Both the position numbers and the translations under genes were made by a program. From Campylobacter showae (lineage in GTDB: Bacteria > Campylobacterota > Campylobacteria > Campylobacterales > Campylobacteraceae): a stretch of DNA of 64,000 nucleotides. Each line of letters begins with the position of its first letter. The first letter of the stretch is position 1. The stretch is from NCBI RefSeq assembly GCF_900573985.1, contig NZ_UWOK01000002.1:186001-250000 (forward strand), read 5' to 3'. The notes below the pieces were generated by a model, which ran no database searches, was not told where the DNA came from, and worked only from the letters and a program-made list of their open reading frames with translations. Shown here in pieces: positions 1 through 64,000 of the stretch.

Positions 1-180
1 TTCTCGCATTCGGTAGCCATAAGAATTCTTATTCGTTTAAAGATCTTACACAAGCTAACTTCTGAAATTTTAGTAAATTTGGCTATTTTTTGCAGCTTCG
101 ATATCGGTACAAAAATACTTTAAAATTTCACGAAATTTGGCTTCAGAAATTCTTGAACGAACTATATACTTATTTTTCAT
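1..180 (-). pseudogene. IS1595-family transposase, N-terminal fragment, frameshifted
   Basis: On the minus strand an ATG at 180 opens a reading frame beginning MKNKYIVRSRISEAKFREIL, followed after one base of frame correction by AAKIAKFTKISEVSL and IRILMATECE up to the window edge. This resembles the helix-turn-helix start of the IS1595-family transposases common in Campylobacter and Helicobacter. As read, the frame stops just after a run of six A (minus strand, about 91-96); five A would keep it open. I infer a decayed or slipped transposase gene whose remainder lies outside the window. It differs in sequence from the two transposase copies inside the 395-5783 insertion. Confidence 0.55.
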
Positions 181-274
181 TGACAACATAGTAGTTTAAA
201 GCTCCTTTTTAAGAGCTTAAATTAAAGAGAGCCAAAACATTTATCGCATTATCTATTTACTTTTACTTTTTCCT

Positions 275-372
275 GTTCTAAACTTCCAATACTTTATTTA
301 AAACGCGGCCGAGAGTGCAAAAGGCTATCTGATGGCGAGCTAGTTCTAAACTTCCAATACTTTATTTAAAAC
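275..372 (-). CRISPR. CRISPR array, distal two repeats cut off by an insertion
   Basis: Two perfect copies of the 30-nt repeat (275-304 and 343-372) flank a 38-nt spacer (305-342). The following spacer starts at 373 and is broken at 394 by the mobile element. Its second half resumes at 5792-5803, immediately before the next repeat. Joining 373-394 to 5792-5803 gives a 34-nt spacer, within the normal range of the array. These are therefore the last two repeats of the main array at 5804-9792. The 94 bases to the left (181-274) hold no gene and no strong promoter that I can see. The strand is inferred from the main array. Confidence 0.95.
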
Positions 373-386
373 CAACACTATAAGCT

Positions 387-394
387 AAGAAAAA
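387..394. repeat. Target-site duplication, left copy
   Basis: AAGAAAAA directly precedes the left inverted repeat and recurs directly after the right one (5784-5791). Eight bases is the length known for the IS1595 family. It lies inside a CRISPR spacer. Confidence 0.9.
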
Positions 395-420
395 CGGTAT
401 TATGTAGCAGTTGCACAAAG
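395..420 (+). repeat. Left terminal inverted repeat of the transposon
   Basis: A 26-bp sequence identical to the reverse complement of 5758-5783. It begins CGGTATTATG and ends TTGCACAAAG. Perfect conservation of both ends suggests a recent insertion despite the broken transposase genes. Confidence 0.9.
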
Positions 421-441
421 ATTTAACCGATTAAAAAACCT

Positions 442-480
442 TAAAATCCCTATTGAAATTTTAACTCAATAGGGATTTTA
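442..480. terminator. Perfect 15-bp hairpin just inside the left end
   Basis: Arms 442-456 and 466-480 are exact reverse complements around a 9-nt AT-rich loop. The core is TCCCTATTGA. It ends two bases before the ATG at 483. It could be a terminator that blocks read-through from the CRISPR array, or a structure in the leader of the next gene. The sequence does not decide between these. Confidence 0.5.
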
Positions 481-482
481 TT

Positions 483-779
483 ATGGCACAAAAGTTGCTG
501 AAACACGAGTTAGTGGAACGCCTATTAAAGCTAAAAGAAAAGCAAGATGAGCTGACGGTGCAAATGCAGTGTTTGTCACAAGAGATTAACGCATTAGCTC
601 AACCTTATATACCGAAAGAACCAAAACCGCAGCCCTTGATTACGATGCGATTAGTCGCTCAAGTCTTACGTGAAAATCCAGATTGGATGTTTTGTGGGGA
701 GATTGCTGAAAAGACCTTAGCATTGTTGGGAAAACCACAATTTGTTGATGTAGTAAATCATCAATTCGTCATAAGCTGA
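483..779 (+). CDS. Hypothetical coiled-coil protein, probably truncated
   Basis: A 98-residue frame with an ATG directly after the hairpin at 442-480. Residues 1-40 are rich in K, E, L and Q and would form a coiled coil. Residues 40-80 include a conserved-looking run around ENPDWMFCGEIAEKTL. The final dozen residues overlap the broken end of the opposite-strand transposase, so the natural C-terminus has probably been replaced by insertion-sequence DNA. I do not recognise the family. It is cargo of the transposon, and any link to the restriction-modification genes is unknown. Confidence 0.4.
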   Translation: MAQKLLKHELVERLLKLKEKQDELTVQMQCLSQEINALAQPYIPKEPKPQPLITMRLVAQVLRENPDWMFCGEIAEKTLALLGKPQFVDVVNHQFVIS

Positions 780-1484
780 ATTTTCGTCCGCATGAATACG
801 ACTGCCTGTCTTAATATGGGTTGTTGCCAGTTTATTCACGACTTGACTATTTTCCGATAAAATCGGAAAGGTTAAGGTTTTCTTAGCACCCACTAAATAC
901 GGGTTTTCTGCGGTTTCTTCTTCGCTATAACGATTACGCATCACCAAAATTGACCGCTTGTGAGGATTAGCATTTTCTTTCGGCCGTCTGTCCACGCGTT
1001 CGCTTTTCTTATTTTTAGGGCGTGGGGCAGAATGAACATAAGTGCCGTCGATATGAATTTCACCCGAAAGCGGAAATAACTGTTTCTGAATTTGTAAACT
1101 TTCACGGATTTTGTGAGCAAGCGTAAAAGCTGTTTTGTACTGTACGTTCAAATCACGAGATAGCTGGCAAGCAGACAAGCCTTTAGCAGCATTAACGAAT
1201 AAGGCAATGGCATAAAGGTAAGTCTGAATCGGTAGCTTACGATTAGCAAAAATTGTGCCTGATGTGACACTAAAGGTATGATGACAATGTTTACACCGCC
1301 GTTGATGGCGAGCAGGAATACGGTAAGCAATATGCTGCACGCCGCACTTCGGACAAACGACATTTTCTTCACTTTTCCACCGAATTTGGCATAGCAATGA
1401 ACGCGATTCGCTATCAGATAGACGAGCTATCTTGAGTGGCGAAAGCGTGCGGGCTTTGCTGCTGAGAAGAAAATTCTGGGTCAT
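717..1484 (-). pseudogene. IS1595-family transposase, C-terminally truncated
   Basis: The frame starts at the ATG at 1484. It contains a zinc ribbon (CPKC, about residue 45, then CKHC, about residue 65) and the first two catalytic aspartates of a DDE/DDN transposase: HIDGTYV near residue 145 and HADENSAYDEL near residue 230. The third catalytic region (NNLAESFN in the right-hand copy) is absent. Homology breaks near 755, where the reading frame runs into unrelated sequence shared with the end of the 483-779 gene. About 70 residues are missing, so it should be inactive. An upstream gap (1485-1590) separates it from the divergent regulator. The Pasteurellaceae-type uptake word at 953-961 lies inside it. 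Confidence 0.8.
953..961 (-). other. DNA-uptake word of Actinobacillus pleuropneumoniae type
   Basis: The minus strand reads ACAAGCGGTCAATTTTGG across this point. It contains the 9-base core ACAAGCGGT and most of the extended AT tract described for uptake sequences of the Mannheimia/Actinobacillus branch of Pasteurellaceae. Finding one such 9-mer in 5.4 kb by chance is unlikely (roughly 0.04 expected). It points to a Pasteurellaceae origin of the transposase DNA. Confidence 0.6.
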
Positions 1485-1536
1485 AGTATTGAGGTCACAC
1501 CTTTATTAAACTAATATATGAAATATTATTCATATT

Positions 1537-1560
1537 GATTGTGCATAATATATCACAATC
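1537..1560. promoter_or_regulatory. Dyad operator upstream of the regulator-methyltransferase pair
   Basis: GATTGTG (1537-1543) and CACAATC (1554-1560) form an exact inverted repeat around 10 AT-rich bases, 30 bp upstream of the HTH gene at 1591. The position suits autoregulation by that HTH protein. A ribosome-binding AGGA follows about 10 nt before the ATG. No binding data are implied. Confidence 0.55.
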
Positions 1561-1590
1561 ATTCACTTTTTTCAATAGGAATGTGAAATA

Positions 1591-1938
1591 ATGTGCATAT
1601 CAGAGCGCTTAAAGCTGGTCTTGGATGCTAAAAATATGACCGTCACTGAATTTTCTAATGTAACGGGAATCTCATATCGTTCGGCAATGAATTACTTGAA
1701 TGAGGGGCGCGATCCAAGTGTGGATGCTCTAATCAAGATCTATAATGGATTAGGAGTTAGCATTACTTGGTTACTTACTGGGAGTGGAGCAATGTTCCAA
1801 ATTGAGAATAAAGAGAGTGATATTTCAGAGCAGGAAAAGAAACTAATTTCTCATTACCGAACTATGCCAATGAGTTTAAAAGAAGCTTTTGATGTTTCTT
1901 TTAAAGAAATTTCAGATAAAATAAATTATTTAATATAG
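1591..1938 (+). CDS. HTH (XRE-type) regulator of the methyltransferase
   Basis: A 115-residue protein. Residues 1-65 form an XRE-like helix-turn-helix (recognition region FSNVTGISYRSAMNYLNEG, then ALIKIYNGLGVSITWLLTGSG), the layout of phage-repressor-like and controller proteins. The C-terminal 45 residues are charged and may mediate dimerisation. It lies 8 bp upstream of the methyltransferase and is probably co-transcribed with it. The dyad at 1537-1560 in its promoter is a likely binding site. Within the restriction-modification cassette it would time methyltransferase expression. A second unrelated-looking HTH gene sits at the other end of the cassette. Role in control is inferred from context. 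Confidence 0.75.
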   Translation: MCISERLKLVLDAKNMTVTEFSNVTGISYRSAMNYLNEGRDPSVDALIKIYNGLGVSITWLLTGSGAMFQIENKESDISEQEKKLISHYRTMPMSLKEAFDVSFKEISDKINYLI

Positions 1939-1946
1939 AGGTCTTT

Positions 1947-2981
1947 ATGTATTATGCTAATCCTAGTACCGTTGGTAGAGGTAAGAAGTTTGAGATTACT
2001 AATAAGCAAAAAAATGGTGATCATTTTTTTAAAAATGGTATAAATTTGCATTTTGGAGATAGCTTAGATTTTTATCAAGATTGGTCCACTCCAACCGTTA
2101 TAATTTCTGATGGAGCTTACGGTATTTTAGGGTTTAATGGTGATACAAGTAACCATCTATCTATTGCTGAATGGTATGAACCACATATATTAGAATGGAC
2201 AAAAAAAGCCACTAGAAGAACAACTCTATGGTTTTGGAATACTGAAATTGGATGGGCTTGTGTGCATCCTATTTTAGAAAAGTTAGGCTGGAAATATGTT
2301 AATGCTAATATTTGGAATAAAGGCAAAGCTCATATTGCAGGCAATGTAAATACTTCAAAAATAAAAAGATTTCCAGTTGTTACTGAAGTTTGTGTTCAAT
2401 ATGTATTTGAGCCTCTAATAGATGGAAAGAATTTACAGGAATGGTTACATCAAGAGTGGAAAAGAACAGGATTATCTCTTAAATCCGCTAATATCGCTTG
2501 TGGTGTTGCTAATGTTGCCTCAAGAAAATACTTGGATAAAGGACATTTATGGTATTGTCCTCCTGATGAAATGTTTGAGAAATTATCTAATTATGCTAAT
2601 TTACATGGCAATATTGAAGGGAAACCATATTTTTCTTTTAATGGAGTATCACCATTAAGTAGGCAAGAATGGGAAATGATGAAGCCTATTTTTAATTGTC
2701 CAATTGGATTCACCAATGTATGGAATAGAAATCCATTAAAAGGTAAAGAACGAATAAAGGTTCCAAATTCTCAAACTGCATCCGCTCATTTGAATCAAAA
2801 ACCTTTAGATTTAATGATGTTAATTATTGAGGCTTCTAGTTATGAAAACGATGTCATCTGGGAACCTTTTGGGGGGCTGTTTTCAGGTTCATTAGCCGCA
2901 ATGAACCTGAAAAGAAGAAGTTTCGCAGCCGAAATAGATAAGGATTACTTTTTGATCGGAGTAGAACGATTTAATACCTAA
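1947..2981 (+). CDS. Type II DNA methyltransferase (N4-cytosine / N6-adenine amino-methylase class)
   Basis: A 344-residue enzyme expected to transfer a methyl group from S-adenosylmethionine to an exocyclic amino group in the recognition site. Motif IV is SDGAYG at residues 54-59, an unusual form of (D/N/S)PP(Y/F). Motif X and motif I lie near the C-terminus (HLNQKPLDLM followed by IWEPFGGLFSGSLAA, about residues 282-325). The order IV ... target-recognition region ... X-I matches the beta class. The gene follows the regulator by 8 bp and overlaps the convergent endonuclease gene by 11 bp at their 3' ends. SDGAYG-type motif IV resembles, from memory, methylases of the AvaI group (CYCGRG), but specificity cannot be read here. 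Confidence 0.85.
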   Translation: MYYANPSTVGRGKKFEITNKQKNGDHFFKNGINLHFGDSLDFYQDWSTPTVIISDGAYGILGFNGDTSNHLSIAEWYEPHILEWTKKATRRTTLWFWNTEIGWACVHPILEKLGWKYVNANIWNKGKAHIAGNVNTSKIKRFPVVTEVCVQYVFEPLIDGKNLQEWLHQEWKRTGLSLKSANIACGVANVASRKYLDKGHLWYCPPDEMFEKLSNYANLHGNIEGKPYFSFNGVSPLSRQEWEMMKPIFNCPIGFTNVWNRNPLKGKERIKVPNSQTASAHLNQKPLDLMMLIIEASSYENDVIWEPFGGLFSGSLAAMNLKRRSFAAEIDKDYFLIGVERFNT

Positions 2982-3876
2982 TATTAAATGTTGATGAGAA
3001 TGCTCTTGCAATATCATCAACATTACCTTTTGATAAAAGTTTTGACCAATAAGATACTGTTTGATTACAAATTTTTGAATTTAAAACCCTCTCTTTAAAT
3101 GCTTCTATTTCAGGATGACTAATCCTATCTATTTTAGCGAAATTTGTATCCAACCTATATGGAAATCTAGACATTAAATCTTGTATCATTTCCTGATATA
3201 TTGGTAATGTTGGATTATGTTTATTGAATAACCCTTTCATCTCCCAATAATTGCATATATTCAAAGCCTCGTTAAATTGTGATGAAGAACCTTGAAATTT
3301 ATATCCATTAGTATTGCTTTGTTGCAAATTTACAGTGCGATTAGATGTATCTCTAGGTTCGACAATAAGATAATCAGGTGGGTTACTATAATGAAGATCT
3401 CTCATATAAGCTACTGATTTCGCAGTTATAACAACAATATCAATTATCTTGGGATAGCCAAAAATTATGTATTCAGGTAGCCACGCGACTAATACAACAT
3501 TAGTCTGCCCTTTTGTGAAATAAGATTGGCTATCTTTAAATCTAGCTGTAATTTCTGTTGATAATGGAAACCAAGCTTTAATTTCTATTCCTGGTTTGGG
3601 ATATATATGACTACAGAAAATAGTATCTGGAAATCCAGGATCCTGCCTATACCATCTACCTATAGTGTTAAATGTTGGGATAGAGTTTAAATATTCACAT
3701 ATACTAAATTCTATTAAGTTACCCATCATAGGAGATAGTTTAGAAACAATTTTTGTTAAATTAATTGCGGAGTCAATATTGTTAGGCTTAGCCAAATGTA
3801 TTGCGTCAAAAGATTTATCTTTTAACAACTTTAGATTTTCAGTTGCAATATTGAGAAGTTTGATAGTATCAGACAT
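2971..3876 (-). CDS. Type II restriction endonuclease, PD-(D/E)XK fold
   Basis: A 301-residue protein without an obvious named family. It carries a good PD-(D/E)XK signature: P-D at residues 83-84 (in DPGFPDTIF) and E98-I-K100 (in PGIEIKAWFP). Those residues would bind metal and cut DNA. The gene converges on the methyltransferase (11-bp overlap of the 3' ends). Its start overlaps the end of the small HTH gene at 3869-4105 by 8 bp, so regulator and endonuclease form a translationally coupled operon. That is the usual layout of a C-protein-controlled system. The recognition sequence is unknown. Confidence 0.8.
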   Translation of the reverse strand: MSDTIKLLNIATENLKLLKDKSFDAIHLAKPNNIDSAINLTKIVSKLSPMMGNLIEFSICEYLNSIPTFNTIGRWYRQDPGFPDTIFCSHIYPKPGIEIKAWFPLSTEITARFKDSQSYFTKGQTNVVLVAWLPEYIIFGYPKIIDIVVITAKSVAYMRDLHYSNPPDYLIVEPRDTSNRTVNLQQSNTNGYKFQGSSSQFNEALNICNYWEMKGLFNKHNPTLPIYQEMIQDLMSRFPYRLDTNFAKIDRISHPEIEAFKERVLNSKICNQTVSYWSKLLSKGNVDDIARAFSSTFNIRY

Positions 3877-4105
3877 TTTTAATTATTTTAATTAATTCTA
3901 CAGGGTCAATATCTAAAGCTTCACATATTTCAATAAACTCAGTGACTTTCAATGACCTTTCATTATTTTCATATTTTGTCACATAAGACTGGCTTCTAGC
4001 TATCCTAGAAGAAAGTTCAATTTGAGTCATACCTTTATCCTCTCTAGCTTTTTTAAGTAGAGATACTAAGGCTGAATTCTTGGATGTGTATAATGCTTTA
4101 CTCAT
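3869..4105 (-). CDS. Small HTH controller protein of the endonuclease operon (C-protein-like)
   Basis: Seventy-eight residues forming one XRE helix-turn-helix domain (KAREDKGMTQIELSSRIARS, then SYVTKYENNERSLKVTEF). This is the size and fold of restriction-modification controller proteins, which activate their own gene and the endonuclease after a delay. The stop overlaps the endonuclease start by 8 bp. An inverted CCATT/AATGG pair (4137-4141 and 4152-4156) lies about 30 bp upstream of its start and could be the operator. It differs from the 115-residue regulator, so the two arms of the cassette may be controlled separately. Confidence 0.8.
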   Translation of the reverse strand: MSKALYTSKNSALVSLLKKAREDKGMTQIELSSRIARSQSYVTKYENNERSLKVTEFIEICEALDIDPVELIKIIKNV

Positions 4106-4136
4106 AAATTAATTTTATAACGCCAAGTAAAATATT

Positions 4137-4156
4137 CCATTTTGGACTATTAATGG
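4137..4156. promoter_or_regulatory. Possible operator for the C-protein operon
   Basis: CCATT and AATGG arms are separated by 10 bases containing GGACTAT, resembling half of a typical C-box (GACT...AGTC). It is placed 32 bp upstream of the regulator start on the minus strand. The match is short and uncertain. Confidence 0.3.
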
Positions 4157-4406
4157 TAAGAAATTTAATACACTTGGAAAGGCTCTTGTTGGCAAGTTGC
4201 TTATTTTTGATAGACTGAACCATTGCTTGATATTGAAGTCTAGCGAGTTTTTCTTGAGTTTAAGGCAAGAGAATAGGTTAGCTTTAACCTTTAAAAGCTG
4301 CCCTCATTGGCTCACCCTTCTGGTTTTATTATTACATCATTACATCTACCATATACTCTTATTGAATATGTGGTGGGAAGCTATGTAATAAAATTCGGGG
4401 TTTCCA
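4157..4406. other. Non-coding stretch between controller gene and right transposase
   Basis: This 250-bp stretch, part of a 301-bp gap from 4106, has no convincing gene. A short open frame (4197-4388) shows no family resemblance or ribosome-binding site. It may hold the remnant 5' end of the right-hand insertion sequence, because the transposase remnant starts at 4407. Confidence 0.4.
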
Positions 4407-5541
4407 ATGCAACACTTCCTACTTTCCTCTAATTAGCGCACATTCAGCCTAAAAAAACATCGCGCGCTTGTCCGAAGATGAAGCCTTTAAGCTAATGAAA
4501 GGTGCTCGCTGGGGCAATCCTGACAATCTCCACGATGTCTGCTGTCCGCATTGCAACACGCGGCACAATGCCTATTTTCTAGCTTATCGCAAGCGTTGGA
4601 TGTGCAAGCATTGCAAGCGCAATTTCTGAATCACTACCAACACCGCTTTCGCCTTTCACAAATTGCTGCTGTCGGATTTGCTTATTGCGATTGCTCTGTT
4701 TGTGAATGAAATCAAAGGCATTTCCGCCATTACCCTAGGCTGACACTTGAATATTCAATACAAAAGTGCTTTTGTGTTGTGCCACAAGCTACGCGAAGCC
4801 CTATTCAAAACCCGTGATTTAAGCCCATTACAAGGTGAAATTCACGAAGATGGAGCTTGGATTAACTTCACGCTACGCAAGCCAAACTACCGTAAAAACA
4901 ACCATAAACAACGCCAACAAGCAGATGAAAAAGAACGGAAATTTCCCAAATTTAGACCGACTAAACGCTGCATTATCAGCCTTAACCAACGTTCCGCCAA
5001 TGATGAACAAATGTGGGGCTCAAACCGCACCATCGTGGCAATGGATTATACCGAAAGTGCCAACACCATATTCGCCTTAAACCAACGTTTCGTCACCGCT
5101 GGCAGCGATATTATGTGTGATGAAAACCCTGCCCATAACAACCTTGATTTTCATTACACACGTTGGTCGGTAAACCATCAAGAAGCCTTTAGTGCCAAAG
5201 GCATAAACAACAATCTCGCAGAATCCTTTAACGCACGTTTCCGCGATTTACATCGTGGCGTACATCATAAAACCGATAATAAATACGCCTTACATTACGC
5301 CAATCAAGCGGCATTCTTTTCAGATAACCGCCGTAAATCCAACAGGGAACTCTTTGAAGATGTACTCAAGCGTTGCCTGTGGGTATTGCCACTTAAAGAG
5401 TGGGTGGGCTACTGGCAAGGGAATCACCGTCAAGGTGAGTTAATCGGAATGAAAGCCTTTGCCCCCGAAGAGATTTCACAAAACTACTTCAAGCGATTAG
5501 AAGAACAAATGAAGTATGATGAAATGCTGTTAGCTGCGTAG
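4407..5541 (+). pseudogene. IS1595-family transposase, broken by stops and a frameshift
   Basis: Starting at the ATG at 4407 the translation reads MQHFLLSSN, then a stop. After a one-base frame change it runs IARLSEDEAF, a zinc ribbon (CPHCNTRH ... CKHCKRNF), a TGA at 4627, and another TGA at 4741. From 4747 it is open to 5541. It contains the catalytic landmarks HEDGAWI, CDENPAHNNL and NNLAESFNARFRD of the DDN-type IS1595 transposases. The C-terminus ends about 215 bp before the right inverted repeat. It is homologous to, but not the same as, the left copy at 717-1484. The long open 3' part suggests fairly recent decay. Confidence 0.85.
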
Positions 5542-5757
5542 ATTGCAATAGCCTTAGCGATATTTCATCAAATTTAAATAGAAAGGGATAATTAGCTTAC
5601 CGAAATCACGGTCGAGCGGATTTCTCACGCCTAAATCAGCGGAAAATGAAGAATTTGCGTGAAAAATCGCGTAGAATTTCAGGAAAAATAAATGCCTTTT
5701 ACAAGATCATCTCGGAAAGGCATTTAATTTATAATGCGACGTTAGTCAATTTTCGGA

Positions 5758-5783
5758 CTTTGTGCAACTGCTACATAATACCG
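5758..5783 (-). repeat. Right terminal inverted repeat of the transposon
   Basis: Exact 26-bp reverse complement of 395-420, ending ATAATACCG at the outer edge and abutting the 8-bp duplication. Confidence 0.9.
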
Positions 5784-5791
5784 AAGAAAAA
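5784..5791. repeat. Target-site duplication, right copy
   Basis: AAGAAAAA, identical to 387-394. It is followed by the 12-nt remainder of the interrupted spacer (5792-5803). Confidence 0.9.
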
Positions 5792-5803
5792 GGCACGTTT
5801 ATT

Positions 5804-8800
5804 GTTCTAAACTTCCAATACTTTATTTAAAACGGTTTCGACAAAAAATAGGGCACAGTTTGAGGCACACGTTCTAAACTTCCAATACTTTATTTAAAAC
5901 CAGGGCACTCAAGCCAAATCAGCGACAAGCACTACTAGTTCTAAACTTCCAATACTTTATTTAAAACGCGGTAGCGGTAGTCGTGATAAACTCCGCTACC
6001 CATTGTTCTAAACTTCCAATACTTTATTTAAAACACGAAACAATACCGTTTTAAAATACAAATAAGGGGGCTGTTCTAAACTTCCAATACTTTATTTAAA
6101 ACTATTTTTTGGAGATAAATATGAAACAAATGGATTATCTGTTCTAAACTTCCAATACTTTATTTAAAACAAATCTACCTCACGAGCGAGGATATACAAG
6201 AATTCCGTTCTAAACTTCCAATACTTTATTTAAAACTTTATCGTAGATCAGTATTTTTGCCCCATCCATATGTTCTAAACTTCCAATACTTTATTTGAAA
6301 CGTTAGCGCGACGCCGTATTTTTCTAGCAGGGGCTATTCTAAACTTCCAATACTTTATTTAAAACAATATCGGCTCTAGTGTTTGCGAACGCAAAATGCT
6401 AGTTCTAAACTTCCAATACTTTATTTAAAACCAAACTACGTCCTAAAATCGCAGCTAAGCTCTTATACGTTCTAAACTTCCAATACTTTATTTAAAACAT
6501 ACTCAAAAGACCGCTACACAATCTAGGCGCAGGCGTTCTAAACTTCCAATACTTTATTTAAAACTTTAAGCGTCCAAAAGAGGTGAAATTTTATTCTAAG
6601 TTCTAAACTTCCAATACTTTATTTAAAACTTGTTATAGCTTATGGTTGGGCTGCTTTTAGACTTAGTTCTAAACTTCCAATACTTTATTTAAAACTTCCA
6701 GGATTGCCGACTAGGTAGGTTATCATAATGTTCTAAACTTCCAATACTTTATTTAAAACTCTCGGGATCGGTTATGGGATTTTGCAAATTTTTAAGTTCT
6801 AAACTTCCAATACTTTATTTAAAACTTCAAAATTTACAACAGCTCTCTTGTTTTCATCAGCGTTCTAAACTTCCAATACTTTATTTAAAACTATAGGCTC
6901 AAGTCCTTTGTTGCAAAGCGTTGAATGTTCTAAACTTCCAATACTTTATTTAAAACTATAGGCTCAAGTCCTTTGTTGCAAAGCGTTGAATGTTCTAAAC
7001 TTCCAATACTTTATTTAAAACAATAGCGGCATGTATAATAATTGCATTCGGCATAAGTTCTAAACTTCCAATACTTTATTTAAAACACGCTACGCGCCGC
7101 ACGACACACATTTTTAGATTAGAGTTCTAAACTTCCAATACTTTATTTAAAACCGAGTCTGTTCAAAAAGTGTATATGGATATGGCATAGTTCTAAACTT
7201 CCAATACTTTATTTAAAACTATGCATAGTTATTGTGAAGATTCAAGCGGTAACACGTTCTAAACTTCCAATACTTTATTTAAAACAAGATGATGTCTTTT
7301 TATAGTTTTAGATGTCATGTAGTTCTAAACTTCCAATACTTTATTTAAAACCGTCTTTCGGACGCGTCGCAATATGAACCTTTATTTGTTCTAAACTTCC
7401 AATACTTTATTTAAAACCGGGCGTCCCGGCTTTTCTTTTATTGGCCTTGCGAGTTCTAAACTTCCAATACTTTATTTAAAACGCTTCTCGGTATTTTGAT
7501 TTTGCACTGGCGCGACGAGTTCTAAACTTCCAATACTTTATTTAAAACTGGTTTGTAGTATCGTTTTGATAGGTTGGTCGGCTCGTTCTAAACTTCCAAT
7601 ACTTTATTTAAAACCTCGTATTTATCGGGGTTTGATTTCATATCGGCTTGTTCTAAATTTCCAATACTTTATTTAAAACAGCAGCTAGGTTATTCAGCGT
7701 TTCATCTAGCTGCGCAGTTCTAAACTTCCAATACTTTATTCAAAACATCATTTTAAATTCCTTTCTATCTTGTTTGTTATATGTTCTAAACTTCCAATAC
7801 TTTATTTAAAACCTATATGCTTTGCTATGATAACCTAGAGTGCCATTAGTTCTAAACTTCCAATACTTTATTTAAAACGATATACAAAGGCAAAAAATGG
7901 CTTTTAAAGACTCGAGGTTCTAAACTTCCAATACTTTATTTAAAACACGTAAACGAGCTAGGACGAAGCGTAACCGGAGCGTTCTAAACTTCCAATACTT
8001 TATTTAAAACGAGGTAGCAAGAGATATAAGAGCCTCTTTGCGTAGGAGCGTTCTAAACTTCCAATACTTTATTTAAAACCCTGGATAGAGGACGTAAAAG
8101 AAATCAAAGAGATGAGTTCTAAACTTCCAATACTTTATTTAAAACCAAGCATTCGCGCTATCTTGCTTTGCTCATCCGTGTTCTAAACTTCCAATACTTT
8201 ATTTAAAACTTGTATGTTTTTTAGGACGGCGATAAATAAAATAAGTTCTAAACTTCCAATACTTTATTTAAAACATAGTATTTTAGTGCCCACTCGTCGG
8301 GGCTGATAAAGGTTCTAAACTTCCAATACTTTATTTAAAACTGTTTCGACAAGCTCGTAGAAAAATATCTCCTAAAAGTTCTAAACTTCCAATACTTTAT
8401 TTAAAACGCTCACGGGCCTAATCGCCGCAAACTCCTCAAACGGTTCTAAACTTCCAATACTTTATTTAAAACCAATTATTGCTCCGCAGAGCCCATTTTT
8501 AGGGGGGTTCTAAACTTCCAATACTTTATTTAAAACACTTATCTAAAATTTGCTCCAAAATATTCATCTTTTTGTTCTAAACTTCCAATACTTTATTTAA
8601 AACTGAAAAATTATCGTTGATGTGCTTTGCAATGCCGTTAGTTCTAAACTTCCAATACTTTATTTAAAACGGAGCTTTGCCCTCTTTTAGAGAGCCTAGC
8701 GCTTCTTTGTTCTAAACTTCCAATACTTTATTTAAAACTTTTATGCGCCGCAGAATTTGCGCGTGGATGCCAGTTCTAAACTTCCAATACTTTATTTAAA

Positions 8801-9792
8801 ACAGCAAATTCTCGGGGTATTGCTCTTTTAGCGTGTCGAGTTCTAAACTTCCAATACTTTATTTAAAACCGACGCTATAACCCCGCATCAGGCGCGAAAC
8901 GGCGAAAGTTCTAAACTTCCAATACTTTATTTAAAACGAAGCCGAAATCGCGCTAAAAATAAGGGAACAAGAGAGTTCTAAACTTCCAATACTTTATTTA
9001 AAACTTGTTAGCGGGATAAAAAATTCTAACGTCAAAACAAGTTCTAAACTTCCAATACTTTATTTAAAACTCAATCTTATTTGCAATTAATTTATTATTC
9101 TTTATATAGTTCTAAACTTCCAATACTTTATTTAAAACCGTCGGGTTGGCAAGAACCAACAGGAGAAACAGAAGTTCTAAACTTCCAATACTTTATTTAA
9201 AACACGACATCAGCGATTATCTTTACGACTTCGCCTTGTTCTAAACTTCCAATACTTTATTTAAAACTCGCCTCGCAGACCAAATTCCCTAATTTCTCGA
9301 TATGAGTTCTAAACTTCCAATACTTTATTTAAAACTAAATATCGGTTCCGAGATCGACAAAAACGGTACAGAGTTCTAAACTTCCAATACTTTATTTAAA
9401 ACTGAAAGCTTTGGTATCAAAAGCTTTGTTTTGCACGTTCTAAACTTCCAATACTTTATTTAAAACGCCCGACAATAGTAGGTTTTATACGCAAACTTAT
9501 GTTCTAAACTTCCAATACTTTATTTAAAACAACGAGGGATTAAAAATGATATTACGGTATATTGAGTTCTAAACTTCCAATACTTTATTTAAAACAATGA
9601 ACTGACTATATAAAGCCGATTATTGCAAAAAGTTCTAAACTTCCAATACTTTATTTAAAACAATACGCCAGCAGACATAGCACAAGACTTATGCGAGTTC
9701 TAAACTTCCAATACTTTATTTAAAACGCAAGCGTTTTTAACGGCGGCGTCTACTGCAAAGAAGTTCTAAACTTCCAATACTTTATTTAAAAC
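5804..9792 (-). CRISPR. Main CRISPR array, 61 repeats (63 including the displaced pair)
   Basis: The 30-nt repeat starts GTTCTAAAC and ends TTTAAAAC on the plus strand. I counted 61 copies here with spacers of 34-39 nt. Single-base variants occur at 6272 (TTTGAAAC), 6336 (first base A), 7650 (AAATTT) and 7717 (TTCAAAAC). The spacer at 6892-6926 is repeated exactly at 6957-6991. I infer leftward transcription for three reasons. The csf operon upstream reads leftward into it. A TATAAT box on the minus strand (9840-9845) lies in the AT-rich flank. The terminal arms of the repeat RNA pair through a U-G wobble only in that direction (the plus orientation gives a C-A mismatch). No adaptation genes accompany it. 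Confidence 0.97.
6892..6991. repeat. Duplicated spacer within the array
   Basis: The 35-nt spacer 6892-6926 (starting TATAGGCTCAAG) is repeated identically at 6957-6991 with one repeat between. This is most simply a local repeat-spacer duplication by recombination. Confidence 0.95.
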
Positions 9793-10061
9793 AGCACTCA
9801 ATCTACGCAATATAGGTAAAAATTAATTTTTTTGACAAGATTATATACATTAAAAATAGCTTAATGCACACATGATCTTTTTGCATTTTCCCCTATGAGT
9901 AGATGTTTAATAAAGCTTTAAAAAAGCTTTATTGAGTTCTTTCAAATATTTTTTATTTTTTCTAAAAAATAAAAAAACTCAATTAAATTTTAAAATTTCA
10001 TAAAACTATTTAAAACATTTTAATTAACAATAATAAGTTAAATAACTTGACTACTATAGAA
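9793..10061 (-). promoter_or_regulatory. Probable CRISPR leader
   Basis: A very AT-rich, gene-free stretch between the last repeat and the csf operon. A minus-strand TATAAT (9840-9845) would start transcription close to the first repeat. Further right is a hairpin built from AATAAAGCTTT and AAAGCTTTATT (around 9911-9935) and long A and T tracts, usual for a leader. The -35 region is weak. The assignment rests on position between cas genes and array and on the -10 match. Confidence 0.55.
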
Positions 10062-10092
10062 ATATACTCGGTATATTTTGAGCCGAGTATAT
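10062..10092. terminator. Hairpin after the csf operon
   Basis: ATATACTCGG (10062-10071) and CCGAGTATAT (10083-10092) form a perfect 10-bp stem with an 11-nt loop, 11 bp beyond the csf2 stop codon. It probably ends the leftward csf transcript before the leader. The following U-run is weak. Confidence 0.6.
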
Positions 10093-10103
10093 CAATTTAA
10101 AGT

Positions 10104-11114
10104 TTAAAATTTAGAAATAAGCTCTATATTTTCTTTGGTGGCTTTTTTTAGAAATTCAGAATAAGCCATGTATGCCTCTTCAAATTCGTTTTTAAGTTTT
10201 ACGCTCAATTCAGCATTAAAGATATAGCTGTTGTCGCTTGATCTTTGCATTGTTAAGCTCGTACTTTTGTTTGCATCTTCTATACGTATATCGATAACTC
10301 CAAATCCTATGTTTTGACTAGATCCGAGTCGGCCGTTTTCTATAAAACCTTCAAGGGCGTGCAAGAACATCCCTAACTCGAGTTTTGACACTTTTTCTAA
10401 GAAAAAGCCACCGTTAAAAGTTGCTCCAGATACTATATATTCCCTTTGGGCGAAGTGCTGAATTGACGATTTTTTGGTTTTCGTATCTTCATTAAAAGAT
10501 TCAGTTGTCTCTTTTGCAAGTTTTTTAGCGTCGCGGTCTTTTTTGCGTGCTTCAGAGTTTTCCTCAACGCTTTTTTCCCAATCTTCGATCTGTTTTTTTG
10601 TATAAAGTTGACTAAATTTAGTTCCCATCAAAATATCGTCTACCTTGACAAAAGTTTGCCTTCTGACTAAATTTTTAGCATTTTCTTTATCTTCAGGAAT
10701 AGCGTCTGCTACTTTTAATTTTCCAGCTATTAGTATGCCTGTGCCAAATAGCGATAAAATCGGATTTTTTTCTCTGATTTCTTCAATTTCTTTAAATTTA
10801 AGCCCTGACTTACTTGCGCCGCTACCGCTTAACATTGCGTGAAGATCAGTGTCTTTTAGCTCCTCGATCTTGTCATTTTCTTTTACGGCATCGACTAGCT
10901 TTTTTGTTGCCAAGCGGCGCAATAATCCCCTAATGCCGTTTGCAGGCAAATAAGGGGTATAGTCTATTTTTACGTCACTGCCGTCTTGATTAACTGCGGC
11001 CGTTTTTTTAATGCGCGTTACAATGTTTCCGCCTGGCTCGGTATCATTGTTTTCAATGATTGCGATTGGGCTAACTGTCTTGATGGTCAATTTGATTTTG
11101 TAGTCTTTTAGCAT
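10104..11114 (-). CDS. csf2: Type IV CRISPR backbone protein Csf2 (Cas7-like)
   Basis: A 336-residue RAMP protein expected to polymerise along the crRNA and form the backbone of the effector complex. Near the N-terminus it has YLPANGIRGLLRRLATKKL (about residues 55-73), the Cas7/Csf2 type of RNA-binding start. Near the C-terminus it has LEGFIENGRLGSSQNIGFG (about residues 254-272), a glycine-rich RAMP loop. Residues 165-215 are a highly charged insertion. It follows csf5 by 18 bp with a strong ribosome site (AAGGAGAAG) and is last in the operon, ahead of the hairpin at 10062. Csm3-like or Cmr-like RAMPs are alternatives. The absence of cas10 and the presence of a DinG gene favour Csf2. Confidence 0.78.
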   Translation of the reverse strand: MLKDYKIKLTIKTVSPIAIIENNDTEPGGNIVTRIKKTAAVNQDGSDVKIDYTPYLPANGIRGLLRRLATKKLVDAVKENDKIEELKDTDLHAMLSGSGASKSGLKFKEIEEIREKNPILSLFGTGILIAGKLKVADAIPEDKENAKNLVRRQTFVKVDDILMGTKFSQLYTKKQIEDWEKSVEENSEARKKDRDAKKLAKETTESFNEDTKTKKSSIQHFAQREYIVSGATFNGGFFLEKVSKLELGMFLHALEGFIENGRLGSSQNIGFGVIDIRIEDANKSTSLTMQRSSDNSYIFNAELSVKLKNEFEEAYMAYSEFLKKATKENIELISKF

Positions 11115-11132
11115 AACTTCTCCTTTTGGGTT

Positions 11133-11804
11133 TTATTTTTTAATATCTATTTTGGTGTTTTGCAATAATTGTCCATAGCCTAGGCCGTTTTTGTATCCTA
11201 TCATCTCCGGGAGCTGATAGTTGGATGTAAAATTTGCCCAAAGCCCTATATAGTTGATATTTTCTTTATACTTTTCTGTAATAATTCTAAAGTCCTTAAA
11301 ATTTAGAATAAGATTTTCAAAATTTTGCTTAAATTTAGTATAGCATTCTAGTTGATAAGATAAATTTCTTTTTATTCTATATGAAATATAGTCTTGAATT
11401 TTCTCATTTTTTTCAAAATAGTATTTCATATTGTGTTCAATTTTATTTGCAGTTATTATGATTGGCGTTCTAGTAGAGTACTCTATCGTTTGAGACCCGA
11501 GATAAAACGGCGGCATATATCCGTCTTCTTTCGGAATTATCTTTTTTATTTTTCTACCAAAAAAGTCATTTTTGTGTTGCTCAAGCTTTTCCATAAGATG
11601 TTGAAACGCGAAGAAATTATTTTCATAAAAAAGAATTTCAATAGCATATTTGAACGGTTTTTTATATATAATTGGCGGTGCGTCGCTACCATGATACATG
11701 ATTATATCGTTAAATTTTTGCTCTGTAATAGAGCCGCAAAAGTTACGTACGTCTCTAGGCTTTATCTCGCTTACGTCTTCGCTAAATGTCAAAACTATAC
11801 GCAT
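11133..11804 (-). CDS. csf5: Cas6-like crRNA endonuclease, Csf5
   Basis: A 223-residue RAMP protein with the C-terminal glycine-rich loop GYKNGLGYGQLL (residues 203-214) that marks Cas6-family RNases. The N-terminal half holds a histidine in IIMYHGSDAPP (about residue 38) that could be catalytic. Cas6/Csf5 cuts the precursor CRISPR RNA in each repeat and often stays bound to the 3' hairpin. The terminal arms of this repeat can pair, giving such a hairpin. The ATG shares a base with the stop of the upstream csf3-csf1 gene (TAATG), so the two are translationally coupled. Cas6 of type I or III is an alternative family label. The place in the operon supports Csf5. Confidence 0.68.
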   Translation of the reverse strand: MRIVLTFSEDVSEIKPRDVRNFCGSITEQKFNDIIMYHGSDAPPIIYKKPFKYAIEILFYENNFFAFQHLMEKLEQHKNDFFGRKIKKIIPKEDGYMPPFYLGSQTIEYSTRTPIIITANKIEHNMKYYFEKNEKIQDYISYRIKRNLSYQLECYTKFKQNFENLILNFKDFRIITEKYKENINYIGLWANFTSNYQLPEMIGYKNGLGYGQLLQNTKIDIKK

Positions 11805-13240
11805 TATTGTTTTTCTCCTATTGTAAGAATATAAGCTCCGACTCTAACGTCTTTGCTATATTTTTTGTAAAAGTCGCTAATCGCTTGGATAGACTCTTTG
11901 TTTTTTGCTTCTTTTTTTAAATTTATAAAAGGGGAGTCAATTTGCGGATTAGGTATAAGGTGGCTTTTTGTTATCGGATGATTTTTAATCATCTCTTCAA
12001 CTCGCTTTAGGCACTCTTTGGCTTCTTCGTAGCCAAAATAATAAGTTTCGTTTCCGTATTGGCAAGCTATAAAATCTTTCGAGAGAGTTAAATTTGATTT
12101 AAAAACTACGTGTTGATTATTTGGCGTAGTTTTAAGTGCCAAATTAAAAGGCAACGAGGCATCCTGGATAGCCTGCTCTATGCTTTTGGTTTTATTCTTC
12201 CCCATAACATAGGTTATGCCGTTTTTATCAACTATGTGAAAGCCTAAAGCTTTTTTACCTACTCTACTATTAACGCCGCACTGGAGCGTCCAAAAAGTCT
12301 GCTTTGATATAAATTTGGATTTATTCAAAAAAGCGTAGTCGGTAAAGGTCGAGCCAATCGTTTTTTCTATACTTTTGCATAAAATTCCCTCTTTGGAGTG
12401 CTCTCCCGAAAATGCGCAAAGATGCGGTTGTCCGTCGATAATTAGATCTTCTTTGTTTGCCTTTTCTTTTAAATTTATCTCTTGCCAATTAGCCTTATCT
12501 GCATGCAAAACGTCATATACGAAATTTATAGCCGAGTGATATTCGTTTAAACACTTTTCGTCGATGGCCGGTTTTTCTTTACCCAGATAAATAGTTTCTG
12601 TTAGAGATGAATTTGGCATATAGCACGCCTCTTTTGTCCAATTCGCCCAATAAGGAACTCTGCTATTGTAGTAAGTGATCCTAGCGTTTTTTAAAGACGG
12701 GTAGTTTTTTACGCTGATCGGGCGCGCCGGAGTATTTTCGGCTAAAAGTACGGACTTGTCGTCAGCGATCGTTTCTACTATAAAAGAAGAAACTCGCCCA
12801 TATCCAATAGCTGTTTTTTTGCCTAAAAATTTTAGATCCTGCAAGAGATCTTCGATGATCTCTTTTTCCCCTCTAACGTAAAAATATATTTTAGGAGTCT
12901 TTAAAAGCTCGTTCCAAATATTATAGGCTTTAAATTCGCCGCTACCCATGCTATATTCTATTTTATTTGCTCTATGCTCGTTAAGATACTCATATTCGGG
13001 TTTTTTAACGATACATCGGTTTTCAAGCGACACCTGATCGTTTTTTTCTACGAACCAAATAGATCCGCAATAGCCGTCTTCATATTTTTCTATAAAATCA
13101 AAATCGTAGAGTTTTTCGATTTCGATATTTTTACCAAAGTGTCTCTTGACATAAAGATTGACTAAAATAGAGTCAATCGTGCTAAATCTGCCTATTAGTA
13201 AAGGACTGTCAAGAAAAAAGGATATTTTTAAATTTTCCAT
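11804..13240 (-). CDS. Fused Csf3 (Cas5-like) and Csf1 protein
   Basis: A 478-residue protein, first in the operon. Residues 1-215 look like Csf3/Cas5: start LKISFFLDSPLL, a basic glycine loop GKKTAIGYGRV (140-150) and RVPYWANWTKEACYMP (about 194-209). Residues 225-478 look like Csf1, the putative large-subunit analogue. The Csf1 part has HLCAFSGEHSKEGILC followed by GSTFTDYAFL. The zinc-binding motif appears incomplete: C275-A-F-S has serine where CxxC would need cysteine, with the next cysteine at 288. Csf1 and Csf3 are normally separate proteins in type IV-A, so this is a fusion. It has a good AAAGGG ribosome site and a promoter at 13273-13302, and overlaps csf5 by TAATG. Domain assignment is from motif memory only. 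Confidence 0.68.
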   Translation of the reverse strand: MENLKISFFLDSPLLIGRFSTIDSILVNLYVKRHFGKNIEIEKLYDFDFIEKYEDGYCGSIWFVEKNDQVSLENRCIVKKPEYEYLNEHRANKIEYSMGSGEFKAYNIWNELLKTPKIYFYVRGEKEIIEDLLQDLKFLGKKTAIGYGRVSSFIVETIADDKSVLLAENTPARPISVKNYPSLKNARITYYNSRVPYWANWTKEACYMPNSSLTETIYLGKEKPAIDEKCLNEYHSAINFVYDVLHADKANWQEINLKEKANKEDLIIDGQPHLCAFSGEHSKEGILCKSIEKTIGSTFTDYAFLNKSKFISKQTFWTLQCGVNSRVGKKALGFHIVDKNGITYVMGKNKTKSIEQAIQDASLPFNLALKTTPNNQHVVFKSNLTLSKDFIACQYGNETYYFGYEEAKECLKRVEEMIKNHPITKSHLIPNPQIDSPFINLKKEAKNKESIQAISDFYKKYSKDVRVGAYILTIGEKQ

Positions 13241-13272
13241 TTTATCCCTTTCTTTTTTTTAAAAATTACGAT

Positions 13273-13302
13273 ATTATATAATTATAAATTAAGTTTTGTC
13301 AA
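13273..13302 (-). promoter_or_regulatory. Sigma-70 promoter of the csf operon
   Basis: On the minus strand TTGACA (13302-13297) and TATAAT (13278-13273) are spaced 18 bp apart, about 33 bp upstream of the fused csf gene. The same 103-bp gap must also hold the divergent csf4 promoter. For that gene I see only AT-rich -10-like runs and AAAGGAA before its ATG. Confidence 0.7.
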
Positions 13303-13343
13303 TATTAAAAGAAAAATAACTCGATTAATAAAAGGAATAAACA

Positions 13344-15167
13344 ATGGAACTTAGGCCTGAACAAAAAGATTTCGTCGATTATGCGGCAGATATGATAAAA
13401 GAAAACAAATATTGTGTTTTCGAGATGCCTACGGCGTTTGGTAAAAGTTTTTCGGCTTTAATGCTTGCAAAGAAGCTGATTGATGAAAAGACGGCTCAAA
13501 GAGTAATAATAGCTACTAGCAATAATTCTTTAGCTAAAAGTATATTTCTTGAAGCTAAGGCGGTCAAAGATATGCCAGACTATGTGTTAGGAATCGGCAA
13601 AAGTAACTATTTAGATTTAGATAAGCTTGCTATTTTTATGGACTCGGAAATTGGCTCCGAAATTTTACCTTTAAACAAGGAGATAGTTGAAGCAACTGTT
13701 AAAAAACTAACAATAGATTTTCCTGATATCCTAATAGAAGATTTTTTAAACGAGTTAGACATAGTCGATATCAATAAACGAGAATATATCGCCAGCAACC
13801 TTGCGCTTGAAAAAAGCAATAGCGAAAGCTTTAAAGAATATTCTATTCAAGTTACCAATTATTCGTTTTTATTTTATAAATTTATGTTTAATGAAAAGTA
13901 TGCAGAGTCTGAAGATACCGCTTATATTTTTGACGAAATCCAGGAACTGCCTAATATGGCTGAACTAACCCTAAACTCGTCATTTTCTTTATATGGTTAT
14001 TATTTGCAGTTAAAAACGATCGCAAAAATAATTCGCGACAATCCTAGCGCACCTAAAACTTTAGTTAAGTTGTTGGACGAAGAGGTTGAACTCGTAAAAA
14101 GCATAAACGAGATCATGCTGGACGAAAAAATGGCTGGTAAAACACTAATTTCCAACGAGTCGGTTATACAAAGAAAAGCAGCAGGTGTTTTGAATAAGCT
14201 TTTTGGTCAGGAAAAAAACAAAGCACTAAGAGCCAAGCTAAATAAATTTTATAAAAAAGACCCTTTTTTTCAACTAGGCATTTTTCTAAATAAATTTGAC
14301 GACGTCAAAAGCACCTTGTGCTCTAAGGATCTTTATGCAAGCTTCTCACAAGAAAGAGGATTTATATCGTTTCATACATATGATATGGATATAAAGCTTA
14401 AGCTGGCCGATAAATTTTGGAGCAAAATAGATCGATTTGTAGGCATAACGGCTACAGCTTTACTTACCCAAGACGACTTTGAACTTGAAATTTATAAACG
14501 CGTGGGTATAAACTTTAGCGAAATAAAACTCGGAGATAGAGTGATTAAAGAACGAAAATCTAAAGTATGGCCTATAATATCTTTTAAGGGAATTTTACGC
14601 CCAGAGCAAGCGACCTATTCGATTACCGACAAAGCCTTCATCGAAGAAGACGAAAAAAGGTTTGAGTATTTTGCTGATGAAATTTTGCGATGCTACGATG
14701 GCAAAAATACTATGGTATTAGTGGGCGGCTTTGACGAGGTGAAGCTCCTAGCCCAAAAACTTGAAAGCGTGAAAGACAAACTAGTCTTAGCCGAGCAAGG
14801 AAAAAGCGTCCAAAACGTTATCGAGAGTTTTAAGAAAAGCGGCGGCATTTTAATAGCCACCAGAAATTACGCTACTGGTATAAATTTAAAAGGGGATGCG
14901 CTTGAAAGGCTTTTTATAACAAAATTGCCTTATCCAGTTCATACAACAAAAAAATGGGCTATTTTAAAAGAAAAAAATGATAGATTTTTTTGGTTCGAAT
15001 ATACAAATGAGATGGTTATGACCTTTAGGCAAGCCATTGGGCGCCTTATTCGATCTCCCGAGGATACTGGCAAAATATTCTTGCTTGACGGCAAATTTAA
15101 TTCCCTAAGCGAAGGATTAAAGAAGAGGTTGATTTTTTTCTTAGAAAAAGTGGCAGTAAAAGAGTAG
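13344..15167 (+). CDS. csf4: DinG-type helicase Csf4 of the type IV CRISPR system
   Basis: A 607-residue superfamily 2 (XPD/DinG-like) DNA helicase. Walker A is PTAFGKS (residues 29-35), motif II is DEIQ (197-200), and motif VI is QAIGRLIR (about 563-570, in TFRQAIGRLIRSPEDTGKIF). Motif V-like GILIATRNYATGINLKG precedes it. The region between motifs I and II has no cysteines, so the iron-sulphur cluster of classical DinG is absent, as is known for Csf4. In type IV-A the helicase is needed for interference and moves 5' to 3' on single-stranded DNA. The gene is divergent from the csf3-csf1, csf5, csf2 operon and starts after AAAGGAATAAACA. It is not part of a general repair operon, which supports the CRISPR role. 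Confidence 0.82.
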   Translation: MELRPEQKDFVDYAADMIKENKYCVFEMPTAFGKSFSALMLAKKLIDEKTAQRVIIATSNNSLAKSIFLEAKAVKDMPDYVLGIGKSNYLDLDKLAIFMDSEIGSEILPLNKEIVEATVKKLTIDFPDILIEDFLNELDIVDINKREYIASNLALEKSNSESFKEYSIQVTNYSFLFYKFMFNEKYAESEDTAYIFDEIQELPNMAELTLNSSFSLYGYYLQLKTIAKIIRDNPSAPKTLVKLLDEEVELVKSINEIMLDEKMAGKTLISNESVIQRKAAGVLNKLFGQEKNKALRAKLNKFYKKDPFFQLGIFLNKFDDVKSTLCSKDLYASFSQERGFISFHTYDMDIKLKLADKFWSKIDRFVGITATALLTQDDFELEIYKRVGINFSEIKLGDRVIKERKSKVWPIISFKGILRPEQATYSITDKAFIEEDEKRFEYFADEILRCYDGKNTMVLVGGFDEVKLLAQKLESVKDKLVLAEQGKSVQNVIESFKKSGGILIATRNYATGINLKGDALERLFITKLPYPVHTTKKWAILKEKNDRFFWFEYTNEMVMTFRQAIGRLIRSPEDTGKIFLLDGKFNSLSEGLKKRLIFFLEKVAVKE

Positions 15168-15543
15168 CATTAGGCTACTCTCTTATTCTTTTAAAAATCG
15201 TCTGAAATTTGTTCAGGATTTTTTTGTAACAATTTGCCCAATTTGAAAATATATTCTTACCCCATATCTCTTTAAGATGAAAGGCTAAAATCATCATTGC
15301 CATCAAAATATGACATGTTTTAGTGCTATTGCGCGCGTAGAATATTATTTAAGCCCTAAGACAAGTTAAAGATTTTTAGCTGCGACTTCGTCTTGCTACT
15401 TATAAGACCTCGTGTCAATTTCAATAGTTTCTAATACAAATTATCCTGTGTAGTTTTATATTATATCTAAACTATACTTCACTATACCCACAGCTGCATT
15501 TTTAAAAGTTACAAATACAGTGAAGTAGGGCAGAATACATTTC
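15168..15543. other. Gene-free stretch after csf4
   Basis: No coding frame stands out. A degenerate copy of the dispersed repeat seen at 16159-16225 and 20559-20640 appears near 15359-15410 (CAAGTTAAAGA). A run like TTATATCTAAACTATACTTC (about 15459-15478) also has a relative near 20500-20525. It looks like old mobile-element debris. Confidence 0.4.
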
Positions 15544-16035
15544 TTTAGACGTGGCAGAAACTATCTTTCTCTTAGTTTTCTTGCAGTGGCTACACTGAAA
15601 AACCATTATTAAGACATTTTATGAAGCATTAAGGCTCATTAAAATCCAGAATATGTCAGGACAATGGCAATAAAATAGATGTGGCAGAGGCAGGGAGGAT
15701 GGTTTTTAATAGCAACAAAAATATAAATCGTCCAATAAAAAAGTAGGTGCAGGCATCATAAATCATCAAAAAAGTCAAAAATATAGATTGAATTTACCAA
15801 TCAAGCGTTGCCTTATTTTTACTGAACTACAAAGACTAGAAGGCAAAAGGGCTTTGGGGGCAGAAAGATGTTATTGGTGTTATTGTAAAGAAACACAAGC
15901 GCCTTGAAAAAACAATAGCAGTCAACTTCAATATATTAAATCTGCCATTATGATTGTTCATGGCTACATATTGAAGAATAGTAAATACAGTGGAGCAGAG
16001 TTTAGGCATAATAGTATCAAAAAAAAATACTAATT
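15544..16035 (+). pseudogene. IS1595-family transposase relic
   Basis: Short translated pieces interrupted by stops and frameshifts resemble an IS1595-type transposase in order: SLDVAETIFLLVFLQWLH, then EALRLIKIQNMSGQ, then ELQRLEGKRALGAERCYW (the place of the ExDESYFGxKR motif, with the catalytic residues lost), then VIVKKHKRLEKTIAVNFN and KNSKYSGAEFRHNS. No continuous frame survives. The boundaries are approximate. It is more decayed than the copies inside the CRISPR array. Confidence 0.45.
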
Positions 16036-16106
16036 AATTTTATTGTAGGTTAGTAAAAAATATAAAATAGTTTGAAAAGTGAGATTTTCAATATAATAAC
16101 TAATAA

Positions 16107-16130
16107 ATGCCCTAAAGTAGGGGCTTTTTA
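16107..16130. terminator. Terminator-like hairpin
   Basis: GCCCT (16109-16113) pairs with AGGGGC (16119-16124) around AAAGT, followed by five T. It has the same design as the hairpin at 19355-19378. It may end transcripts reading rightward from the relic, or on the other strand those leaving the ATPase gene. Confidence 0.5.
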
Positions 16131-16158
16131 GCTTGATATTCGGTATTTTTAGTTAGGT

Positions 16159-16225
16159 TCAAGATAAGTTAAAAACTTTCAAGGGATAGTGCGTCTTATA
16201 TGGCAGCAAACGAAGTGTAGCTAAG
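16159..16225 (+). repeat. Dispersed repeat, copy 1
   Basis: It contains a 24-bp block starting TCAAGATAAGTTAAA (16159-16182) and a 21-bp block starting AGCAAACGAAGTG (16205-16225). Both recur, inverted and in the same order, at 20559-20640. The two copies enclose about 4.3 kb with an ATPase, hicB and a Sel1 gene. Confidence 0.7.
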
Positions 16226-16369
16226 TACAAGCGCGCATTAAAGAGAGTGTGCAAATTTATATTGCTAGAAAGCTTACAATATGTTAGTTGACTACAAAAC
16301 CAAAGCTCATTATAGAATAAAACACTCAATAACTAGGCTACGTCCATTGCTTTACAAGAGGCAAAACGC

Positions 16370-17581
16370 CTAATATAAAAACCCAAATAGCCACAGCGGG
16401 ATTTTATTGCCACTTCCGACTTCTATATCGTCGGCTACTACGTACGAGTTTTGTACGTCCTTGATCTGCTCAAAGCTCTTTTTGGTTCCGCCCGCCTCAA
16501 AGGTAAATTTATCATCTACGATGAAGTCGCCTTGCTTGTTCAACATAAGCAAATCTGTTTGAAATTTTCCGGCCTTATAGGCGCTTATTTGATTTACAAA
16601 AAAGCTCTCTCTCAAGCTTCCGATATTAGGCGAGATACTTAAGGTATAAGCTAGGTTCGTATTGCTTAAGTAAATTTTATCCGGCTTTAGTATGGCGTTA
16701 TATCCCCTGCTTTTGCTAGTTAAATTTATTATAAGACCTGCGCTTTGCATATATCTTAGGTATTCGATAAGAGTAGGCCTAGATATTTCGCACGCCCTTG
16801 CCAGCTCGCTTATATTTGGGCTAAAAGGAACGCTTTGACTTAGTAAAAACAGTAGCTTTTTTAGCTTATCTATATTTGCGTAGTTTAGCGAGCAAACATA
16901 CGGGATGTCGCTTTGCAATACTTGATTTATCACGCCCGTTAGTTTAGAGTGAAAGCCTATTTTATCGTTTGCAAACGGATATGCTCCGTGAGTTAGATAG
17001 TCTTTAAAATATATGAACGGCTTAAATTTGCCAGTTAAATTTACGGCTATTTCATAGTGATTTTCCAAAATTTCATCTAGGCTATATTTTTTGTATTCGC
17101 TTTTTAAATTTAGATTTAAAAACTCTCTAAAAGACATGTTGTTTAGATGATACTTTACCGCTCTCCTGCTTAGATCGGCCCCGTTTATATCAAGCTCTAG
17201 CATAGACGAACCAGTGATTACGAGTTTTAGATTGCTTTGGTCTATGATGGTTTTTATATGAGACAACCAATCTTTTAGCTTGTGTATCTCGTCTATCAAA
17301 AGTAATTCGCCGCCCACTTTTTCGAAGTCGAGCGCGAATTCATAAAGAGACGTCGCTGCGAATAAGGGATTGTCCATGCTTATATAAAGGGCTTTTTGCG
17401 AAGCTTGGAAATTTTGTTTTAGGTATTGTAATATTAACGTCGTTTTACCAACGCCGCACTGCCCTAATATCATTACGGCTTGTTCACTAAAATCTATATC
17501 GTCGTAAAGATATCTTTTAAAATCAAGCTTCACTTTTCTTAGATAGTTTTGCTGCTCATTAAAGAATCTCGTAAAGTCCAT
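16370..17581 (-). CDS. AAA ATPase with DUF4143-type C-terminal domain (1)
   Basis: I take the ATG at 17581 (MDFTRFFNEQQ) as start, giving 403 residues. A longer frame to 17671 adds 30 residues of low quality. Walker A is GQCGVGKTT (about residues 43-51) and Walker B LLLIDEIH (about 109-116), then a sensor-like ITGSS. A winged-helix region (ELARACEISRPTLIEYLRYM) and a C-terminal nuclease-like DUF4143 end (GDFIVDDKFTFEAGGTKKSFEQIKD) follow. Such AAA_14/DUF4143 ATPases are abundant in bacteria and of unproven role. A paralogue lies at 20918-22099. A vestige of another copy's 3' end follows at about 17662-17700. No operon partner is visible. Confidence 0.82.
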   Translation of the reverse strand: MDFTRFFNEQQNYLRKVKLDFKRYLYDDIDFSEQAVMILGQCGVGKTTLILQYLKQNFQASQKALYISMDNPLFAATSLYEFALDFEKVGGELLLIDEIHKLKDWLSHIKTIIDQSNLKLVITGSSMLELDINGADLSRRAVKYHLNNMSFREFLNLNLKSEYKKYSLDEILENHYEIAVNLTGKFKPFIYFKDYLTHGAYPFANDKIGFHSKLTGVINQVLQSDIPYVCSLNYANIDKLKKLLFLLSQSVPFSPNISELARACEISRPTLIEYLRYMQSAGLIINLTSKSRGYNAILKPDKIYLSNTNLAYTLSISPNIGSLRESFFVNQISAYKAGKFQTDLLMLNKQGDFIVDDKFTFEAGGTKKSFEQIKDVQNSYVVADDIEVGSGNKIPLWLFGFLY

Positions 17582-17661
17582 ATGCGTTCTTTTATTCAAA
17601 ATTGTTAAGTATATTTTACAATTATATATAATATTTGTCAAACACAATATCGTATTAATAT

Positions 17662-17700
17662 AACAATCCAAATAGCCACAGTGGGATTTTATTTCTCACC
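17662..17700 (-). pseudogene. Vestigial 3' end of another DUF4143 ATPase gene
   Basis: The run CCAAATAGCCACAG followed by GGGATTTTATT (about 17668-17693) nearly repeats the 3' end of the ATPase gene at 16381-16408, coding KIPLWLFG. Nothing else of the gene remains, so this marks an old tandem copy removed by deletion. Confidence 0.55.
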
Positions 17701-17823
17701 CAATTAAGTTTAGCTACACATTGTTTTAATAATTTATGCTATATCATAGCAGAAGATAAAAGTTTTTTAGCGAGAATCATCTCAATTTTATATTCTTTTT
17801 GATACAGTATTAAGTTTTATAAT

Positions 17824-17873
17824 TATATAAGGCTCAAGATAAAAAATTTTTAACTTATCTTGAGCCTTATATA
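17824..17873. repeat. Perfect 19-bp inverted repeat with 12-nt loop
   Basis: Arms 17824-17842 and 17855-17873 are exact complements containing GGCTCAAGATAA. The arm matches the outer end of the dispersed repeat (TCAAGATAAGTTAAA), so the hairpin may be two repeat ends brought together. It could also act as a terminator. The rest of 17701-18187 shows no gene. Confidence 0.6.
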
Positions 17874-18187
17874 TTAAATGATAGCTTACAAATTTGACGG
17901 CTATGTAATATGATTTTTACAATAAATAAATATAATTTTAAAAATCATAAGTGACTTTTACCTCTGATGCTAGAAAAAAATAAATACCAGTCGTTTAATA
18001 ATTTAGGCAATGAGGCTGAAATTAGCTTATATTTTGATCTGATTTTTAGAACTTACGCGTTGCCGAAATTAAAAGCAGCCTATTCTAATATCACTTCTTT
18101 AAGGTTTTTCGTTCAGAAAAACAAAACTCTTACCTATGCGTAAAAGATTTTGGAGATCCAATGGTCTCCAAAATCAAAAAAACCTCT

Positions 18188-18332
18188 CTATTAAAAATCA
18201 TTTTTCGCTTTTTTCATTTTAGGTCGTGGAATTTGCCAAAAAATGCAAAAATTCTTAAAAACTAATAGCTCATCAAAATACTTCTATTAAAAATCATTTT
18301 TTGATTTTTTTCATTTTAGGTCGTGGAAATTT
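18188..18332. repeat. Pair of ~48-bp direct repeats
   Basis: The copies are at 18188-18234 and 18284-18332, each beginning CTATTAAAAATCATTTTT and ending TTTTAGGTCGTGGAA. The period is 96 bp. No coding frame crosses them. Function is unknown; they may be remnants of a duplicated regulatory or insertion-sequence end. Confidence 0.7.
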
Positions 18333-18356
18333 ATAATAATGGCTAAATTTCAAGGC

Positions 18357-18438
18357 GTAGTATTGCATACTACTCCTACAAAAGTTAAGTTTTAGACGTA
18401 GAAAATAATTAAAATTTAGGCGGAGTATTGAATACTCC
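18357..18438. repeat. Two related 17-bp palindromes
   Basis: GTAGTATTGCATACTAC (18357-18373) and GGAGTATTGAATACTCC (18422-18438) have the same stem-loop plan and similar flanks (AAATTT..AGGCG before, CTATAAAA or CTACAAAA after). They look like tandem copies of one small structured element. Confidence 0.6.
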
Positions 18439-18457
18439 TGCTATAAAAATATATTTC

Positions 18458-18613
18458 TACAAAGCAGAAAAAGCATCATCATCCGCTTCATCTTCAAGCT
18501 CATAGCCAGTTCCATTTCGGATCTCTTCTTCGCTGATTATGTCTTCGTCCAAAGGAATATCGCTATTAATGTAATCTGTATTATCAATTTGTACATATAA
18601 TAAAAGCGAATCT
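18458..18613 (-). pseudogene. C-terminal fragment of an unknown acidic protein
   Basis: Fifty-one open codons ending in a TAG, with no start codon and a stop just upstream. The encoded end is strongly acidic (PLDEDIISEEEIRNG, then YELEDEADDDAFSAL). Codon use looks coding, so this is probably the surviving tail of a deleted gene. The family is not recognised. Confidence 0.35.
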
Positions 18614-18753
18614 CATCAAAAAGAAAAACAATGAAAAATAGTTATAGCTATGATCATTGCAGAGCTATGTCCTCGCTGGAGAATTTTAAAATAAAGAATC
18701 CAAAGTTTATATACACACTATTAAATTTAACATCTTATTAGGTATGTATATGT

Positions 18754-18759
18754 TATAAT
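18754..18759 (+). promoter_or_regulatory. -10 box of the broken hicA-hicB operon
   Basis: TATAAT preceded by TGT lies 30 bp before the hicA remnant start at 18789. No clear -35 is seen. Confidence 0.45.
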
Positions 18760-18788
18760 ACCATCATAAAAAAGACCAAAGGTAGCTT

Positions 18789-18867
18789 ATGGGTAATAAG
18801 ATTCTAAAATAATAGATAAAATGAGAAATTCTCCATCTAGCATTAGTTTTAATAAGGACAACCTTTG
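18789..18867 (+). pseudogene. hicA toxin remnant
   Basis: The ATG at 18789 gives MGNKILK, then two stops. In another frame the text continues KMRNSPSSISFNKDNL and stops. MxNKx..K..KM(K/R)NSPSxIxF is the usual N-terminus of epsilonproteobacterial HicA RNA-cleaving toxins. The conserved GSHxxF region is gone. The intact hicB follows 17 bp later, so the toxin has been lost while the antitoxin stays. Confidence 0.6.
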
Positions 18868-18884
18868 AGGAACAGGAGTATAAA

Positions 18885-19241
18885 ATGACACAAAACGGCA
18901 AAAACAAAGAATACTACTTAAATTTGAACTATAGTATGATTATAAACAAAGAAGACGATGAATTCGTAGCTTACTATAAAGAATACCCTAAAGTTACGGG
19001 ATGCGGAGATAATGAGATAGAAGCTATTGAGGATTTAAAAGAAGCTTTTTCCTGCTTGCTTGATGTATTAATAGCGGAAGGAGAAGAGATCAGAGAGCCG
19101 GCGCCGGTCGAAAAGAAAATAAGGGTTAACGTAATTCTCCCGGAAAAGCTATTAAAATCTATCAGCAAGTTGACGACCAACAGATCGGACTTTTTGAGCA
19201 AAGCTGCAAAATACGCGATAGATAACAAGATAGCTTTATAA
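18885..19241 (+). CDS. hicB: HicB-family antitoxin, orphan
   Basis: A 118-residue protein with the HicB layout. The N-terminal partly degraded RNase-H-like fold runs YYLNLNYSMIINKEDDEFVAYYKEYPKV, then GCGDNEIEAIEDLKEAF. A C-terminal ribbon-helix-helix (RVNVILPEKLLKSISKLTTNRSDFLSKAAKYAI) would bind its own promoter. It would neutralise a HicA mRNA interferase, but the hicA just upstream is destroyed. It resembles the intact HicB at 32583-32954, so cross-protection against that HicA is possible but unproven. The ribosome site is AGGAG. Confidence 0.88.
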   Translation: MTQNGKNKEYYLNLNYSMIINKEDDEFVAYYKEYPKVTGCGDNEIEAIEDLKEAFSCLLDVLIAEGEEIREPAPVEKKIRVNVILPEKLLKSISKLTTNRSDFLSKAAKYAIDNKIAL

Positions 19242-19354
19242 GAACGCCTAAAATAGGTATTTTTTGCTGCAATATACGAAAATATTCGTATGTTTTTCGT
19301 ATTGTGATGAATTTTTTACTCATGAAAATGTTTGTTTTCAATAGTAAAAGAGAG
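19242..19354. other. Short gene-free stretch after hicB
   Basis: A weak stem (CCTA, AAA, TAGG) followed by six T lies at about 19247-19264 and may end the hicB transcript. Nothing else is visible. Confidence 0.4.
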
Positions 19355-19378
19355 AAAAGCCCTGTTTTAGGGCTTTTT
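19355..19378. terminator. Rho-independent terminator
   Basis: AAAAGCCCT (19355-19363) pairs with AGGGCTTTTT (19369-19378) around GTTTT. It serves the rightward hicB transcript and, because of its A and T runs on both sides, possibly the leftward Sel1 gene as well. The rest up to 19568 has no gene. Confidence 0.75.
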
Positions 19379-19568
19379 GGAATAGTATTTTTTAGTTTAA
19401 GGTTTATGAGCTGTAGGCTCTAGTGAAACTTAAAGAACGAAATGCCGTATTTTAGGGGGTTTGGGGTTTAAGGTTTTATACCTTCATTTTTTCTGCGATG
19501 ATCGGCATTTTTTTATTTTTTGCAGACTTGTGCAATTTTTGCAAAGAACATCTCATGTCAATTAATTT

Positions 19569-20084
19569 TTAATAGCCTTTTTCATTTAGCCTTCTGTAAT
19601 CACCACATCCCAACCGAAGTCCTAAATCACAAGCCTTGCCATAATATTGTTTTGCAGTGGAAAAATTTTGTTTTACACCTTGACCGTTTTCGTATAAAAC
19701 CCCTAAGTTAGAGCAACCCAAAGCTACTTTCCCATCACAAGCTTTTTTAAGCAGTTCAGCAGCTTTTTGGTAATCTTGTTTTACCCCTTGACCGTCTGCA
19801 TATAAAACCCCTAAGTCAGAGCAACCAAAAGCTACTTTCCCATCACAAGCTTTTTGATAAAGCTCAGCAGCTTTTTGGTAGTTTTGCCTTACACCTTGAC
19901 CGTTTTCGTATAAAAACCCTAAGCTAGTGCAACCAAAAGCCTCTCCACTATCACACGCTTTTTGATAAAGCTCAGCAGCTTTTTGGTAGTCACCTTTATC
20001 GTAAGCTTCGTTTCCCAATTCGGTAAGATCTTTGGAAAATCCAATAGAAAATAAAACTACAAGTAAAACTAAAATTCTTTTCAT
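19569..20084 (-). CDS. Secreted cysteine-rich Sel1-repeat protein (Hcp-like, Helicobacter sense)
   Basis: A 171-residue protein with a signal peptide (MKRILVLLVVLFSIGFSKD, cleavage about residue 18). Four Sel1/TPR-like repeats of 36 residues follow, each of the form YQKAxELYQKACDxGxAxGCxxLGxLYxxGQGV. Each repeat has two cysteines that can form a disulphide, as in the Helicobacter cysteine-rich proteins. The fold is a periplasmic or secreted alpha-solenoid, usually for protein contacts. It stands alone between gene-poor stretches, and its family is common in Campylobacterota. No enzymatic motif is visible, and its partner is unknown. Confidence 0.85.
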   Translation of the reverse strand: MKRILVLLVVLFSIGFSKDLTELGNEAYDKGDYQKAAELYQKACDSGEAFGCTSLGFLYENGQGVRQNYQKAAELYQKACDGKVAFGCSDLGVLYADGQGVKQDYQKAAELLKKACDGKVALGCSNLGVLYENGQGVKQNFSTAKQYYGKACDLGLRLGCGDYRRLNEKGY

Positions 20085-20558
20085 TTTTTTACTTCTTTAA
20101 TGTAAACTATATAGACGATATTCTGTCTTTTTTAAACTTAAATTATTATTAATTATCTAATTATTTTTATGATAAAATATCATATATAAACTTACCTATC
20201 ATTTCCTATACTTTTTCTAAAAATAAACTCTGGTTTTTGTTCATATTTATGTATAGATGTATGTAAATTGCCGTAACTAGCGTTAAGTGCGCTATTTGGT
20301 TGAAATAGTTATGAGAGCTGTGCCTTTCAAACTACTTTAGAGAAGTGCATCAAAAATTTATCAAATACTAAAATTTGGGTAGATTATGCTTGTAGATCGA
20401 TAAAATTTTAGGCTCAAAATAACTTAATCAGATTCTCTCTTATCATATTTAGTAAAATATGATAAAGCTCTTTCATATCTTTACTGTTATTATGTCTAAA
20501 CCTTACTTCGCTATACTTGTTACTTTTCAAGAACATCGACAAAATCATAGTCCTTATG
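20085..20558. other. Gene-free stretch
   Basis: No supported coding frame. It contains AT-rich tracts and, near 20490-20525, text related to 15450-15480 (TCTAAACCTTACTTCGCTATAC), part of the dispersed repeat debris. Confidence 0.4.
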
Positions 20559-20640
20559 CTTAGCTTCACTTCGTTTGCTACTGATTAGGACGCGGTATTT
20601 TTGAGAAAAACTCCTTTTGAAAGTCTTTAACTTATCTTGA
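20559..20640 (-). repeat. Dispersed repeat, copy 2 (inverted)
   Basis: The reverse complement holds the blocks TCAAGATAAGTTAAA.. (20640-20617) and AGCAAACGAAGTG.. (20579-20559), matching 16159-16225 in order but with a different middle. It may be the opposite end of an ancient composite element. Confidence 0.7.
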
Positions 20641-20697
20641 ATTAATTTTTATAGTATAGTTTTTCGATTATAAAAGTAACAGCCAATCCCTTTGCCT

Positions 20698-20909
20698 ACT
20701 TATTTATATTTTCTAACCACTTTACAAGCTCTTTTTTTTGGCTTCATTTTTGTATTCTCTCTTGCTCCATCCGCTACGAGTATCTAGTGTAAGCACTTTT
20801 GTGAAGTATTTGCTGCCGATAACCTTTCTTAACAAAAAACGTTTGGTTTTATTTTGTGTACAAATAGGCAAGTTTCGACCTTTTCATAATCAAGTTTATT
20901 AATAGCCAT
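20698..20909 (-). pseudogene. Integrase-like N-terminal fragment
   Basis: Read from the ATG at 20909: MAINKLDYEKVETCLFVHK, then a stop; next RKVIGSKYFTKVLTLDTRSG and WSKREYKNEAKK, then, after a slip at an A8 run, ELVKWLENINK and a stop. The arrangement recalls the N-terminal arm-binding region of tyrosine integrases, but the catalytic part is missing. The family call is tentative; that it is a broken gene is clear from the frame changes. Confidence 0.35.
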
Positions 20910-20917
20910 TTTAACAC

Positions 20918-22099
20918 CTAATACAACAACCCAAACATACACAGCGGTATTTTATTGCCGCTTCCGACCTCTATCTCATCGGCAGCTATATATGAGTCTG
21001 AGATATCTTTTATCTGCTCAAAGCCCTTATTTTTTCCGCCCACTTCAAATATAAATTTATCATCCACGATAAAATCGCCTTGCTTTGGGATATTTAACCT
21101 ATGTTTTACCTTTAGTTGATTAGCAAAAAAAGTCTCTCTTATTGTGCCCGCCTTACAATCATCGCCGTAAGCGTAAATTAAATTTGTATTATTCATATAT
21201 ATTTTTGCCGGTTTTACTAGCTTACTAAACCCCCTGCTTTGCTCATCTACCATGTTTACTAGTCTTGCATCGTTTAAATAGGCAATATAATCATATAGTT
21301 TGGCTCTGCTTATCTCGGCAAGAGCTGCGATTTTAGTATAATTCACCTCAAACGGCTCGCTTTGGCAAACTACTTCAAGCAGTTTTTTAAGCTTATATGT
21401 GTATTTTTGCTCAACTAGCCCCAGGGACGTTAGATCTACGTCTATGCTTAGATTAATCGTATTTAGCAAGCTTTCGTAGTATGAGCTTTGCTTATTAAAG
21501 TAAAATGGATAGTAGCCAAATTTGAGATATTTTTTAAATTGATTTTGCTTTATTTTTAAGTCATCTGCTATTGCTTGATGGTCTTTTAGTATCACTTCTA
21601 GTCTAAATTTATCTATTACTATACCGTTTTCAAGCTCCAAAAACTCCCTAAAACTAAGTCCTTCTAGGCTAAATATGCTAACTCTACGCGATAAATCACT
21701 CTTTGCATTTAGTATACTTACCGCTGATGAGCCTATAAAAATGACGTTTAAAGGGCTCATGTCGTATATAGTTTTTAGATGTGCGGCAAAATCTTCGTAT
21801 TTATGCACTTCATCTAGCAACAGGTATTCGCCGCCGCTATCTACAAACTCAAAGGCAAGTTCACTAAGACTAGTAGAGCCCAAAAACGGATAATCAAGAC
21901 TTATGTATAGAGCCTTTTTGTTTTGAGCTTTTAATTCAATCAGCTTTTGAAAAAGCATTGTGGTCTTACCGGTACCACGGGCCCCTACTATACCGATAAG
22001 CTTTTCGTTAAAATCGATTTCATTATATAGATAACGCTTGTATGTCGTATTAAAATTTTTAAGAAATCTTTCTTGATACCGCTCTATTAAATTTAACAT
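20918..22099 (-). CDS. AAA ATPase with DUF4143-type C-terminal domain (2)
   Basis: I choose the ATG at 22099 (MLNLIERYQERF) because AAGGGAT precedes it at the right distance. The frame extends to 22156 without a ribosome site. The protein is 393 residues. Walker A is GARGTGKTT (about 37-45), Walker B YLLLDEVH (about 102-109), then FIGSSAVS, a winged helix (KIAALAEISRAKLYDYIAYL) and the C-terminal GDFIVDDKFIFEVGGKNKGFEQIKD. The last 60 residues are close to those of the paralogue at 16370-17581, while the ATPase parts differ more. Function is unknown. Confidence 0.82.
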   Translation of the reverse strand: MLNLIERYQERFLKNFNTTYKRYLYNEIDFNEKLIGIVGARGTGKTTMLFQKLIELKAQNKKALYISLDYPFLGSTSLSELAFEFVDSGGEYLLLDEVHKYEDFAAHLKTIYDMSPLNVIFIGSSAVSILNAKSDLSRRVSIFSLEGLSFREFLELENGIVIDKFRLEVILKDHQAIADDLKIKQNQFKKYLKFGYYPFYFNKQSSYYESLLNTINLSIDVDLTSLGLVEQKYTYKLKKLLEVVCQSEPFEVNYTKIAALAEISRAKLYDYIAYLNDARLVNMVDEQSRGFSKLVKPAKIYMNNTNLIYAYGDDCKAGTIRETFFANQLKVKHRLNIPKQGDFIVDDKFIFEVGGKNKGFEQIKDISDSYIAADEIEVGSGNKIPLCMFGLLY

Positions 22100-22340
22100 T
22101 TTTATCCCTTTATGTAATTGTCTATAAACGTAGACAATATTGAAACATGTTAGCATGAAATTTTTAAATTGTCAACGTCTATGAACGATTACAGTTTTTA
22201 TTATTTTCCAATCGACGGAACTTAGTTCAGGTGGTTTTTATTGTAAATGGCTATATACATTTACATCCAGTTTAAAAAAATCAGAGTTATTTCTATTGCT
22301 ATATTAAGAAATATATTAGTTGTTTAAGGAGGGCGGCAAA

Positions 22341-22605
22341 TTATATTCCAATACAGTCGGGTTTAATGTAAAAAATTAATACGTAATTAAATCTCTCGTA
22401 TACCCTCGCTCTATTAAAGCCGCCTTGAGAGATAAACTTTAGTATTCTTTCCGGCTCTTCATCAAATTTATCAGAATAGACGAATGCAAACTGCTCTTTT
22501 TTATGGCGCTAAACTCTTTTTTAAAATTATTATTTGAAACTAGCTTTATTTTATGAGAAATACTTATAAAATGGCTGTTTTCGTGTTTTGTTATCTAATC
22601 CAACA
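22341..22605 (-). pseudogene. Frameshifted remnant of a small unknown gene
   Basis: From the ATG at 22605 the frame reads MLD, stop, then ITKHENSHFISISHKIKLVS and NNNFKKEFSAIKK. After a slip at an A6 run it continues EQFAFVYSDKFDEEPERILK, FISQGGFNRARVYERF and YVLIFYIKPDCIGI, ending in TAA at 22341. The protein would have been about 85 residues. The family is not recognised. The remaining bases 22100-22340 show nothing. Confidence 0.45.
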
Positions 22606-22734
22606 TTAGTAACCCCTTTTTTATCCCAATTTCTAAGCAAATAGCAGAAAATTTTTTGGAGCAAATAATCGACACAAGAACGAAAGATTGCTAAAAATTT
22701 TAAGATTTAAACATAACGCTATCTATTTTGCACT

Positions 22735-22845
22735 ATGGCCAAAAACTGTTTTAAATACTACGGTTTTTTAGGTAAGGACGACATATGGCTATCGTTTTTG
22801 CTTGGCGAGATAGATAAAAAGACTTTTAATTACTACAAAAAATAA
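22735..22845 (+). CDS. Possible small protein or gene fragment
   Basis: Thirty-six codons starting MAKNCFKYYGFLGKDDIWLS and ending in a lysine-rich tail, 69 bp before the next gene. The ribosome site is poor and there is no known relative. The amino-acid pattern looks like real coding sequence. It may be the tail of a decayed gene. Confidence 0.25.
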   Translation: MAKNCFKYYGFLGKDDIWLSFLLGEIDKKTFNYYKK

Positions 22846-22914
22846 TATGGAAGTGAAAATAGTATTGCATTATGTCGATAAAAAGTATAAAATAAAATCA
22901 TGAAAGGAAAAACT

Positions 22915-23226
22915 ATGGCATACCCATTACTAGGCACGAAAATAGTAATAGATGAAGAAAAGGTTTTACGAGAGAAAAAGTATAAGCTAGACGTAATATA
23001 CGAGTATTTAGATAAACTTGCCGAGCAATGTAATTTGATTAGGATTGATAAAAACACTTTTCACGCAAAGGGTAATGAAAATGACTTGGCAAATTTGGGT
23101 CTGTTTGTTTATAAACACGCCATTAAAAACGAGTGGATAACTAAAAATGTCAAAGAGTGGGTTTGGATTAGTCAAAAAGAGGGCAACAGCGATATAATTG
23201 GTGATGATATGGGAGTTTGGAAGTGA
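22915..23226 (+). CDS. Hypothetical protein
   Basis: About 103 residues from the ATG at 22915, preferred because AAAGGA lies 7 bp before it; an in-frame ATG at 22900 lacks a ribosome site. It starts MAYPLLGTKIVIDEEKVLRE. A helical middle (KLDVIYEYLDKLAEQCNLIR) follows, and it ends in WVWISQKEGNSD and GVWK. The protein has no signal peptide or membrane span and no recognised domain. Its stop overlaps a GTG that begins a broken downstream frame, so it was probably the first gene of a two-gene unit, perhaps a toxin-antitoxin pair. That is inference only. Confidence 0.55.
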   Translation: MAYPLLGTKIVIDEEKVLREKKYKLDVIYEYLDKLAEQCNLIRIDKNTFHAKGNENDLANLGLFVYKHAIKNEWITKNVKEWVWISQKEGNSDIIGDDMGVWK

Positions 23227-23495
23227 GCGATAAAAATAGAGGTTCACGAAAAGCCATTAATTTTGACTTATCATGTTGTTGGTAAAAATCCCATAACATT
23301 GATTTTCATGAAGCCAAAAGAAGCAAATATGCTTAATAAAATTTAGACGGCTGCTCAATTAATGACTATATTGCGTTGCCGTAATACGCCGAAGAAGCGC
23401 TTTTAATAAATTTCCATATAAGAAGTACCGGCAGTAAAGACGAAAATCTAAAGATGGCAGTATTCGCTTCTAGGTTTGCTTTTTTAGGAGTGTAA
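23223..23495 (+). pseudogene. Broken second gene of the unit
   Basis: A GTG overlapping the preceding stop gives VSDKNRGSRKAINFDLS before stops. Further on, one frame reads NLDGCSINDYIALP and another EEALLINFHIRSTGSKDE and NLKMAVFASRFAFLGV, then stops at 23495. RKAINFDL recalls the start of VapD-like ribonucleases, but too little remains to be sure. Confidence 0.3.
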
Positions 23496-23588
23496 ACATT
23501 TGTCTGATTTGTCGAATAAACAGCATCTTATCCCAACCATTAAAATTTGATTTTAAAGGCACAGTTTGTTGTTTACTTTATCGCATAG

Positions 23589-23672
23589 CTCGCGCATATA
23601 TTTAAGATTATATTAATACCATCTGCAATATACTTCTCGTGCAACTCGCGCATATAGATAAGATTTAATTAA
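23589..23672. repeat. Two 28-bp direct repeats in the hipA promoter region
   Basis: 23589-23616 and 23645-23672 both start CTCGCGCATATA and end TTAA, with 56-bp spacing; the second ends 9 bp before the hipA-like ATG. Paired sites of this kind often serve as operators for toxin-antitoxin autoregulation. The N-terminal HTH of the downstream protein is the natural candidate to bind. Confidence 0.6.
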
Positions 23673-23681
23673 GGTTGTAAG

Positions 23682-25265
23682 ATGAACCAAGTAGCGTTAG
23701 AAATAGTTAAAATTTTAAAAAATAGCAAGGCGTTGCTTGCGAGAACACAGATAGAAAAGGGCGTAGAACGAGCATCAAGAAGAACCGTCCAAAATGAGCT
23801 AAAAAAACTAAGCGAGCTAAGGCGAATAAGAGTAGCGGGGCAGGCATCCAGTACGGCTTATGAAATTTCTAACGAATATTCTTATTTCAAAAATCGCCTT
23901 TTCATCTATCAAAACCAAATTCTAATAGGCTATTTTGGCTATGACTATGAGAACTACTATTTTGTATATGATACAGATTTTTTGCTAAGCGGCAGATACG
24001 GCGTTAAATTTGAGATGCCGATCGATTTTAAAATTTATACAAGCAAAAGCTGTTTTGTGGATTTTGAGGAGTCCTTGCCGGAGGGAATAGATAAAAAAAT
24101 CTTAATAGATAAAGCCGGCAACGCTACGGAGTTTTTCTTGCTGCTGCATAATGATTATAGCAAGAACGATCTCGTGTTTTCGGCTAGCGCTTTAGAATTT
24201 AATCGCGAGATAAAACCTCAAAGCTATCTTTCCCAAAAGGACAAAATTTTAGGAGTTAATACTTTTCCCAATATTTTAAAATACGATGTTGATATAGACG
24301 ATGTTTCGCTTTTTCCTGGCAAATTTATGAGCGATAGCGAGGAGATAAAACACATAAGGACTATGAGTTTGTCTGGATATCAACATAAGCTTCAAGTGAT
24401 CGTTGAAAATAATGCTATAAAGGTAGCTAGCGATAAAGACAACGCGACGTTTTTTATTAAGCCCTACGATACGTTCAAAGCCGATGAAAACAGCGACTAC
24501 TATTTTCCGCATATTGCCATAAACGAGCATTTGCATATGAGCTTTGCTAAGAACGAGTTAGGGTTTGACGTACCGATGAGCGGAGTGTTTAAAAGAGATC
24601 AGGATAAAGAGTATCACTACTTTATAAAGTATTTTGATAGGATTGGAGCTTATAAATTTCAACGAAAAGAATTTTCTACGTTTATGGGGTTGAGCAGCGA
24701 AAGTAAATATAAAGCCTCATCCGAAAAACTCTTTGACGCGGCGGCTAGGATACTGCCAAGCAGCGACGATAGACTTAGGATGATTGAGTACTATTTTTAC
24801 TCGTTTCTTATTAGACATGAGGATATGCATACGAAAAATATATCGGTTATCTATGATAATGGTAAAATTTTACTAGCTCCTCTTTATGATATCGCTTGCA
24901 CAGGCTTTTACAAAGGTATCAAAAACTACGAATCACATCTAAGTATAAACGGCAAGCAGACCAATATCAGATATAGCGACTTTATAGAAATAGTAAAAAG
25001 AGCTAATGTTGATAGGGCCAAGTTTAATGAGTCTGCTAAAAATATCGTAGAAATTTATATAAAAAAGATGCCAAAGTATATAAAAAAGCTTGAAAAGCTG
25101 GACAGGCTGGACTTTTACAAAAAGGACAGAGTTAATGCCGAAGACAAAAGAGTCAAAATAAAATCCAAAACTACGCTTGCGGAAGTAATGATGGAACATT
25201 TTGAGCAAAGGTGTGAGACCCTAAAAAGAAATGGATGGTTTGAGAAGTGGGGGATAAAGATATAA
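23682..25265 (+). CDS. HipA-family kinase with fused N-terminal HTH
   Basis: A 527-residue protein. Residues 1-65 form a winged helix (ILKNSKALLARTQIEKGV, SRRTVQNELKKL). The HipA kinase core follows: MSLSGYQHKLQV (about 230-241, the SGxQxKL motif), the catalytic loop RHEDMHTKNIS (about 384-394, matching NxDxHxKN with D and N kept) and LAPLYDIACT (about 405-414, the DFG-like region). HipA kinases phosphorylate targets such as glutamyl-tRNA synthetase and are held in check by HipB. Here no hipB gene is present, so the fused N-terminal DNA-binding domain may replace it. The two direct repeats upstream would be its operator. Activity and target are inferred. Confidence 0.8.
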   Translation: MNQVALEIVKILKNSKALLARTQIEKGVERASRRTVQNELKKLSELRRIRVAGQASSTAYEISNEYSYFKNRLFIYQNQILIGYFGYDYENYYFVYDTDFLLSGRYGVKFEMPIDFKIYTSKSCFVDFEESLPEGIDKKILIDKAGNATEFFLLLHNDYSKNDLVFSASALEFNREIKPQSYLSQKDKILGVNTFPNILKYDVDIDDVSLFPGKFMSDSEEIKHIRTMSLSGYQHKLQVIVENNAIKVASDKDNATFFIKPYDTFKADENSDYYFPHIAINEHLHMSFAKNELGFDVPMSGVFKRDQDKEYHYFIKYFDRIGAYKFQRKEFSTFMGLSSESKYKASSEKLFDAAARILPSSDDRLRMIEYYFYSFLIRHEDMHTKNISVIYDNGKILLAPLYDIACTGFYKGIKNYESHLSINGKQTNIRYSDFIEIVKRANVDRAKFNESAKNIVEIYIKKMPKYIKKLEKLDRLDFYKKDRVNAEDKRVKIKSKTTLAEVMMEHFEQRCETLKRNGWFEKWGIKI

Positions 25266-25308
25266 AGCCTGATACAAAGATTATTAAACAGAAAGGTTGC
25301 AGCAAAAC

Positions 25309-26610
25309 ATGGGCATTGCTAGTAAATTTGAAAATTTTATTTATGCTTTACGTATACCGGATGATAAGATAGCAAAAATAGCAGATAGATATAAGCAAAT
25401 TACAAAAAGATTGAACAATGATTTTTGGGATGAGAACTCGGAGAAAGAGCATAGCTTGTATGTTGGTTCATATGGGAGAGATACTGAAACAAAAACCAGC
25501 GATATTGATATGTTGTTTTGGCTTCCTTATGAGAAATACTTGCAGTATAATAGCTATAGCGGAAATGGGCAATCAGCTCTACTCCAGGATGTTAAAGAGT
25601 CCATTAGAAAGACATATTCACAAACTGACATAAGGGCGGATGGGCAGGTTATTATTATTGATTTTAATGACGGGATTTGTTTTGAAGTTGTGCCTTGTTT
25701 TGAAAATAATGATGGTAGTTTTGAATATCCTGATACTAATGATGGTGGTAGCTGGAGGACTACAAACCCAAGACCTGAAATACAAACAATAAAAGATAAA
25801 AACAAGGAGTGGAATAAAAATTTAAAAAGGTTATGCAGAATGGCTAGAGCTTGGAAAGATGAATTTGGAGTGTCTATTGGCGGATTGTTAATAGACACCT
25901 TGGCGCATAATTTTTTAGAGAACTGGGAATATAAAAACAAATCGTATTCGTGCTATCATTGGATGATTAGAGATTTTTTTGAATATTTAAAAAATCAAAA
26001 TAAAGAGCAAAAATACTGGCATGCGGTAGGCAGTAATCAAAAAATTTATAGAATAGGTAAATTTGAAAATAAAGCTAAAAAAGCATATGAATTATCTCTA
26101 AAGGCAATAGAATTTGAGGAAGAGAAAAACGAAGAAAAAGCCAATGAAAAATGGAGTGAGATATTTGGAAATATTTTTATTAAAGAAGATAAATCAGTAA
26201 AATTTTCCAATAAAAACTATAGAAATACTGAAGAGTTTATTGAAGATCAATTTAATATAGATATAAGATATATTTTAGAAATTGATTGTAATGTTACACA
26301 GAATGGATTTAGACCATTTAAATTATTAAATATGTTAGCAGAAAGAAAAATTTTATTACCAAAAAAGAAATTAGAATTTGAAATAATTAAGAATACAGCG
26401 GTTGGCGACTATGATATATATTGGAAGGTTTTAAACCGCGGTGATGAAGCCAAGAGAAGAGATGAAATAAGAGGACAAATAATCAAAGGAGACAAAATCA
26501 AAATAGAGCATACTAAATTTAAAGGCAACCATTTAGTAGAGTGTTATATAGTCCAAAAGAATGTTGTTGTTGCGCGAGATAGAATAGATGTGCCTATTAT
26601 AGAGGAGTAG
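25309..26610 (+). CDS. SMODS/CD-NTase cyclic-oligonucleotide synthase with AGS-C sensor domain
   Basis: I prefer the ATG at 25309 (433 residues). A TTG at 25297 directly abuts the AAAGG and is too close. The polymerase-beta-like signature is GSYGRDTETKTSDIDM (about residues 49-64, GS...DxD), with a third acidic strand IIIDFNDGICFEVVPCF. A C-terminal domain of about 90 residues (FEIIKNTAVGDYDIYWKVLN .. GNHLVECYIVQKNVVVARDRI) matches the AGS-C sensor fused to some CD-NTases. These enzymes make cyclic di- or trinucleotides on phage infection. The next gene, 3 bp downstream, encodes a SLATT membrane protein, so the pair forms a minimal CBASS-like system. The product nucleotide cannot be predicted. 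Confidence 0.82.
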   Translation: MGIASKFENFIYALRIPDDKIAKIADRYKQITKRLNNDFWDENSEKEHSLYVGSYGRDTETKTSDIDMLFWLPYEKYLQYNSYSGNGQSALLQDVKESIRKTYSQTDIRADGQVIIIDFNDGICFEVVPCFENNDGSFEYPDTNDGGSWRTTNPRPEIQTIKDKNKEWNKNLKRLCRMARAWKDEFGVSIGGLLIDTLAHNFLENWEYKNKSYSCYHWMIRDFFEYLKNQNKEQKYWHAVGSNQKIYRIGKFENKAKKAYELSLKAIEFEEEKNEEKANEKWSEIFGNIFIKEDKSVKFSNKNYRNTEEFIEDQFNIDIRYILEIDCNVTQNGFRPFKLLNMLAERKILLPKKKLEFEIIKNTAVGDYDIYWKVLNRGDEAKRRDEIRGQIIKGDKIKIEHTKFKGNHLVECYIVQKNVVVARDRIDVPIIEE

Positions 26611-26613
26611 GAA

Positions 26614-27234
26614 ATGACTAAAGAAGTATTACTAAAACGAATAGCAGAGAGTGCTTACAATGTGGGATTTGGCGCAAAGAAACATTTTGCAACCTATGAT
26701 ATTACTTCAAAAGTCCCTGGAATTATTGAGTTCTTATCGTTGGCCATAGGCGTTTTAGCTTTATGTTTTGATGTAGTTAGCACAAAAATAGTTTCAACGT
26801 GTTTGATAATTTTTGGAATCGTAAGTATTTATATTTCAAAATATAATGAAAGTCAAGTTGAATACAGTAAGGCTGCTAGCGAATTAACTCAAATTTTTAA
26901 TGACATGAAAGACTTGTACTGTGACGTAAAGTCTAAAGAACATACGGAAAATTTAGATACTGACATATCTAAACTAAAAGAACTTGAAGAGAGGTTTTAT
27001 CTAATTTCAAGGCCTAAACAAATAATTTTAAGCGACTGGTTTGCTCACTATAAATTCTTTTGGCAGTGGAGAACACACATAAAATGGCTGGTTGACGAAC
27101 TAGGCCTAACGAAAAAAGACAAGATTCCATTATCTTTTGTTGCAATTTGTACTTTCATGTTTGTTGGGCTATTGATATTAGTGTTTTTTGATTGCATTGC
27201 AGTATTTTGGAGTCTGTTAATAAATTTTTGCTAA
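26614..27234 (+). CDS. SLATT-domain membrane effector of the CBASS-like pair
   Basis: A 206-residue protein. Two hydrophobic helices lie near the N-terminus (about 36-57 GIIEFLSLAIGVLALCFDVV and 59-75 VSTCLIIFGIVSIYI). A charged cytoplasmic middle (about 80-170) and a C-terminal span (about 174-200, SFVAICTFMFVGLLILVFF) follow. The N-terminal helical pair plus YNESQVEYSKAASEL is typical of SLATT proteins, predicted pore formers that act with SMODS enzymes. The start follows GGAGTAGGAA and lies 3 bp after the nucleotidyltransferase stop. In such systems the nucleotide signal triggers membrane damage and abortive infection. A hairpin (27263-27290, AGCCGAT/ATCGGCT) may end the operon. Confidence 0.75.
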   Translation: MTKEVLLKRIAESAYNVGFGAKKHFATYDITSKVPGIIEFLSLAIGVLALCFDVVSTKIVSTCLIIFGIVSIYISKYNESQVEYSKAASELTQIFNDMKDLYCDVKSKEHTENLDTDISKLKELEERFYLISRPKQIILSDWFAHYKFFWQWRTHIKWLVDELGLTKKDKIPLSFVAICTFMFVGLLILVFFDCIAVFWSLLINFC

Positions 27235-27389
27235 CAATGTGGCGGGGACATGGCTTCTATAAAGCCGATACCCGATGAATATCATCGGCTCAACAAAAAT
27301 TTAATGCACATACAAACTAGACTTCTTTGAGTTTTTTAATAATAAAGTCAATGTCGTGAAACTATCTGTTTTTAGTAGCCAAGAACAAT

Positions 27390-27650
27390 TTAATGGGCTA
27401 GCCAGATAAGTGCATGATTCGCGCCCCTCCTCAGGATGTTGGCTATATCAGTATAGTCTTTCCATTCGGCTCTATCGTTTATAGTCTTTAGCTTCACAGA
27501 TAGTAGAGCAAAAAACTTACAAACTTCAGAATATTGCCATCGGCGTTTTATAGGATTAGTCGTTTTTACGAAGTCCAAATTCTCAAAAAAGATATTTTTG
27601 CGCTATTACTCGTTTGAAATATTTTTATCTAGCTTTATCACTCCATAATC
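27390..27650 (-). pseudogene. AbiEii-like nucleotidyltransferase remnant
   Basis: Open text ends at 27390 and reads back through DFVKTTNPIKRRWQYSEVCK, FFALLSVKLKTINDRAEWKD and YTDIANILRRG. Before that, with stops between, it reads KIYPGEDYGVIKLDKNISN. The KxKTINDRAxxKDYxDIxxIL pattern is that of the C-terminal part of AbiEii/nucleotidyltransferase toxins. Both ends are missing. Confidence 0.45.
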
Positions 27651-27678
27651 CTCTCCTGGGTAAATTTTTTGGGAAAAA

Positions 27679-27899
27679 TCAAGCACCAAACTCCAAAAAC
27701 TCGTCAAACCAGCCGCGCTGCGCATTATTTAAGGTGCGCAGCATATCCTCTTTATTTTCCAAAGCAGGGACAATTCGTCTGAGTTAGCATAGCGCATAGC
27801 TTGAGCTACGATTCTTTCAGGCGTCTCCATAACATCGTAAGGTAGCTTCCACCAGATGTATTTATTTGCAAAATATCTTAAAATTTCATCTCTACTCAC
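27679..27899 (-). pseudogene. Frameshifted small partner gene of the AbiEii-like remnant
   Basis: From GTG at 27899: VSRDEILRYFANKYIWWKLP, YDVMETPERIVAQAMRYANS, DELSLL. After a frame change it reads ENKEDMLRTLNNAQRGWFDE and FLEFGA and stops at 27679. About 73 residues in all. It sits directly upstream of the AbiEii-like remnant and probably encoded its antitoxin-type partner. Confidence 0.45.
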
Positions 27900-27902
27900 T
27901 AA

Positions 27903-28160
27903 TTATAGCTCACTCATAAGTTTTAAATTTATCTCTTTTAACGCCTCTTTTACAAGAGTATTGGCTTCTTGTTCTTTGCCCAGTCTTGTCGCCAAATCCA
28001 AAATAACATTGTATAGCATTACATTATCTTTTGGAAATCTAGTGCACTCCATTCCAGCATTTACATAACTTTCCATAGTTTCTCCAAGCTCTTTTGGGCT
28101 TTTGGTCGCGCCTAGCTCTCTTAAAAGCTCGTCTGAAATCTCCACTTTTTTTAATGCCAT
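27903..28160 (-). CDS. Small protein downstream of the zeta-like gene (possible antitoxin)
   Basis: An 85-residue, mostly helical, charged protein beginning MALKKVEISDELLRELGATK. It has no membrane span or signal. It begins 37 bp downstream of the zeta-toxin-like gene and runs on the same strand, with AAAGGGAAAAGAC before its ATG. Size and context suit an antitoxin partner, but it does not clearly resemble epsilon antitoxins. Its end lies next to the start of the broken gene at 27899. Function is inferred from neighbourhood only. Confidence 0.6.
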   Translation of the reverse strand: MALKKVEISDELLRELGATKSPKELGETMESYVNAGMECTRFPKDNVMLYNVILDLATRLGKEQEANTLVKEALKEINLKLMSEL

Positions 28161-28197
28161 TGTCTTTTCCCTTTCTAATTTTATTTTATAATGTTGT

Positions 28198-28815
28198 TTA
28201 ATTTACTGTTTTTATAACGTTTTCAAACCATTCTATTTTATTGGGCGAATAAAGGGTGATTGTGCCATCTTGCTTTTTAGCGATAAAATTTAAATTTGAA
28301 AACTTTTGTTTTTCTCTATCCTCGATCAATTCACTATTATCAAAAAAATAAATCACATCGCATATTGGGATAATGTGGGCTAAATTTTCAAAGCTTTGTG
28401 AAAAACGCCTTTCAAGCGTTGCTTCATCAATGGAGTGTCCGTTTCTTGCTGCTCTTATGGCCACTCGTTGTTTTGAGAGTTCGATGCTATTTAAGCCAAC
28501 ATAATAAAGGGTAATATAGTAGCCAGCCTCTTTGGCTTCATTTATAAATTTAACTATACTATGCCCGCTAAGAGTAGTTTCTATATTAAAATCTATCCCT
28601 CGCTTAATGTAAGACTTTCTTAGCTTTAATGCAAGCCTACCAGCTCTATTTTGATCTTTGGGATTTTGCCAGTCGCCAAATTCTCTAACGATTTCATCAG
28701 AATTTATCCTTGCACCATAGATGACAGAATCTACTTCAAGCTGGTTAATATAAAATGTAGATTTACCTGCGCCATTTACACCTGCAAATATATATAGTTT
28801 CTTTTGATCGTCCAT
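28198..28815 (-). CDS. Zeta-toxin-like P-loop kinase
   Basis: A 205-residue protein. Walker A is GVNGAGKSTF (about residues 13-22). INSDEIVREFG follows, and NRAGRLALKLRKSYIKRGI and NIETTLSGHS (about 77-86) match the zeta/ATP-binding YhcS-type family. Zeta toxins phosphorylate UDP-N-acetylglucosamine and block cell-wall synthesis. The close relatives in Campylobacter are annotated only as zeta-toxin family proteins, so the substrate is not proven. It is followed by an 85-residue gene that could be its antitoxin, although in classical systems the antitoxin gene comes first. Confidence 0.75.
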   Translation of the reverse strand: MDDQKKLYIFAGVNGAGKSTFYINQLEVDSVIYGARINSDEIVREFGDWQNPKDQNRAGRLALKLRKSYIKRGIDFNIETTLSGHSIVKFINEAKEAGYYITLYYVGLNSIELSKQRVAIRAARNGHSIDEATLERRFSQSFENLAHIIPICDVIYFFDNSELIEDREKQKFSNLNFIAKKQDGTITLYSPNKIEWFENVIKTVN

Positions 28816-28893
28816 TTCTTATCTCTTTACTCTTTTAAATTTTAAAGCTAAAAAGCCTAAATTTACACTTTTGAACTTTTTTCTGGGAAATTT

Positions 28894-29688
28894 TTAAGCC
28901 TCTCCATCTATTTTTGTCCCAAATCCTGACATAACTTTTTCAAGTGTAGAATATGCTTCATTCAAATCAATGCTTGCACCATCAATATAGTCTTTTAAAA
29001 TAGCCTCATATTCATCTTGGCAAGACAAACAAGTATCTATTAAAAATCCCTTTTGGTTCTCATAATTTTTAAGCCCACGATAGTAAAATGCCTGATGCTC
29101 TACATCTATTATAAAAGGGGTAATGCCATTTTTAAGGCACTCTTTAAACATTATTAACCTACCAATTCTACCATTACCATCTTCAAATGGATGTATTCTT
29201 TCAAATTTATAATGAAAATCTATAATATCTTTTATGTCTATATTAGTTTTTATAGTATATTCACTAAGTAGCCTTTCTATCTCTTGCACAACTTGTTTTG
29301 GTTTAGTAGTTGAAAAATCCCCTATATAATTTGCTGTTTTCTTATAGTCGCCTATTACATCATCGCTAGTCCCATTCTTTAAAATTCTATGAAGCTCTTT
29401 TAAAAAATCTTGCGTGATAGGCTCGTGAATTTTTTCTAATATAAAGTCAAATGCCTTAAAATGATTTCTGGTTTCTAATATATCGTTTATTTTTATCTCT
29501 TCGCCGTCTTTTTCCGAAAAAAAGGAGCTTGTCTCATAAATATGCCTAGTCTGCTCCTTGCTTAATCTACTGCCCTCAATATGATTAGAATTGTATGCAA
29601 AAACTATCTGGTTTAAATGATAAAAACCGTTTTTTATATGATTTCTCTTTTCATATAGTAAAATTTCAAGCGAAGAAAATTTTTCCAT
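28894..29688 (-). CDS. Fic-domain protein (AMP-transferase type)
   Basis: A 264-residue protein with the Fic core HPFEDGNGRIGRL (about residues 170-182), the full HPFxxGNGRxxR catalytic motif. This suggests transfer of AMP or another nucleotide to a hydroxyl side chain of a target protein. The N-terminal NSNHIEGSRLS (about residues 34-44) fits the inhibitory (S/T)xxxE(G/N) helix of class II Fic enzymes, so it is likely self-inhibited. No antitoxin gene is needed for that class. It lies between the zeta gene and a second Fic gene, all leftward. The target is unknown. Confidence 0.88.
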   Translation of the reverse strand: MEKFSSLEILLYEKRNHIKNGFYHLNQIVFAYNSNHIEGSRLSKEQTRHIYETSSFFSEKDGEEIKINDILETRNHFKAFDFILEKIHEPITQDFLKELHRILKNGTSDDVIGDYKKTANYIGDFSTTKPKQVVQEIERLLSEYTIKTNIDIKDIIDFHYKFERIHPFEDGNGRIGRLIMFKECLKNGITPFIIDVEHQAFYYRGLKNYENQKGFLIDTCLSCQDEYEAILKDYIDGASIDLNEAYSTLEKVMSGFGTKIDGEA

Positions 29689-29741
29689 AGCTAAACCGCC
29701 TTTAAGATTTAAAACCTATATTTGATCTCATTTTTACTCCT

Positions 29742-30755
29742 TTACTTGTATTGTATTTTTAACTTGCTATCTTCGTTTTCATTGTCGATATAGCTATGTT
29801 TTAAGTCGGTATTACTATCATTACTTAAAAGATAACTATTCCTGTTTTCTTTTATTTTTAAATAACCGAATTTTACAAGCTCGTCAATTTCTTTTTTAGC
29901 CATATCTTTGCTGATTTTAGCAATAGATGCAAATTTGGCGATATCTATACCGCCGTCAAAGTTGCTAACGCCGACGTCCAATACTTTGTTTAGGACTTTT
30001 TGTTGGGTCTTGTTTAAATTACAAGTTCTAAATTTATCCCAAAAATCGGTCTTAAAGGCAATATTCTTTATAAGATTGATACTATCTTTGATGGCACGGT
30101 TCGTCATTTCTAAATGCCATTTAATCCACGCCGTAAAATCACAATTTGGATTACTCACAAGTTTGGTCGTCTGTTCTAGCTTCTCGTAATAAGCTTTTTT
30201 GTTGCTTTGAATAATGCTAGAAATAGAATACAATTTAATATTATTATTCGGCAAGCAATAGTCCGCCAACGCCCTTGTTATTCTACCGTTGCCGTCATCG
30301 TATGGATGTATAACTACAAACCATAGATGAGCTATCGCACTTTTTACATAAGCGTTTTCTTGACTATTATTAATAAAATCCAAAAATAACTTCATATATT
30401 TTTCAATATGTTTTGGCGGAACAGCTTCATAATGAATCTTTTCGCGCGTCATTGCCCCAGAAACAACTTGTATTTGGCTATCTCTAAATTGAGCTACTTT
30501 GATTTTAAATAAACCGCTATATCCACTCTCAAATATAGCATTATGCCAACCGTGCAATCTTTCGATACTCATAGGCGCTTTATTTAAATTTGCGTCTATT
30601 AATATCGATATTAAATTATCGGTTTGTCTAGTCGAGCTAGTATCGGCCAAGCCGTCAAACTTTTCGTCTAGTTTCTTTTTTATCGATGAGCGAACGCTTG
30701 CTCTATCGAGTATTTCGCCTTCAATAAGCGATGAGTTTATAATCTCGTTTTCCAA
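29742..30755 (-). CDS. Fic-domain protein with winged helix, separated from its N-terminus by a frameshift
   Basis: The open frame of about 337 codons has no ATG start. It contains SSLIEGE (residues 8-14, inhibitory motif), a Fic core HPYDDGNGRITRAL (about 150-163), and a C-terminal winged helix (about 270-310, IAKFASIAKISKDMAKKEID). The first codons continue, through bases 30756-30825 in the same frame (NDFLQAQISSLENEI), back to an A8 run at 30826-30833. With seven A instead of eight this would join the 30808-31017 gene into one protein of about 425 residues with an N-terminal DUF4172 domain. So the gene is off as read, and possibly phase-variable. Confidence 0.8.
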   Translation of the reverse strand: MENEIINSSLIEGEILDRASVRSSIKKKLDEKFDGLADTSSTRQTDNLISILIDANLNKAPMSIERLHGWHNAIFESGYSGLFKIKVAQFRDSQIQVVSGAMTREKIHYEAVPPKHIEKYMKLFLDFINNSQENAYVKSAIAHLWFVVIHPYDDGNGRITRALADYCLPNNNIKLYSISSIIQSNKKAYYEKLEQTTKLVSNPNCDFTAWIKWHLEMTNRAIKDSINLIKNIAFKTDFWDKFRTCNLNKTQQKVLNKVLDVGVSNFDGGIDIAKFASIAKISKDMAKKEIDELVKFGYLKIKENRNSYLLSNDSNTDLKHSYIDNENEDSKLKIQYK

Positions 30756-30807
30756 TGAGCTGATTTGAGCTTGTAAAAAATCATTTTTATTTATTTTATT
30801 TACTATA

Positions 30808-31017
30808 TTACTTAATATAGTATGATTTTTTTTCTATCTCCTTAATTATCCCAACAGTATCTACCTTATTATAAATAAAATTTGGATAGTTATGGTGTTG
30901 CCATATCCATTTTTTATTCTTATACGACTCATCGCAAAATATATTTTCATTGGTTATATTATACGCATTTAAGGCATTATTAATATTTTTTTGTTTATCG
31001 TTGTTATTAATATCCAT
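30808..31017 (-). CDS. N-terminal (DUF4172) part of the split Fic gene
   Basis: Sixty-nine residues from the ATG at 31017 (ribosome site AAGGA) to a stop just after the A8 run at 30826-30833. It includes KKWIWQHHNYPNFIYNKVDT, the typical start of DUF4172 in Fic proteins of the WIWQHPxWPxF type, preceded by a 35-residue extension. It is the natural N-terminus of the downstream Fic frame. The promoter at 31039-31067 drives it. Confidence 0.75.
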   Translation of the reverse strand: MDINNNDKQKNINNALNAYNITNENIFCDESYKNKKWIWQHHNYPNFIYNKVDTVGIIKEIEKKSYYIK

Positions 31018-31038
31018 ATTTAATCCTTAATATAGTGT

Positions 31039-31067
31039 ATTATAGCTAATATATTGAAATAGGTCAA
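31039..31067 (-). promoter_or_regulatory. Promoter of the split Fic gene
   Basis: On the minus strand TTGACC (31067-31062), 17 bp, TATAAT (31044-31039). It lies 22 bp upstream of the ATG and is divergent from the recombinase promoter. Confidence 0.75.
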
Positions 31068-31125
31068 TATAATATACGCTTTATAGCTTATTGCTATCAA
31101 TAATACCTAGTTATATAATTATTAC

Positions 31126-31153
31126 TTGACAAATTTAGCTATTGTGATATAAT
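31126..31153 (+). promoter_or_regulatory. Consensus sigma-70 promoter of the recombinase gene
   Basis: TTGACA (31126-31131), 16 bp, TATAAT (31148-31153): a perfect consensus, unusual because Campylobacter promoters normally lack a clear -35. The transcript would carry a leader of about 115 nt that holds the palindrome at 31232-31260. Confidence 0.8.
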
Positions 31154-31164
31154 ATTCTAAACTA

Positions 31165-31260
31165 TTTACATAATAGTATTTAAAAATAAGAGCTTTTAGA
31201 AAATTTATCCTTGTGATAAATCTTAAAAAATATTTTACATAATAACCAATTATGTAAAAT
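31165..31260. promoter_or_regulatory. Palindrome and half-site in the recombinase leader
   Basis: 31232-31260 is a perfect inverted repeat, arms ATTTTACATAAT and ATTATGTAAAAT around AACCA. A half-site TTTACATAAT lies at 31165-31174, next to the promoter. The layout fits an operator bound by the recombinase or another factor, or a recombination site. Confidence 0.55.
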
Positions 31261-31274
31261 AAAGAGAGGAATTT

Positions 31275-32264
31275 ATGAAAAATGACGAAAAACTAGACTT
31301 TGCGGACGAGATGGCAAACTACCGCGATAACTTCATTTCGTATAATAAAATAGCAGACAAGAGCATTAATACGATTAACACGTATAAAAATTGTCTTGAC
31401 GGCTTTGTGGAGTTTTGTTATGAGAATAATGACATAATTACATTTAATAATCTAAGTCAAAAGCATATAACAGACTACTTTATATGGTTAGATGAACTAT
31501 ATAAGAAAAAACAAAAGAAAAAGGCTATTAATAAAAGTAAAAGTATATCAAGCTCAACAAAGCTTAGTTATTTAACTATCTTAAAGATTTTCTTTAAGTA
31601 TATTACTAATAATAACGATATGCTTATAGATTTAGAAAAAATACTAGATAACTACAAGATTGCAAAGAAAAAGACGAGCAAGCTTGAAAATTTTATGAAA
31701 GAGAGTGAGAGGGATAAAATTTTAGATTACATAGAAAATAGGCTCGTTAAAAAACCCGAGTATAGATATAACAAAAATTATAGAGATTCACTCTTAATAA
31801 AGCTAATGTTAAAAAGCGGACTTAGAATAAGCGAGGCATTAAATTTAAAATTTAGCGATTTTCAAGAGAGCGACGACGGAGAATTTTATGATATAAATAT
31901 ACTAGCAAAAGGCGGAGAGTATCAAACGGCTTATATCGCGAAAAGCTATATAGAATCTGAATTTACTTATTTACTAGAACGTAGCGATATCGACAGCTAC
32001 ATCTTTACTGGCGGTCTTGAAAATAAACCTATTTCTAGGCAAAATGCGTATTCTTTACTAGCTCGCATATACAGAAAGTGTGGCATAGTAAATAAAAGAG
32101 GTTGCCATATATTAAGGCACTCATTTGCTATGAATATGGTTGAGAAAAATACGAATTTGGGCGTTATCCAAAAGGCTCTTAGGCACAAAAAGATACAGAC
32201 TACTATGATATACGCCGACGCTACGGGTGATATGGTCAAGAAAGAGATGAAAAGGGTGATGTAG
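31275..32264 (+). CDS. Tyrosine recombinase, Xer family (XerH-like)
   Basis: A 329-residue recombinase. Residues 1-130 are a SAM-like core-binding domain. The catalytic domain has SGLRISEALNLKFSD (R near residue 183), HILRHSFAMNM (HxxR, about 275-285) and LRHKKIQTTMIYADA (H and the nucleophile Tyr, about 302-316). The length and internal lysine-rich linker (KKKQKKKAINKSK) resemble XerH of Campylobacter and Helicobacter. It would cut and rejoin DNA at a dif-like or element-specific site. A strong promoter and palindrome lie upstream and hicAB downstream. Since it sits in a mobile-looking island, it may be element-borne. I cannot tell it from the chromosomal XerH. Confidence 0.82.
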   Translation: MKNDEKLDFADEMANYRDNFISYNKIADKSINTINTYKNCLDGFVEFCYENNDIITFNNLSQKHITDYFIWLDELYKKKQKKKAINKSKSISSSTKLSYLTILKIFFKYITNNNDMLIDLEKILDNYKIAKKKTSKLENFMKESERDKILDYIENRLVKKPEYRYNKNYRDSLLIKLMLKSGLRISEALNLKFSDFQESDDGEFYDINILAKGGEYQTAYIAKSYIESEFTYLLERSDIDSYIFTGGLENKPISRQNAYSLLARIYRKCGIVNKRGCHILRHSFAMNMVEKNTNLGVIQKALRHKKIQTTMIYADATGDMVKKEMKRVM

Positions 32265-32269
32265 AGTGT

Positions 32270-32298
32270 TTGACAGTTATATGTTATTATGATATAAT
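32270..32298 (+). promoter_or_regulatory. Consensus sigma-70 promoter of hicAB
   Basis: TTGACA (32270-32275), 17 bp, TATAAT (32293-32298), 48 bp before the hicA ATG. A second perfect consensus within 1.2 kb suggests these modules came from outside. HicB usually represses such promoters. Confidence 0.8.
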
Positions 32299-32346
32299 AA
32301 CTATATATTGAATATGTATTTTTATTTATAGTAAATTGGAGCAAGG

Positions 32347-32586
32347 ATGTCGATTTCGAGTAAGCTAATCAAAAAATTAAAAGAAAGTCCAAAAGACGTT
32401 AGTTTTGATGATTTGCATAAAATTTTAATCGGCCTAGGCTATGAATGTAAAAATAGCGGCGGTTCTCATTTCGTGTTTCGTAAGAAAAACGCGCCGACGC
32501 TAACCTTGCCTAAGCAAAAGCCTATGAAAATTTGCTACGTCAAAGACGTGCTTGAAATTTACGCAGACTCAAAGGAAGACAAATGA
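32347..32586 (+). CDS. hicA: HicA mRNA-interferase toxin
   Basis: A 79-residue toxin of the double-stranded-RNA-binding-like fold. It keeps the catalytic GGSHFVFRKK (about residues 38-47, H in GSHxxF) and LHKILIGLGYECKNSG before it. HicA cleaves mRNA and tmRNA without ribosomes. The stop overlaps the start of hicB by 4 bp (ATGA). It starts after GGAGCAAGG with a consensus promoter 48 bp upstream. In contrast to the wreck at 18789 this copy is intact, which also supplies the family pattern used to recognise the wreck. Confidence 0.9.
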   Translation: MSISSKLIKKLKESPKDVSFDDLHKILIGLGYECKNSGGSHFVFRKKNAPTLTLPKQKPMKICYVKDVLEIYADSKEDK

Positions 32587-32954
32587 AAAAAGATTTAAAC
32601 TACTACCTAAATTTACCCTATGTCGCAATCGTCGTAAAGGATAAAAACTTTGACGATACGTTTTACTATTATGCCTACTACAAAGAGTATGAATATATAA
32701 AAGGCGCTGGAAATAACGAAGCCGAAGCTATAAGCGATTTAAAAAGCGCATTTAAAGACGCGTTGGTCGAAATGCTATCAGATAATGAAGAAATAATAGA
32801 GCCTAGGTCGCTTAGTATTAAAACAAAAAGCTATGCTATTACTATGAAAGAAAACATAATGCAAGAGATAGATACCACAGCAAAAGAGCTCGGCATTTCT
32901 CGTTCGGCATTCTTGGCTATTTCGGCTAAAAACTATATACGCACGTTGCAATAA
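32583..32954 (+). CDS. hicB: HicB antitoxin
   Basis: A 123-residue antitoxin. The N-terminal HicB fold runs DLNYYLNLPYVAIVVKDKNF, then YYAYYKEYEYIKGAGNNEAE. A C-terminal ribbon-helix-helix (YAITMKENIMQEIDTTAKEL, then GISRSAFLAISAKNYI) represses the operon. Start overlaps hicA by 4 bp, ensuring coupled translation. It is similar in plan to the orphan HicB at 18885-19241, especially the NEAEAISDLKxAF region. The two may cross-regulate. Confidence 0.9.
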   Translation: MKKDLNYYLNLPYVAIVVKDKNFDDTFYYYAYYKEYEYIKGAGNNEAEAISDLKSAFKDALVEMLSDNEEIIEPRSLSIKTKSYAITMKENIMQEIDTTAKELGISRSAFLAISAKNYIRTLQ

Positions 32955-33157
32955 TATACAAAAAGAAACGGATGTAGTGAGGCGAATACGTAGAATTTAT
33001 AATATAGCTTCAAAAATAAAATATAAATTTGTATTTACATTTTAAATTTAGCTATGTTTCATAAAATTTAAGTTTAATAGAACTAAATTAATTTTTGGCC
33101 ATGGCTCTTGATGTATATAAAAACGTCATACAAATTTGTATAATACAATAAAGCTAA
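32955..33157. other. Gene-free junction between the island and the type VI locus
   Basis: About 200 bp with no gene, AT-rich, containing short inverted text but no strong terminator. It marks the boundary between the toxin-antitoxin island and the tssL end. Confidence 0.5.
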
Positions 33158-33316
33158 CTATATTTTGGTATTAGAATCTCTCATAAAAGCGTCGATTTTA
33201 TTATTAATGCTTGTATTATTTTTTATGTTTTCCTTATCCAGGCTATATATTGAGTACATAAATGAAAGCGCGACCGCCACTATAGCCATCAGTATCACAA
33301 GAGTTCTAGTTCCACC
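33158..33316 (-). pseudogene. Displaced membrane-anchor end of tssL
   Basis: In a frame one base off from tssL, the minus strand reads FGGTRTLVILMAIVAVAL, then SFMYSIYSLDKENIKN and on to a TAG at 33158. This is the single transmembrane segment expected at the TssL C-terminus. One T missing in a run of four (33317-33320 on the plus strand shows four A) separates it from the main frame. Confidence 0.75.
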
Positions 33317-33936
33317 AAAAGTAAATTTTTAAGTATATTGTCAGGTTTAGAAGGACTATAGGCTTTTTTAAATAACGTATCTTCATCGCTGCCTATCAAA
33401 GGGGCAATAGCTGATGCTATACTTTCACAAAGATATCCGATCTTTTCGTTACAATCATTCTCAAGGTCGTATTTGCCCCTATACCCAAGAGTTAAACAAG
33501 CATAAACAACCTCCAAAAGATCTTTGTTTTTCATGGGGTTTTCAAACCATTTTTCCATTATACCAAAAAATTTATTTCCACCTAAATTTTCGTTAAATAG
33601 TCTAATAGTAAGAGTATTATTTGCCCAAAAACTATTCATAAAAAGTTCATTTTTCATAAGACTTTCATCTATAAAGACGCAGACGCAGTATCTGAGCCTA
33701 GTAATATCGTCTTCATCATAAATTCTAAGACTAGCCAGTTTTGAGCTTATGCTAAGTATATCATTGGTTAATTTCTCTTTTAAACCAACCATTTGCTCTT
33801 GTGAAATATTTTGTATCTTTGACATTCTATTAGCAAGAAGCAAAAGCGGCAAGACATGATCTAGGGCCTGATTTGTCCCCAGCCCTTGAAGTCGACTTTC
33901 AAACAATATAGAAAATGAATTATCTTTACTTTGCAC
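33295..33936 (-). CDS. tssL: TssL (DotU/IcmH-like), truncated before its membrane anchor
   Basis: A 213-residue frame carrying the cytoplasmic domain of TssL: LDHVLPLLLLANRMS near residues 25-38, RYCVCVFIDESLM about 81-93, FFGIMEKWFEN about 122-132, EVVYACLTLGYRGKYD about 140-155. It normally anchors in the inner membrane by one C-terminal helix and with TssJ and TssM forms the trans-envelope complex. Here a one-base deletion near 33317 ends the frame at NLLLVELELL, and the helix lies in another frame (33158-33316). The protein should be unable to insert, unless the frameshift is a sequencing error. It is the last gene of the leftward tssJKL operon. Confidence 0.85.
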   Translation of the reverse strand: MQSKDNSFSILFESRLQGLGTNQALDHVLPLLLLANRMSKIQNISQEQMVGLKEKLTNDILSISSKLASLRIYDEDDITRLRYCVCVFIDESLMKNELFMNSFWANNTLTIRLFNENLGGNKFFGIMEKWFENPMKNKDLLEVVYACLTLGYRGKYDLENDCNEKIGYLCESIASAIAPLIGSDEDTLFKKAYSPSKPDNILKNLLLVELELL

Positions 33937-33954
33937 CTATAGGCCTTTAAAATT

Positions 33955-35349
33955 TTATAGTATAGCCCACATTTTTATATCCGGGTTAGTTATATTATTT
34001 GTGACATATACACTGATAATATTCTCGCCTATAAAAGACTTGAATAGCTTGTCATTCTTGTCTAGTCTATAATAAACATACCCGTTTAATCTTGGAAGAG
34101 TGGTTGGAATGATTGAAACCTGCTCGATATTAAGACCGTTAAGCTGGGATGCCACTATATTTTTAATGCTAGATTGAGTATGAATCTTGCACTGTTCTTT
34201 AAAATTCTTAAGTAAATAATCGCTATTAACATTAGAGCTAACAGCCAAAAATAGCTCGCCTTTTTCAATAATACCAGCGTTATCAAACATACAATCAAAA
34301 AAGCCGTGAGCATTTGACGCGATGCGCGCCATGACATATTTTGGGGAGATGACTTTGGAAAATAACAGCCTTATGTTGTTAATAAGTAGAGAAAAAGTAG
34401 TGCTTAGATCGTCATGTTTATAAGCTATAAAATCGCTAAAACTATCGTCGTTGCTCAAGGCGGTCAAATCAGCCTGAAAATCAACTAGCTTCTCATATAA
34501 AAATTCAGGATGAATTTTTTGCCTATTTGCTATAGATGCAAAGTTAAGACTCCATTTTTTTAGCATATTTAAGGTCAAATAAGTAGTAAAATCAAGAGTG
34601 TTTTTTGATTGATCTATGCCCTTAAATATGCCTAAAAAAGTCTGCTTATGTTGTCTTGTCGAATATATCATCTCATCGATAAATTGCCTTATAAACGGAT
34701 GCTTGCTTATATCAAGGCAGGTCGGAATAAATTTATCGTCTAACTTTATTTGTCTACTTGAGCTGATATTTTGTATTTTACAAACCGGAATCTCTAGCTC
34801 ATACGGGGTCTTGCTGCCCAAAACGCCCAAACTGGTTTTAAGACTAGCAAGAACGATGCTTTCTTTATCCTGATCAAAGGCCGATCCCAGTAGATACTCT
34901 TCTTCATCGCTCAAATCATTTAGCACATCGACACTAGCATCATCATGAACTTTGGAGCTAATAATGGCTCTGGTTGCTTTAAATTTAGAGCTTGTTATGC
35001 TATTTTGGAGACTAACGTCGACTACTAAATTACTCATAGGTATTTTCAAAACTATTATGGACGAGGACAATGAATCAAACTCTACCTCTAGAGGCTCGGG
35101 GAGCTCATCTTCATCTGGGGCGTTAAATACAGATCCGTCTTGAACGATAGCAGAAATTCTTCTTAGTCCTATTTTCCCTTGCTCTAGTAGCTCGCTTGAA
35201 ATTTGAATATCCAAAACACCGTAAAGGTTGGAAAAAGAAGATATAGTTTTTAAATTTATATTTCTCTCAAGATACCTTTCTTGCTGCTCAAAGTGAATCT
35301 TATCGACACTCATTCCATTATACCAAACGACTTTTAAATTTTCAGCCAT
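33955..35349 (-). CDS. tssK: Type VI baseplate protein TssK
   Basis: A 464-residue baseplate subunit that links the TssFG wedge to the membrane complex. The N-terminal part starts VVWYNGMSVDKIHFEQQERY (the VxWxEGMxxxPQHFQQ start of TssK). A C-terminal head domain contains LPRLNGYVYYRLDKND and SVYVTNNIT. Length is normal (about 440-470). It is 18 bp downstream of tssJ and 18 bp upstream of tssL, all leftward. No catalytic function. Identification is safe from the start motif and gene order. Confidence 0.92.
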   Translation of the reverse strand: MAENLKVVWYNGMSVDKIHFEQQERYLERNINLKTISSFSNLYGVLDIQISSELLEQGKIGLRRISAIVQDGSVFNAPDEDELPEPLEVEFDSLSSSIIVLKIPMSNLVVDVSLQNSITSSKFKATRAIISSKVHDDASVDVLNDLSDEEEYLLGSAFDQDKESIVLASLKTSLGVLGSKTPYELEIPVCKIQNISSSRQIKLDDKFIPTCLDISKHPFIRQFIDEMIYSTRQHKQTFLGIFKGIDQSKNTLDFTTYLTLNMLKKWSLNFASIANRQKIHPEFLYEKLVDFQADLTALSNDDSFSDFIAYKHDDLSTTFSLLINNIRLLFSKVISPKYVMARIASNAHGFFDCMFDNAGIIEKGELFLAVSSNVNSDYLLKNFKEQCKIHTQSSIKNIVASQLNGLNIEQVSIIPTTLPRLNGYVYYRLDKNDKLFKSFIGENIISVYVTNNITNPDIKMWAIL

Positions 35350-35367
35350 ATCTGCACAAGCTTTCGT

Positions 35368-35823
35368 TTATTCTTTTACTACTAAGGATTTTGCTCCTAG
35401 AGCTTTTATATCCTTGTCCGATATGCTAAATATTAAATAATCCTCTTTTATGTCTGAAGTCTTTTTGAACTCCTTTATTTTAGTTTTTCCTTGATCGGCA
35501 TAAAGTACCAATACACCTACATAAGGAACGTTTTCTTTGTCTATTTTCACGATAGACGCATTGGCATTTGGTTGAATTTGAAGTTTAATGGAGTCAATCT
35601 TATCTCTTCCTAGTACTTCGTTTTCTTTTGCAATAAGATCCATCTCGGTAGCCTCTTCAAACTTCTTAATATCGCTTAACTGATAAACTATAACAGTTAT
35701 TGGAACATTATCGCCGCGATTATTTAAGTTTGAGTTAGGCATATTGTTTATGCCAACTTGTATCTGACCACAACCTACCATAAATATCATAAAAATAGTT
35801 GCTAAAAGCGCTTTTTTAAACAT
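35368..35823 (-). CDS. tssJ: Type VI outer-membrane lipoprotein TssJ
   Basis: A 151-residue lipoprotein with a signal peptide and lipobox FMVGC (Cys18). The rest forms the beta-sandwich of TssJ (VPITVIVYQLSDIKKFEEAT, then NVPYVGVLVLYADQ). It anchors TssM to the outer membrane. It is the first gene of the leftward tssJ-tssK-tssL operon. The 127-bp gap to the divergent tssA should hold both promoters, but no consensus box stands out. Confidence 0.9.
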   Translation of the reverse strand: MFKKALLATIFMIFMVGCGQIQVGINNMPNSNLNNRGDNVPITVIVYQLSDIKKFEEATEMDLIAKENEVLGRDKIDSIKLQIQPNANASIVKIDKENVPYVGVLVLYADQGKTKIKEFKKTSDIKEDYLIFSISDKDIKALGAKSLVVKE

Positions 35824-35950
35824 AACTAATAACCTTGAATAGTATATCTGTACAAGTATATCAAAGTAAATTTAAAATACTATTAAGGTAAATAATTTTA
35901 TGATTTTAACTAATAATAGCTATCAGATTTTAAATATATAGGGGTTTTAA

Positions 35951-37252
35951 ATGCAGTTATATTATGAGTTGAATAACAATTTTTCCAATGATATTTTTTT
36001 GGATGAGCTGCAAGACGAGATGTCTAAATACAAAACACTAGCTCACGAAACCATAAAATGGGATAGGGTTTTTGATTGTTCTTATCAAATTTTACAATCA
36101 TTCTCTCTCGATACGAAATTTTTTAGCTTTTTGTGCATAGCGGCTACGAATATAAATTTCCCCAAAAACTATGAAATTCTGAAAGACGTTTTAGAATTTT
36201 TTTTAGAAGTATTCAAAGATGATCCGCAAAGGCTTGGCCAAACGGAAAAACTACTAGCTATAAAAAGAAAAATTTTTATTAATTCATTGGACGGTTTTAT
36301 AGAAGAATTGAATAAACAAAATTTGAATTGTCCTCAAAATTTTGTAGACTCCATGGTCTTTTTACTAAACGAACTAGAAAAAATTATAGATCATAAATTT
36401 GTAAATATCGATATCTCGGCTTACTCGTCAAAGCAATCCGAATCTGAAAATGTACAACCGTCGCATACACAAATCGCCAACCAGCCTCAAAGTAATACGC
36501 ATGCTACGCTTTCTTTGAATTTTGCAACTCATACGGATATTAAAGCCATCAATGATAGGGAATATAGAGACTTTTTTGTAAATTTATCTCTTGAGCTTCT
36601 TAAGGATGACTTACAAAACATAAACGCATATGCTATTTTTATGCAAGCGCTATGGGGCAGAATTAAGGCTTTGCCTACAAACAGCGATTTTATCTCGCCA
36701 GTTAGATATCCTGATCAAAATTTGATTATAAACATTAAAAATATTGAATCGCTGAATTTAGAAAATTTAATACTTTTTATACGAAATTTGGTCTTAAATC
36801 CTTTTTGGATAGACGGTTTAATGATATTTTGTAAATTTTTAAGAAAAAACAATCTATTTTTCATAGAAAATTATATATCAGAACAAACTGCCGTATTTTT
36901 AAACAACCATATAGATATACGAAAATTAAAATTTCAAAATTCGGAAGACATGTGTCCTAAAGAAACTTTTGATTTTTTTATGAGCCAAAAGAATACTAAA
37001 CCAAAAAATACTTCCGACAAAAATATCAATGATTTAGATATAAATGAAATTTTAATAGACATAAATGCCAAAAATACAACCAACAACTCGAGAGAAAATT
37101 TAAACTCTATGCTTTTAATGGCGAGTGCCTTTTCCGACAAAGGCATGAAAAGCAACGCAAAAACCATATACGCTCAAATAGTAAATTTTATAGAAAATAC
37201 CGAACTAAAAGAGTATCTTTCCGATATATATGAAGAAGCGAAATCATTTTAA
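35951..37252 (+). CDS. tssA: TssA-like sheath/baseplate protein
   Basis: A 433-residue protein. The N-terminal helical region (about 40-140) holds TIKWDRVFDCSYQILQSFSL, the place of the ImpA/VasJ WxxVxxxxxxxL motif. A low-complexity linker (about 155-180, rich in S, Q, N) follows. A second helical domain contains YRDFFVNLSLELLKDD, then NAYAIFMQALWGRIKALP, a pattern of the VasJ-like TssA branch. TssA primes assembly of the baseplate and sheath. It is the first gene of the rightward operon, starting after AGGGGTTTTAA and divergent from tssJ. The class and C-terminal details are uncertain. Confidence 0.75.
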   Translation: MQLYYELNNNFSNDIFLDELQDEMSKYKTLAHETIKWDRVFDCSYQILQSFSLDTKFFSFLCIAATNINFPKNYEILKDVLEFFLEVFKDDPQRLGQTEKLLAIKRKIFINSLDGFIEELNKQNLNCPQNFVDSMVFLLNELEKIIDHKFVNIDISAYSSKQSESENVQPSHTQIANQPQSNTHATLSLNFATHTDIKAINDREYRDFFVNLSLELLKDDLQNINAYAIFMQALWGRIKALPTNSDFISPVRYPDQNLIINIKNIESLNLENLILFIRNLVLNPFWIDGLMIFCKFLRKNNLFFIENYISEQTAVFLNNHIDIRKLKFQNSEDMCPKETFDFFMSQKNTKPKNTSDKNINDLDINEILIDINAKNTTNNSRENLNSMLLMASAFSDKGMKSNAKTIYAQIVNFIENTELKEYLSDIYEEAKSF

Positions 37253-37300
37253 AACTGTAAACCGATAAAATACTTAAATAGTATTTAATATTTTTTTAAA

Positions 37301-37306
37301 TATAAT
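37301..37306 (+). promoter_or_regulatory. -10 box before tssB
   Basis: TATAAT, 38 bp before the tssB ATG, with AAGGA as ribosome site. A short palindrome (AATACTTAAATAGTATT, about 37270-37286) sits just upstream in place of a clear -35. Confidence 0.55.
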
Positions 37307-37343
37307 CTAGGAATTAATTTTAAATTCAAACTAAGGACACAAT

Positions 37344-37829
37344 ATGGCCGAAAACTCCGTTGCACCTAAAGAACGTATAAATATAACGTATAAAACCAAA
37401 ACGAATAACCAAGAGGCCGATGTAGAGCTACCGCTTAAACTTATGGTTATGGCAAACCTGACCGGCTATAACGACACTCCGCTTGAAGAGCGAGAGGTAG
37501 TGTCCATAAATAAAATCAATTTCGACCAAGTAATGCAAAAAATGGATATAAAAACAAATTTTACCGTAGAGAATAAGTTGGGCTTGGGCTCAGATGAGAT
37601 CAACGTAGAGCTTAAAATATCAAATATGAAAGACTTCTCTCCGGATAACATAGCAAAACAAATTCCTGAAATAAATCAACTTTTGGAACTAAGAAAAGCG
37701 CTGGTGTCGCTAAAAGGTCCGATGGGAAATATTCCTGATTTCAGAAAAGCAGTTTTGGATGCATTAAAAGACAAGAAAACAAAACAAGAGCTTCTTTTAG
37801 AAATAAAAGACTCTCAAGACGTAAAATGA
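37344..37829 (+). CDS. tssB: Type VI contractile sheath small subunit TssB
   Basis: A 161-residue protein (VipA) that interlocks with TssC to form the contractile sheath. It begins MAENSVAPKERINITYKTKT and contains ELPLKLMVMANLTG, the PLKxxVxGDxxG-like family core, and RKALVSLKGPMGNIPDFRKA near the C-terminus. Length is normal. It is 9 bp upstream of tssC with its own likely promoter at 37301. In canonical systems the sheath is recycled by ClpV; no clpV is present here. Confidence 0.95.
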   Translation: MAENSVAPKERINITYKTKTNNQEADVELPLKLMVMANLTGYNDTPLEEREVVSINKINFDQVMQKMDIKTNFTVENKLGLGSDEINVELKISNMKDFSPDNIAKQIPEINQLLELRKALVSLKGPMGNIPDFRKAVLDALKDKKTKQELLLEIKDSQDVK

Positions 37830-37838
37830 GGAAGTAAA

Positions 37839-39290
37839 ATGCAAGAAGTAAAAGTTAAAACGCCTATTATCGAAAGTATTATGGAAAAAAGCAAGTACTC
37901 CAAAGACGACGAAAGCTATAGTATAGTAAAAAAGGGCGTAGCGGAATTTATCTCAAATATAGTAACGTCCCAAAACCCGGAAGAGAAGATAAATAAACTT
38001 GCTCTCGATGAAATGATAGCCCACATAGACGACCTTTTGTCAAAGCAAATGGATGAAGTGCTTCACAATAAAGATTTCCAAAAACTCGAGTCGACATGGA
38101 GAGGTATCCGCTTTTTAGTAGAGAGAACAAATTTTAACGAAAATATCAAAATTGTCCTCTCCGACATAACCAAAGAAGAAGCTCTTGAGGATTTTGATTC
38201 GAATTTGGATATCACGCAAAGCGTAATGTATAAGCAGGTTTACTCCCATGAATACGGCCAGTTCGGCGGAGAGCCGATAGGGGCGATTATAGGCGATTAC
38301 GAGCTTGACAAAACCAATACCGATATGACGTTTTTAAACAAGATGTCCTCTATCGCCGCAATGAGCCACTCTCCGTTTCTAACATCTTTATCCTCAAAAT
38401 TCTTTGGGCTAGAAAACTATGCCGAGCTAGAAAATATAAAAGACATGAAAAGTATGCTTGAAGGCCCTCAATACACCAGATGGAGAACCTTTAGGGAAAA
38501 CGAGGATGCAAAATACGTGGGCTTACTAGCAACCAGGTTTTTAACTCGTTCGCCTTATTTACCGGAGGATAATCCTATAAAAAGTTTTAACTATAGAGAA
38601 AACGTAGAAGGCTCTCACGAGCACTTACTTTGGGGCAATTCGGCATATACGTTTGCCACAAGACTTACGGAGAGTTTCGCCGATTTTAGATGGTGCGGAA
38701 ATATAATAGGTCCAAAAGGCGGCGGAGCGGTCAAGGATCTGCCTACCTATCTTTATGAAAACTACGGTAGCGTGCAAGCAAAAATACCAACTGAAGTCTT
38801 GATAACAGATAGAAGGGAGTACGAGCTTTCCGAAAACGGATTTATTACTCTTACTTTACGTAGAGACAGCAATAATGCCGCATTTTTTTCTGCAAATTCG
38901 GCCCTCAAACCTAAAATTTTCCCAAATACTCCGGAAGGAAAACAAGCTGAAACAAATTTTAGGTTAGGCACGCAGCTACCTTATATATTTTTAATATCTC
39001 GCCTAGCCCATTATCTCAAAGTTTTACAGCGCGAGGAAATAGGTACGTGGAAGGAAAGAGCAGATGTGGAGCGCGGTTTAAACGAGTGGCTAAGGCAGTA
39101 CATTTCCGATCAAGAAAATCCGCCTGCAGACGTAAGGAGCAGAAGACCGTTTAGAAGCGCTAAAATAAATGTAAACGATATTCCGGGCGAGCCTGGCTGG
39201 TACAAAATAGAGCTACTAGCTAGACCGCACTTTAAATTTATGGGCGCTAATTTTGAGCTATCGCTGGTCGGAAAACTAGACAAAGAATAA
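37839..39290 (+). CDS. tssC: Type VI contractile sheath large subunit TssC
   Basis: A 483-residue VipB-type sheath protein. Core landmarks are FQKLESTWRGIRFLVERTNF (about 85-104), GEPIGAIIGDYE (about 141-152), LWGNSAYTFATRL (about 269-281), RLAHYLKVLQREEIGTW (about 390-406), and the C-terminal GWYKIELLARPHFKFMG (about 459-475). All are in the expected order and length. With TssB it forms the sheath that drives the Hcp tube. The ribosome site GAGGAAG precedes the ATG. It follows tssB by 9 bp and precedes tssE by 13 bp. Confidence 0.97.
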   Translation: MQEVKVKTPIIESIMEKSKYSKDDESYSIVKKGVAEFISNIVTSQNPEEKINKLALDEMIAHIDDLLSKQMDEVLHNKDFQKLESTWRGIRFLVERTNFNENIKIVLSDITKEEALEDFDSNLDITQSVMYKQVYSHEYGQFGGEPIGAIIGDYELDKTNTDMTFLNKMSSIAAMSHSPFLTSLSSKFFGLENYAELENIKDMKSMLEGPQYTRWRTFRENEDAKYVGLLATRFLTRSPYLPEDNPIKSFNYRENVEGSHEHLLWGNSAYTFATRLTESFADFRWCGNIIGPKGGGAVKDLPTYLYENYGSVQAKIPTEVLITDRREYELSENGFITLTLRRDSNNAAFFSANSALKPKIFPNTPEGKQAETNFRLGTQLPYIFLISRLAHYLKVLQREEIGTWKERADVERGLNEWLRQYISDQENPPADVRSRRPFRSAKINVNDIPGEPGWYKIELLARPHFKFMGANFELSLVGKLDKE

Positions 39291-39303
39291 ATTTAGGCGG
39301 ACT

Positions 39304-39696
39304 ATGTCATTAAGCGATAGGGTTTTACATACATTAAATGAAGAAAACGCAGACAATCCCTATCGCCAAGATATTTTAAACGATATAAAAGAAAATATAA
39401 GCATACTATTAAATTCCAAATTTGACGACTGTATAACCATACAAGGCTCAAGCCTACCGGATATGTCTTTTTTAAATATTGATTCGCAAGAACTCTGCCA
39501 GTTAATGGGAAAAGAAATATATAGTCTCATTCAAAAATATGAAAATAGAATTAATATAGTTGCCATAGATTACGACGATTCATTAAAGCCGTGGCAATTA
39601 ACCTTTGATATAAGATATACTAGGCAAAAGGATGCCTTTAAGGAATTTGCCATAAAAGTAACTTTTCGTAACAATAGGTATTGCGAGGTTTTGTGA
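39304..39696 (+). CDS. tssE: Type VI baseplate protein TssE (gp25-like)
   Basis: A 130-residue gp25-like baseplate component. It has VLHTLNEENADNPYRQ and ILNDIKENISILLNS in the N-terminal half. The region ENRINIVAIDYDDSLKPWQL, then TFDIRY in the C-terminal half, is the gp25 core fold. It joins the sheath to the baseplate. The stop TGA overlaps the tssF ATG (TGATG at 39694-39698). Confidence 0.9.
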   Translation: MSLSDRVLHTLNEENADNPYRQDILNDIKENISILLNSKFDDCITIQGSSLPDMSFLNIDSQELCQLMGKEIYSLIQKYENRINIVAIDYDDSLKPWQLTFDIRYTRQKDAFKEFAIKVTFRNNRYCEVL

Positions 39697-41414
39697 TGAA
39701 AAAAAACGAAAACAACATATTGTATTTTCATAAAGAAATGGCCTATCTTCGTGAAATGAGAGAGCTTTTTATAGAAAAATTTCCAAAAGTAGCACCATTT
39801 TTAAATACGGACAGCAAAGATCCCGATGTCGAAAGAATCATAGAAAACGTAGCCATACTTACATCTAAAATTCATCAGGAGCTCGATGAGAATATACCGC
39901 TAATAGCCGAATCCCTAATAAATATCGTATCGCCAAACTATACCAATCCTGTACCTTCGGTATGTATTCAAGAATTTTCTTTAAAAAGCGATAGCAAAAA
40001 AAATAGCGCAGTCATACCCAAAGGCTCGGTCGTCGTTTCCAGGACAATTAATGATGTAAAATGCAAATTTAAAACAGCATATGACGTATTTTTGTATCCT
40101 TTAAAGATAAATAAAACGTATCTAGACAATAACAAAAGCGATTATGTTTTAAAATTAGAATTAAGTATCACAAAGGATGAAATAAGCCTGTCAGATATTG
40201 GTTTGAACCGCATTAATTTATATCTAGGCAACGACGTATATATGTCTTCTACGCTAGTTATGTGGATGAAAACATATCTAAAAAAAATTATCGTATTTTG
40301 TACCGATAGCGGAGAAACTTTTAGCATACCTACTTCATCGCTCGAAGTATTAGGGCTTGACGACAAACTTCTTGATTATGAAGATTTCGGTTTTGAGGCA
40401 TTTGCTCTTTTGCAGGAACTATTTTTTATGCCGTATAAATTTAATTTTATATCGATAAAAAATTTGGACGTGCTAAAATCTTCCGGCTCTAGAAATTTTA
40501 CGATCGAATTCGTGTTTGATAGAAGCCTTCCAAACGGCTATTTTCCAAGAGTTGAGCACTTTTCCTTATCTTCTACCCCAGCCATAAATTTATTCGATAT
40601 GAGCGCGGAGCCTATATTAAATAACAACAATAAAAACGGTTATAGGATTTTTTTAGATAGAGCAAAGATCGACGCTTACAATATAGTTCAAGTCACTAAA
40701 GTAGTTGCTCATAATAGTGATACTGGTAGAAGAGTGTTAAAAAACTACAAAAGTTTTGAACGATTTAATTTTTTTAACGGCGAAAATATAGATGATTTTT
40801 ACTCTTTAAGCGACAGGAGAGACGGCAGCTCAAATTTATTCAAAGAGATCTCGTTTTTTTCCGACTCTCAGAAGGAGCAAACCATAACCGTAGAAACTAT
40901 ATGTTGCAACGGGAATTTACCATCCAAGCTTAAGATATCAGAAATAAACGACTTTCCCGCCCAGCCGGAAATTAATACAAAAAATATTACAGTCCCCACA
41001 TCTATGCAAAAAGTGAATATAGACGGAAATTTACTTTGGCGACTCGTATCCATATTGTCTTTTAGTTATCGAACCATACTAGAAAAAAAATCATTCCTAG
41101 CCGTATTAGATGCCTTTTCATTTGGCGATAGCCCGATATCTAAAATTTTGGCAAGCTCGCTACAAGACATAAAGACTAAATCCATTTATAGAATAGACGG
41201 ACACATGACGAAAAAAGGCACATTATGTATATTTTATATGGACGAAAGCAAATTTTATAGCATAGGCGAAGTTTATATCGCAGGGCTGGTTTTATCTAAA
41301 TTTCTAGCCAGCTTTGCTTCCATAAATTCATTTTGCGAGCTGAAAGTAAAATGCACCCAAAGTAAAATAACGATAGACTACCCGCTTCATAGCGGCAATA
41401 AAGCGCTACTGTGA
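39696..41414 (+). CDS. tssF: Type VI baseplate protein TssF
   Basis: A 572-residue wedge protein starting MKKNENNILYFHKEMAYLRE at 39696, preferred over a frame start at 39681 because it overlaps the tssE stop and has GAGG upstream. The FHKEMAYLREMRELFIEKFPKVAPFL opening (the YxxELxxLRxxGxxFAxxxPxxA pattern of TssF), DPDVERIIENVAILTSKIHQ, and SFGDSPISKILASSLQDIKT near the end confirm the family. With TssG it forms the baseplate wedge. It ends overlapping tssG. Confidence 0.9.
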   Translation: MKKNENNILYFHKEMAYLREMRELFIEKFPKVAPFLNTDSKDPDVERIIENVAILTSKIHQELDENIPLIAESLINIVSPNYTNPVPSVCIQEFSLKSDSKKNSAVIPKGSVVVSRTINDVKCKFKTAYDVFLYPLKINKTYLDNNKSDYVLKLELSITKDEISLSDIGLNRINLYLGNDVYMSSTLVMWMKTYLKKIIVFCTDSGETFSIPTSSLEVLGLDDKLLDYEDFGFEAFALLQELFFMPYKFNFISIKNLDVLKSSGSRNFTIEFVFDRSLPNGYFPRVEHFSLSSTPAINLFDMSAEPILNNNNKNGYRIFLDRAKIDAYNIVQVTKVVAHNSDTGRRVLKNYKSFERFNFFNGENIDDFYSLSDRRDGSSNLFKEISFFSDSQKEQTITVETICCNGNLPSKLKISEINDFPAQPEINTKNITVPTSMQKVNIDGNLLWRLVSILSFSYRTILEKKSFLAVLDAFSFGDSPISKILASSLQDIKTKSIYRIDGHMTKKGTLCIFYMDESKFYSIGEVYIAGLVLSKFLASFASINSFCELKVKCTQSKITIDYPLHSGNKALL

Positions 41415-42316
41415 AATTAACCGGGCAAACTTCTTTTTATAGACTTATCAAAAAAGCCTTAAACGACTACGACAAAAACGATATCGTTTTAAGAAATAGC
41501 TCAAAACTAGGCCATCCCAATAAAGAAATAGAATATGTTAGGCCAAACAATGAAGAAAAGAAAAATTTTCTAGAAATAATGGTAAATTTTATGGGGCTAT
41601 ATGGCAGCTCTTCACAGCTACCAAGCTATATGCTAGATAAATTTTCAAGAAGCGATAACGAAAATTGGAAATTATTTTTTGACTTTTTTAATAATTATTT
41701 GCTATGGATATTTTTTGAGAGCGTATCCATGCAAAATTATCCCAAATCTTTTAAGAAAGATTTTAGCGATAGAATTTCAACTATATTATTTAATATTTTA
41801 GGCATAGACGACAAAGAGGTGGCCAGGTCTTATCTACCGTTTGCGCCGCTACTACTAAGCTTAAGGAGACCGAAACTACAAATACAAAGGGTATTAGAAT
41901 ATAACTTTAATCTTAAAAATAAACTTTTCATATTGGAAAATATCCCTCATCAGGTAGTTATAGAGCCAAAGCAACGAAGCCATCTAGGTAAACTAAACAA
42001 CCGCTTAAGTAAAAATTTTATACTGGGCAAGAAAGCGCTGGACTATCAAAGTAAAATGGCTATTTATATAAAGGGCATAAATTACGACGAAGCAATTAAA
42101 TATTTTCCAAAGGGGCAAAAATACGACAAACTCAAAGAAGGCGTGATTTTTCTTACAAATAACGAATTTGCCGTGGATTTATATATAAACATAAAATATT
42201 CCCCTAAAATGAATCTTAAGCTAGGGGACGACTCTCATAGCAAACTAGGCTACGGCTCCATAATAGGAAAAAACAAAAAATACTCTTATCTGATGTTTTT
42301 TAGGTTATACTCCTGA
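41411..42316 (+). CDS. tssG: Type VI baseplate protein TssG
   Basis: A 301-residue protein with a GTG start overlapping the tssF stop. The N-terminal region begins TGQTSFYRLIKKALNDYD. ENKKNFLEIMVNFMGLYGSS-like text around residues 55-75 holds the conserved NFMGLYGSSSQLPSYM (the FxGLxGxxGPLPxxy motif). The C-terminal RSHLGKLNNRLSKNFILGKK and AIKYFPKGQKYDKL continue the family pattern. TssG pairs with two TssF copies in the wedge. It is the last gene before tssM; an 87-bp gap with a TATAAT (about 42367-42372) follows. Confidence 0.88.
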   Translation: MKLTGQTSFYRLIKKALNDYDKNDIVLRNSSKLGHPNKEIEYVRPNNEEKKNFLEIMVNFMGLYGSSSQLPSYMLDKFSRSDNENWKLFFDFFNNYLLWIFFESVSMQNYPKSFKKDFSDRISTILFNILGIDDKEVARSYLPFAPLLLSLRRPKLQIQRVLEYNFNLKNKLFILENIPHQVVIEPKQRSHLGKLNNRLSKNFILGKKALDYQSKMAIYIKGINYDEAIKYFPKGQKYDKLKEGVIFLTNNEFAVDLYINIKYSPKMNLKLGDDSHSKLGYGSIIGKNKKYSYLMFFRLYS

Positions 42317-42403
42317 TATTTCATAAATCCAAATTAAGCATTCGTTTTAAATTTTAAGAAGTTGTGATATAATAAAATAATTATTTAATCAAATCTTGGA
42401 TCG

Positions 42404-45400
42404 GTGGTAAAGTTGTCTCTCTCGTTAATATCTAGAATTCTTAGTATTTTTAAAATAAAAGGCGTTTCTATTTTTATATCGCTTATTGCGATTAGTATTC
42501 TGTTTTGGCGGTATAGCCCAGATATTGCTTTTAGCGATGTATATATTTTTGCAAACACATCATCTAGGATAATAGCTCTTTGCATTTTTTGGCTAATTGC
42601 ATTCGTTATTTTCGCCTTGCGTGCAACGATCAAATTTTTCTCTTCTATAAAAGACGATAAAAGACAGCAAATAAAAGAGATAAAAAAGATATCAAACGAA
42701 TCCGTAAATAAAGCTAAAAGAAATTTTTTTATATCCGTAAAAGATGCAAAAAATACTTGGAAAAACGATATAAAATTTAAAAAAATACCGCTTGTTATGA
42801 TAATAGGAAATGAAAGAGCTGGCAAAAGTGCTTTCATTAATTATTCTAATATAGAATACCCGCTTGGAGATAGCCTTGATACATACAAAAAAATACATCA
42901 AAGTACGACCAATTTTAATCTTTACATATCAAAGAGCGGAGCTCTTATAGATACCGAAGGCATTCATTTTGCTCAAGAAGTTTTATTTAATCCATCTTCA
43001 ACAGACGAGCTTCCAGAGGATGACGTAGAAAAAAACAAAGACTTTCTCCTAAAAAAGAACATATGGAAAGAGTTTTTAAATTTCTTAAATAAAAATATTT
43101 TTCACTCTAAGTTAGGCGGCGCTATTTTAATAGTGGATACTCAACAGTTTTTAGAAAATCCGAAAGAGTACTCAAATGATCTAATAAGATACATGGTAAA
43201 AAGAGTAAACGACTGCGAAAATAGCTTGAAAATAAAATTTCCCATTTATGTGGTATTTAGCAAACTCGACCTAGTCGAAGGTATGGGTGATTACTTTAAG
43301 CTTTTTAAAGACGATGTCGCAAATAAAGCTTTTGGACTCAGCTTGCCAAATAGCTTTAATAAAGACGAGCTAGATAATGATTTTAAAGAGCTAAGCCGTT
43401 CGCTACTTTACAACATAATGAGTAAAAACTCGCTTTCTCACTCCCTTGAAGATAAAAAACGCTCTTATTTATTCTTAAAACAACTAGACAATCTGTTTGC
43501 GCTCGTAAGCGACTTTGCCTTAAAATTAAAAGATGAAAATTCATTGAAAAACAGTTCGCCGATCAAAGGCGTTTACTTTGTTAGCGCATTTCAAGAAAAC
43601 GTACCTATAAACTATCTAGTAAATACGGTGTGCGATAGATACGGTGTGAAAAAGCCGTTAGTTAGAGCCTTTAATAACTATAGCAAGCAAAGCTATTTTG
43701 TTAAATCGCTACTAAAAGATATTGTTTTTAAAGGTCACCTGGTAAACCCTAATTTAAATACAAGCCTAAGCGCGAAAATTTTAAATTACGCATTAATAGT
43801 TTTTATTTGTACCGCCACTTACTTTGCATGCAGCCATTTTCTAGGACTAAAATCGGCAAAAGAGCTAGAGGCGCAGAATGCTATGCTTTCGGTATCCACA
43901 CTACTTGACGGCCAAAGATACAAAGACTATACCCCTACTCAAAAGATAGAATTATTACGCAATCTAAAAGACGCCCTAAAAATATACCCTAGACTATTTT
44001 CGGGGGATACTAAATTTGAATATCCTCTTTTGGATATATCCTACAAAGGTTTTAAGTCCGCCAAAGACTTGTATACGGAGCTAACGATAGATTTTCTTAA
44101 AAATACCATTCTTGTCGAGATGGAAAATATGTTAGAGACCGAGACAAACCCGGACAATCTCATAAAAGCCTTTTATATGTACCAATCGTTGTTTGATAAA
44201 GATTTTATAAATGCTAATTTGTTTAAAATTTGGATCAAGACAAATTGGGCTAAATTTGAAAAATACAACGTAAATCAAAACGATTTTTTATCACACGTCG
44301 ATAGCGTATTAAATGCCGATTTAAAAGATATACCTCAAAATTTAAATTCTATCAAAGTAGCCAATGACAAACTTGTAAAAGTAGAAAGATTGGAAAGGCT
44401 ATATTCTCTTTTGGAATTTATATCTTATAAAAATGAAAAAGAATTTTACGATATAAAAAAAGAAATTTCCGGAATTAACGGCGTTATCGAAAACAGCAAC
44501 GCCTTTGAGCCGTTTAATAAAATTTATACCAAAGAGGGCATGAGGCAGTTCTTATCAAATCTAAGCTCCTACATAGACGACTCGGCGAATATCGAAAAAT
44601 GGCTATTTCAAAACAAACAAGCAAGCGTACTTGATGCAAACGAAGATAAATCGGCTCTGCGCTTAGGCATAGCTAGGCTGTATTTACAAAAATACCGTTC
44701 CAGATGGATGACCGTGATAAGCGGCATAACGCCTAAAAAATTTAACTCCAGAAAAGAGACTTTAGATGAACTAGAGATATTATCGAAAGTTAAAAATCCG
44801 GTAAATTCGCTTGTAGATACGCTAAATGCAAATACTATTCTAACCGACGAAACTTTCTTAAAATACATATACAGTCTTGGCTATCCTTCTACCGAGATTA
44901 GAAAACTATTTTCAAATTTTAGCTCTGATTTTAGCCCGTACCATACGCTAAACGATAGCTCGAAAGAAAACGGCATACTAAATACCATAAGCGACGATGT
45001 ATCTAAAATCCATAAAAAAATCCTCGACTTTAACTATGAGATGTTACAAAGCGAAAATGACAAAATAACTTATGTAATGGGCGGCGTCAAAAATGAAAAC
45101 GACCCGTTTATAGTTTTAAATAACGACTCAAAAATGCTACCTAAAGAGCTTATGAACTACTATCAGCAAGTATCTAAGCTGTCTTGGAAGCAGGTAGAGT
45201 CGGGAGCCTCTACTCTATTAAATACGGCATGGCAGGATGAAATTTACAGCCTTTACGCAAACGAAATAATGCCGTTTTACCCATTTGACGAGACGGCGGC
45301 ACAGTCCGTTAGTATACAATCATTTAAAGCTTTTTTCGGGAAAAACGGGGCTTGGAATCAGTTTTACGATAGATTTTTAAAGAAAATTTTAACCAAAGGG

Positions 45401-45919
45401 ACAAACGGCTACAGAGTAAAATCGGCGTATGCGAAAGATTTTAAATTTAGCAAGAGTTTCTTAGAAAACATATCCGTGATAGACAATATAGCAAATACCA
45501 TGCTTGATCTAAACGACGAGATTAAAATCAACTTCTATATTAAAGCCATTGATTTATCGGCGGATTTTAGCAACATCAACGTTTCGTCGGTAAATGATAA
45601 AAGCATAACCTACGATCATACGTTGCCTTCAAGTCTTCACATAACGCCTAAAGATTTTGATACCTCCTCGCAGATCAAATTTGCGGCCAAATTTCAAAAC
45701 GGTAATAAAATCGAGCAAAAAACGTTTAGCGGAGAGTGGGCATGGCATAGGCTTTTGCGAAATTCAAGCTATAACTCTGAGCAGGGTAAATATTCTCTTT
45801 ATCTTAATCCGCAAGAAAAATACTACTTCGGATTTGACGTAACGCCTAATAATGCCGAACTGATGGAACTTTTAAGAAATATATCTTCATTTAAGTTGCC
45901 TAAAAATATTTTAAATTAA
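42404..45919 (+). CDS. tssM: Type VI inner-membrane core protein TssM (IcmF-like)
   Basis: A 1171-residue protein with a GTG start. Two N-terminal membrane helices lie at about 20-36 and 56-72, with a third at about 462-484 (ILNYALIVFICTATYFACSH), as usual for TssM. Between them lies the cytoplasmic NTPase domain with a Walker A motif GNERAGKS (135-142). The large periplasmic part contacts TssJ and ends with EWAWHRLLRNSSY and YYFGFDVTP, conserved in IcmF C-termini. It forms the channel of the membrane complex with TssL and TssJ. Since tssL has lost its anchor here, complex assembly may fail. Confidence 0.95.
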   Translation: MVKLSLSLISRILSIFKIKGVSIFISLIAISILFWRYSPDIAFSDVYIFANTSSRIIALCIFWLIAFVIFALRATIKFFSSIKDDKRQQIKEIKKISNESVNKAKRNFFISVKDAKNTWKNDIKFKKIPLVMIIGNERAGKSAFINYSNIEYPLGDSLDTYKKIHQSTTNFNLYISKSGALIDTEGIHFAQEVLFNPSSTDELPEDDVEKNKDFLLKKNIWKEFLNFLNKNIFHSKLGGAILIVDTQQFLENPKEYSNDLIRYMVKRVNDCENSLKIKFPIYVVFSKLDLVEGMGDYFKLFKDDVANKAFGLSLPNSFNKDELDNDFKELSRSLLYNIMSKNSLSHSLEDKKRSYLFLKQLDNLFALVSDFALKLKDENSLKNSSPIKGVYFVSAFQENVPINYLVNTVCDRYGVKKPLVRAFNNYSKQSYFVKSLLKDIVFKGHLVNPNLNTSLSAKILNYALIVFICTATYFACSHFLGLKSAKELEAQNAMLSVSTLLDGQRYKDYTPTQKIELLRNLKDALKIYPRLFSGDTKFEYPLLDISYKGFKSAKDLYTELTIDFLKNTILVEMENMLETETNPDNLIKAFYMYQSLFDKDFINANLFKIWIKTNWAKFEKYNVNQNDFLSHVDSVLNADLKDIPQNLNSIKVANDKLVKVERLERLYSLLEFISYKNEKEFYDIKKEISGINGVIENSNAFEPFNKIYTKEGMRQFLSNLSSYIDDSANIEKWLFQNKQASVLDANEDKSALRLGIARLYLQKYRSRWMTVISGITPKKFNSRKETLDELEILSKVKNPVNSLVDTLNANTILTDETFLKYIYSLGYPSTEIRKLFSNFSSDFSPYHTLNDSSKENGILNTISDDVSKIHKKILDFNYEMLQSENDKITYVMGGVKNENDPFIVLNNDSKMLPKELMNYYQQVSKLSWKQVESGASTLLNTAWQDEIYSLYANEIMPFYPFDETAAQSVSIQSFKAFFGKNGAWNQFYDRFLKKILTKGTNGYRVKSAYAKDFKFSKSFLENISVIDNIANTMLDLNDEIKINFYIKAIDLSADFSNINVSSVNDKSITYDHTLPSSLHITPKDFDTSSQIKFAAKFQNGNKIEQKTFSGEWAWHRLLRNSSYNSEQGKYSLYLNPQEKYYFGFDVTPNNAELMELLRNISSFKLPKNILN

Positions 45920-45927
45920 GGAAGATT

Positions 45928-46833
45928 ATGGAGCAAATAGCCGTTACTATACAGAATTTAGAAAATGCCGCAAACTACTCGTCTAAATTTTATATCTTTG
46001 ATGAAAACGGCGGCGATATAGGAAGCGATAGCGGCGTAACCTTTAGATGTCAAGATTCAGATGGAGCCATACTCGCCAGGCATGCACGCATAGGTTATGA
46101 AGAGGGATTTTTTACGATATCTTCATATGAAAACTGCGATATATTTTACGCCGATTCTTTTTCAAAGATCGCAAGCGACTACGAAACGGTTGTTAATGAG
46201 GGGGACGTGTTTAGGGTAGGGAGCTTAAAACTCATGTTTATAAATCCCTCAAAACTAGAAGAATATGCTGCTAAAACGCAAAAACTAATAGAAAATACCC
46301 CTAGTTTCGACAAGCTTGACGATGTGCGCCTTGAGCCTAGAGGTAAGCTTTTAAATGTTGATTTTAAAGAGCAACCTGATATCAATATATTTCCGAAAGA
46401 AGATGACGAATTTTATATCAAAAACGACTCTCCTGCAAAGGCGACCGAGCCAAATCCCGCATATGCTCCAAAACCTTTTACGCAAAACATGATATCTTCG
46501 CAAACATTAAACGATCTAACGCAAAAACTACTGGGTCAACTTAGAAACGAAATCGCGCCAAACACGATAGAGTCAAATTCCGCCACTCTAAGCGTAGCCG
46601 ATCTGGAAGCCATACTCTCCACCATACGCCTAACCGACTCTACAAAGCTAATCAACTCCGTCTTATTGCAGCTAGTATGCAAGGAGTTATACTCCCATAT
46701 GTATGATATAGTCGAAAACAATTCGTTTTTTAAGTACCTATCCGGGTCTATTACCAAAAGTACTCAGGAAAAAAAAGAGTCCTTTGAATATTTAGTACTA
46801 AAGGCTCTAGAAAGCTATATCTCAAAAAAATAA
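45928..46833 (+). CDS. FHA-domain protein of the type VI locus (TagH/Fha-like)
   Basis: A 301-residue protein. The N-terminal 110 residues fit an FHA fold: the GGDIGSDSGVTFRC strand, ARHARIGYEEGFFTISSYEN, and GDVFRVGSLKLMFINP. The rest is a helical region with LSVADLEAILSTIRLTDSTK. FHA proteins bind phosphothreonine and in many systems control secretion after phosphorylation by PpkA. No kinase is visible in the window. It is 8 bp downstream of tssM and last in the rightward operon, before the shared terminator at 46848. Confidence 0.75.
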   Translation: MEQIAVTIQNLENAANYSSKFYIFDENGGDIGSDSGVTFRCQDSDGAILARHARIGYEEGFFTISSYENCDIFYADSFSKIASDYETVVNEGDVFRVGSLKLMFINPSKLEEYAAKTQKLIENTPSFDKLDDVRLEPRGKLLNVDFKEQPDINIFPKEDDEFYIKNDSPAKATEPNPAYAPKPFTQNMISSQTLNDLTQKLLGQLRNEIAPNTIESNSATLSVADLEAILSTIRLTDSTKLINSVLLQLVCKELYSHMYDIVENNSFFKYLSGSITKSTQEKKESFEYLVLKALESYISKK

Positions 46834-46847
46834 TACTATATAAATTT

Positions 46848-46874
46848 AAGCAAGCTCGTTTAACGGGCTTGCTT
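46848..46874. terminator. Bidirectional terminator between the two operons
   Basis: AAGCAAGCTCG (46848-46858) pairs with CGGGCTTGCTT (46864-46874) with one G-T wobble and a 5-nt loop. It lies between the 3' ends of the rightward FHA gene and the leftward effector block. Confidence 0.8.
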
Positions 46875-46879
46875 AATAC

Positions 46880-48232
46880 CTAATCCTTAATATTATGCTC
46901 TTTAGCATACTCTTCTATCTTATCTTTTAGATCTTTTGGGAAGCTAGGTTTATACATAGCAGGAGTTAAAGGATTTAGTCTTTTATCCAGTTTACCCGAT
47001 TCATACATTCTTTTTAGTTCTTCTGGGGTATTATAGTACGGTGCGTTAGGATAACCTTCGGGAGGAGTTAGGGACATTATTTTGGATTCTAGCAGGGTGG
47101 AGTCGATGTAGAGGGAGATGTCTTTAGCGGTCATTTCTTTTGGAAAGCCTTTTTTATCGAATCTATTTGTAAAATACGGTAATTCATTATCTAGATATTT
47201 TATAAATTCCTCTCTTGTTTTTTCATTTGCGTCTATATCTCTAGGGTCAAGTAACCTACCTTCCTCTATTTCATCTCTCAAAAATTGATGAGTAGTCCCT
47301 TCTGGGTCAAAAGCCACCCCCATTCTATTAAAATCCATAATAAAATCACTCCCTACTATCTCGTCTAGATAAGGTATCATACCGTACTCGTCTAAAGGAG
47401 GGTTTTTATATAGGGCTTGGAATTCTAATGAACGGGATAGGTTTTTGTTTAGTCCTATATTGTAAGTGTAGTATTGAAAAGCATCGGATAAATACTTTAA
47501 AGCTTTTACTTCTCCTAACTGAGCGGCTAAAAATGCTCTTTGAAATTTCCTTGCTTTAAATCCTCCTACTCCTCCGCTTCCAAAGGCTTTAACGTCGCCT
47601 AATATCCCTGCGCATATATTCCACTCCCCTATAAACAAATTTGATTTTAAAGTATTTTTATTTCTCTCCACCGTATCGTAAATATCTTTGTATTCCGGTT
47701 TAGTTAGTCTTCCTTTTTCGTCTACTCTTGCTATAGCGTCATCAGGTATTTCAAGCATAGAGCATTTTAGATTACTTCTTTTTACTAGATAGATATATCT
47801 ATCTCTTTTATCCTTTAAGCTTTCATAGTATGCTTTTTCTTTTTTAGTCCAAGGAGATATTTCTTTAGAATTAGGTTTAAAGCTTAGCTTATACCAAGGC
47901 TCAAACGATAGATACTCTGTTTGTCCGTATTCGTTAGGGTTTGGATTAAAGTAGCTTGGTTTATAGTCTTTATATGGGGAGGAGTTTAGGATGTCTCTAG
48001 CAGAGAGGAGCATTTGGGAGTGTTCTTTTATTGATTGGGTGTCTGCCCCGTGATCCAACTCTGATACTGATAAATTTGTATTTTTATCAAACGGTATTTT
48101 CATGCCGTTTGGTGCTATAACTATATAAGTTTCATTATTCATTATTATTCCTTTTTGTATTGTTGTATACGCTAAATATCCTACAGATCCTAAAACTAAG
48201 ATCGATATTAAAATTTTATAACCGTTTTTCAT
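46880..48232 (-). CDS. Membrane-anchored periplasmic protein, paralogue A (possible immunity protein)
   Basis: A 450-residue protein with an N-terminal anchor (GYKILISILVLGSVGYLAY, residues 4-22) and a long periplasmic part. I do not recognise the family. It is nearly identical to the gene at 48634-49995 over three blocks: residues 1-45, about 75-310, and the last 80 (SKIMSLTPPEGYPNAPYYNT to EYAKEHNIKD). It differs in the blocks between them. Conserved flanks with divergent patches suggest diversification through duplication and gene conversion. It follows a fragment (48236-48610) that duplicates the C-terminus of the 1296-residue protein. Its position just downstream and its envelope location suit an immunity or accessory role for a type VI effector. 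That is inference. Confidence 0.7.
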   Translation of the reverse strand: MKNGYKILISILVLGSVGYLAYTTIQKGIIMNNETYIVIAPNGMKIPFDKNTNLSVSELDHGADTQSIKEHSQMLLSARDILNSSPYKDYKPSYFNPNPNEYGQTEYLSFEPWYKLSFKPNSKEISPWTKKEKAYYESLKDKRDRYIYLVKRSNLKCSMLEIPDDAIARVDEKGRLTKPEYKDIYDTVERNKNTLKSNLFIGEWNICAGILGDVKAFGSGGVGGFKARKFQRAFLAAQLGEVKALKYLSDAFQYYTYNIGLNKNLSRSLEFQALYKNPPLDEYGMIPYLDEIVGSDFIMDFNRMGVAFDPEGTTHQFLRDEIEEGRLLDPRDIDANEKTREEFIKYLDNELPYFTNRFDKKGFPKEMTAKDISLYIDSTLLESKIMSLTPPEGYPNAPYYNTPEELKRMYESGKLDKRLNPLTPAMYKPSFPKDLKDKIEEYAKEHNIKD

Positions 48233-48235
48233 CTC

Positions 48236-48610
48236 TTATCCTATAAATAGTCCATCTTCCATTATTATGGTGGTGGCTAGTCTGCCTACTAGGCGGGGAG
48301 GTGTTTGTTTAGGGCGTTCTTTTACTGCACTGTTTTTATATTCATAATATTCCTTACACCCCACATAAAGCCCTTTGATATTATTCTTGCCTATTACGTC
48401 TAAGGCTTGCAGTAGTCTTCTTGCTTTATTATCTACCTTAGACTCTTTATCGGTAGTATCCGTATTAAAGTTTCCTTCTTTAAAGTCTTGGAGTATTTCC
48501 ATAGCTTCGTTGTAGCTATCTATAGCAGATTCCATATTGGCCATACTTTTACCTCTGGTTTGAGCTTCTTTATACATCTCGTAAATTTCTCTTCTTTGCG
48601 TATAGTCCAT
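48236..48610 (-). CDS. Orphan copy of the C-terminus of the 1296-residue protein
   Basis: The ATG at 48610 gives MDYTQRREIYEMYKEAQTRG and about 124 residues in all. A TTG at 48628 would add six. From SSFMDYTQRREI to the end it repeats the last ~130 residues of the protein at 49999-53889 with no clear difference. It belongs to a tandem duplication of about 1.75 kb (46880-48628 against 48634-50393). Whether it is translated is unknown. If the C-terminus is a toxic or specificity module, this is a stored orphan module. It has no start signal of note. Confidence 0.65.
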   Translation of the reverse strand: MDYTQRREIYEMYKEAQTRGKSMANMESAIDSYNEAMEILQDFKEGNFNTDTTDKESKVDNKARRLLQALDVIGKNNIKGLYVGCKEYYEYKNSAVKERPKQTPPRLVGRLATTIIMEDGLFIG

Positions 48611-48633
48611 AAAGCTACTACTGCCCAATCTAC

Positions 48634-49995
48634 CTAATCCTTAATATTATGCTCTTTAGCATACTCTTCTATCTTATCTTTTAGATCTTTTGGGAAGCTA
48701 GGTTTATACATAGCAGGAGTTAAAGGATTTAGTCTTTTATCCAGTTTACCCGATTCATACATTCTTTTTAGTTCTTCTGGGGTATTATAATACGGTGCGT
48801 TAGGATAACCTTCGGGAGGAGTTAGGGACATTATTTTAGATTCGAGAATCCCGCTGTCTCTATTTAGAATAAGCTGTTTGTATTCTTGCACATCAGGCTC
48901 AGCCACATCATAAGGGGCTTGAAAATCAAACAGAGTTTCTTTGGCATATTTCATAAACTCTTCCCTAGTCGCTTCATTTGCATCTATATCTCTTGGATCA
49001 AGCAGTTTGCCTTCTTCAACCTGCATTCTTAGATGATTCATGGTGTCAGCTATAGGATCCAAGATTACCCCTCCCCTATTAAAATCCATAATAAAATCAC
49101 TCCCTACTATCTCGTCTAGATAAGGTATCATACCGTACTCGTCTAAAGGAGGGTTTTTATATAGGGCTTGGAATTCTAATGAACGGGATAGGTTTTTGTT
49201 TAGTCCTACCGCATACGTATAGTATTTAAAACAATCAGATAATACCCTTAAGGCTTTTACTTCTCCTAACTGAGCAGCTAAGAATAAAGCCTGGAATTCT
49301 CTTGCTTTAAATCCCCCTAAACTTCCGTTTCCAAATGCCAGGGGATTACCTAGTATTCCGGAACATATACCCCACTCCCCTATGAATAAATCCGATTTAA
49401 GGGTATTAACGTTTCTCTCCACCGTATCGTAAATATCTTTGTATTCCGGTTTAGTTAGTCTTCCTTTTTCGTCTACTCTTCCTATAGCGTCATCAGGTAT
49501 TTCAAGCATAGAGCATTTTAGATTACTTCTTTTTACTAGATAGATATATCTATCTCTTTTATCTTTTAAGCTTTCATAGTATGCTTTTTCTTTTTTAGTC
49601 CAAGGAGATATTTCTTTAGAATTAGGTTTAAAGCTTAGCTTATACCAAGGCTCAAACGATAGATACTCTGTTTGTCCGTATTCGTTAGGGTTTGGATTAA
49701 AGTAGCTTGGTTTATAGTCTTTATATGGGGAGGAGTTTAGGATGTCTCTAGCGTCTAGTAAGTATTTTGACTGGATTTCTAAATAGTCTTGCCTTGTTCT
49801 AATAGACTTGTAGGCTTTATTATTAGGGATAAGCAAATTTGTATTTTTATCAAATTTCAACTCTTGTCCATCGGGCGCTATAACTATATATGTTTCATTA
49901 TTCATTATTATTCCTTTTTGTATTGTTGTATACGCTAAATATCCTACAGATCCTAAAACTAAGATCGATATTAAAATTTTATAACCGTTTTTCAT
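48634..49995 (-). CDS. Membrane-anchored periplasmic protein, paralogue B (possible immunity protein)
   Basis: A 453-residue paralogue of the 46880-48232 product with the same N-terminal anchor and C-terminus. The most different regions are about residues 46-75 (VPNNKAYKSIRTRQDY-type text) and about 320-385 (LDPIADTMNHLRMQVEEGKL, then FDFQAPYDVAEPDVQEYKQL). It starts 3 bp after the stop of the 1296-residue gene, so the pair is coupled and this copy is probably the original partner. No domain is recognised. An immunity role is inferred from gene order, location and mosaic divergence. Confidence 0.7.
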   Translation of the reverse strand: MKNGYKILISILVLGSVGYLAYTTIQKGIIMNNETYIVIAPDGQELKFDKNTNLLIPNNKAYKSIRTRQDYLEIQSKYLLDARDILNSSPYKDYKPSYFNPNPNEYGQTEYLSFEPWYKLSFKPNSKEISPWTKKEKAYYESLKDKRDRYIYLVKRSNLKCSMLEIPDDAIGRVDEKGRLTKPEYKDIYDTVERNVNTLKSDLFIGEWGICSGILGNPLAFGNGSLGGFKAREFQALFLAAQLGEVKALRVLSDCFKYYTYAVGLNKNLSRSLEFQALYKNPPLDEYGMIPYLDEIVGSDFIMDFNRGGVILDPIADTMNHLRMQVEEGKLLDPRDIDANEATREEFMKYAKETLFDFQAPYDVAEPDVQEYKQLILNRDSGILESKIMSLTPPEGYPNAPYYNTPEELKRMYESGKLDKRLNPLTPAMYKPSFPKDLKDKIEEYAKEHNIKD

Positions 49996-49998
49996 CTC

Positions 49999-52900
49999 TT
50001 ATCCTATAAATAGTCCATCTTCCATTATTATGGTGGTGGCTAGTCTGCCTACTAGGCGGGGAGGTGTTTGTTTAGGGCGTTCTTTTACTGCACTGTTTTT
50101 ATATTCATAATATTCCTTACACCCCACATAAAGCCCTTTGATATTATTCTTGCCTATTACGTCTAAGGCTTGCAGTAGTCTTCTTGCTTTATTATCTACC
50201 TTAGACTCTTTATCGGTAGTATCCGTATTAAAGTTTCCTTCTTTAAAGTCTTGGAGTATTTCCATAGCTTCGTTGTAGCTATCTATAGCAGATTCCATAT
50301 TGGCCATACTTTTACCTCTGGTTTGAGCTTCTTTATACATCTCGTAAATTTCTCTTCTTTGCGTATAGTCCATAAAGCTACTATTTGATATATCCAAAGG
50401 TCTTTTTGAGTCCGCCACCATAAGCTCTTTTGGTTCAAAGGGCATATCGTGGGTTTTTAGATGAGCAAAAAAGCTTTGATCGTCTTTATACGTAGTTCTT
50501 AGTTCGTCTAGGCAAAGATAGGCTATTAGTTTGTTTAAAGGCATATTTTTAGATAGGCTAGAGTTTGTTTTAGTATAGATGTCGTTTATGTCGTAGTAAA
50601 AGAATTTATGATAGTCCAGTCCTCCGCTAGATAGTCTTCCTCCTATGATGGTTCTTTTTAGATCTACGTTCATAAAGGATGAGTGAATTTGCATAGGATA
50701 GTAGATATACTCTTTAGTATCTTTACTCATAGGAGCTAGGGATATGTTTTTTACGGCATACGGCTCGTCGTATTTGTGGGTGTAGTATTTGTATAGGATA
50801 TCTTCGTATTGACGTTTATGCTTTTCGTATTCGGAGGTATATAGGCTATCTAGGATGAAATTTAACCCGCTACCGGTTATTATGGTTTTTAGGGTGGTTG
50901 CGGCGGAGTTAACAAAGAATTTGCCCATAGCTTTAAGTCTTACGCTTTTATGAATGTCCGCTTGATACTCTTTTGATATATTTTTCAATTTAGATAGGTG
51001 TGCCGAGGCGTCTTTTGGATTAAGATTATCCGTAACTTCATAATAGGCGAAGGTATTCTTTTTTATCTCGACTATGCCAGCAAAGGCTTTAACTTTTAGC
51101 TTTTTAGATAGTCTCTTAGCTTTTTTTTCGTCCGCTATCATAGCTCTTATATTTTCACTCCCTAAAGACGTAAATATCCTAAACTCACCGATATTTTCCA
51201 TAAAGATTTCTTTGATACTGCTTTTTGAAAAAATATAATTAGTCATGCTTTTAGCTATGTTTGCATAGCCCTCGCCTTTAAAATATCGGTAAAAAGGAAA
51301 AAGCTCTTCTAAAACCTCGTCTACTATAGTAGATAGCGACATATCTATGTAAAATTTATAATCTTCGCCCATAGGCACGGACTTAAACGGCTCCATGGCA
51401 TTATCGTGGGCTTTTTTTAGATCTTCATACGCCCACCGTTCGTCTTGGGTGACTTTGTCGTCGAAATTTGAGCCGTATTCTTTCTCGAAATCTTTAAAAA
51501 ACTCGTAAAAGCTATCTTCAAATATCTGCATACCGTTTTCTACGAAACCGTTTTCAAAGCCGTCTACGATCTCTTCTATGCATACGGCGTCTTTTTCTCG
51601 GGCGCTTTGCATAGTCTGCTTAAAGAAGTAAATTTTCTTTTTGCCTTCGCTAGTTTGTAAAAACGCATCCTCGTTTAAAAGCTTGAACCGCTCTTCATAT
51701 ACGGTTATATACTCGCCGTCGTTACTACTAAAAAAGCCTCCAGGGGAGTTAAATTCGATTAAAGATTGGTCGAATTTTTGTCTAATGACGTAAAAAGTCG
51801 TAGCTAGAAGAAATACTTCTATGGCGGAATATGGATACTCGGTTACCTTGTATTCTCCTCTTATGCCACTACGCTTTGCTCCTAATATGAGGTTTTGTAC
51901 TTCTTTTTTGCTTCCGTACTTTCCAAGGCTTTGTGAATTGCTTTCCGTGTAAACCATTTCGACTTCGTATTTTTTATTTATAGTTTTAAAATAATCCGCA
52001 AATTCTTTTATACTTGTTTTTAAAAATTCCCCTTCTTTTTCTTTTATATCCTCCATATCTGCGGGAGATTTGAAAAATGAATTTATGTGTCTTAGCTTCA
52101 TCTGTAAAGAACCGGTCTTCATCACTAGCTCATGAGACTCTTTTAAAATAGCGTCTATTTCGGATTTTTTTAATCTTCTATCTATAGAGCCGTTTTTGTA
52201 GGCGATCTCGCGATTGTATTTGCGTATGTCGTTTTCTATTTGATTTATTTCCTCCTTAGATATACGCACGAACGGGCTTAAATTTAACAGATACAAGTCC
52301 TCTTCTTCTTTTGCGTTTACGCTTATGGAGTATTTGCTGTAGTCTTTTATTTGGCTTATGTCGTCGGGTTTTATTAACTTTGAGTCCTTACCGCTTCTGT
52401 TGTTTTCATCGTTTATCTTATAGCTAAGCGCCGTTTCTACTATATACTCGCTTAGCTTGGCGTTGGTTTTTTGCGAGGCTCTTGACAGCACGAGATAGTT
52501 TTTAGCCAGTTTTCCGTATCGCAGGCTGTTTGTATCCTGGTCTTTATCGGCGGCGGATTTATCTCGGATGAGATTTGCGAATTTTAACGAGTTAAAAAAC
52601 GGATGCTGAATGTATACGAAGTGCGCGCCGTTTGATACTATGCTACTTTCTACGGATTCATACAAGCTATGGCTATCTTTATCTTTCTTTCCGGTATTTT
52701 TATAAATACTTACGTTTCCGTTTTGAGCTTTACGGATCTTTGCTCTGATATCAAAAAAGTCCGCGCCGCTTAACTCTATATTGTTTTTTAGTTGATATGC
52801 GCTGCCAGGTAAATAATTTGGTTTGAGAGGATTGTTTCTAAAATCCATCTCCCCGTCTTTTTTATTTTCGTTAAATATGAAATTTCCGCAAACGCCTAGA

Positions 52901-53889
52901 TACTCGTCTACGTTTGTTTGCGCATTTAGCCCATCAACCTCAAATCCCGAAAAATCTATAAACCCTCCGCTCTCTCCGCTCTTGGTTTTAAAAACTAAAA
53001 CATTGCTAAGAGAGCTTGCATTTAGTAGCCCGAATATAAATCCAAATTCGCTAGCGAGTAAATTCGCTACCGGTCCCGCAAAGGCATAAAAGCCCTTTTT
53101 CTTGCTGTGCTCGTATATCTTAGAACCGGTTTCATAAATATCTCCCGCAGACATTAGTAAGCTTACCGGCTTAAATGTCTTTTTAAACTCCGTAAAGTCT
53201 ATTATGCTAACAAGCGCTTTTATCAGCTCTTTTACGGTAAAGCCGTATGTTTGCTTGGATGTTTTTTCTATATTGCTTTTTAATTTACCAAAAGTATTGC
53301 TTATACTTTCTTTTACTTCCTCTTTCGGGGCGAAATTTTCGTTTGCCAGTATGGCTTCGGCTTTTTGGATTATACTTTTTTGCAACTCGTCTAAGTTGCT
53401 TTGAATGCTGGATTTATTTGCGTCGTAGTTTTTTACCAGTTCGTTTGCCGCATCGGTGAAATTTTTTACCTTTTCATACTCTTTTTTATTTTTGTTTGCA
53501 AGGTTTATTAGCTCTTTAACGAATTTTTCTATGGGATCTGCTTCGTCTATTACGGTATGTACCTCTATAACTTTGTTTAGTCTTCTAATGTTAAATTTGC
53601 CGTTTCTTATCGTCTCTTTGCCGTCTATTAGCGCACTTTTATCGATAAAACGGGGCGTTACTATGGTGATATTATTATTTGACTCGGATTCCCCTATCTT
53701 AGGGCTCATATCAAAAAGCCTTTGCATGATAATGCCGCCTAGAGTATTTGATTGCAATACGTCATTATGGTAAAAACTGTTAAGATCCCTGCAATAAAAA
53801 GTAACGTTGTCGTATTTTTGTTCGTATCCGTCGAATTCTTTTAGTAGCGTTTCTATATCCTGCACGACTCTTATATCGCTTATTTGCAC
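49999..53889 (-). CDS. Large putative type VI effector or effector-linked protein (1296 aa)
   Basis: A very long protein with no domain that I can name. It begins MQISDIRVVQDIETLLKEFD. It has a helical, lysine-rich region (about 125-215), a hydrophobic stretch GFYAFAGPVANLLASEFGFI, then FGLLNASSLSNVLVF (about 264-300) that could insert into a membrane, and a C-terminal charged helical region of about 130 residues that is duplicated downstream. It lies 21 bp after the lipase-PAAR gene and is followed 3 bp later by the membrane-anchored partner. Context suggests a second type VI cargo with its partner. A chaperone or structural role is also possible. Confidence 0.6.
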   Translation of the reverse strand: MQISDIRVVQDIETLLKEFDGYEQKYDNVTFYCRDLNSFYHNDVLQSNTLGGIIMQRLFDMSPKIGESESNNNITIVTPRFIDKSALIDGKETIRNGKFNIRRLNKVIEVHTVIDEADPIEKFVKELINLANKNKKEYEKVKNFTDAANELVKNYDANKSSIQSNLDELQKSIIQKAEAILANENFAPKEEVKESISNTFGKLKSNIEKTSKQTYGFTVKELIKALVSIIDFTEFKKTFKPVSLLMSAGDIYETGSKIYEHSKKKGFYAFAGPVANLLASEFGFIFGLLNASSLSNVLVFKTKSGESGGFIDFSGFEVDGLNAQTNVDEYLGVCGNFIFNENKKDGEMDFRNNPLKPNYLPGSAYQLKNNIELSGADFFDIRAKIRKAQNGNVSIYKNTGKKDKDSHSLYESVESSIVSNGAHFVYIQHPFFNSLKFANLIRDKSAADKDQDTNSLRYGKLAKNYLVLSRASQKTNAKLSEYIVETALSYKINDENNRSGKDSKLIKPDDISQIKDYSKYSISVNAKEEEDLYLLNLSPFVRISKEEINQIENDIRKYNREIAYKNGSIDRRLKKSEIDAILKESHELVMKTGSLQMKLRHINSFFKSPADMEDIKEKEGEFLKTSIKEFADYFKTINKKYEVEMVYTESNSQSLGKYGSKKEVQNLILGAKRSGIRGEYKVTEYPYSAIEVFLLATTFYVIRQKFDQSLIEFNSPGGFFSSNDGEYITVYEERFKLLNEDAFLQTSEGKKKIYFFKQTMQSAREKDAVCIEEIVDGFENGFVENGMQIFEDSFYEFFKDFEKEYGSNFDDKVTQDERWAYEDLKKAHDNAMEPFKSVPMGEDYKFYIDMSLSTIVDEVLEELFPFYRYFKGEGYANIAKSMTNYIFSKSSIKEIFMENIGEFRIFTSLGSENIRAMIADEKKAKRLSKKLKVKAFAGIVEIKKNTFAYYEVTDNLNPKDASAHLSKLKNISKEYQADIHKSVRLKAMGKFFVNSAATTLKTIITGSGLNFILDSLYTSEYEKHKRQYEDILYKYYTHKYDEPYAVKNISLAPMSKDTKEYIYYPMQIHSSFMNVDLKRTIIGGRLSSGGLDYHKFFYYDINDIYTKTNSSLSKNMPLNKLIAYLCLDELRTTYKDDQSFFAHLKTHDMPFEPKELMVADSKRPLDISNSSFMDYTQRREIYEMYKEAQTRGKSMANMESAIDSYNEAMEILQDFKEGNFNTDTTDKESKVDNKARRLLQALDVIGKNNIKGLYVGCKEYYEYKNSAVKERPKQTPPRLVGRLATTIIMEDGLFIG

Positions 53890-53910
53890 CTTACTTCCTT
53901 GCGTTTAAAT

Positions 53911-56900
53911 TTAAACCTGCCCGCTTAACATTACGACTTCGCATATGTCCAGACTCGGCTCATTGTCTTTATCAAATCCTTTAGTGATTTGCAGTTTTAC
54001 GCTTTTAGCGTATGAGGGCGAGAAAAATACCAGAGTATGCACCGGTCTTTTTTGCGACCTATCTAGGCTTTCGTATTTATCTAGCCTGGTGAAGTATCCC
54101 GTTCCGCTTTCAGGTTCGCCCGCATCTTTATATGCTTGCTTGCAAGCCTTTTGAGGAGAGTTTGGGATTACAAATACCAAATTTATCGTATTTATGCCGT
54201 AACGTAGCTCGAATTCTTTAAATTTATGGTCTTCGTTATAGTTTTGCTTTAGCTTTTTATCCAGTTCGCCGTCGCTAGGATTTTTGCCTTCGTTTAAATT
54301 TAGCCGTATTTGTTCAAAGCCCTCTTTGTTTTCAAATTTAGCGCCGTTTAGATAGTAGATATTTACGGGTAGGTTGTCTTTTTGCGAGGCGTAGTTTTTA
54401 AAATGCAGCCTTATGCAAGCAGAGTTGCTATTAGCGCTATCTTTGTCCGCATTTGAGATATTATAGCCGCCGATATCCCCGGGATCCGATATCTTAAGCT
54501 TGTTTGATTTTTTAGCGCAGGTTAGTATAGAGCCCCTATCGCTCCTACATAAATTTACGAAGTCTTGCATCAAGGCGTGATCGCCGTTTACGGTTTTTTG
54601 GCTAAGAGCACCTCTTGGCACGAAAGCTACTCTAGTGCAATGAGAGTTTGCGCTACAACCTACTATGGGTAAGTTTATAAAATCGCATCCTAGTATCAGG
54701 GGTATGCCGTTTGATTTTATCGTTCTTCCTCTTACGCTTTTTAGCACCACCCTGCCGCCGTGTTCGCAGGTTATGATATCGTCTTCTATGACCGGATATA
54801 GATACGAGAGGCTAGTTTTAACCGCCGTTTCGTCAAACGTTTTATCTTCGGGAGCGATTTGATTTAGCCCCTTTAGCTCTTTAGCCTTTTTACTGGCCGG
54901 TTTTAGCTTGATATTTAGGCTATCTTCTTTTATATCGTAGTTTAGTAGCCTAGCCTGAGAGTTTTTGTATAGTAAATTTAGCCCTCCTATGCCGCTATGC
55001 GTATCTCGGGGCTGAAATATATACGAGGCATAGCTTTCGCCAGTTTGGCTATCCTCGCCGGCTTGGTTTTTAGGGGCTAGAGATAAGGAGACCTGATTTG
55101 CGTCTTCTTTGTTTTCCGGATCGTTTTTGTCTTTGTTTTCTTTAAAGTAAAGCTCGTAATCTTCTTTTTCCTCGCCCCCCGTTAAAAGCTTACTCATCAT
55201 AAAGACTTTGGCGTTTAGATATTTAAAGCTTAAATTTATATCCTCTTCTACGCGTGCGACGTCAAACGTACTTTCGTTTTTTAAAAATATATCGCAGTTT
55301 TTATGGTAGATATGTATAAGCTCGCTAAGCTCAAACCTTATCATCTTTAAGAGCTGTTTTGCTTGGTACTGTTTATCTTCTTTGGACATATCTCCTAGCG
55401 CTTGGATGGAGGGCAGGATTATGCTTCTTTGATTCTCGTCTATCTCTTTTTTATATGCGCTCTGCGATTTTTTTGAGAGTACCAAATAACGCTTCTTATC
55501 GTTAGATAGATATCTCCATCCCTCAAATTTAAGCTCATACGCGCTTTTGCAAATTTCTATCCTAGCCTCTATCCATTTTTCAAGCTCTTCGCTATCTTTT
55601 TTCGAGCGGACATATGAGCTTATATCTTTATAAAAGTCCGATATATATGTGAGCCTATCTTTTGCTTGTTCTAAATTTAACTTTTTATCTAGAGTAAAAA
55701 ATCTGCATCCATATATCGCAAACATCAAATTTAGATCATCTTGCATGACCTCTGAGGCGAGCGTTTTTGCGTTGATATGCTTGATATCTTCTTTATCTAT
55801 GATTTTTATTAGTAGATTATCTTGCGTATAGGCTAGCAAGCAGCTAATGAGATCTTCTACATTAGGCGCCACACCGATATCATCGTATCCAAAGTCGTTT
55901 ACGTATAGGCTTACGGGATATATTACGCTTTCTAGGATCGAGATCTTTTCTTCTTCCATATTGCCTAGCCTCGGAAGATTTTTTAGATAAATTTTATAAA
56001 ACAGTATCTGAGAAGCTAGGGTTTGTAAGTAGTCGTTTAGATAGTTTAGAGCCTTTGCTATATCTTTATCTTTTATCTTGGCTTCGTTTTTGGGATGGTT
56101 TAAAAGATACTCCATCAGATATAGGCTCTCTACCAACTGCTTCATAAAGTGAGAAGCCTTTAGCACGTTTATAAGATGAAGTTTAGAGGTGTTTTGATAG
56201 TCGAATTTTTCCGTATAGTTTGCCATACCGTATCTAAGGCCAAGATCTGAGATAACCGATACGCTTGGCTCAAATACCTGATTTGCGTCTGTTTTCGCGG
56301 TATCTAAGCCAAACGTATTTTTATACTCTTCTTGTTTATCAAAGTATCCTTCGTCGTATTCGTCGTAAATTTTATGCATAACGGAGTCTATATGATGAAC
56401 CTCTATACCAAGAGTATCTCCTTTACTAGCCTTGCTCATATTAGAGCTTACGTTTTGCTTATTTAGCTCTTCGCAGGCCGTTTTGTTTTCCTTTACGAGA
56501 TCGACGCAATCTTCTAGCGTAGCCTCGTCTTTATCATCTTCGCCAAAGCCAAAGAAGCTTTTTATCTTATCAAATGCCTTGCTAACCATACCGCCTATAA
56601 AGCCATTTGGGTCTAGTATCCTAGCTACCCACCTTATGCCTTTATATATGACCTTGGCTATAAAGCCTAAAAACCTAAAAACGATAACCGGCAAGGATAT
56701 CCATACGCCTCCAAAGCCCGGAGCGTTAAAGGTATATAGCTCCTTTACTTCGTTTGGATAGATAGAGCAGTAAGCCTGAGCCAAATGCCCTCCTAGCGAG
56801 TGACCGGCTACTACTAGAGGAGGGGTAGGAGCGTAGTTTGAGGCTTGGGGACGATACGGGTTCTTATCCGCCGAAACGGACTCTAGGGTCTTATCCATAT

Positions 56901-57597
56901 GATCCGTTATGCTTTTATAGATTTCGTCTTTTAAGATCTTAAGAGATACTATCTGATCCAGCGCCGCGCCGAAAAACGCTATCATACCGTCTGTTATAAC
57001 CAGGTCTTTTACGCCAAGCTCCGTACCTCTAAAGCCTATTACGTAGTTGCCAAATTTACTATCGTAAAAAGCGCTGGAAGAATACCCCGTTATAGAAGTA
57101 TCTTTAACGTGATGAAGGAGTTCGTAACGGTTTACGAAGGATTTGGTGCGGAGGGAGAGGGAGTGGAAGCCGGGTTCGTTAACAAATACCCTTTGTTGTT
57201 TGGTGGTTTTATTTACTTTAATAAAATTTTGGACTTTGTTTGATATTGTTACTTCTTCGAGCTTATTGTCAATCTCCTCATCTGCATTCTGAGGAATTTC
57301 TATAACCATATCCTGATTAAACCTAGCCTCGATGGCTAGAGCGTAGGCGGTGGGTTCGCCGATTTTTCTTTGATTTTTTTTTGCAAGTCTAGTCTGATTG
57401 TCTTCGGTTATTTTATCGCCTTTAGCTATCCCGTCCGCAAATTTCCACCTAGCAGGCGGTTCGTCTTTAAATTTATCAAACCATCCGTCTTCTTCATTCT
57501 CGTTTACCCAGTGAAGCATAGCGTAGCTAGCGTCTGCTATGTCTGCATAGTCTTTAAATTTGGATATTAGGTCTTTGGTTGAAATTTGATCCGACAT
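53911..57597 (-). CDS. Type VI lipase effector with PAAR-like domain
   Basis: A 1228-residue protein. The N-terminal 46 residues (MSDQISTKDLISKFKDYADI..) recur in three orphan fragments upstream. Residues about 185-300 form a class-3-lipase-like alpha/beta hydrolase: GFRGTE (about 188-193), the nucleophile in VVAGHSLGGHLAQAY (Ser267), and FNAPGFGG. A cytoplasmic-to-membrane region with aromatic runs (SLPVIVFRFLGFIAKVIYKG, about 302-321) follows. A PAAR-like (DUF4280) domain near 935-1040 starts DDIITCEHGGRVV with several cysteines and would sit on the VgrG tip. It likely hydrolyses phospholipids in target cells. Four lipoproteins upstream are candidate immunity proteins. Confidence 0.82.
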   Translation of the reverse strand: MSDQISTKDLISKFKDYADIADASYAMLHWVNENEEDGWFDKFKDEPPARWKFADGIAKGDKITEDNQTRLAKKNQRKIGEPTAYALAIEARFNQDMVIEIPQNADEEIDNKLEEVTISNKVQNFIKVNKTTKQQRVFVNEPGFHSLSLRTKSFVNRYELLHHVKDTSITGYSSSAFYDSKFGNYVIGFRGTELGVKDLVITDGMIAFFGAALDQIVSLKILKDEIYKSITDHMDKTLESVSADKNPYRPQASNYAPTPPLVVAGHSLGGHLAQAYCSIYPNEVKELYTFNAPGFGGVWISLPVIVFRFLGFIAKVIYKGIRWVARILDPNGFIGGMVSKAFDKIKSFFGFGEDDKDEATLEDCVDLVKENKTACEELNKQNVSSNMSKASKGDTLGIEVHHIDSVMHKIYDEYDEGYFDKQEEYKNTFGLDTAKTDANQVFEPSVSVISDLGLRYGMANYTEKFDYQNTSKLHLINVLKASHFMKQLVESLYLMEYLLNHPKNEAKIKDKDIAKALNYLNDYLQTLASQILFYKIYLKNLPRLGNMEEEKISILESVIYPVSLYVNDFGYDDIGVAPNVEDLISCLLAYTQDNLLIKIIDKEDIKHINAKTLASEVMQDDLNLMFAIYGCRFFTLDKKLNLEQAKDRLTYISDFYKDISSYVRSKKDSEELEKWIEARIEICKSAYELKFEGWRYLSNDKKRYLVLSKKSQSAYKKEIDENQRSIILPSIQALGDMSKEDKQYQAKQLLKMIRFELSELIHIYHKNCDIFLKNESTFDVARVEEDINLSFKYLNAKVFMMSKLLTGGEEKEDYELYFKENKDKNDPENKEDANQVSLSLAPKNQAGEDSQTGESYASYIFQPRDTHSGIGGLNLLYKNSQARLLNYDIKEDSLNIKLKPASKKAKELKGLNQIAPEDKTFDETAVKTSLSYLYPVIEDDIITCEHGGRVVLKSVRGRTIKSNGIPLILGCDFINLPIVGCSANSHCTRVAFVPRGALSQKTVNGDHALMQDFVNLCRSDRGSILTCAKKSNKLKISDPGDIGGYNISNADKDSANSNSACIRLHFKNYASQKDNLPVNIYYLNGAKFENKEGFEQIRLNLNEGKNPSDGELDKKLKQNYNEDHKFKEFELRYGINTINLVFVIPNSPQKACKQAYKDAGEPESGTGYFTRLDKYESLDRSQKRPVHTLVFFSPSYAKSVKLQITKGFDKDNEPSLDICEVVMLSGQV

Positions 57598-57607
57598 TTT
57601 AAAGCCT

Positions 57608-58225
57608 TTATCGTTTTTCTAAATCTTCTATGTAAAAAGTATTATCATCTTTTACATATCTAATCTCTTTATCTGATAAACGAAATCCTCTCCCTTCATC
57701 TCCGAAGAAACCAAATTTGGTAGTTTGAAATTTATATATAACACCTATGGTTATAGGGGCTATTTCTCCACTATCTGTAACGTAAAAATATTCTGGATTT
57801 AAAACCGGTATACATTTATTCCAGCTTTCATGGCCTATTAAATTTATGATTTTTTCTTTGTATTCTTTTGGAATTTTAGGTCGTTTATTATACTCCCTGC
57901 CGTAATCCGCGGTATCTGTATAGTATTTTTTACCGTTGGAGAGGGTTTGGGGGAATTTTTGATCAAAGCCTCTCAATTCCACCCTCATCTCTTCATCGCT
58001 TTTAACTCTATCTAGAACAGACAGTTCATAAGCCCGCCTCTCCCTCTCTCTGCTCTGAATCTCTTCATAATATTTCTTATTAAACACATATACCCCTCCA
58101 TATTTCTTACCTAGCTTTGCTATTTCGCTATTGCTTAGTTTGTTGTTATCGCTAGTATCCTTTGCGCTACATCCTACTAAAAATGCTATAGCTAATAGGG
58201 CTAATATGCTTAAGATAAATTTCAC
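57608..58225 (-). CDS. Putative immunity lipoprotein 1 (next to the lipase)
   Basis: A 205-residue lipoprotein. The signal peptide MKFILSILALLAIAFLVGC ends in a lipobox (Cys19). Shared core features of the four paralogues are KYGGVYVFNKKYYEEI, PQTLSNGKKYYT and FGxFGDEGRGFxLS near the C-terminus. It lies 10 bp upstream of the lipase gene on the same strand, the usual site for a cognate immunity gene. Periplasmic lipoproteins are known to protect against Tle lipases. Its own -10 (TATAAT, 58262-58257) and AAAGGAT ribosome site suggest independent expression. Confidence 0.75.
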   Translation of the reverse strand: MKFILSILALLAIAFLVGCSAKDTSDNNKLSNSEIAKLGKKYGGVYVFNKKYYEEIQSRERERRAYELSVLDRVKSDEEMRVELRGFDQKFPQTLSNGKKYYTDTADYGREYNKRPKIPKEYKEKIINLIGHESWNKCIPVLNPEYFYVTDSGEIAPITIGVIYKFQTTKFGFFGDEGRGFRLSDKEIRYVKDDNTFYIEDLEKR

Positions 58226-58256
58226 TACGTATCCTTTGGTTTTAGTGTCGGTTTGT

Positions 58257-58262
58257 ATTATA
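58257..58262 (-). promoter_or_regulatory. -10 box of immunity lipoprotein 1
   Basis: TATAAT on the minus strand in a block conserved upstream of all four lipoprotein genes (AGCTATAATACAAAC .. AAAGGAT). Confidence 0.6.
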
Positions 58263-58309
58263 GCTACTTAAATTTTAAGAGAGGTTAATTTTTGAGTTAA
58301 GATTAGTAA

Positions 58310-58495
58310 CTAAAAGCTTTTAGTTATGCTATCTTTAAATTTCCACCTAGCAGGAGGTTCGTCTTTAAATTTATCAAACCATCCATCGTCTTCATTCTCG
58401 TTTACCCAGTGAAGCATAGCGTAGCTAGCGTCTGCTATGTCTGCATAGTCTTTAAATTTAGATATTAGGTCTTTGGTTGAAATTTGATCAGACAT
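58310..58495 (-). pseudogene. Orphan N-terminal fragment of the lipase effector, copy 1
   Basis: Sixty-one codons, starting MSDQISTKDLISKFKDYADI and matching the lipase through PPARWKF. They then end KDSITKSF at a stop inside a perfect palindrome (58307-58326, centre AAAGCTTT). It lies between immunity genes 2 and 1. It is most likely a by-product of segmental duplication, though the open frame is kept. Confidence 0.75.
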
Positions 58496-58514
58496 TTTAA
58501 ACCTTTAAAATCTA

Positions 58515-59102
58515 CTATTTTTCTAAGTCTTCCATATAAAATTTATTCTTTACTTCATAATATTCAAATCTATCCCTAGATAAAGAAAATCCTCTTCCTT
58601 CGTCTCCGAAAAGACCATAGCTCTTTACTTTGTCTGAGTATTGTATATACATTGTTATCGGAGTTATGTTTCCTTCTTCATCTGAGTAAAAACTACCTAA
58701 TCCTATTCCGGGAATTTTATCTAAATTTTCTTTGCCTATTAAATTTCTAATTCTTTCTTTGTAAATTTCAGGGACTTTGGGTTGTTTGCTATACTCTCTG
58801 CTGTAATCCGCCGTATCTGTATAGTATTTTTTACCGTTGGAGAGGGTTTGGGGGAATTTTTGATCAACGGGCTTAGTATCTACGGCATATAATCCGCCGC
58901 CCAAATCCCTACCTTTTAATTCTTTTATTGCCTCTTTTCTTTTTTTTTCCCTCTGCTGAATTTCTTCATAATATTTCTTATTAAATATATAAATCCCTCC
59001 GTATTTATTATTTAATTCGCTTTTATTGCTAGTATCCTTTGCGCTACATCCTACTAAAAATGCTATAGCTAATAAGGCTAATATGCTTAAGATAAATTTC
59101 AC
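58515..59102 (-). CDS. Putative immunity lipoprotein 2
   Basis: A 195-residue paralogue of lipoprotein 1 with the same signal peptide and Cys19. The N-terminal linker is shorter (NKSELNNKYGGIYIFNKKYY) and the middle diverges (KELKGRDLGGGLYAVDTKPV). The C-terminus keeps YGLFGDEGRGFSLS. Divergence in the middle with conserved ends suggests altered specificity, perhaps against related lipases from rivals. It is separated from lipoprotein 1 by an orphan lipase fragment. Confidence 0.75.
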   Translation of the reverse strand: MKFILSILALLAIAFLVGCSAKDTSNKSELNNKYGGIYIFNKKYYEEIQQREKKRKEAIKELKGRDLGGGLYAVDTKPVDQKFPQTLSNGKKYYTDTADYSREYSKQPKVPEIYKERIRNLIGKENLDKIPGIGLGSFYSDEEGNITPITMYIQYSDKVKSYGLFGDEGRGFSLSRDRFEYYEVKNKFYMEDLEK

Positions 59103-59135
59103 TAGTGATCCTTTGGTTACCTGGTATTTGTTTGT

Positions 59136-59141
59136 ATTATA
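59136..59141 (-). promoter_or_regulatory. -10 box of immunity lipoprotein 2
   Basis: TATAAT in the conserved upstream block, followed by GGATCACTAGTG near the ATG. Confidence 0.55.
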
Positions 59142-59171
59142 GCTACTTAAATTTTAAGGGAGGTTAATTTA

Positions 59172-59384
59172 TTAAAAAAGGAGGGAGAGAGAGTTAAAGA
59201 TTCCTCCTGTTGTTGGTTTGATAAATTTAAATGTTATTATAGGCTTTCTTTCTTTAAATTTATCAAACCATCCGTATTCTTCATTCTCGTTTACCCAGTG
59301 AAGCATAGCGTAGCTAGCGTCTGCTATGTCTGCATAGTCTTTAAATTTAGATATTAGGTCTTTGTTTGAAATTTGATCTGACAT
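59172..59384 (-). pseudogene. Orphan N-terminal fragment of the lipase effector, copy 2
   Basis: Seventy codons. MSDQISNKDLISKFKDYADI and the rest match the lipase up to GWFDKFK. They then become ERKPIITFKFIKPTTGGIFN and end. It differs from copies 1 and 3 after residue 45, so it is an independent or further decayed duplication. Confidence 0.7.
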
Positions 59385-59394
59385 TTTAAAGCCT

Positions 59395-60129
59395 TTATCG
59401 TTTTTCTAAATCTTCTATGTAAAATTTATTTCCGCCTTTGGTATATCTTATCTCATCTCTTGATAAAGAAAATCCTCTTCCCTCGTCTCCGAAGAAACCG
59501 TATTTTTTAGTTTTATAGCTATAAGATACAGACATACTTATGTATACGGGTTCGTCGTTGTCGTCTATATAAAGATATAAGGGCAATACAGAAGCATATT
59601 TATATGCTTCTTCTCCTGTTATCCTTTTAATTTTATCTTCATAAAAACTACTTATGTTGGGTAATATTTTTTTACTTGCTCGTTCGTAATCGATATAAGT
59701 CGTATAGTATTTTTTACCGTTGGAGAGGGTTTGAATAGGATATATTTTCTTACTTACTATATGAGAGACATATCTATCAAGGACTATATTTTCATCGCTA
59801 CTATTATATTTTTTCATAAATTTATCTTTGTTGTTATTCCAAACCCTATTTAAAAAATATCCATTAGTGGTTATTTGTTTTTTAACAACTTGCTCGCATT
59901 CTGATTTTGATTTATTATCATAGCAATCCTTCAGCTCGTTCCTCTCCCTCTCTCTGCTCTGAATTTCTTCATAGTATTTTTTATTAAACACATACACCCC
60001 TCCGTATTTCTTACCTAGCTTTGTTATTTCGCTATTGCTTAGTTTGTTGTTATTGCTAGTATCCTTTGCACTACATCCTACTAAAAATACTATAGCTAAT
60101 AAGGCTAATATGCTTAAGGTAAATTTCAC
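59395..60129 (-). CDS. Putative immunity lipoprotein 3
   Basis: The longest paralogue, 244 residues, with the same signal peptide and lipobox (Cys19) and core KKYGGVYVFNKKYYEEI. An insertion of about 40 residues in the middle (KDCYDNKSKSECEQVVKKQI, then TTNGYFLNRVWNNNKDKFMK) adds two cysteines. The C-terminus is YGFFGDEGRGFSLSRDEIRY. It probably belongs to the same immunity family with a different partner. Its own promoter block lies upstream. Confidence 0.75.
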   Translation of the reverse strand: MKFTLSILALLAIVFLVGCSAKDTSNNNKLSNSEITKLGKKYGGVYVFNKKYYEEIQSRERERNELKDCYDNKSKSECEQVVKKQITTNGYFLNRVWNNNKDKFMKKYNSSDENIVLDRYVSHIVSKKIYPIQTLSNGKKYYTTYIDYERASKKILPNISSFYEDKIKRITGEEAYKYASVLPLYLYIDDNDEPVYISMSVSYSYKTKKYGFFGDEGRGFSLSRDEIRYTKGGNKFYIEDLEKR

Positions 60130-60164
60130 TACGTATCCTTTGGTTATCTTGGGTATTTGTTTGT

Positions 60165-60170
60165 ATTATA
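60165..60170 (-). promoter_or_regulatory. -10 box of immunity lipoprotein 3
   Basis: TATAAT in the conserved block, with AAAGGAT close to the ATG. Confidence 0.6.
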
Positions 60171-60217
60171 GCTACTTAAATTTTAAGGCAAGTTAATTTT
60201 TGAGTTAAGATTACTAG

Positions 60218-60400
60218 TTAAAAGCTTTTAGTTATGCTATCTTTAAATTTCCACCTAGCAGGCTTTCTTTCTTTAAATTTATCAAACCATCCGTCATCTT
60301 CATTCTCATTTACCCAATGAAGCATAGCATAGCTAGCGTCCGCTATGTCTGCGTAGTCTTTAAATTTAGATATTAGGTCTTTGGTTGAAATTTCGCTCAT
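60218..60400 (-). pseudogene. Orphan N-terminal fragment of the lipase effector, copy 3
   Basis: Sixty codons beginning MSEISTKDLISKFKDYADIA and ending RWKFKDSITKSF, almost the same end as copy 1. Thus the units 58.3-59.1 kb and 60.2-61.0 kb share a common ancestor. It starts 4 bp after the stop of lipoprotein 4. Confidence 0.75.
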
Positions 60401-60404
60401 GGTA

Positions 60405-61013
60405 TTATTTTCTTTCCAGGTCTTCTAAATAAAACCTGTTTCCGCCTTTTACGGTATATATTTCATCTCTTGATAAAGCAAATCCTCTTCCTTCGTCTCC
60501 GAAAAGACCAAATTTAGTTCCTTGATAGCTATATGTTGCAGAAAGCTCTATAGGTACTATTTCGTCATTATCCACGTAGAAGTATCCTATGTCTATAGAG
60601 GGTTTAAATTTATTATAATCTTCTTGTCCTATGAAATTTATGACCTCGTTTATATATTTTTTAGAAACATTAACGGCCTTTTTATAATCTTGCTCATAAG
60701 ATCTAGTGCTTGTATAGTATTTTTTACCGTTGGAGAGGGTTTGGGGGAGTGCATTATCTAGGACTTTTAAATCATCCTTCTTAAAAACTTTCTTTGTTTT
60801 AAAAAAATCATCCATATAGTCTTTTCTCTCCCTCTCCCTATCATCTATTTCCTTTTCGAATTTCTTATTAAACACATACACCCCTCCGTATTTCTTACCT
60901 AGCTTTGTTATTTCGCTATTGCTTAGTTTGTTGTTATTGCTAGTATCCCTTGCACTACATCCTACTAAAAATACTATAGCTAATAAGGCTAATATGCTTA
61001 AGGTAAATTTCAC
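60405..61013 (-). CDS. Putative immunity lipoprotein 4
   Basis: A 202-residue paralogue, first in the leftward block. The signal peptide MKFTLSILALLAIVFLVGC ends at Cys19. KKYGGVYVFNKKFEKEIDDR and PQTLSNGKKYYTSTRSYEQD follow, and FGLFGDEGRGFALSRDEIYT lies near the end. It is separated from hcp by a 136-bp divergent gap. It may protect against a lipase variant no longer encoded here. Confidence 0.75.
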   Translation of the reverse strand: MKFTLSILALLAIVFLVGCSARDTSNNNKLSNSEITKLGKKYGGVYVFNKKFEKEIDDRERERKDYMDDFFKTKKVFKKDDLKVLDNALPQTLSNGKKYYTSTRSYEQDYKKAVNVSKKYINEVINFIGQEDYNKFKPSIDIGYFYVDNDEIVPIELSATYSYQGTKFGLFGDEGRGFALSRDEIYTVKGGNRFYLEDLERK

Positions 61014-61046
61014 TATGTATCCTTTGGTTACCTGGTGTTTGTTTGT

Positions 61047-61052
61047 ATTATA
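61047..61052 (-). promoter_or_regulatory. -10 box of immunity lipoprotein 4
   Basis: TATAAT in the conserved upstream block, with AAAGGAT before the ATG at 61013. Confidence 0.6.
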
Positions 61053-61116
61053 GCTTTTTAAATTTTAAGAGAGGATATTCGTAAGAAAATCAAGTAAAAT
61101 AAAAGTTTATGTTGGA

Positions 61117-61144
61117 TACAATAGTAAATATTTTTTCAAAGGAG
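61117..61144 (+). promoter_or_regulatory. hcp promoter and ribosome site
   Basis: A -10 like TACAAT (61117-61122) and a very strong AAAGGAG (61138-61144) lie just before the hcp ATG at 61150, as expected for an abundantly made tube protein. Confidence 0.6.
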
Positions 61145-61149
61145 TAAAA

Positions 61150-61668
61150 ATGGCACAGCCGGCGTACATCAGGATAGAAGGCTCTTCGCAAGGCCTAATT
61201 TCAAGCGGAGCATCTACGGAAACCAGTATAGGCAACCGTTATCAGTCGGGGCACGAAGATGAAATCATGGCGCAGGAAGTATCTCATATAGTAAACGTCC
61301 CTGTAGATCCGCAAAGCGGTCAGCCTTCGGGACAAAGAGTACATAAACCTTTTGTTTTCACGTCATCGCTAAACAAGGCGGTTCCGCTACTTTACAATGC
61401 GCTAACTAGCGGAGAGAGACTAAACAACGTAGAAGTTCATTGGTTTAGAACATCTACTAGCGGCGGTGCGGAGCACTATTTTACCACTAAGCTGGAAGAT
61501 GCGATAATAACCGACATAACCCTCGTCATGCCAAATGCTCAGGACAAAAACAATAACGATAAGACGGAGTTGTTTAAGGTCTCTATGAACTATAGAAAGA
61601 TAACATGGGAGCACGTTGCGGCTGGAACCAGCGGAAGCGACGACTGGAGAGAAAACTCAAGAAGCTAA
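61150..61668 (+). CDS. hcp: Type VI tube protein Hcp
   Basis: A 172-residue protein that stacks as hexamers inside the sheath. It begins MAQPAYIRIEGSSQGLISSG and has GHEDEIMAQEVSHIVNVPVD, a strongly conserved Hcp region. HKPFVFTSSLNKAVPLLYNA, VEVHWFRTS-like text and YFTTKLEDAIITDI follow, and it ends KVSMNYRKITWEH. Length is normal. It stands alone ahead of vgrG, with a terminator at 61678-61702. Export with VgrG is the hallmark of an active system. Confidence 0.97.
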   Translation: MAQPAYIRIEGSSQGLISSGASTETSIGNRYQSGHEDEIMAQEVSHIVNVPVDPQSGQPSGQRVHKPFVFTSSLNKAVPLLYNALTSGERLNNVEVHWFRTSTSGGAEHYFTTKLEDAIITDITLVMPNAQDKNNNDKTELFKVSMNYRKITWEHVAAGTSGSDDWRENSRS

Positions 61669-61677
61669 GCTAAATTT

Positions 61678-61702
61678 AGGAGACTTGTTTCACAAGTCTC
61701 CT
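61678..61702. terminator. Terminator after hcp
   Basis: AGGAGACTTGT and ACAAGTCTCCT form an 11-bp perfect stem with a 3-nt loop. It ends or attenuates the hcp transcript before vgrG, favouring high hcp levels. The gap to vgrG at 61922 holds no gene. Confidence 0.8.
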
Positions 61703-61921
61703 ACTATATTTACAATCACCCTTTAAAACGGTAATTATAAATATAGTATAGCAAATTAAAAGGCTATAGTGTATTTATAAAATTAGATAAATTTGATCTA
61801 TCATAAAACGCTTTGTATTGCCGCCTATCTTAAAATGTTTTAAAATTTAAGTTAGCCGCATCAACCCAAAGCGCGGCGGAATACAAAATTTGAGCTATTA
61901 TAGAGTACAGGAACGATACGC

Positions 61922-64000
61922 ATGGATTCACAAAAACCGATTTCGTATGCAAATTTGACTATAAACGGACAGGTTTTTACCGTAACGAAAGCTACGATAA
62001 AAGAGAGCTTGGAAGAGATATTTTCCGCAGAGTGCGAAGGATACTGCGAAAGCATGGAAAGTCCGCTTATTCAAAGCTTAAATTCTACTCTTTCCAATGA
62101 TCTAGACGGATATAAATTCCTAGACAAGCAAGCCGTTTTAAAAATAAAAAAGATAGCATTGCAAAATACGAGCGATCCAAGCTCTATTAACTTACCAAGT
62201 AGCGGTGGTATAGATGAATCGGTATATAATGGAATAATATCCGAAGTGGGGTATATAGGGACGTCAAATACCGGGGGCCATAAAAGCTCTATTTCTCAAA
62301 AGTATTTTTTTAAATTCGTTTTAAGCTCTCCACTCTTTAGGCTATCGATAAATTCGGCAAATAGAATTTTTACCGATCAGACTATAATAGACGTTATAAA
62401 AGAAATTTTAAAATTTTACCAAACCTCGCTGATAAAAGAGGTTGATTTTTCTAATGTAAAAAACTCGTATGAGCCAAGAGAGTATATCTCGCAATACAAT
62501 GAAAGCGATTTAAATTTCTTGCAAAGGATTTGCTTTAATAACGGTATATATTTTTATGAGGACGATAAAAAGATATATTTTTACGATACGGTAACTATTT
62601 CCGGTTTTGAGTTAGCAAATCAAGACGGCGCGACTTTAAACGCTCCTTCTGGCTTTAGAGAGGTAAATTTTAATCCAAATATCAACAATGCATTAAAACA
62701 AGAATGCATAAAAGCTATAAATAAGACCGAAATTTTAAACGCTAACAGCTTTTCTTATTCTTCGCAAAACACTATGTATCCCACCGTTTTAGATATGGTA
62801 AATTCCAAACAAAACGAGAAGACTAAATACAATGCGCATTTTCATTTAGGTCAGTATTCTTTTACGCAGCAAGAGTCTTTAAATATCCCTACGGAGCTAA
62901 AAAGGCGTAGATCTATTTTAAATTTAAATACCTATATAGCCGATTCCAACGTATTTGGTTTGAAGTTAAATAGCGGGGTGTCTTTAAGCTATGATCCCTC
63001 TGCCTTAAAAAACGATACTAAATTTGATTTTAAAATCATAGCCCTCGTTCAAAATTTCGTAGACGAGACGAATTTGGAAAATAGACTAGATACCAACGAT
63101 ATAGTCCCAATCTCCGGCAAAAGCTTCTCGACATCTTATAGCAATCAAATAATAATGCTTCCTTCTAGTACCGTATACGTGCCAAAATTTAAAACAAAGC
63201 CTAGATCCCCGGAAGTAACCTTGGGAGTAGTTATAGGAAACAACGGCATAGACGACGAGAAGAATACTATCCACACCGATGAACACGGCCGCGTAAAAGT
63301 AAGAATCAATGCCTTTTCTTCTCAGGAGACGGTGGATGATTGTTTTAACCCAAATGGCATCAACTCAACAAATACCAAAGACTACTCTCATAGCGCTTAT
63401 TTAAGAGTAATGACGCCTATAGCTAGTAGCGATTCGGGGTTTTTTGCTATACCTAGAATAGGCGACGAAGTCGTAGTGTCGTTTCTGGAAGGGGATATAG
63501 ATAAGCCTATGGTTAGCGCTAGTTTATATAATGCCTATAACCCGCAGCTGCCCAATTTACCCAGCGATTACCATCAAACTACGTTAAGCTCAAAAACTAT
63601 AGGCGTAAACGAAAGCGGTAGAAATGAATTTACTTTTTCAAATTTAAAAGACAAAGAGCATATTTATTTAAAAGCCCAGAAAGATTACGGCGAACTCATC
63701 CAGCATGATTTTACCCAAACCATACTAAACGATAAGTCCTCAAAAGTGTTAGGAACCTACACTGAAAGAATACAAGAAGCTCACGTGCAAACCATAGACC
63801 TAGCCAAAAACGTAAACGTAGGGGCGGAATATCTCACAACGGTAGGCCTTAGCAAAGATACCGTCGTAGGACTATCAAATACGGTAAACGTGGGAGTAGA
63901 TAATAAAATAAGAGTCGGACAAGATAGCTCAGAATATGTAGGAAACGATAAAAATATCGAAATAAAAGGAAATTTAGATACCGTCATCTATCAAAACGAG
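61922..64000 (+). CDS. vgrG: Type VI spike protein VgrG (partial, runs off the window)
   Basis: The frame is open from the ATG at 61922 (after AGGAACG) to the last base, 693 codons. The N-terminal gp27-like part includes DFSNVKNSYEPREYISQYNE and SDLNFLQRICFNNGIYFYED, both typical. An OB-fold/gp5-like part follows with EVTLGVVIGNNG, HTDEHGRVKVRI, YLRVMTPIAS and RIGDEVVVSFLEGDIDKPMV, then SASLYNA. The needle repeats begin at KNVNVGAEYLTTVG, with VGL- and VGVD-type repeats, and continue past the edge. It trimerises to form the spike on the Hcp tube, topped by a PAAR protein such as the lipase. Confidence 0.95.
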   Translation, partial: MDSQKPISYANLTINGQVFTVTKATIKESLEEIFSAECEGYCESMESPLIQSLNSTLSNDLDGYKFLDKQAVLKIKKIALQNTSDPSSINLPSSGGIDESVYNGIISEVGYIGTSNTGGHKSSISQKYFFKFVLSSPLFRLSINSANRIFTDQTIIDVIKEILKFYQTSLIKEVDFSNVKNSYEPREYISQYNESDLNFLQRICFNNGIYFYEDDKKIYFYDTVTISGFELANQDGATLNAPSGFREVNFNPNINNALKQECIKAINKTEILNANSFSYSSQNTMYPTVLDMVNSKQNEKTKYNAHFHLGQYSFTQQESLNIPTELKRRRSILNLNTYIADSNVFGLKLNSGVSLSYDPSALKNDTKFDFKIIALVQNFVDETNLENRLDTNDIVPISGKSFSTSYSNQIIMLPSSTVYVPKFKTKPRSPEVTLGVVIGNNGIDDEKNTIHTDEHGRVKVRINAFSSQETVDDCFNPNGINSTNTKDYSHSAYLRVMTPIASSDSGFFAIPRIGDEVVVSFLEGDIDKPMVSASLYNAYNPQLPNLPSDYHQTTLSSKTIGVNESGRNEFTFSNLKDKEHIYLKAQKDYGELIQHDFTQTILNDKSSKVLGTYTERIQEAHVQTIDLAKNVNVGAEYLTTVGLSKDTVVGLSNTVNVGVDNKIRVGQDSSEYVGNDKNIEIKGNLDTVIYQNE

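Follow-up and report, generated by a model that had tools for sequence, protein, structure and literature searches.

The four cas genes at 9793..15167 of a 64-kb stretch of Campylobacter showae DNA (the whole stretch is called the window here) raise the question of whether they form a new variant of type IV CRISPR-Cas or a system of a described subtype, and of what such a system would act upon. The original prediction had named a Cas7-like gene, a Cas6-like gene, a 478-residue fusion and a helicase, and all four were found where it placed them (Table 1), starting just past a CRISPR array that had been left out. Judged by sequence, the locus is a canonical and complete type IV-E CRISPR-Cas system, of a kind already described.

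Table 1. Features of the type IV-E locus, its array and the inserted element (positions in the window)
Feature	Position	Strand	Remark
Leader-distal array end (2 repeats; 1 spacer, intact, at 305-342)	275..372	-	Exact copies of the 30-nt repeat
IS1595-type composite element	395..5783		Inside a spacer
IS1595-type transposase genes	717-1484; 4747-5541	-; +	Flank the methyltransferase and restriction enzyme genes
DNA methyltransferase gene	1947-2981	+	In element
Type II restriction enzyme gene	2971-3876	-	In element; REase_II, 4.6e-44
Main array, 61 repeats (30 nt) and 60 spacers (34-39 nt)	5804..9792	-
Spacer W13	6565..6599	-	30/35 to AAA ATPase gene, C. concisus plasmid pICON
Spacer W42	8473..8506	-	33/34 to C. 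concisus plasmid pTJ3
AT-rich leader between csf2 and array	9793..10103	-
Promoter-like site in leader, reading into array	9838-9809	-	10/12 consensus bases; consensus match only
csf2 (Cas7, 336 aa)	10104-11114	-	Putative crRNA-binding backbone subunit
cas6, IV-E type (223 aa)	11133-11804	-	Predicted crRNA-processing endoribonuclease
csf3-csf1 fusion (Cas5-Cas8, 478 aa)	11804-13240	-	Putative subunits for handle capping and PAM reading, joined in a single chain
Promoter-like site of cas operon, TTGACA-18-TATAAT	13273-13302	-	12/12 consensus bases
csf4/CasDinG, IV-E type helicase (607 aa)	13344-15167	+	Divergent from operon

Gene identities and subtype

In the profile search, the Cas7 protein was matched by PADLOC Csf2_0_IV (1.9e-61), by TIGR03115 (5.2e-29, under the cut-off of the model) and by PF03787 (RAMPs, 3.7e-11). 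PADLOC Cas6_1_IVE (1e-95) was the sole type IV Cas6 model to match the Cas6 protein, while NCBIfam and the PDB gave no match to it and Pfam none with a useful E-value; H38 and a C-terminal G-rich loop are common to three aligned Cas6 proteins, and the enzyme would act as the crRNA-processing endoribonuclease. By profile score, the helicase was matched by PADLOC Csf4_3_IVE at 2.9e-247 and by the best IV-A model at 1.9e-47. The suggestion of type IV, perhaps IV-E, was thus borne out by IV-E profiles for fusion, helicase and Cas6, and the idea of a new variant was abandoned because the same models already describe both the fusion and the divergent helicase.

Type IV-E was reportedly defined originally by Pinilla-Redondo et al. 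in 2020. The window shares with it the Csf3-Csf1 fusion, csf2, the IV-E Cas6, a DinG-type helicase of the IV-E branch, an associated CRISPR array (63 repeats) and, within the 64 kb, the absence of an adaptation module, with no subtype-defining difference. That absence may not define the subtype, since some distant IV-E loci carry such a module. Other features of the window, none of which defines the subtype, are the length of the array, its splitting by an insertion sequence, a DinG gene divergent from the operon as on plasmid pICON, and a Csf1 half devoid of CxxC pairs. Type IV-A has the Csf2, Csf3 and Csf1 folds, a Cas6, a DinG-type helicase with a vestigial Fe-S domain and plasmid targets in common with the window, whereas its Csf1 and Csf3 are separate proteins and its Cas6 (Csf5) and DinG profiles score far lower or nil here. 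In type IV-D a RecD helicase replaces DinG, according to a passage of PMC11127173; the window helicase is of the DinG type.

Neither cas10, cas3, cas1 nor cas2 was seen beside the operon among open reading frames of at least 70 aa at 5-22 kb (part of them named), and tblastn with Cas1 and Cas2 of a distant IV-E locus gave no match in the window, in agreement with what had been predicted. The Cas7 protein also matches the Csm3 profile (2.3e-10), which would suit an RNA-targeting, type III-like effector of the Csm/Cmr kind. That match lies far behind the type IV Cas7 profile, a Csf1-like half and DinG are present, and no cas10 was seen near the operon, so that neither outcome named by the prediction as telling against itself (best profile matches to Csm/Cmr proteins, or a cas10 gene just outside the operon) was observed; with type III profiles far weaker than type IV, membership of Csm/Cmr was rejected, and an effector of this kind is the least probable of the alternatives considered.

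The TTGACA-18-TATAAT site in front of the operon is the single 12/12-consensus one in 9600-13500; promoter-like sites of all grades numbered 18 in this interval against 12.9 +/- 3.9 in shuffles, which is not clearly higher.

Csf3-Csf1 fusion protein

As predicted, the 478-aa protein is a single open frame with a Csf3-like N-terminal half and a Csf1-like C-terminal half. TIGR03116 (Csf3) matched residues 68-207 and TIGR03114 (Csf1) residues 273-453, each under the model's own cut-off, and PADLOC Csf3-Csf1_0_IVE matched residues 1-477 over all 479 model positions (1.3e-231). The AlphaFold model of the fusion (pLDDT 90.8) gave Foldseek matches to both solved Csf3 and solved Csf1, and a profile search of solved structures matched both halves; among the best 50 matches listed by VIA, all were on the Csf3 side. 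The C-terminal half folded alone without an alignment was unusable (pLDDT 36.0), so its fold match rests on the whole-protein model and on sequence. Sequence matches assign the role of large subunit to the Csf1 half. The search for an IV-E effector complex among solved structures turned up none. The fusion had been regarded as non-standard, but a csf1-csf3 fusion variant is already in print (in a passage of PMC8175902).

In a census of 40 fusion proteins, the Csf1 zinc finger had both of its CxxC pairs in 25 and neither in 15; the window protein is devoid of them, as are 14 of the 39 others. The underlying homologue search was confined to lengths between 0.55 and 1.75 times that of the query, and unfused relatives were therefore outside its reach. 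The fuller sample of genome rows included 8 of 9, and the tree was calculated with the CxxC columns kept in and carries a long-branch warning. Searches of phages with the fusion protein led nowhere, and nothing useful came from scanning viral contigs for matches to the fusion alignment or genome contigs for matches to the query alone.

DinG-type helicase

The helicase was matched by PF13307 (2.7e-24), and CasDinG of a solved IV-A3 complex matched it at 1.9e-11. It holds three cysteines in all (24, 326 and 450), which leaves no four-Cys Fe-S cluster, as had been predicted. Passages of PMC10450177 describe loss of the Fe-S cysteines as usual for CasDinG, and this loss was accordingly rejected as a novelty; they also describe Klebsiella CasDinG as devoid of the N-terminal domain of about 100 residues found in P. 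aeruginosa CasDinG. The window DinG likewise begins directly at the helicase core.

CRISPR array and inserted element

The array adjoining the operon comprises 63 repeats and 62 spacers, one of which is split by a 5.4-kb element that severs the leader-distal end from the remainder. In the crRNA sense (minus strand) the repeat reads GTTTTAAATAAAGTATTGGAAGTTTAGAAC, and orientation was assigned from the array of pICON, whose best-conserved repeats adjoin csf2. The element is bounded by a 26-bp perfect terminal inverted repeat and an 8-bp target duplication (AAGAAAAA), its genes gave matches to PF12762 and PF01555, and the split spacer rejoined without it measures 34 nt. This IS1595-type element is an array insertion that has no working role in the CRISPR system itself; a search of its DNA against plasmids led nowhere.

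By cutting off the terminal intact spacer, and a piece of the split one, from the leader, the element invites the reading of a decaying locus that no longer works. It lies, however, near the leader-distal end; 60 spacers are still continuous with the leader; 59 of the 63 repeats are identical and the other four are one base off; and all four genes are open, with IV-E profiles matched over nearly their whole length. A relic is therefore very improbable.

Spacer targets

The 60 spacers of the main array were searched against plasmid and phage collections, with spacer 305-342 and the split spacer left out, and targets were found for two of the 60 unique intact spacers, both on plasmids. The match of W13 to the AAA-ATPase gene of pICON extends to 10 of 11 residues of the encoded peptide and has three mismatches at the 5' end, which is the seed side. 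The W42 target on pTJ3 adjoins iteron-like repeats upstream of the rep gene. A 5' flank of TTTTA is common to the two targets. The crRNA of W13 runs antisense to the AAA-ATPase gene and could pair with the mRNA, as a type III-like effector would need, whereas the W42 crRNA has the same sense as rep and lies upstream of it, so that pairing with rep mRNA is not possible.

A match of W31 to pICON (32.2 bits) was within the range of shuffles, and weak plasmid matches (E 0.03-0.3), among which the Acinetobacter and Aliarcobacter rows overlie repeats, were rejected as protospacers. In the spacer comparison that gave the W13 match, 11 of the pICON spacers were used, degenerate repeats having escaped the pattern. 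Searched against the plasmid and phage collections, the pICON array itself met with no convincing target (E 0.1 to 0.4 besides itself). This result weighs against the plasmid-silencing view, as do the seed-side mismatches of W13, the derivation of the flank motif from two targets and the 58 of 60 unique spacers for which these collections gave no target.

The same 58 spacers would suit a IV-E system devoted mainly to defence against phages or to the control of host genes, with the plasmid matches as a minority. The mean spacer G+C of 0.41 (counting the 5.4-kb insert as one 'spacer') is above the 0.34 of the window, the collections searched hold plasmids and phages and not Campylobacter chromosomes or their prophages, and the abstract of PMC11551745 reports a natural IV-A1 crRNA that acts on a chromosomal target. 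Against such a role, the array gave no convincing match in 50,697 phage records, the one phage match (E 0.03) being 41 nt that cross from repeat into spacer, and no spacer matched the rest of the window beyond 14 bases. When 20-mers of three of the 60 spacers were compared with 2.9 million viral contigs, they occurred in 0, 0 and 2 contigs; the last were those of W52, which agrees at 23 of 35 bases over the spacer and was rejected as phage-targeting. A main role in phage defence or host-gene control is unlikely, although some spacers may have phage targets.

Relatives and genomic setting

pICON (NZ_CP021643.1), the plasmid matched by W13 from C. concisus, a related mouth bacterium, itself carries a related IV-E cassette with 82% DNA identity over the cassette, the same gene order and orientation, and proteins 81-91% identical. 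Its repeat sequence differs from that of the window, and it has a shorter, degenerate array. An integrase at 31275-32264 of the window is 87.5% identical to that of pICON, and further stretches of the window are pICON-like. The T6SS that the original prediction placed beside the locus does follow, at 33 kb, but the chromosomal setting read from it is unproven, given the related cassette on a plasmid and the plasmid-like stretches; a search of the T6SS half of the DNA against plasmids led nowhere.

A distant IV-E cassette in two near-identical MAG loci, one of which adjoins conjugation genes, carries type-II-like cas1-cas2, a linkage that may be new. With the Cas9 model TIGR01865, one match over the cut-off was obtained in eight genomes, a 139-residue frame in G003; G018 and G025, which may be incomplete, had none over the cut-off. 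A RuvC_III search for Cas9 matched none of 14 controls and was uninformative.

Proposed mechanism and implications

The locus is probably a complete IV-E effector module with a long array, for crRNA-guided, nuclease-free and DinG-driven silencing of competing plasmids. Transcription of the array would run leftwards from the csf2-side leader, Cas6 would cut the transcript into crRNAs and Csf2 subunits would coat each crRNA, while the Csf3-Csf1 fusion would cap the 5' handle and read a short 5' motif on the target DNA, all or part of the TTTTA common to the two targets. By analogy with IV-A, an R-loop would then form and DinG be loaded on the displaced strand, where by unwinding or stripping the DNA it would block replication and transcription of the target plasmid without a nuclease. 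With no Cas1-Cas2 seen in the window, spacers must come from Cas1-Cas2 in trans.

More tentatively, IV-E may be a full plasmid-borne adaptive weapon and not a stripped-down effector. One lineage on a conjugative element may have captured type-II-like Cas1-Cas2 with two linked arrays and so make its own memories; the Campylobacter lineage of the window may fill its 63-repeat array with borrowed Cas1-Cas2, its fused PAM reader remade without the zinc finger for a TTTTA-type motif and directed against the replication regions of rival plasmids, those that carry IV-E among them.

Type IV systems silence plasmids without cleaving them, and of these IV-E has been little studied and scarcely described in the literature. 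The linkage of Cas1-Cas2 to distant IV-E, if true, bears on how type IV systems gain spacers, and the all-or-none zinc-finger cysteines of the Csf1 half offer a natural experiment on PAM reading when Cas5 and Cas8 are fused. In the window, a complete and compact IV-E cassette comes together with targets and a candidate motif, so that a plasmid-interference test is possible at once.

Identity of the locus

The open frames of the four cas genes were confirmed at the stated positions, and the Csf3-Csf1 fusion of the original prediction was borne out by separate Csf3 and Csf1 matches in one chain (NCBIfam). The PADLOC IV-E profiles matched the fusion over the entire model (1.3e-231), the helicase (2.9e-247; best IV-A model, 1.9e-47) and Cas6 (1e-95), and Cas7 was matched by the general type IV profile (1.9e-61). 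NCBIfam placed Csf3 at residues 68-207 and Csf1 at residues 273-453, both under the curated cut-offs, as expected because the subtype is divergent. The locus is genuinely of type IV-E and complete, and it belongs to an already known type.

The DinG protein contained three cysteines, none able to make a four-Cys cluster, and its N-terminus was directly the helicase core. According to an excerpt of PMC10450177, CasDinG, the DinG-type Cas helicase, has a vestigial Fe-S domain, and Klebsiella CasDinG has no N-terminal domain; the window DinG resembles the former in lacking the cluster and the latter in lacking the domain. In an alignment, H38 and a C-terminal G-rich loop were common to the window Cas6 and its pICON (Campylobacter concisus plasmid NZ_CP021643.1) and metagenome-assembled genome (MAG) relatives, and H38 might be catalytic.

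Coordinates of features in the window and in two MAG loci (L028, L029)
Feature	Position	Remark
Distal array end	275-372	two repeats with the 30-nt unit of the main array
IS1595-type composite element	395-5783	5,389 bp, inside a CRISPR spacer
Main array	5804-9792	61 repeats, 30-nt unit
Promoter-like site, leader	9838-9809	weaker sigma-70 consensus match than that of the operon
csf2 (Cas7)	10104-11114	minus strand
cas6	11133-11804	minus strand
csf3-csf1 fusion	11804-13240	minus strand, 478 aa
Promoter-like site, cas operon	13302-13273	perfect sigma-70 consensus upstream of operon
DinG	13344-15167	plus strand
AAA_14/DUF4143-type ATPase genes	16370-17671, 20918-22156	PADLOC PDC-S01 matches
HipA, zeta-type and two Fic genes in succession	23682-30755	one Fic protein a PADLOC SoFic match (1.7e-39)
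CBASS-like pair	25297-27234	SMODS cyclase (PADLOC 4.6e-173) and SLATT_6 2TM effector
T6SS genes	33295-61668	DotU, TssK, sheath, IcmF, Hcp
Type-II-like cas1 and cas2	L028 3074-4308 (G025:C79)	within distant IV-E locus
Type-II-like cas1 and cas2	L029 10535-11769 (G018:C124)	within distant IV-E locus

CRISPR array

Among the window repeats, 59 were identical and 4 had a one-base difference, and the spacers comprised 61 intact ones (60 unique, one present twice) and one split. One spacer with its repeat was exactly doubled at 6892-6991 (spacer copies at 6892 and 6957). The composite element had perfect terminal inverted repeats of 26 bp and was flanked by a target duplication of 8 bp; it carried methyltransferase and type II restriction enzyme genes flanked by two IS1595-type transposase genes; without it, the split spacer measured 34 nt, a normal length.

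In pICON, the array lay on the cas-operon strand, with regular repeats adjoining csf2 and degenerate repeats at the far end, and the window leader was therefore assigned to 9793-10103, with crRNAs from the minus strand. A 9-bp stem was possible in the crRNA-sense window repeat (-3.3 kcal/mol) and a similar one in that of pICON (-5.1 kcal/mol), 8 of 200 shuffles folding equally well in each case; no stem formed on folding of two MAG repeats.

Surroundings of the locus

Between the window and pICON, the cassette was 81.6% identical over 9566-15160 and the integrases 87.5% identical as proteins; a number of short segments were shared as well. In the pICON locus, a second copy (34 residues) of the tyrosine integrase 3' end was located directly behind the distal end of the array (L006 24817-24918), and the intact integrase itself lay beyond a HicA/HicB pair; an integrase of the same type was present at 31275-32264 of the window.

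More defence or toxin-antitoxin-like genes (CBASS, HipA, HicB, Fic, zeta-type) were found at 16-32 kb. Related 38-nt sequences near both AAA_14/DUF4143-type genes (16371, 17656 and 20919) may be recombination scars. The nearest relatives of TssK were metagenome proteins (92-98%); identity was 81% to the protein of a Campylobacter sp. MAG and no more than 63% to that of C. concisus, which places the host in the genus Campylobacter. A large protein of the T6SS region (53911-57597) gave no match in a Pfam search; it contained GHSLGG, which we take to be a lipase-like motif.

Distant IV-E loci with cas1 and cas2

The fusion family was also found in 8 of the 30 metagenome genomes searched, all of one phylum, accompanied by DinG, csf2, cas6 and arrays. 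Of 9 genomes or records searched for Cas1, 6 had it somewhere, and two of them (G025 and G018) had it on the contig of the fusion; there cas1 and cas2 lay on the same strand and adjoined cas6 and an array; each locus had two arrays with 36-nt repeats. Their Cas1 scored 291 bits against the type II model TIGR03639 (cut-off 120) and their Cas2 75.9 against TIGR01573 (cut-off 24.5). Because the two loci were nearly identical (cas1, cas2, cas6 and fusion 100%, DinG 98%, csf2 97%), they were counted as one event. The G018 locus adjoined conjugation genes of the traC, trbI, traK, traE and traL types. The literature searched, which did not extend to the subtype-defining papers, described no IV-E locus carrying cas1, and such a locus may be new.

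Csf3-Csf1 fusion and proposed PAM reading

In type IV-A complexes, a Cas5 (Csf3) loop and the Cas8 (Csf1) zinc-finger domain together hold the PAM, according to an excerpt of PMC11519345. In IV-E these two partners are joined into a single chain. Both CxxC pairs were present in 25 of 40 fusion proteins, neither in 15, and a single pair in none; the window fusion and its ten nearest relatives lacked them. The first cysteine (C275 in the window fusion) was invariant in all 40, and therefore the ligands are not all lost. On a 48-row tree, to which 8 of 9 genome rows were added (all 8 with both pairs), with the CxxC columns kept in the alignment and long branches flagged, the trait needed three changes, two of them forced by well supported branches, with no direction given. 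We infer that PAM reading was remodelled in the subgroup of the window.

Spacer targets and proposed function

The 60 main-array spacers were searched against 72,556 plasmid and 50,697 phage records, and 61 window spacers were compared with the fetched loci. Convincing targets were obtained for two, W42 (8473-8506) and W13 (6565-6599), with bit scores of 60.0 and 42.1 (best among 60 shuffled sets, 38.2). W42 matched the 3.8-kb C. concisus plasmid pTJ3 at 33 of 34 bases, adjoining iteron-like direct repeats upstream of rep, a region that would be the plasmid origin. W13 matched pICON at 30 of 35 bases within an AAA-ATPase gene; the encoded peptide differed at 1 of 11 residues, so a pICON relative is probably what this spacer truly targets. 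TTTTA lay immediately 5' of both protospacers, which, for two AT-rich sites, is suggestive of a motif and no more. An excerpt of PMC12844130 reports pTJ3 and pICON together in at least one isolate. No target was found for 58 spacers in the plasmid and phage records and fetched loci, nor a convincing one for pICON's own array in the plasmid and phage collections, and both results count against plasmids as the targets. Judging from the anatomy of the locus and the two targets, and otherwise from work on type IV-A, it is likely that crRNA, the fused PAM reader and DinG would together silence rival plasmids with no nuclease.
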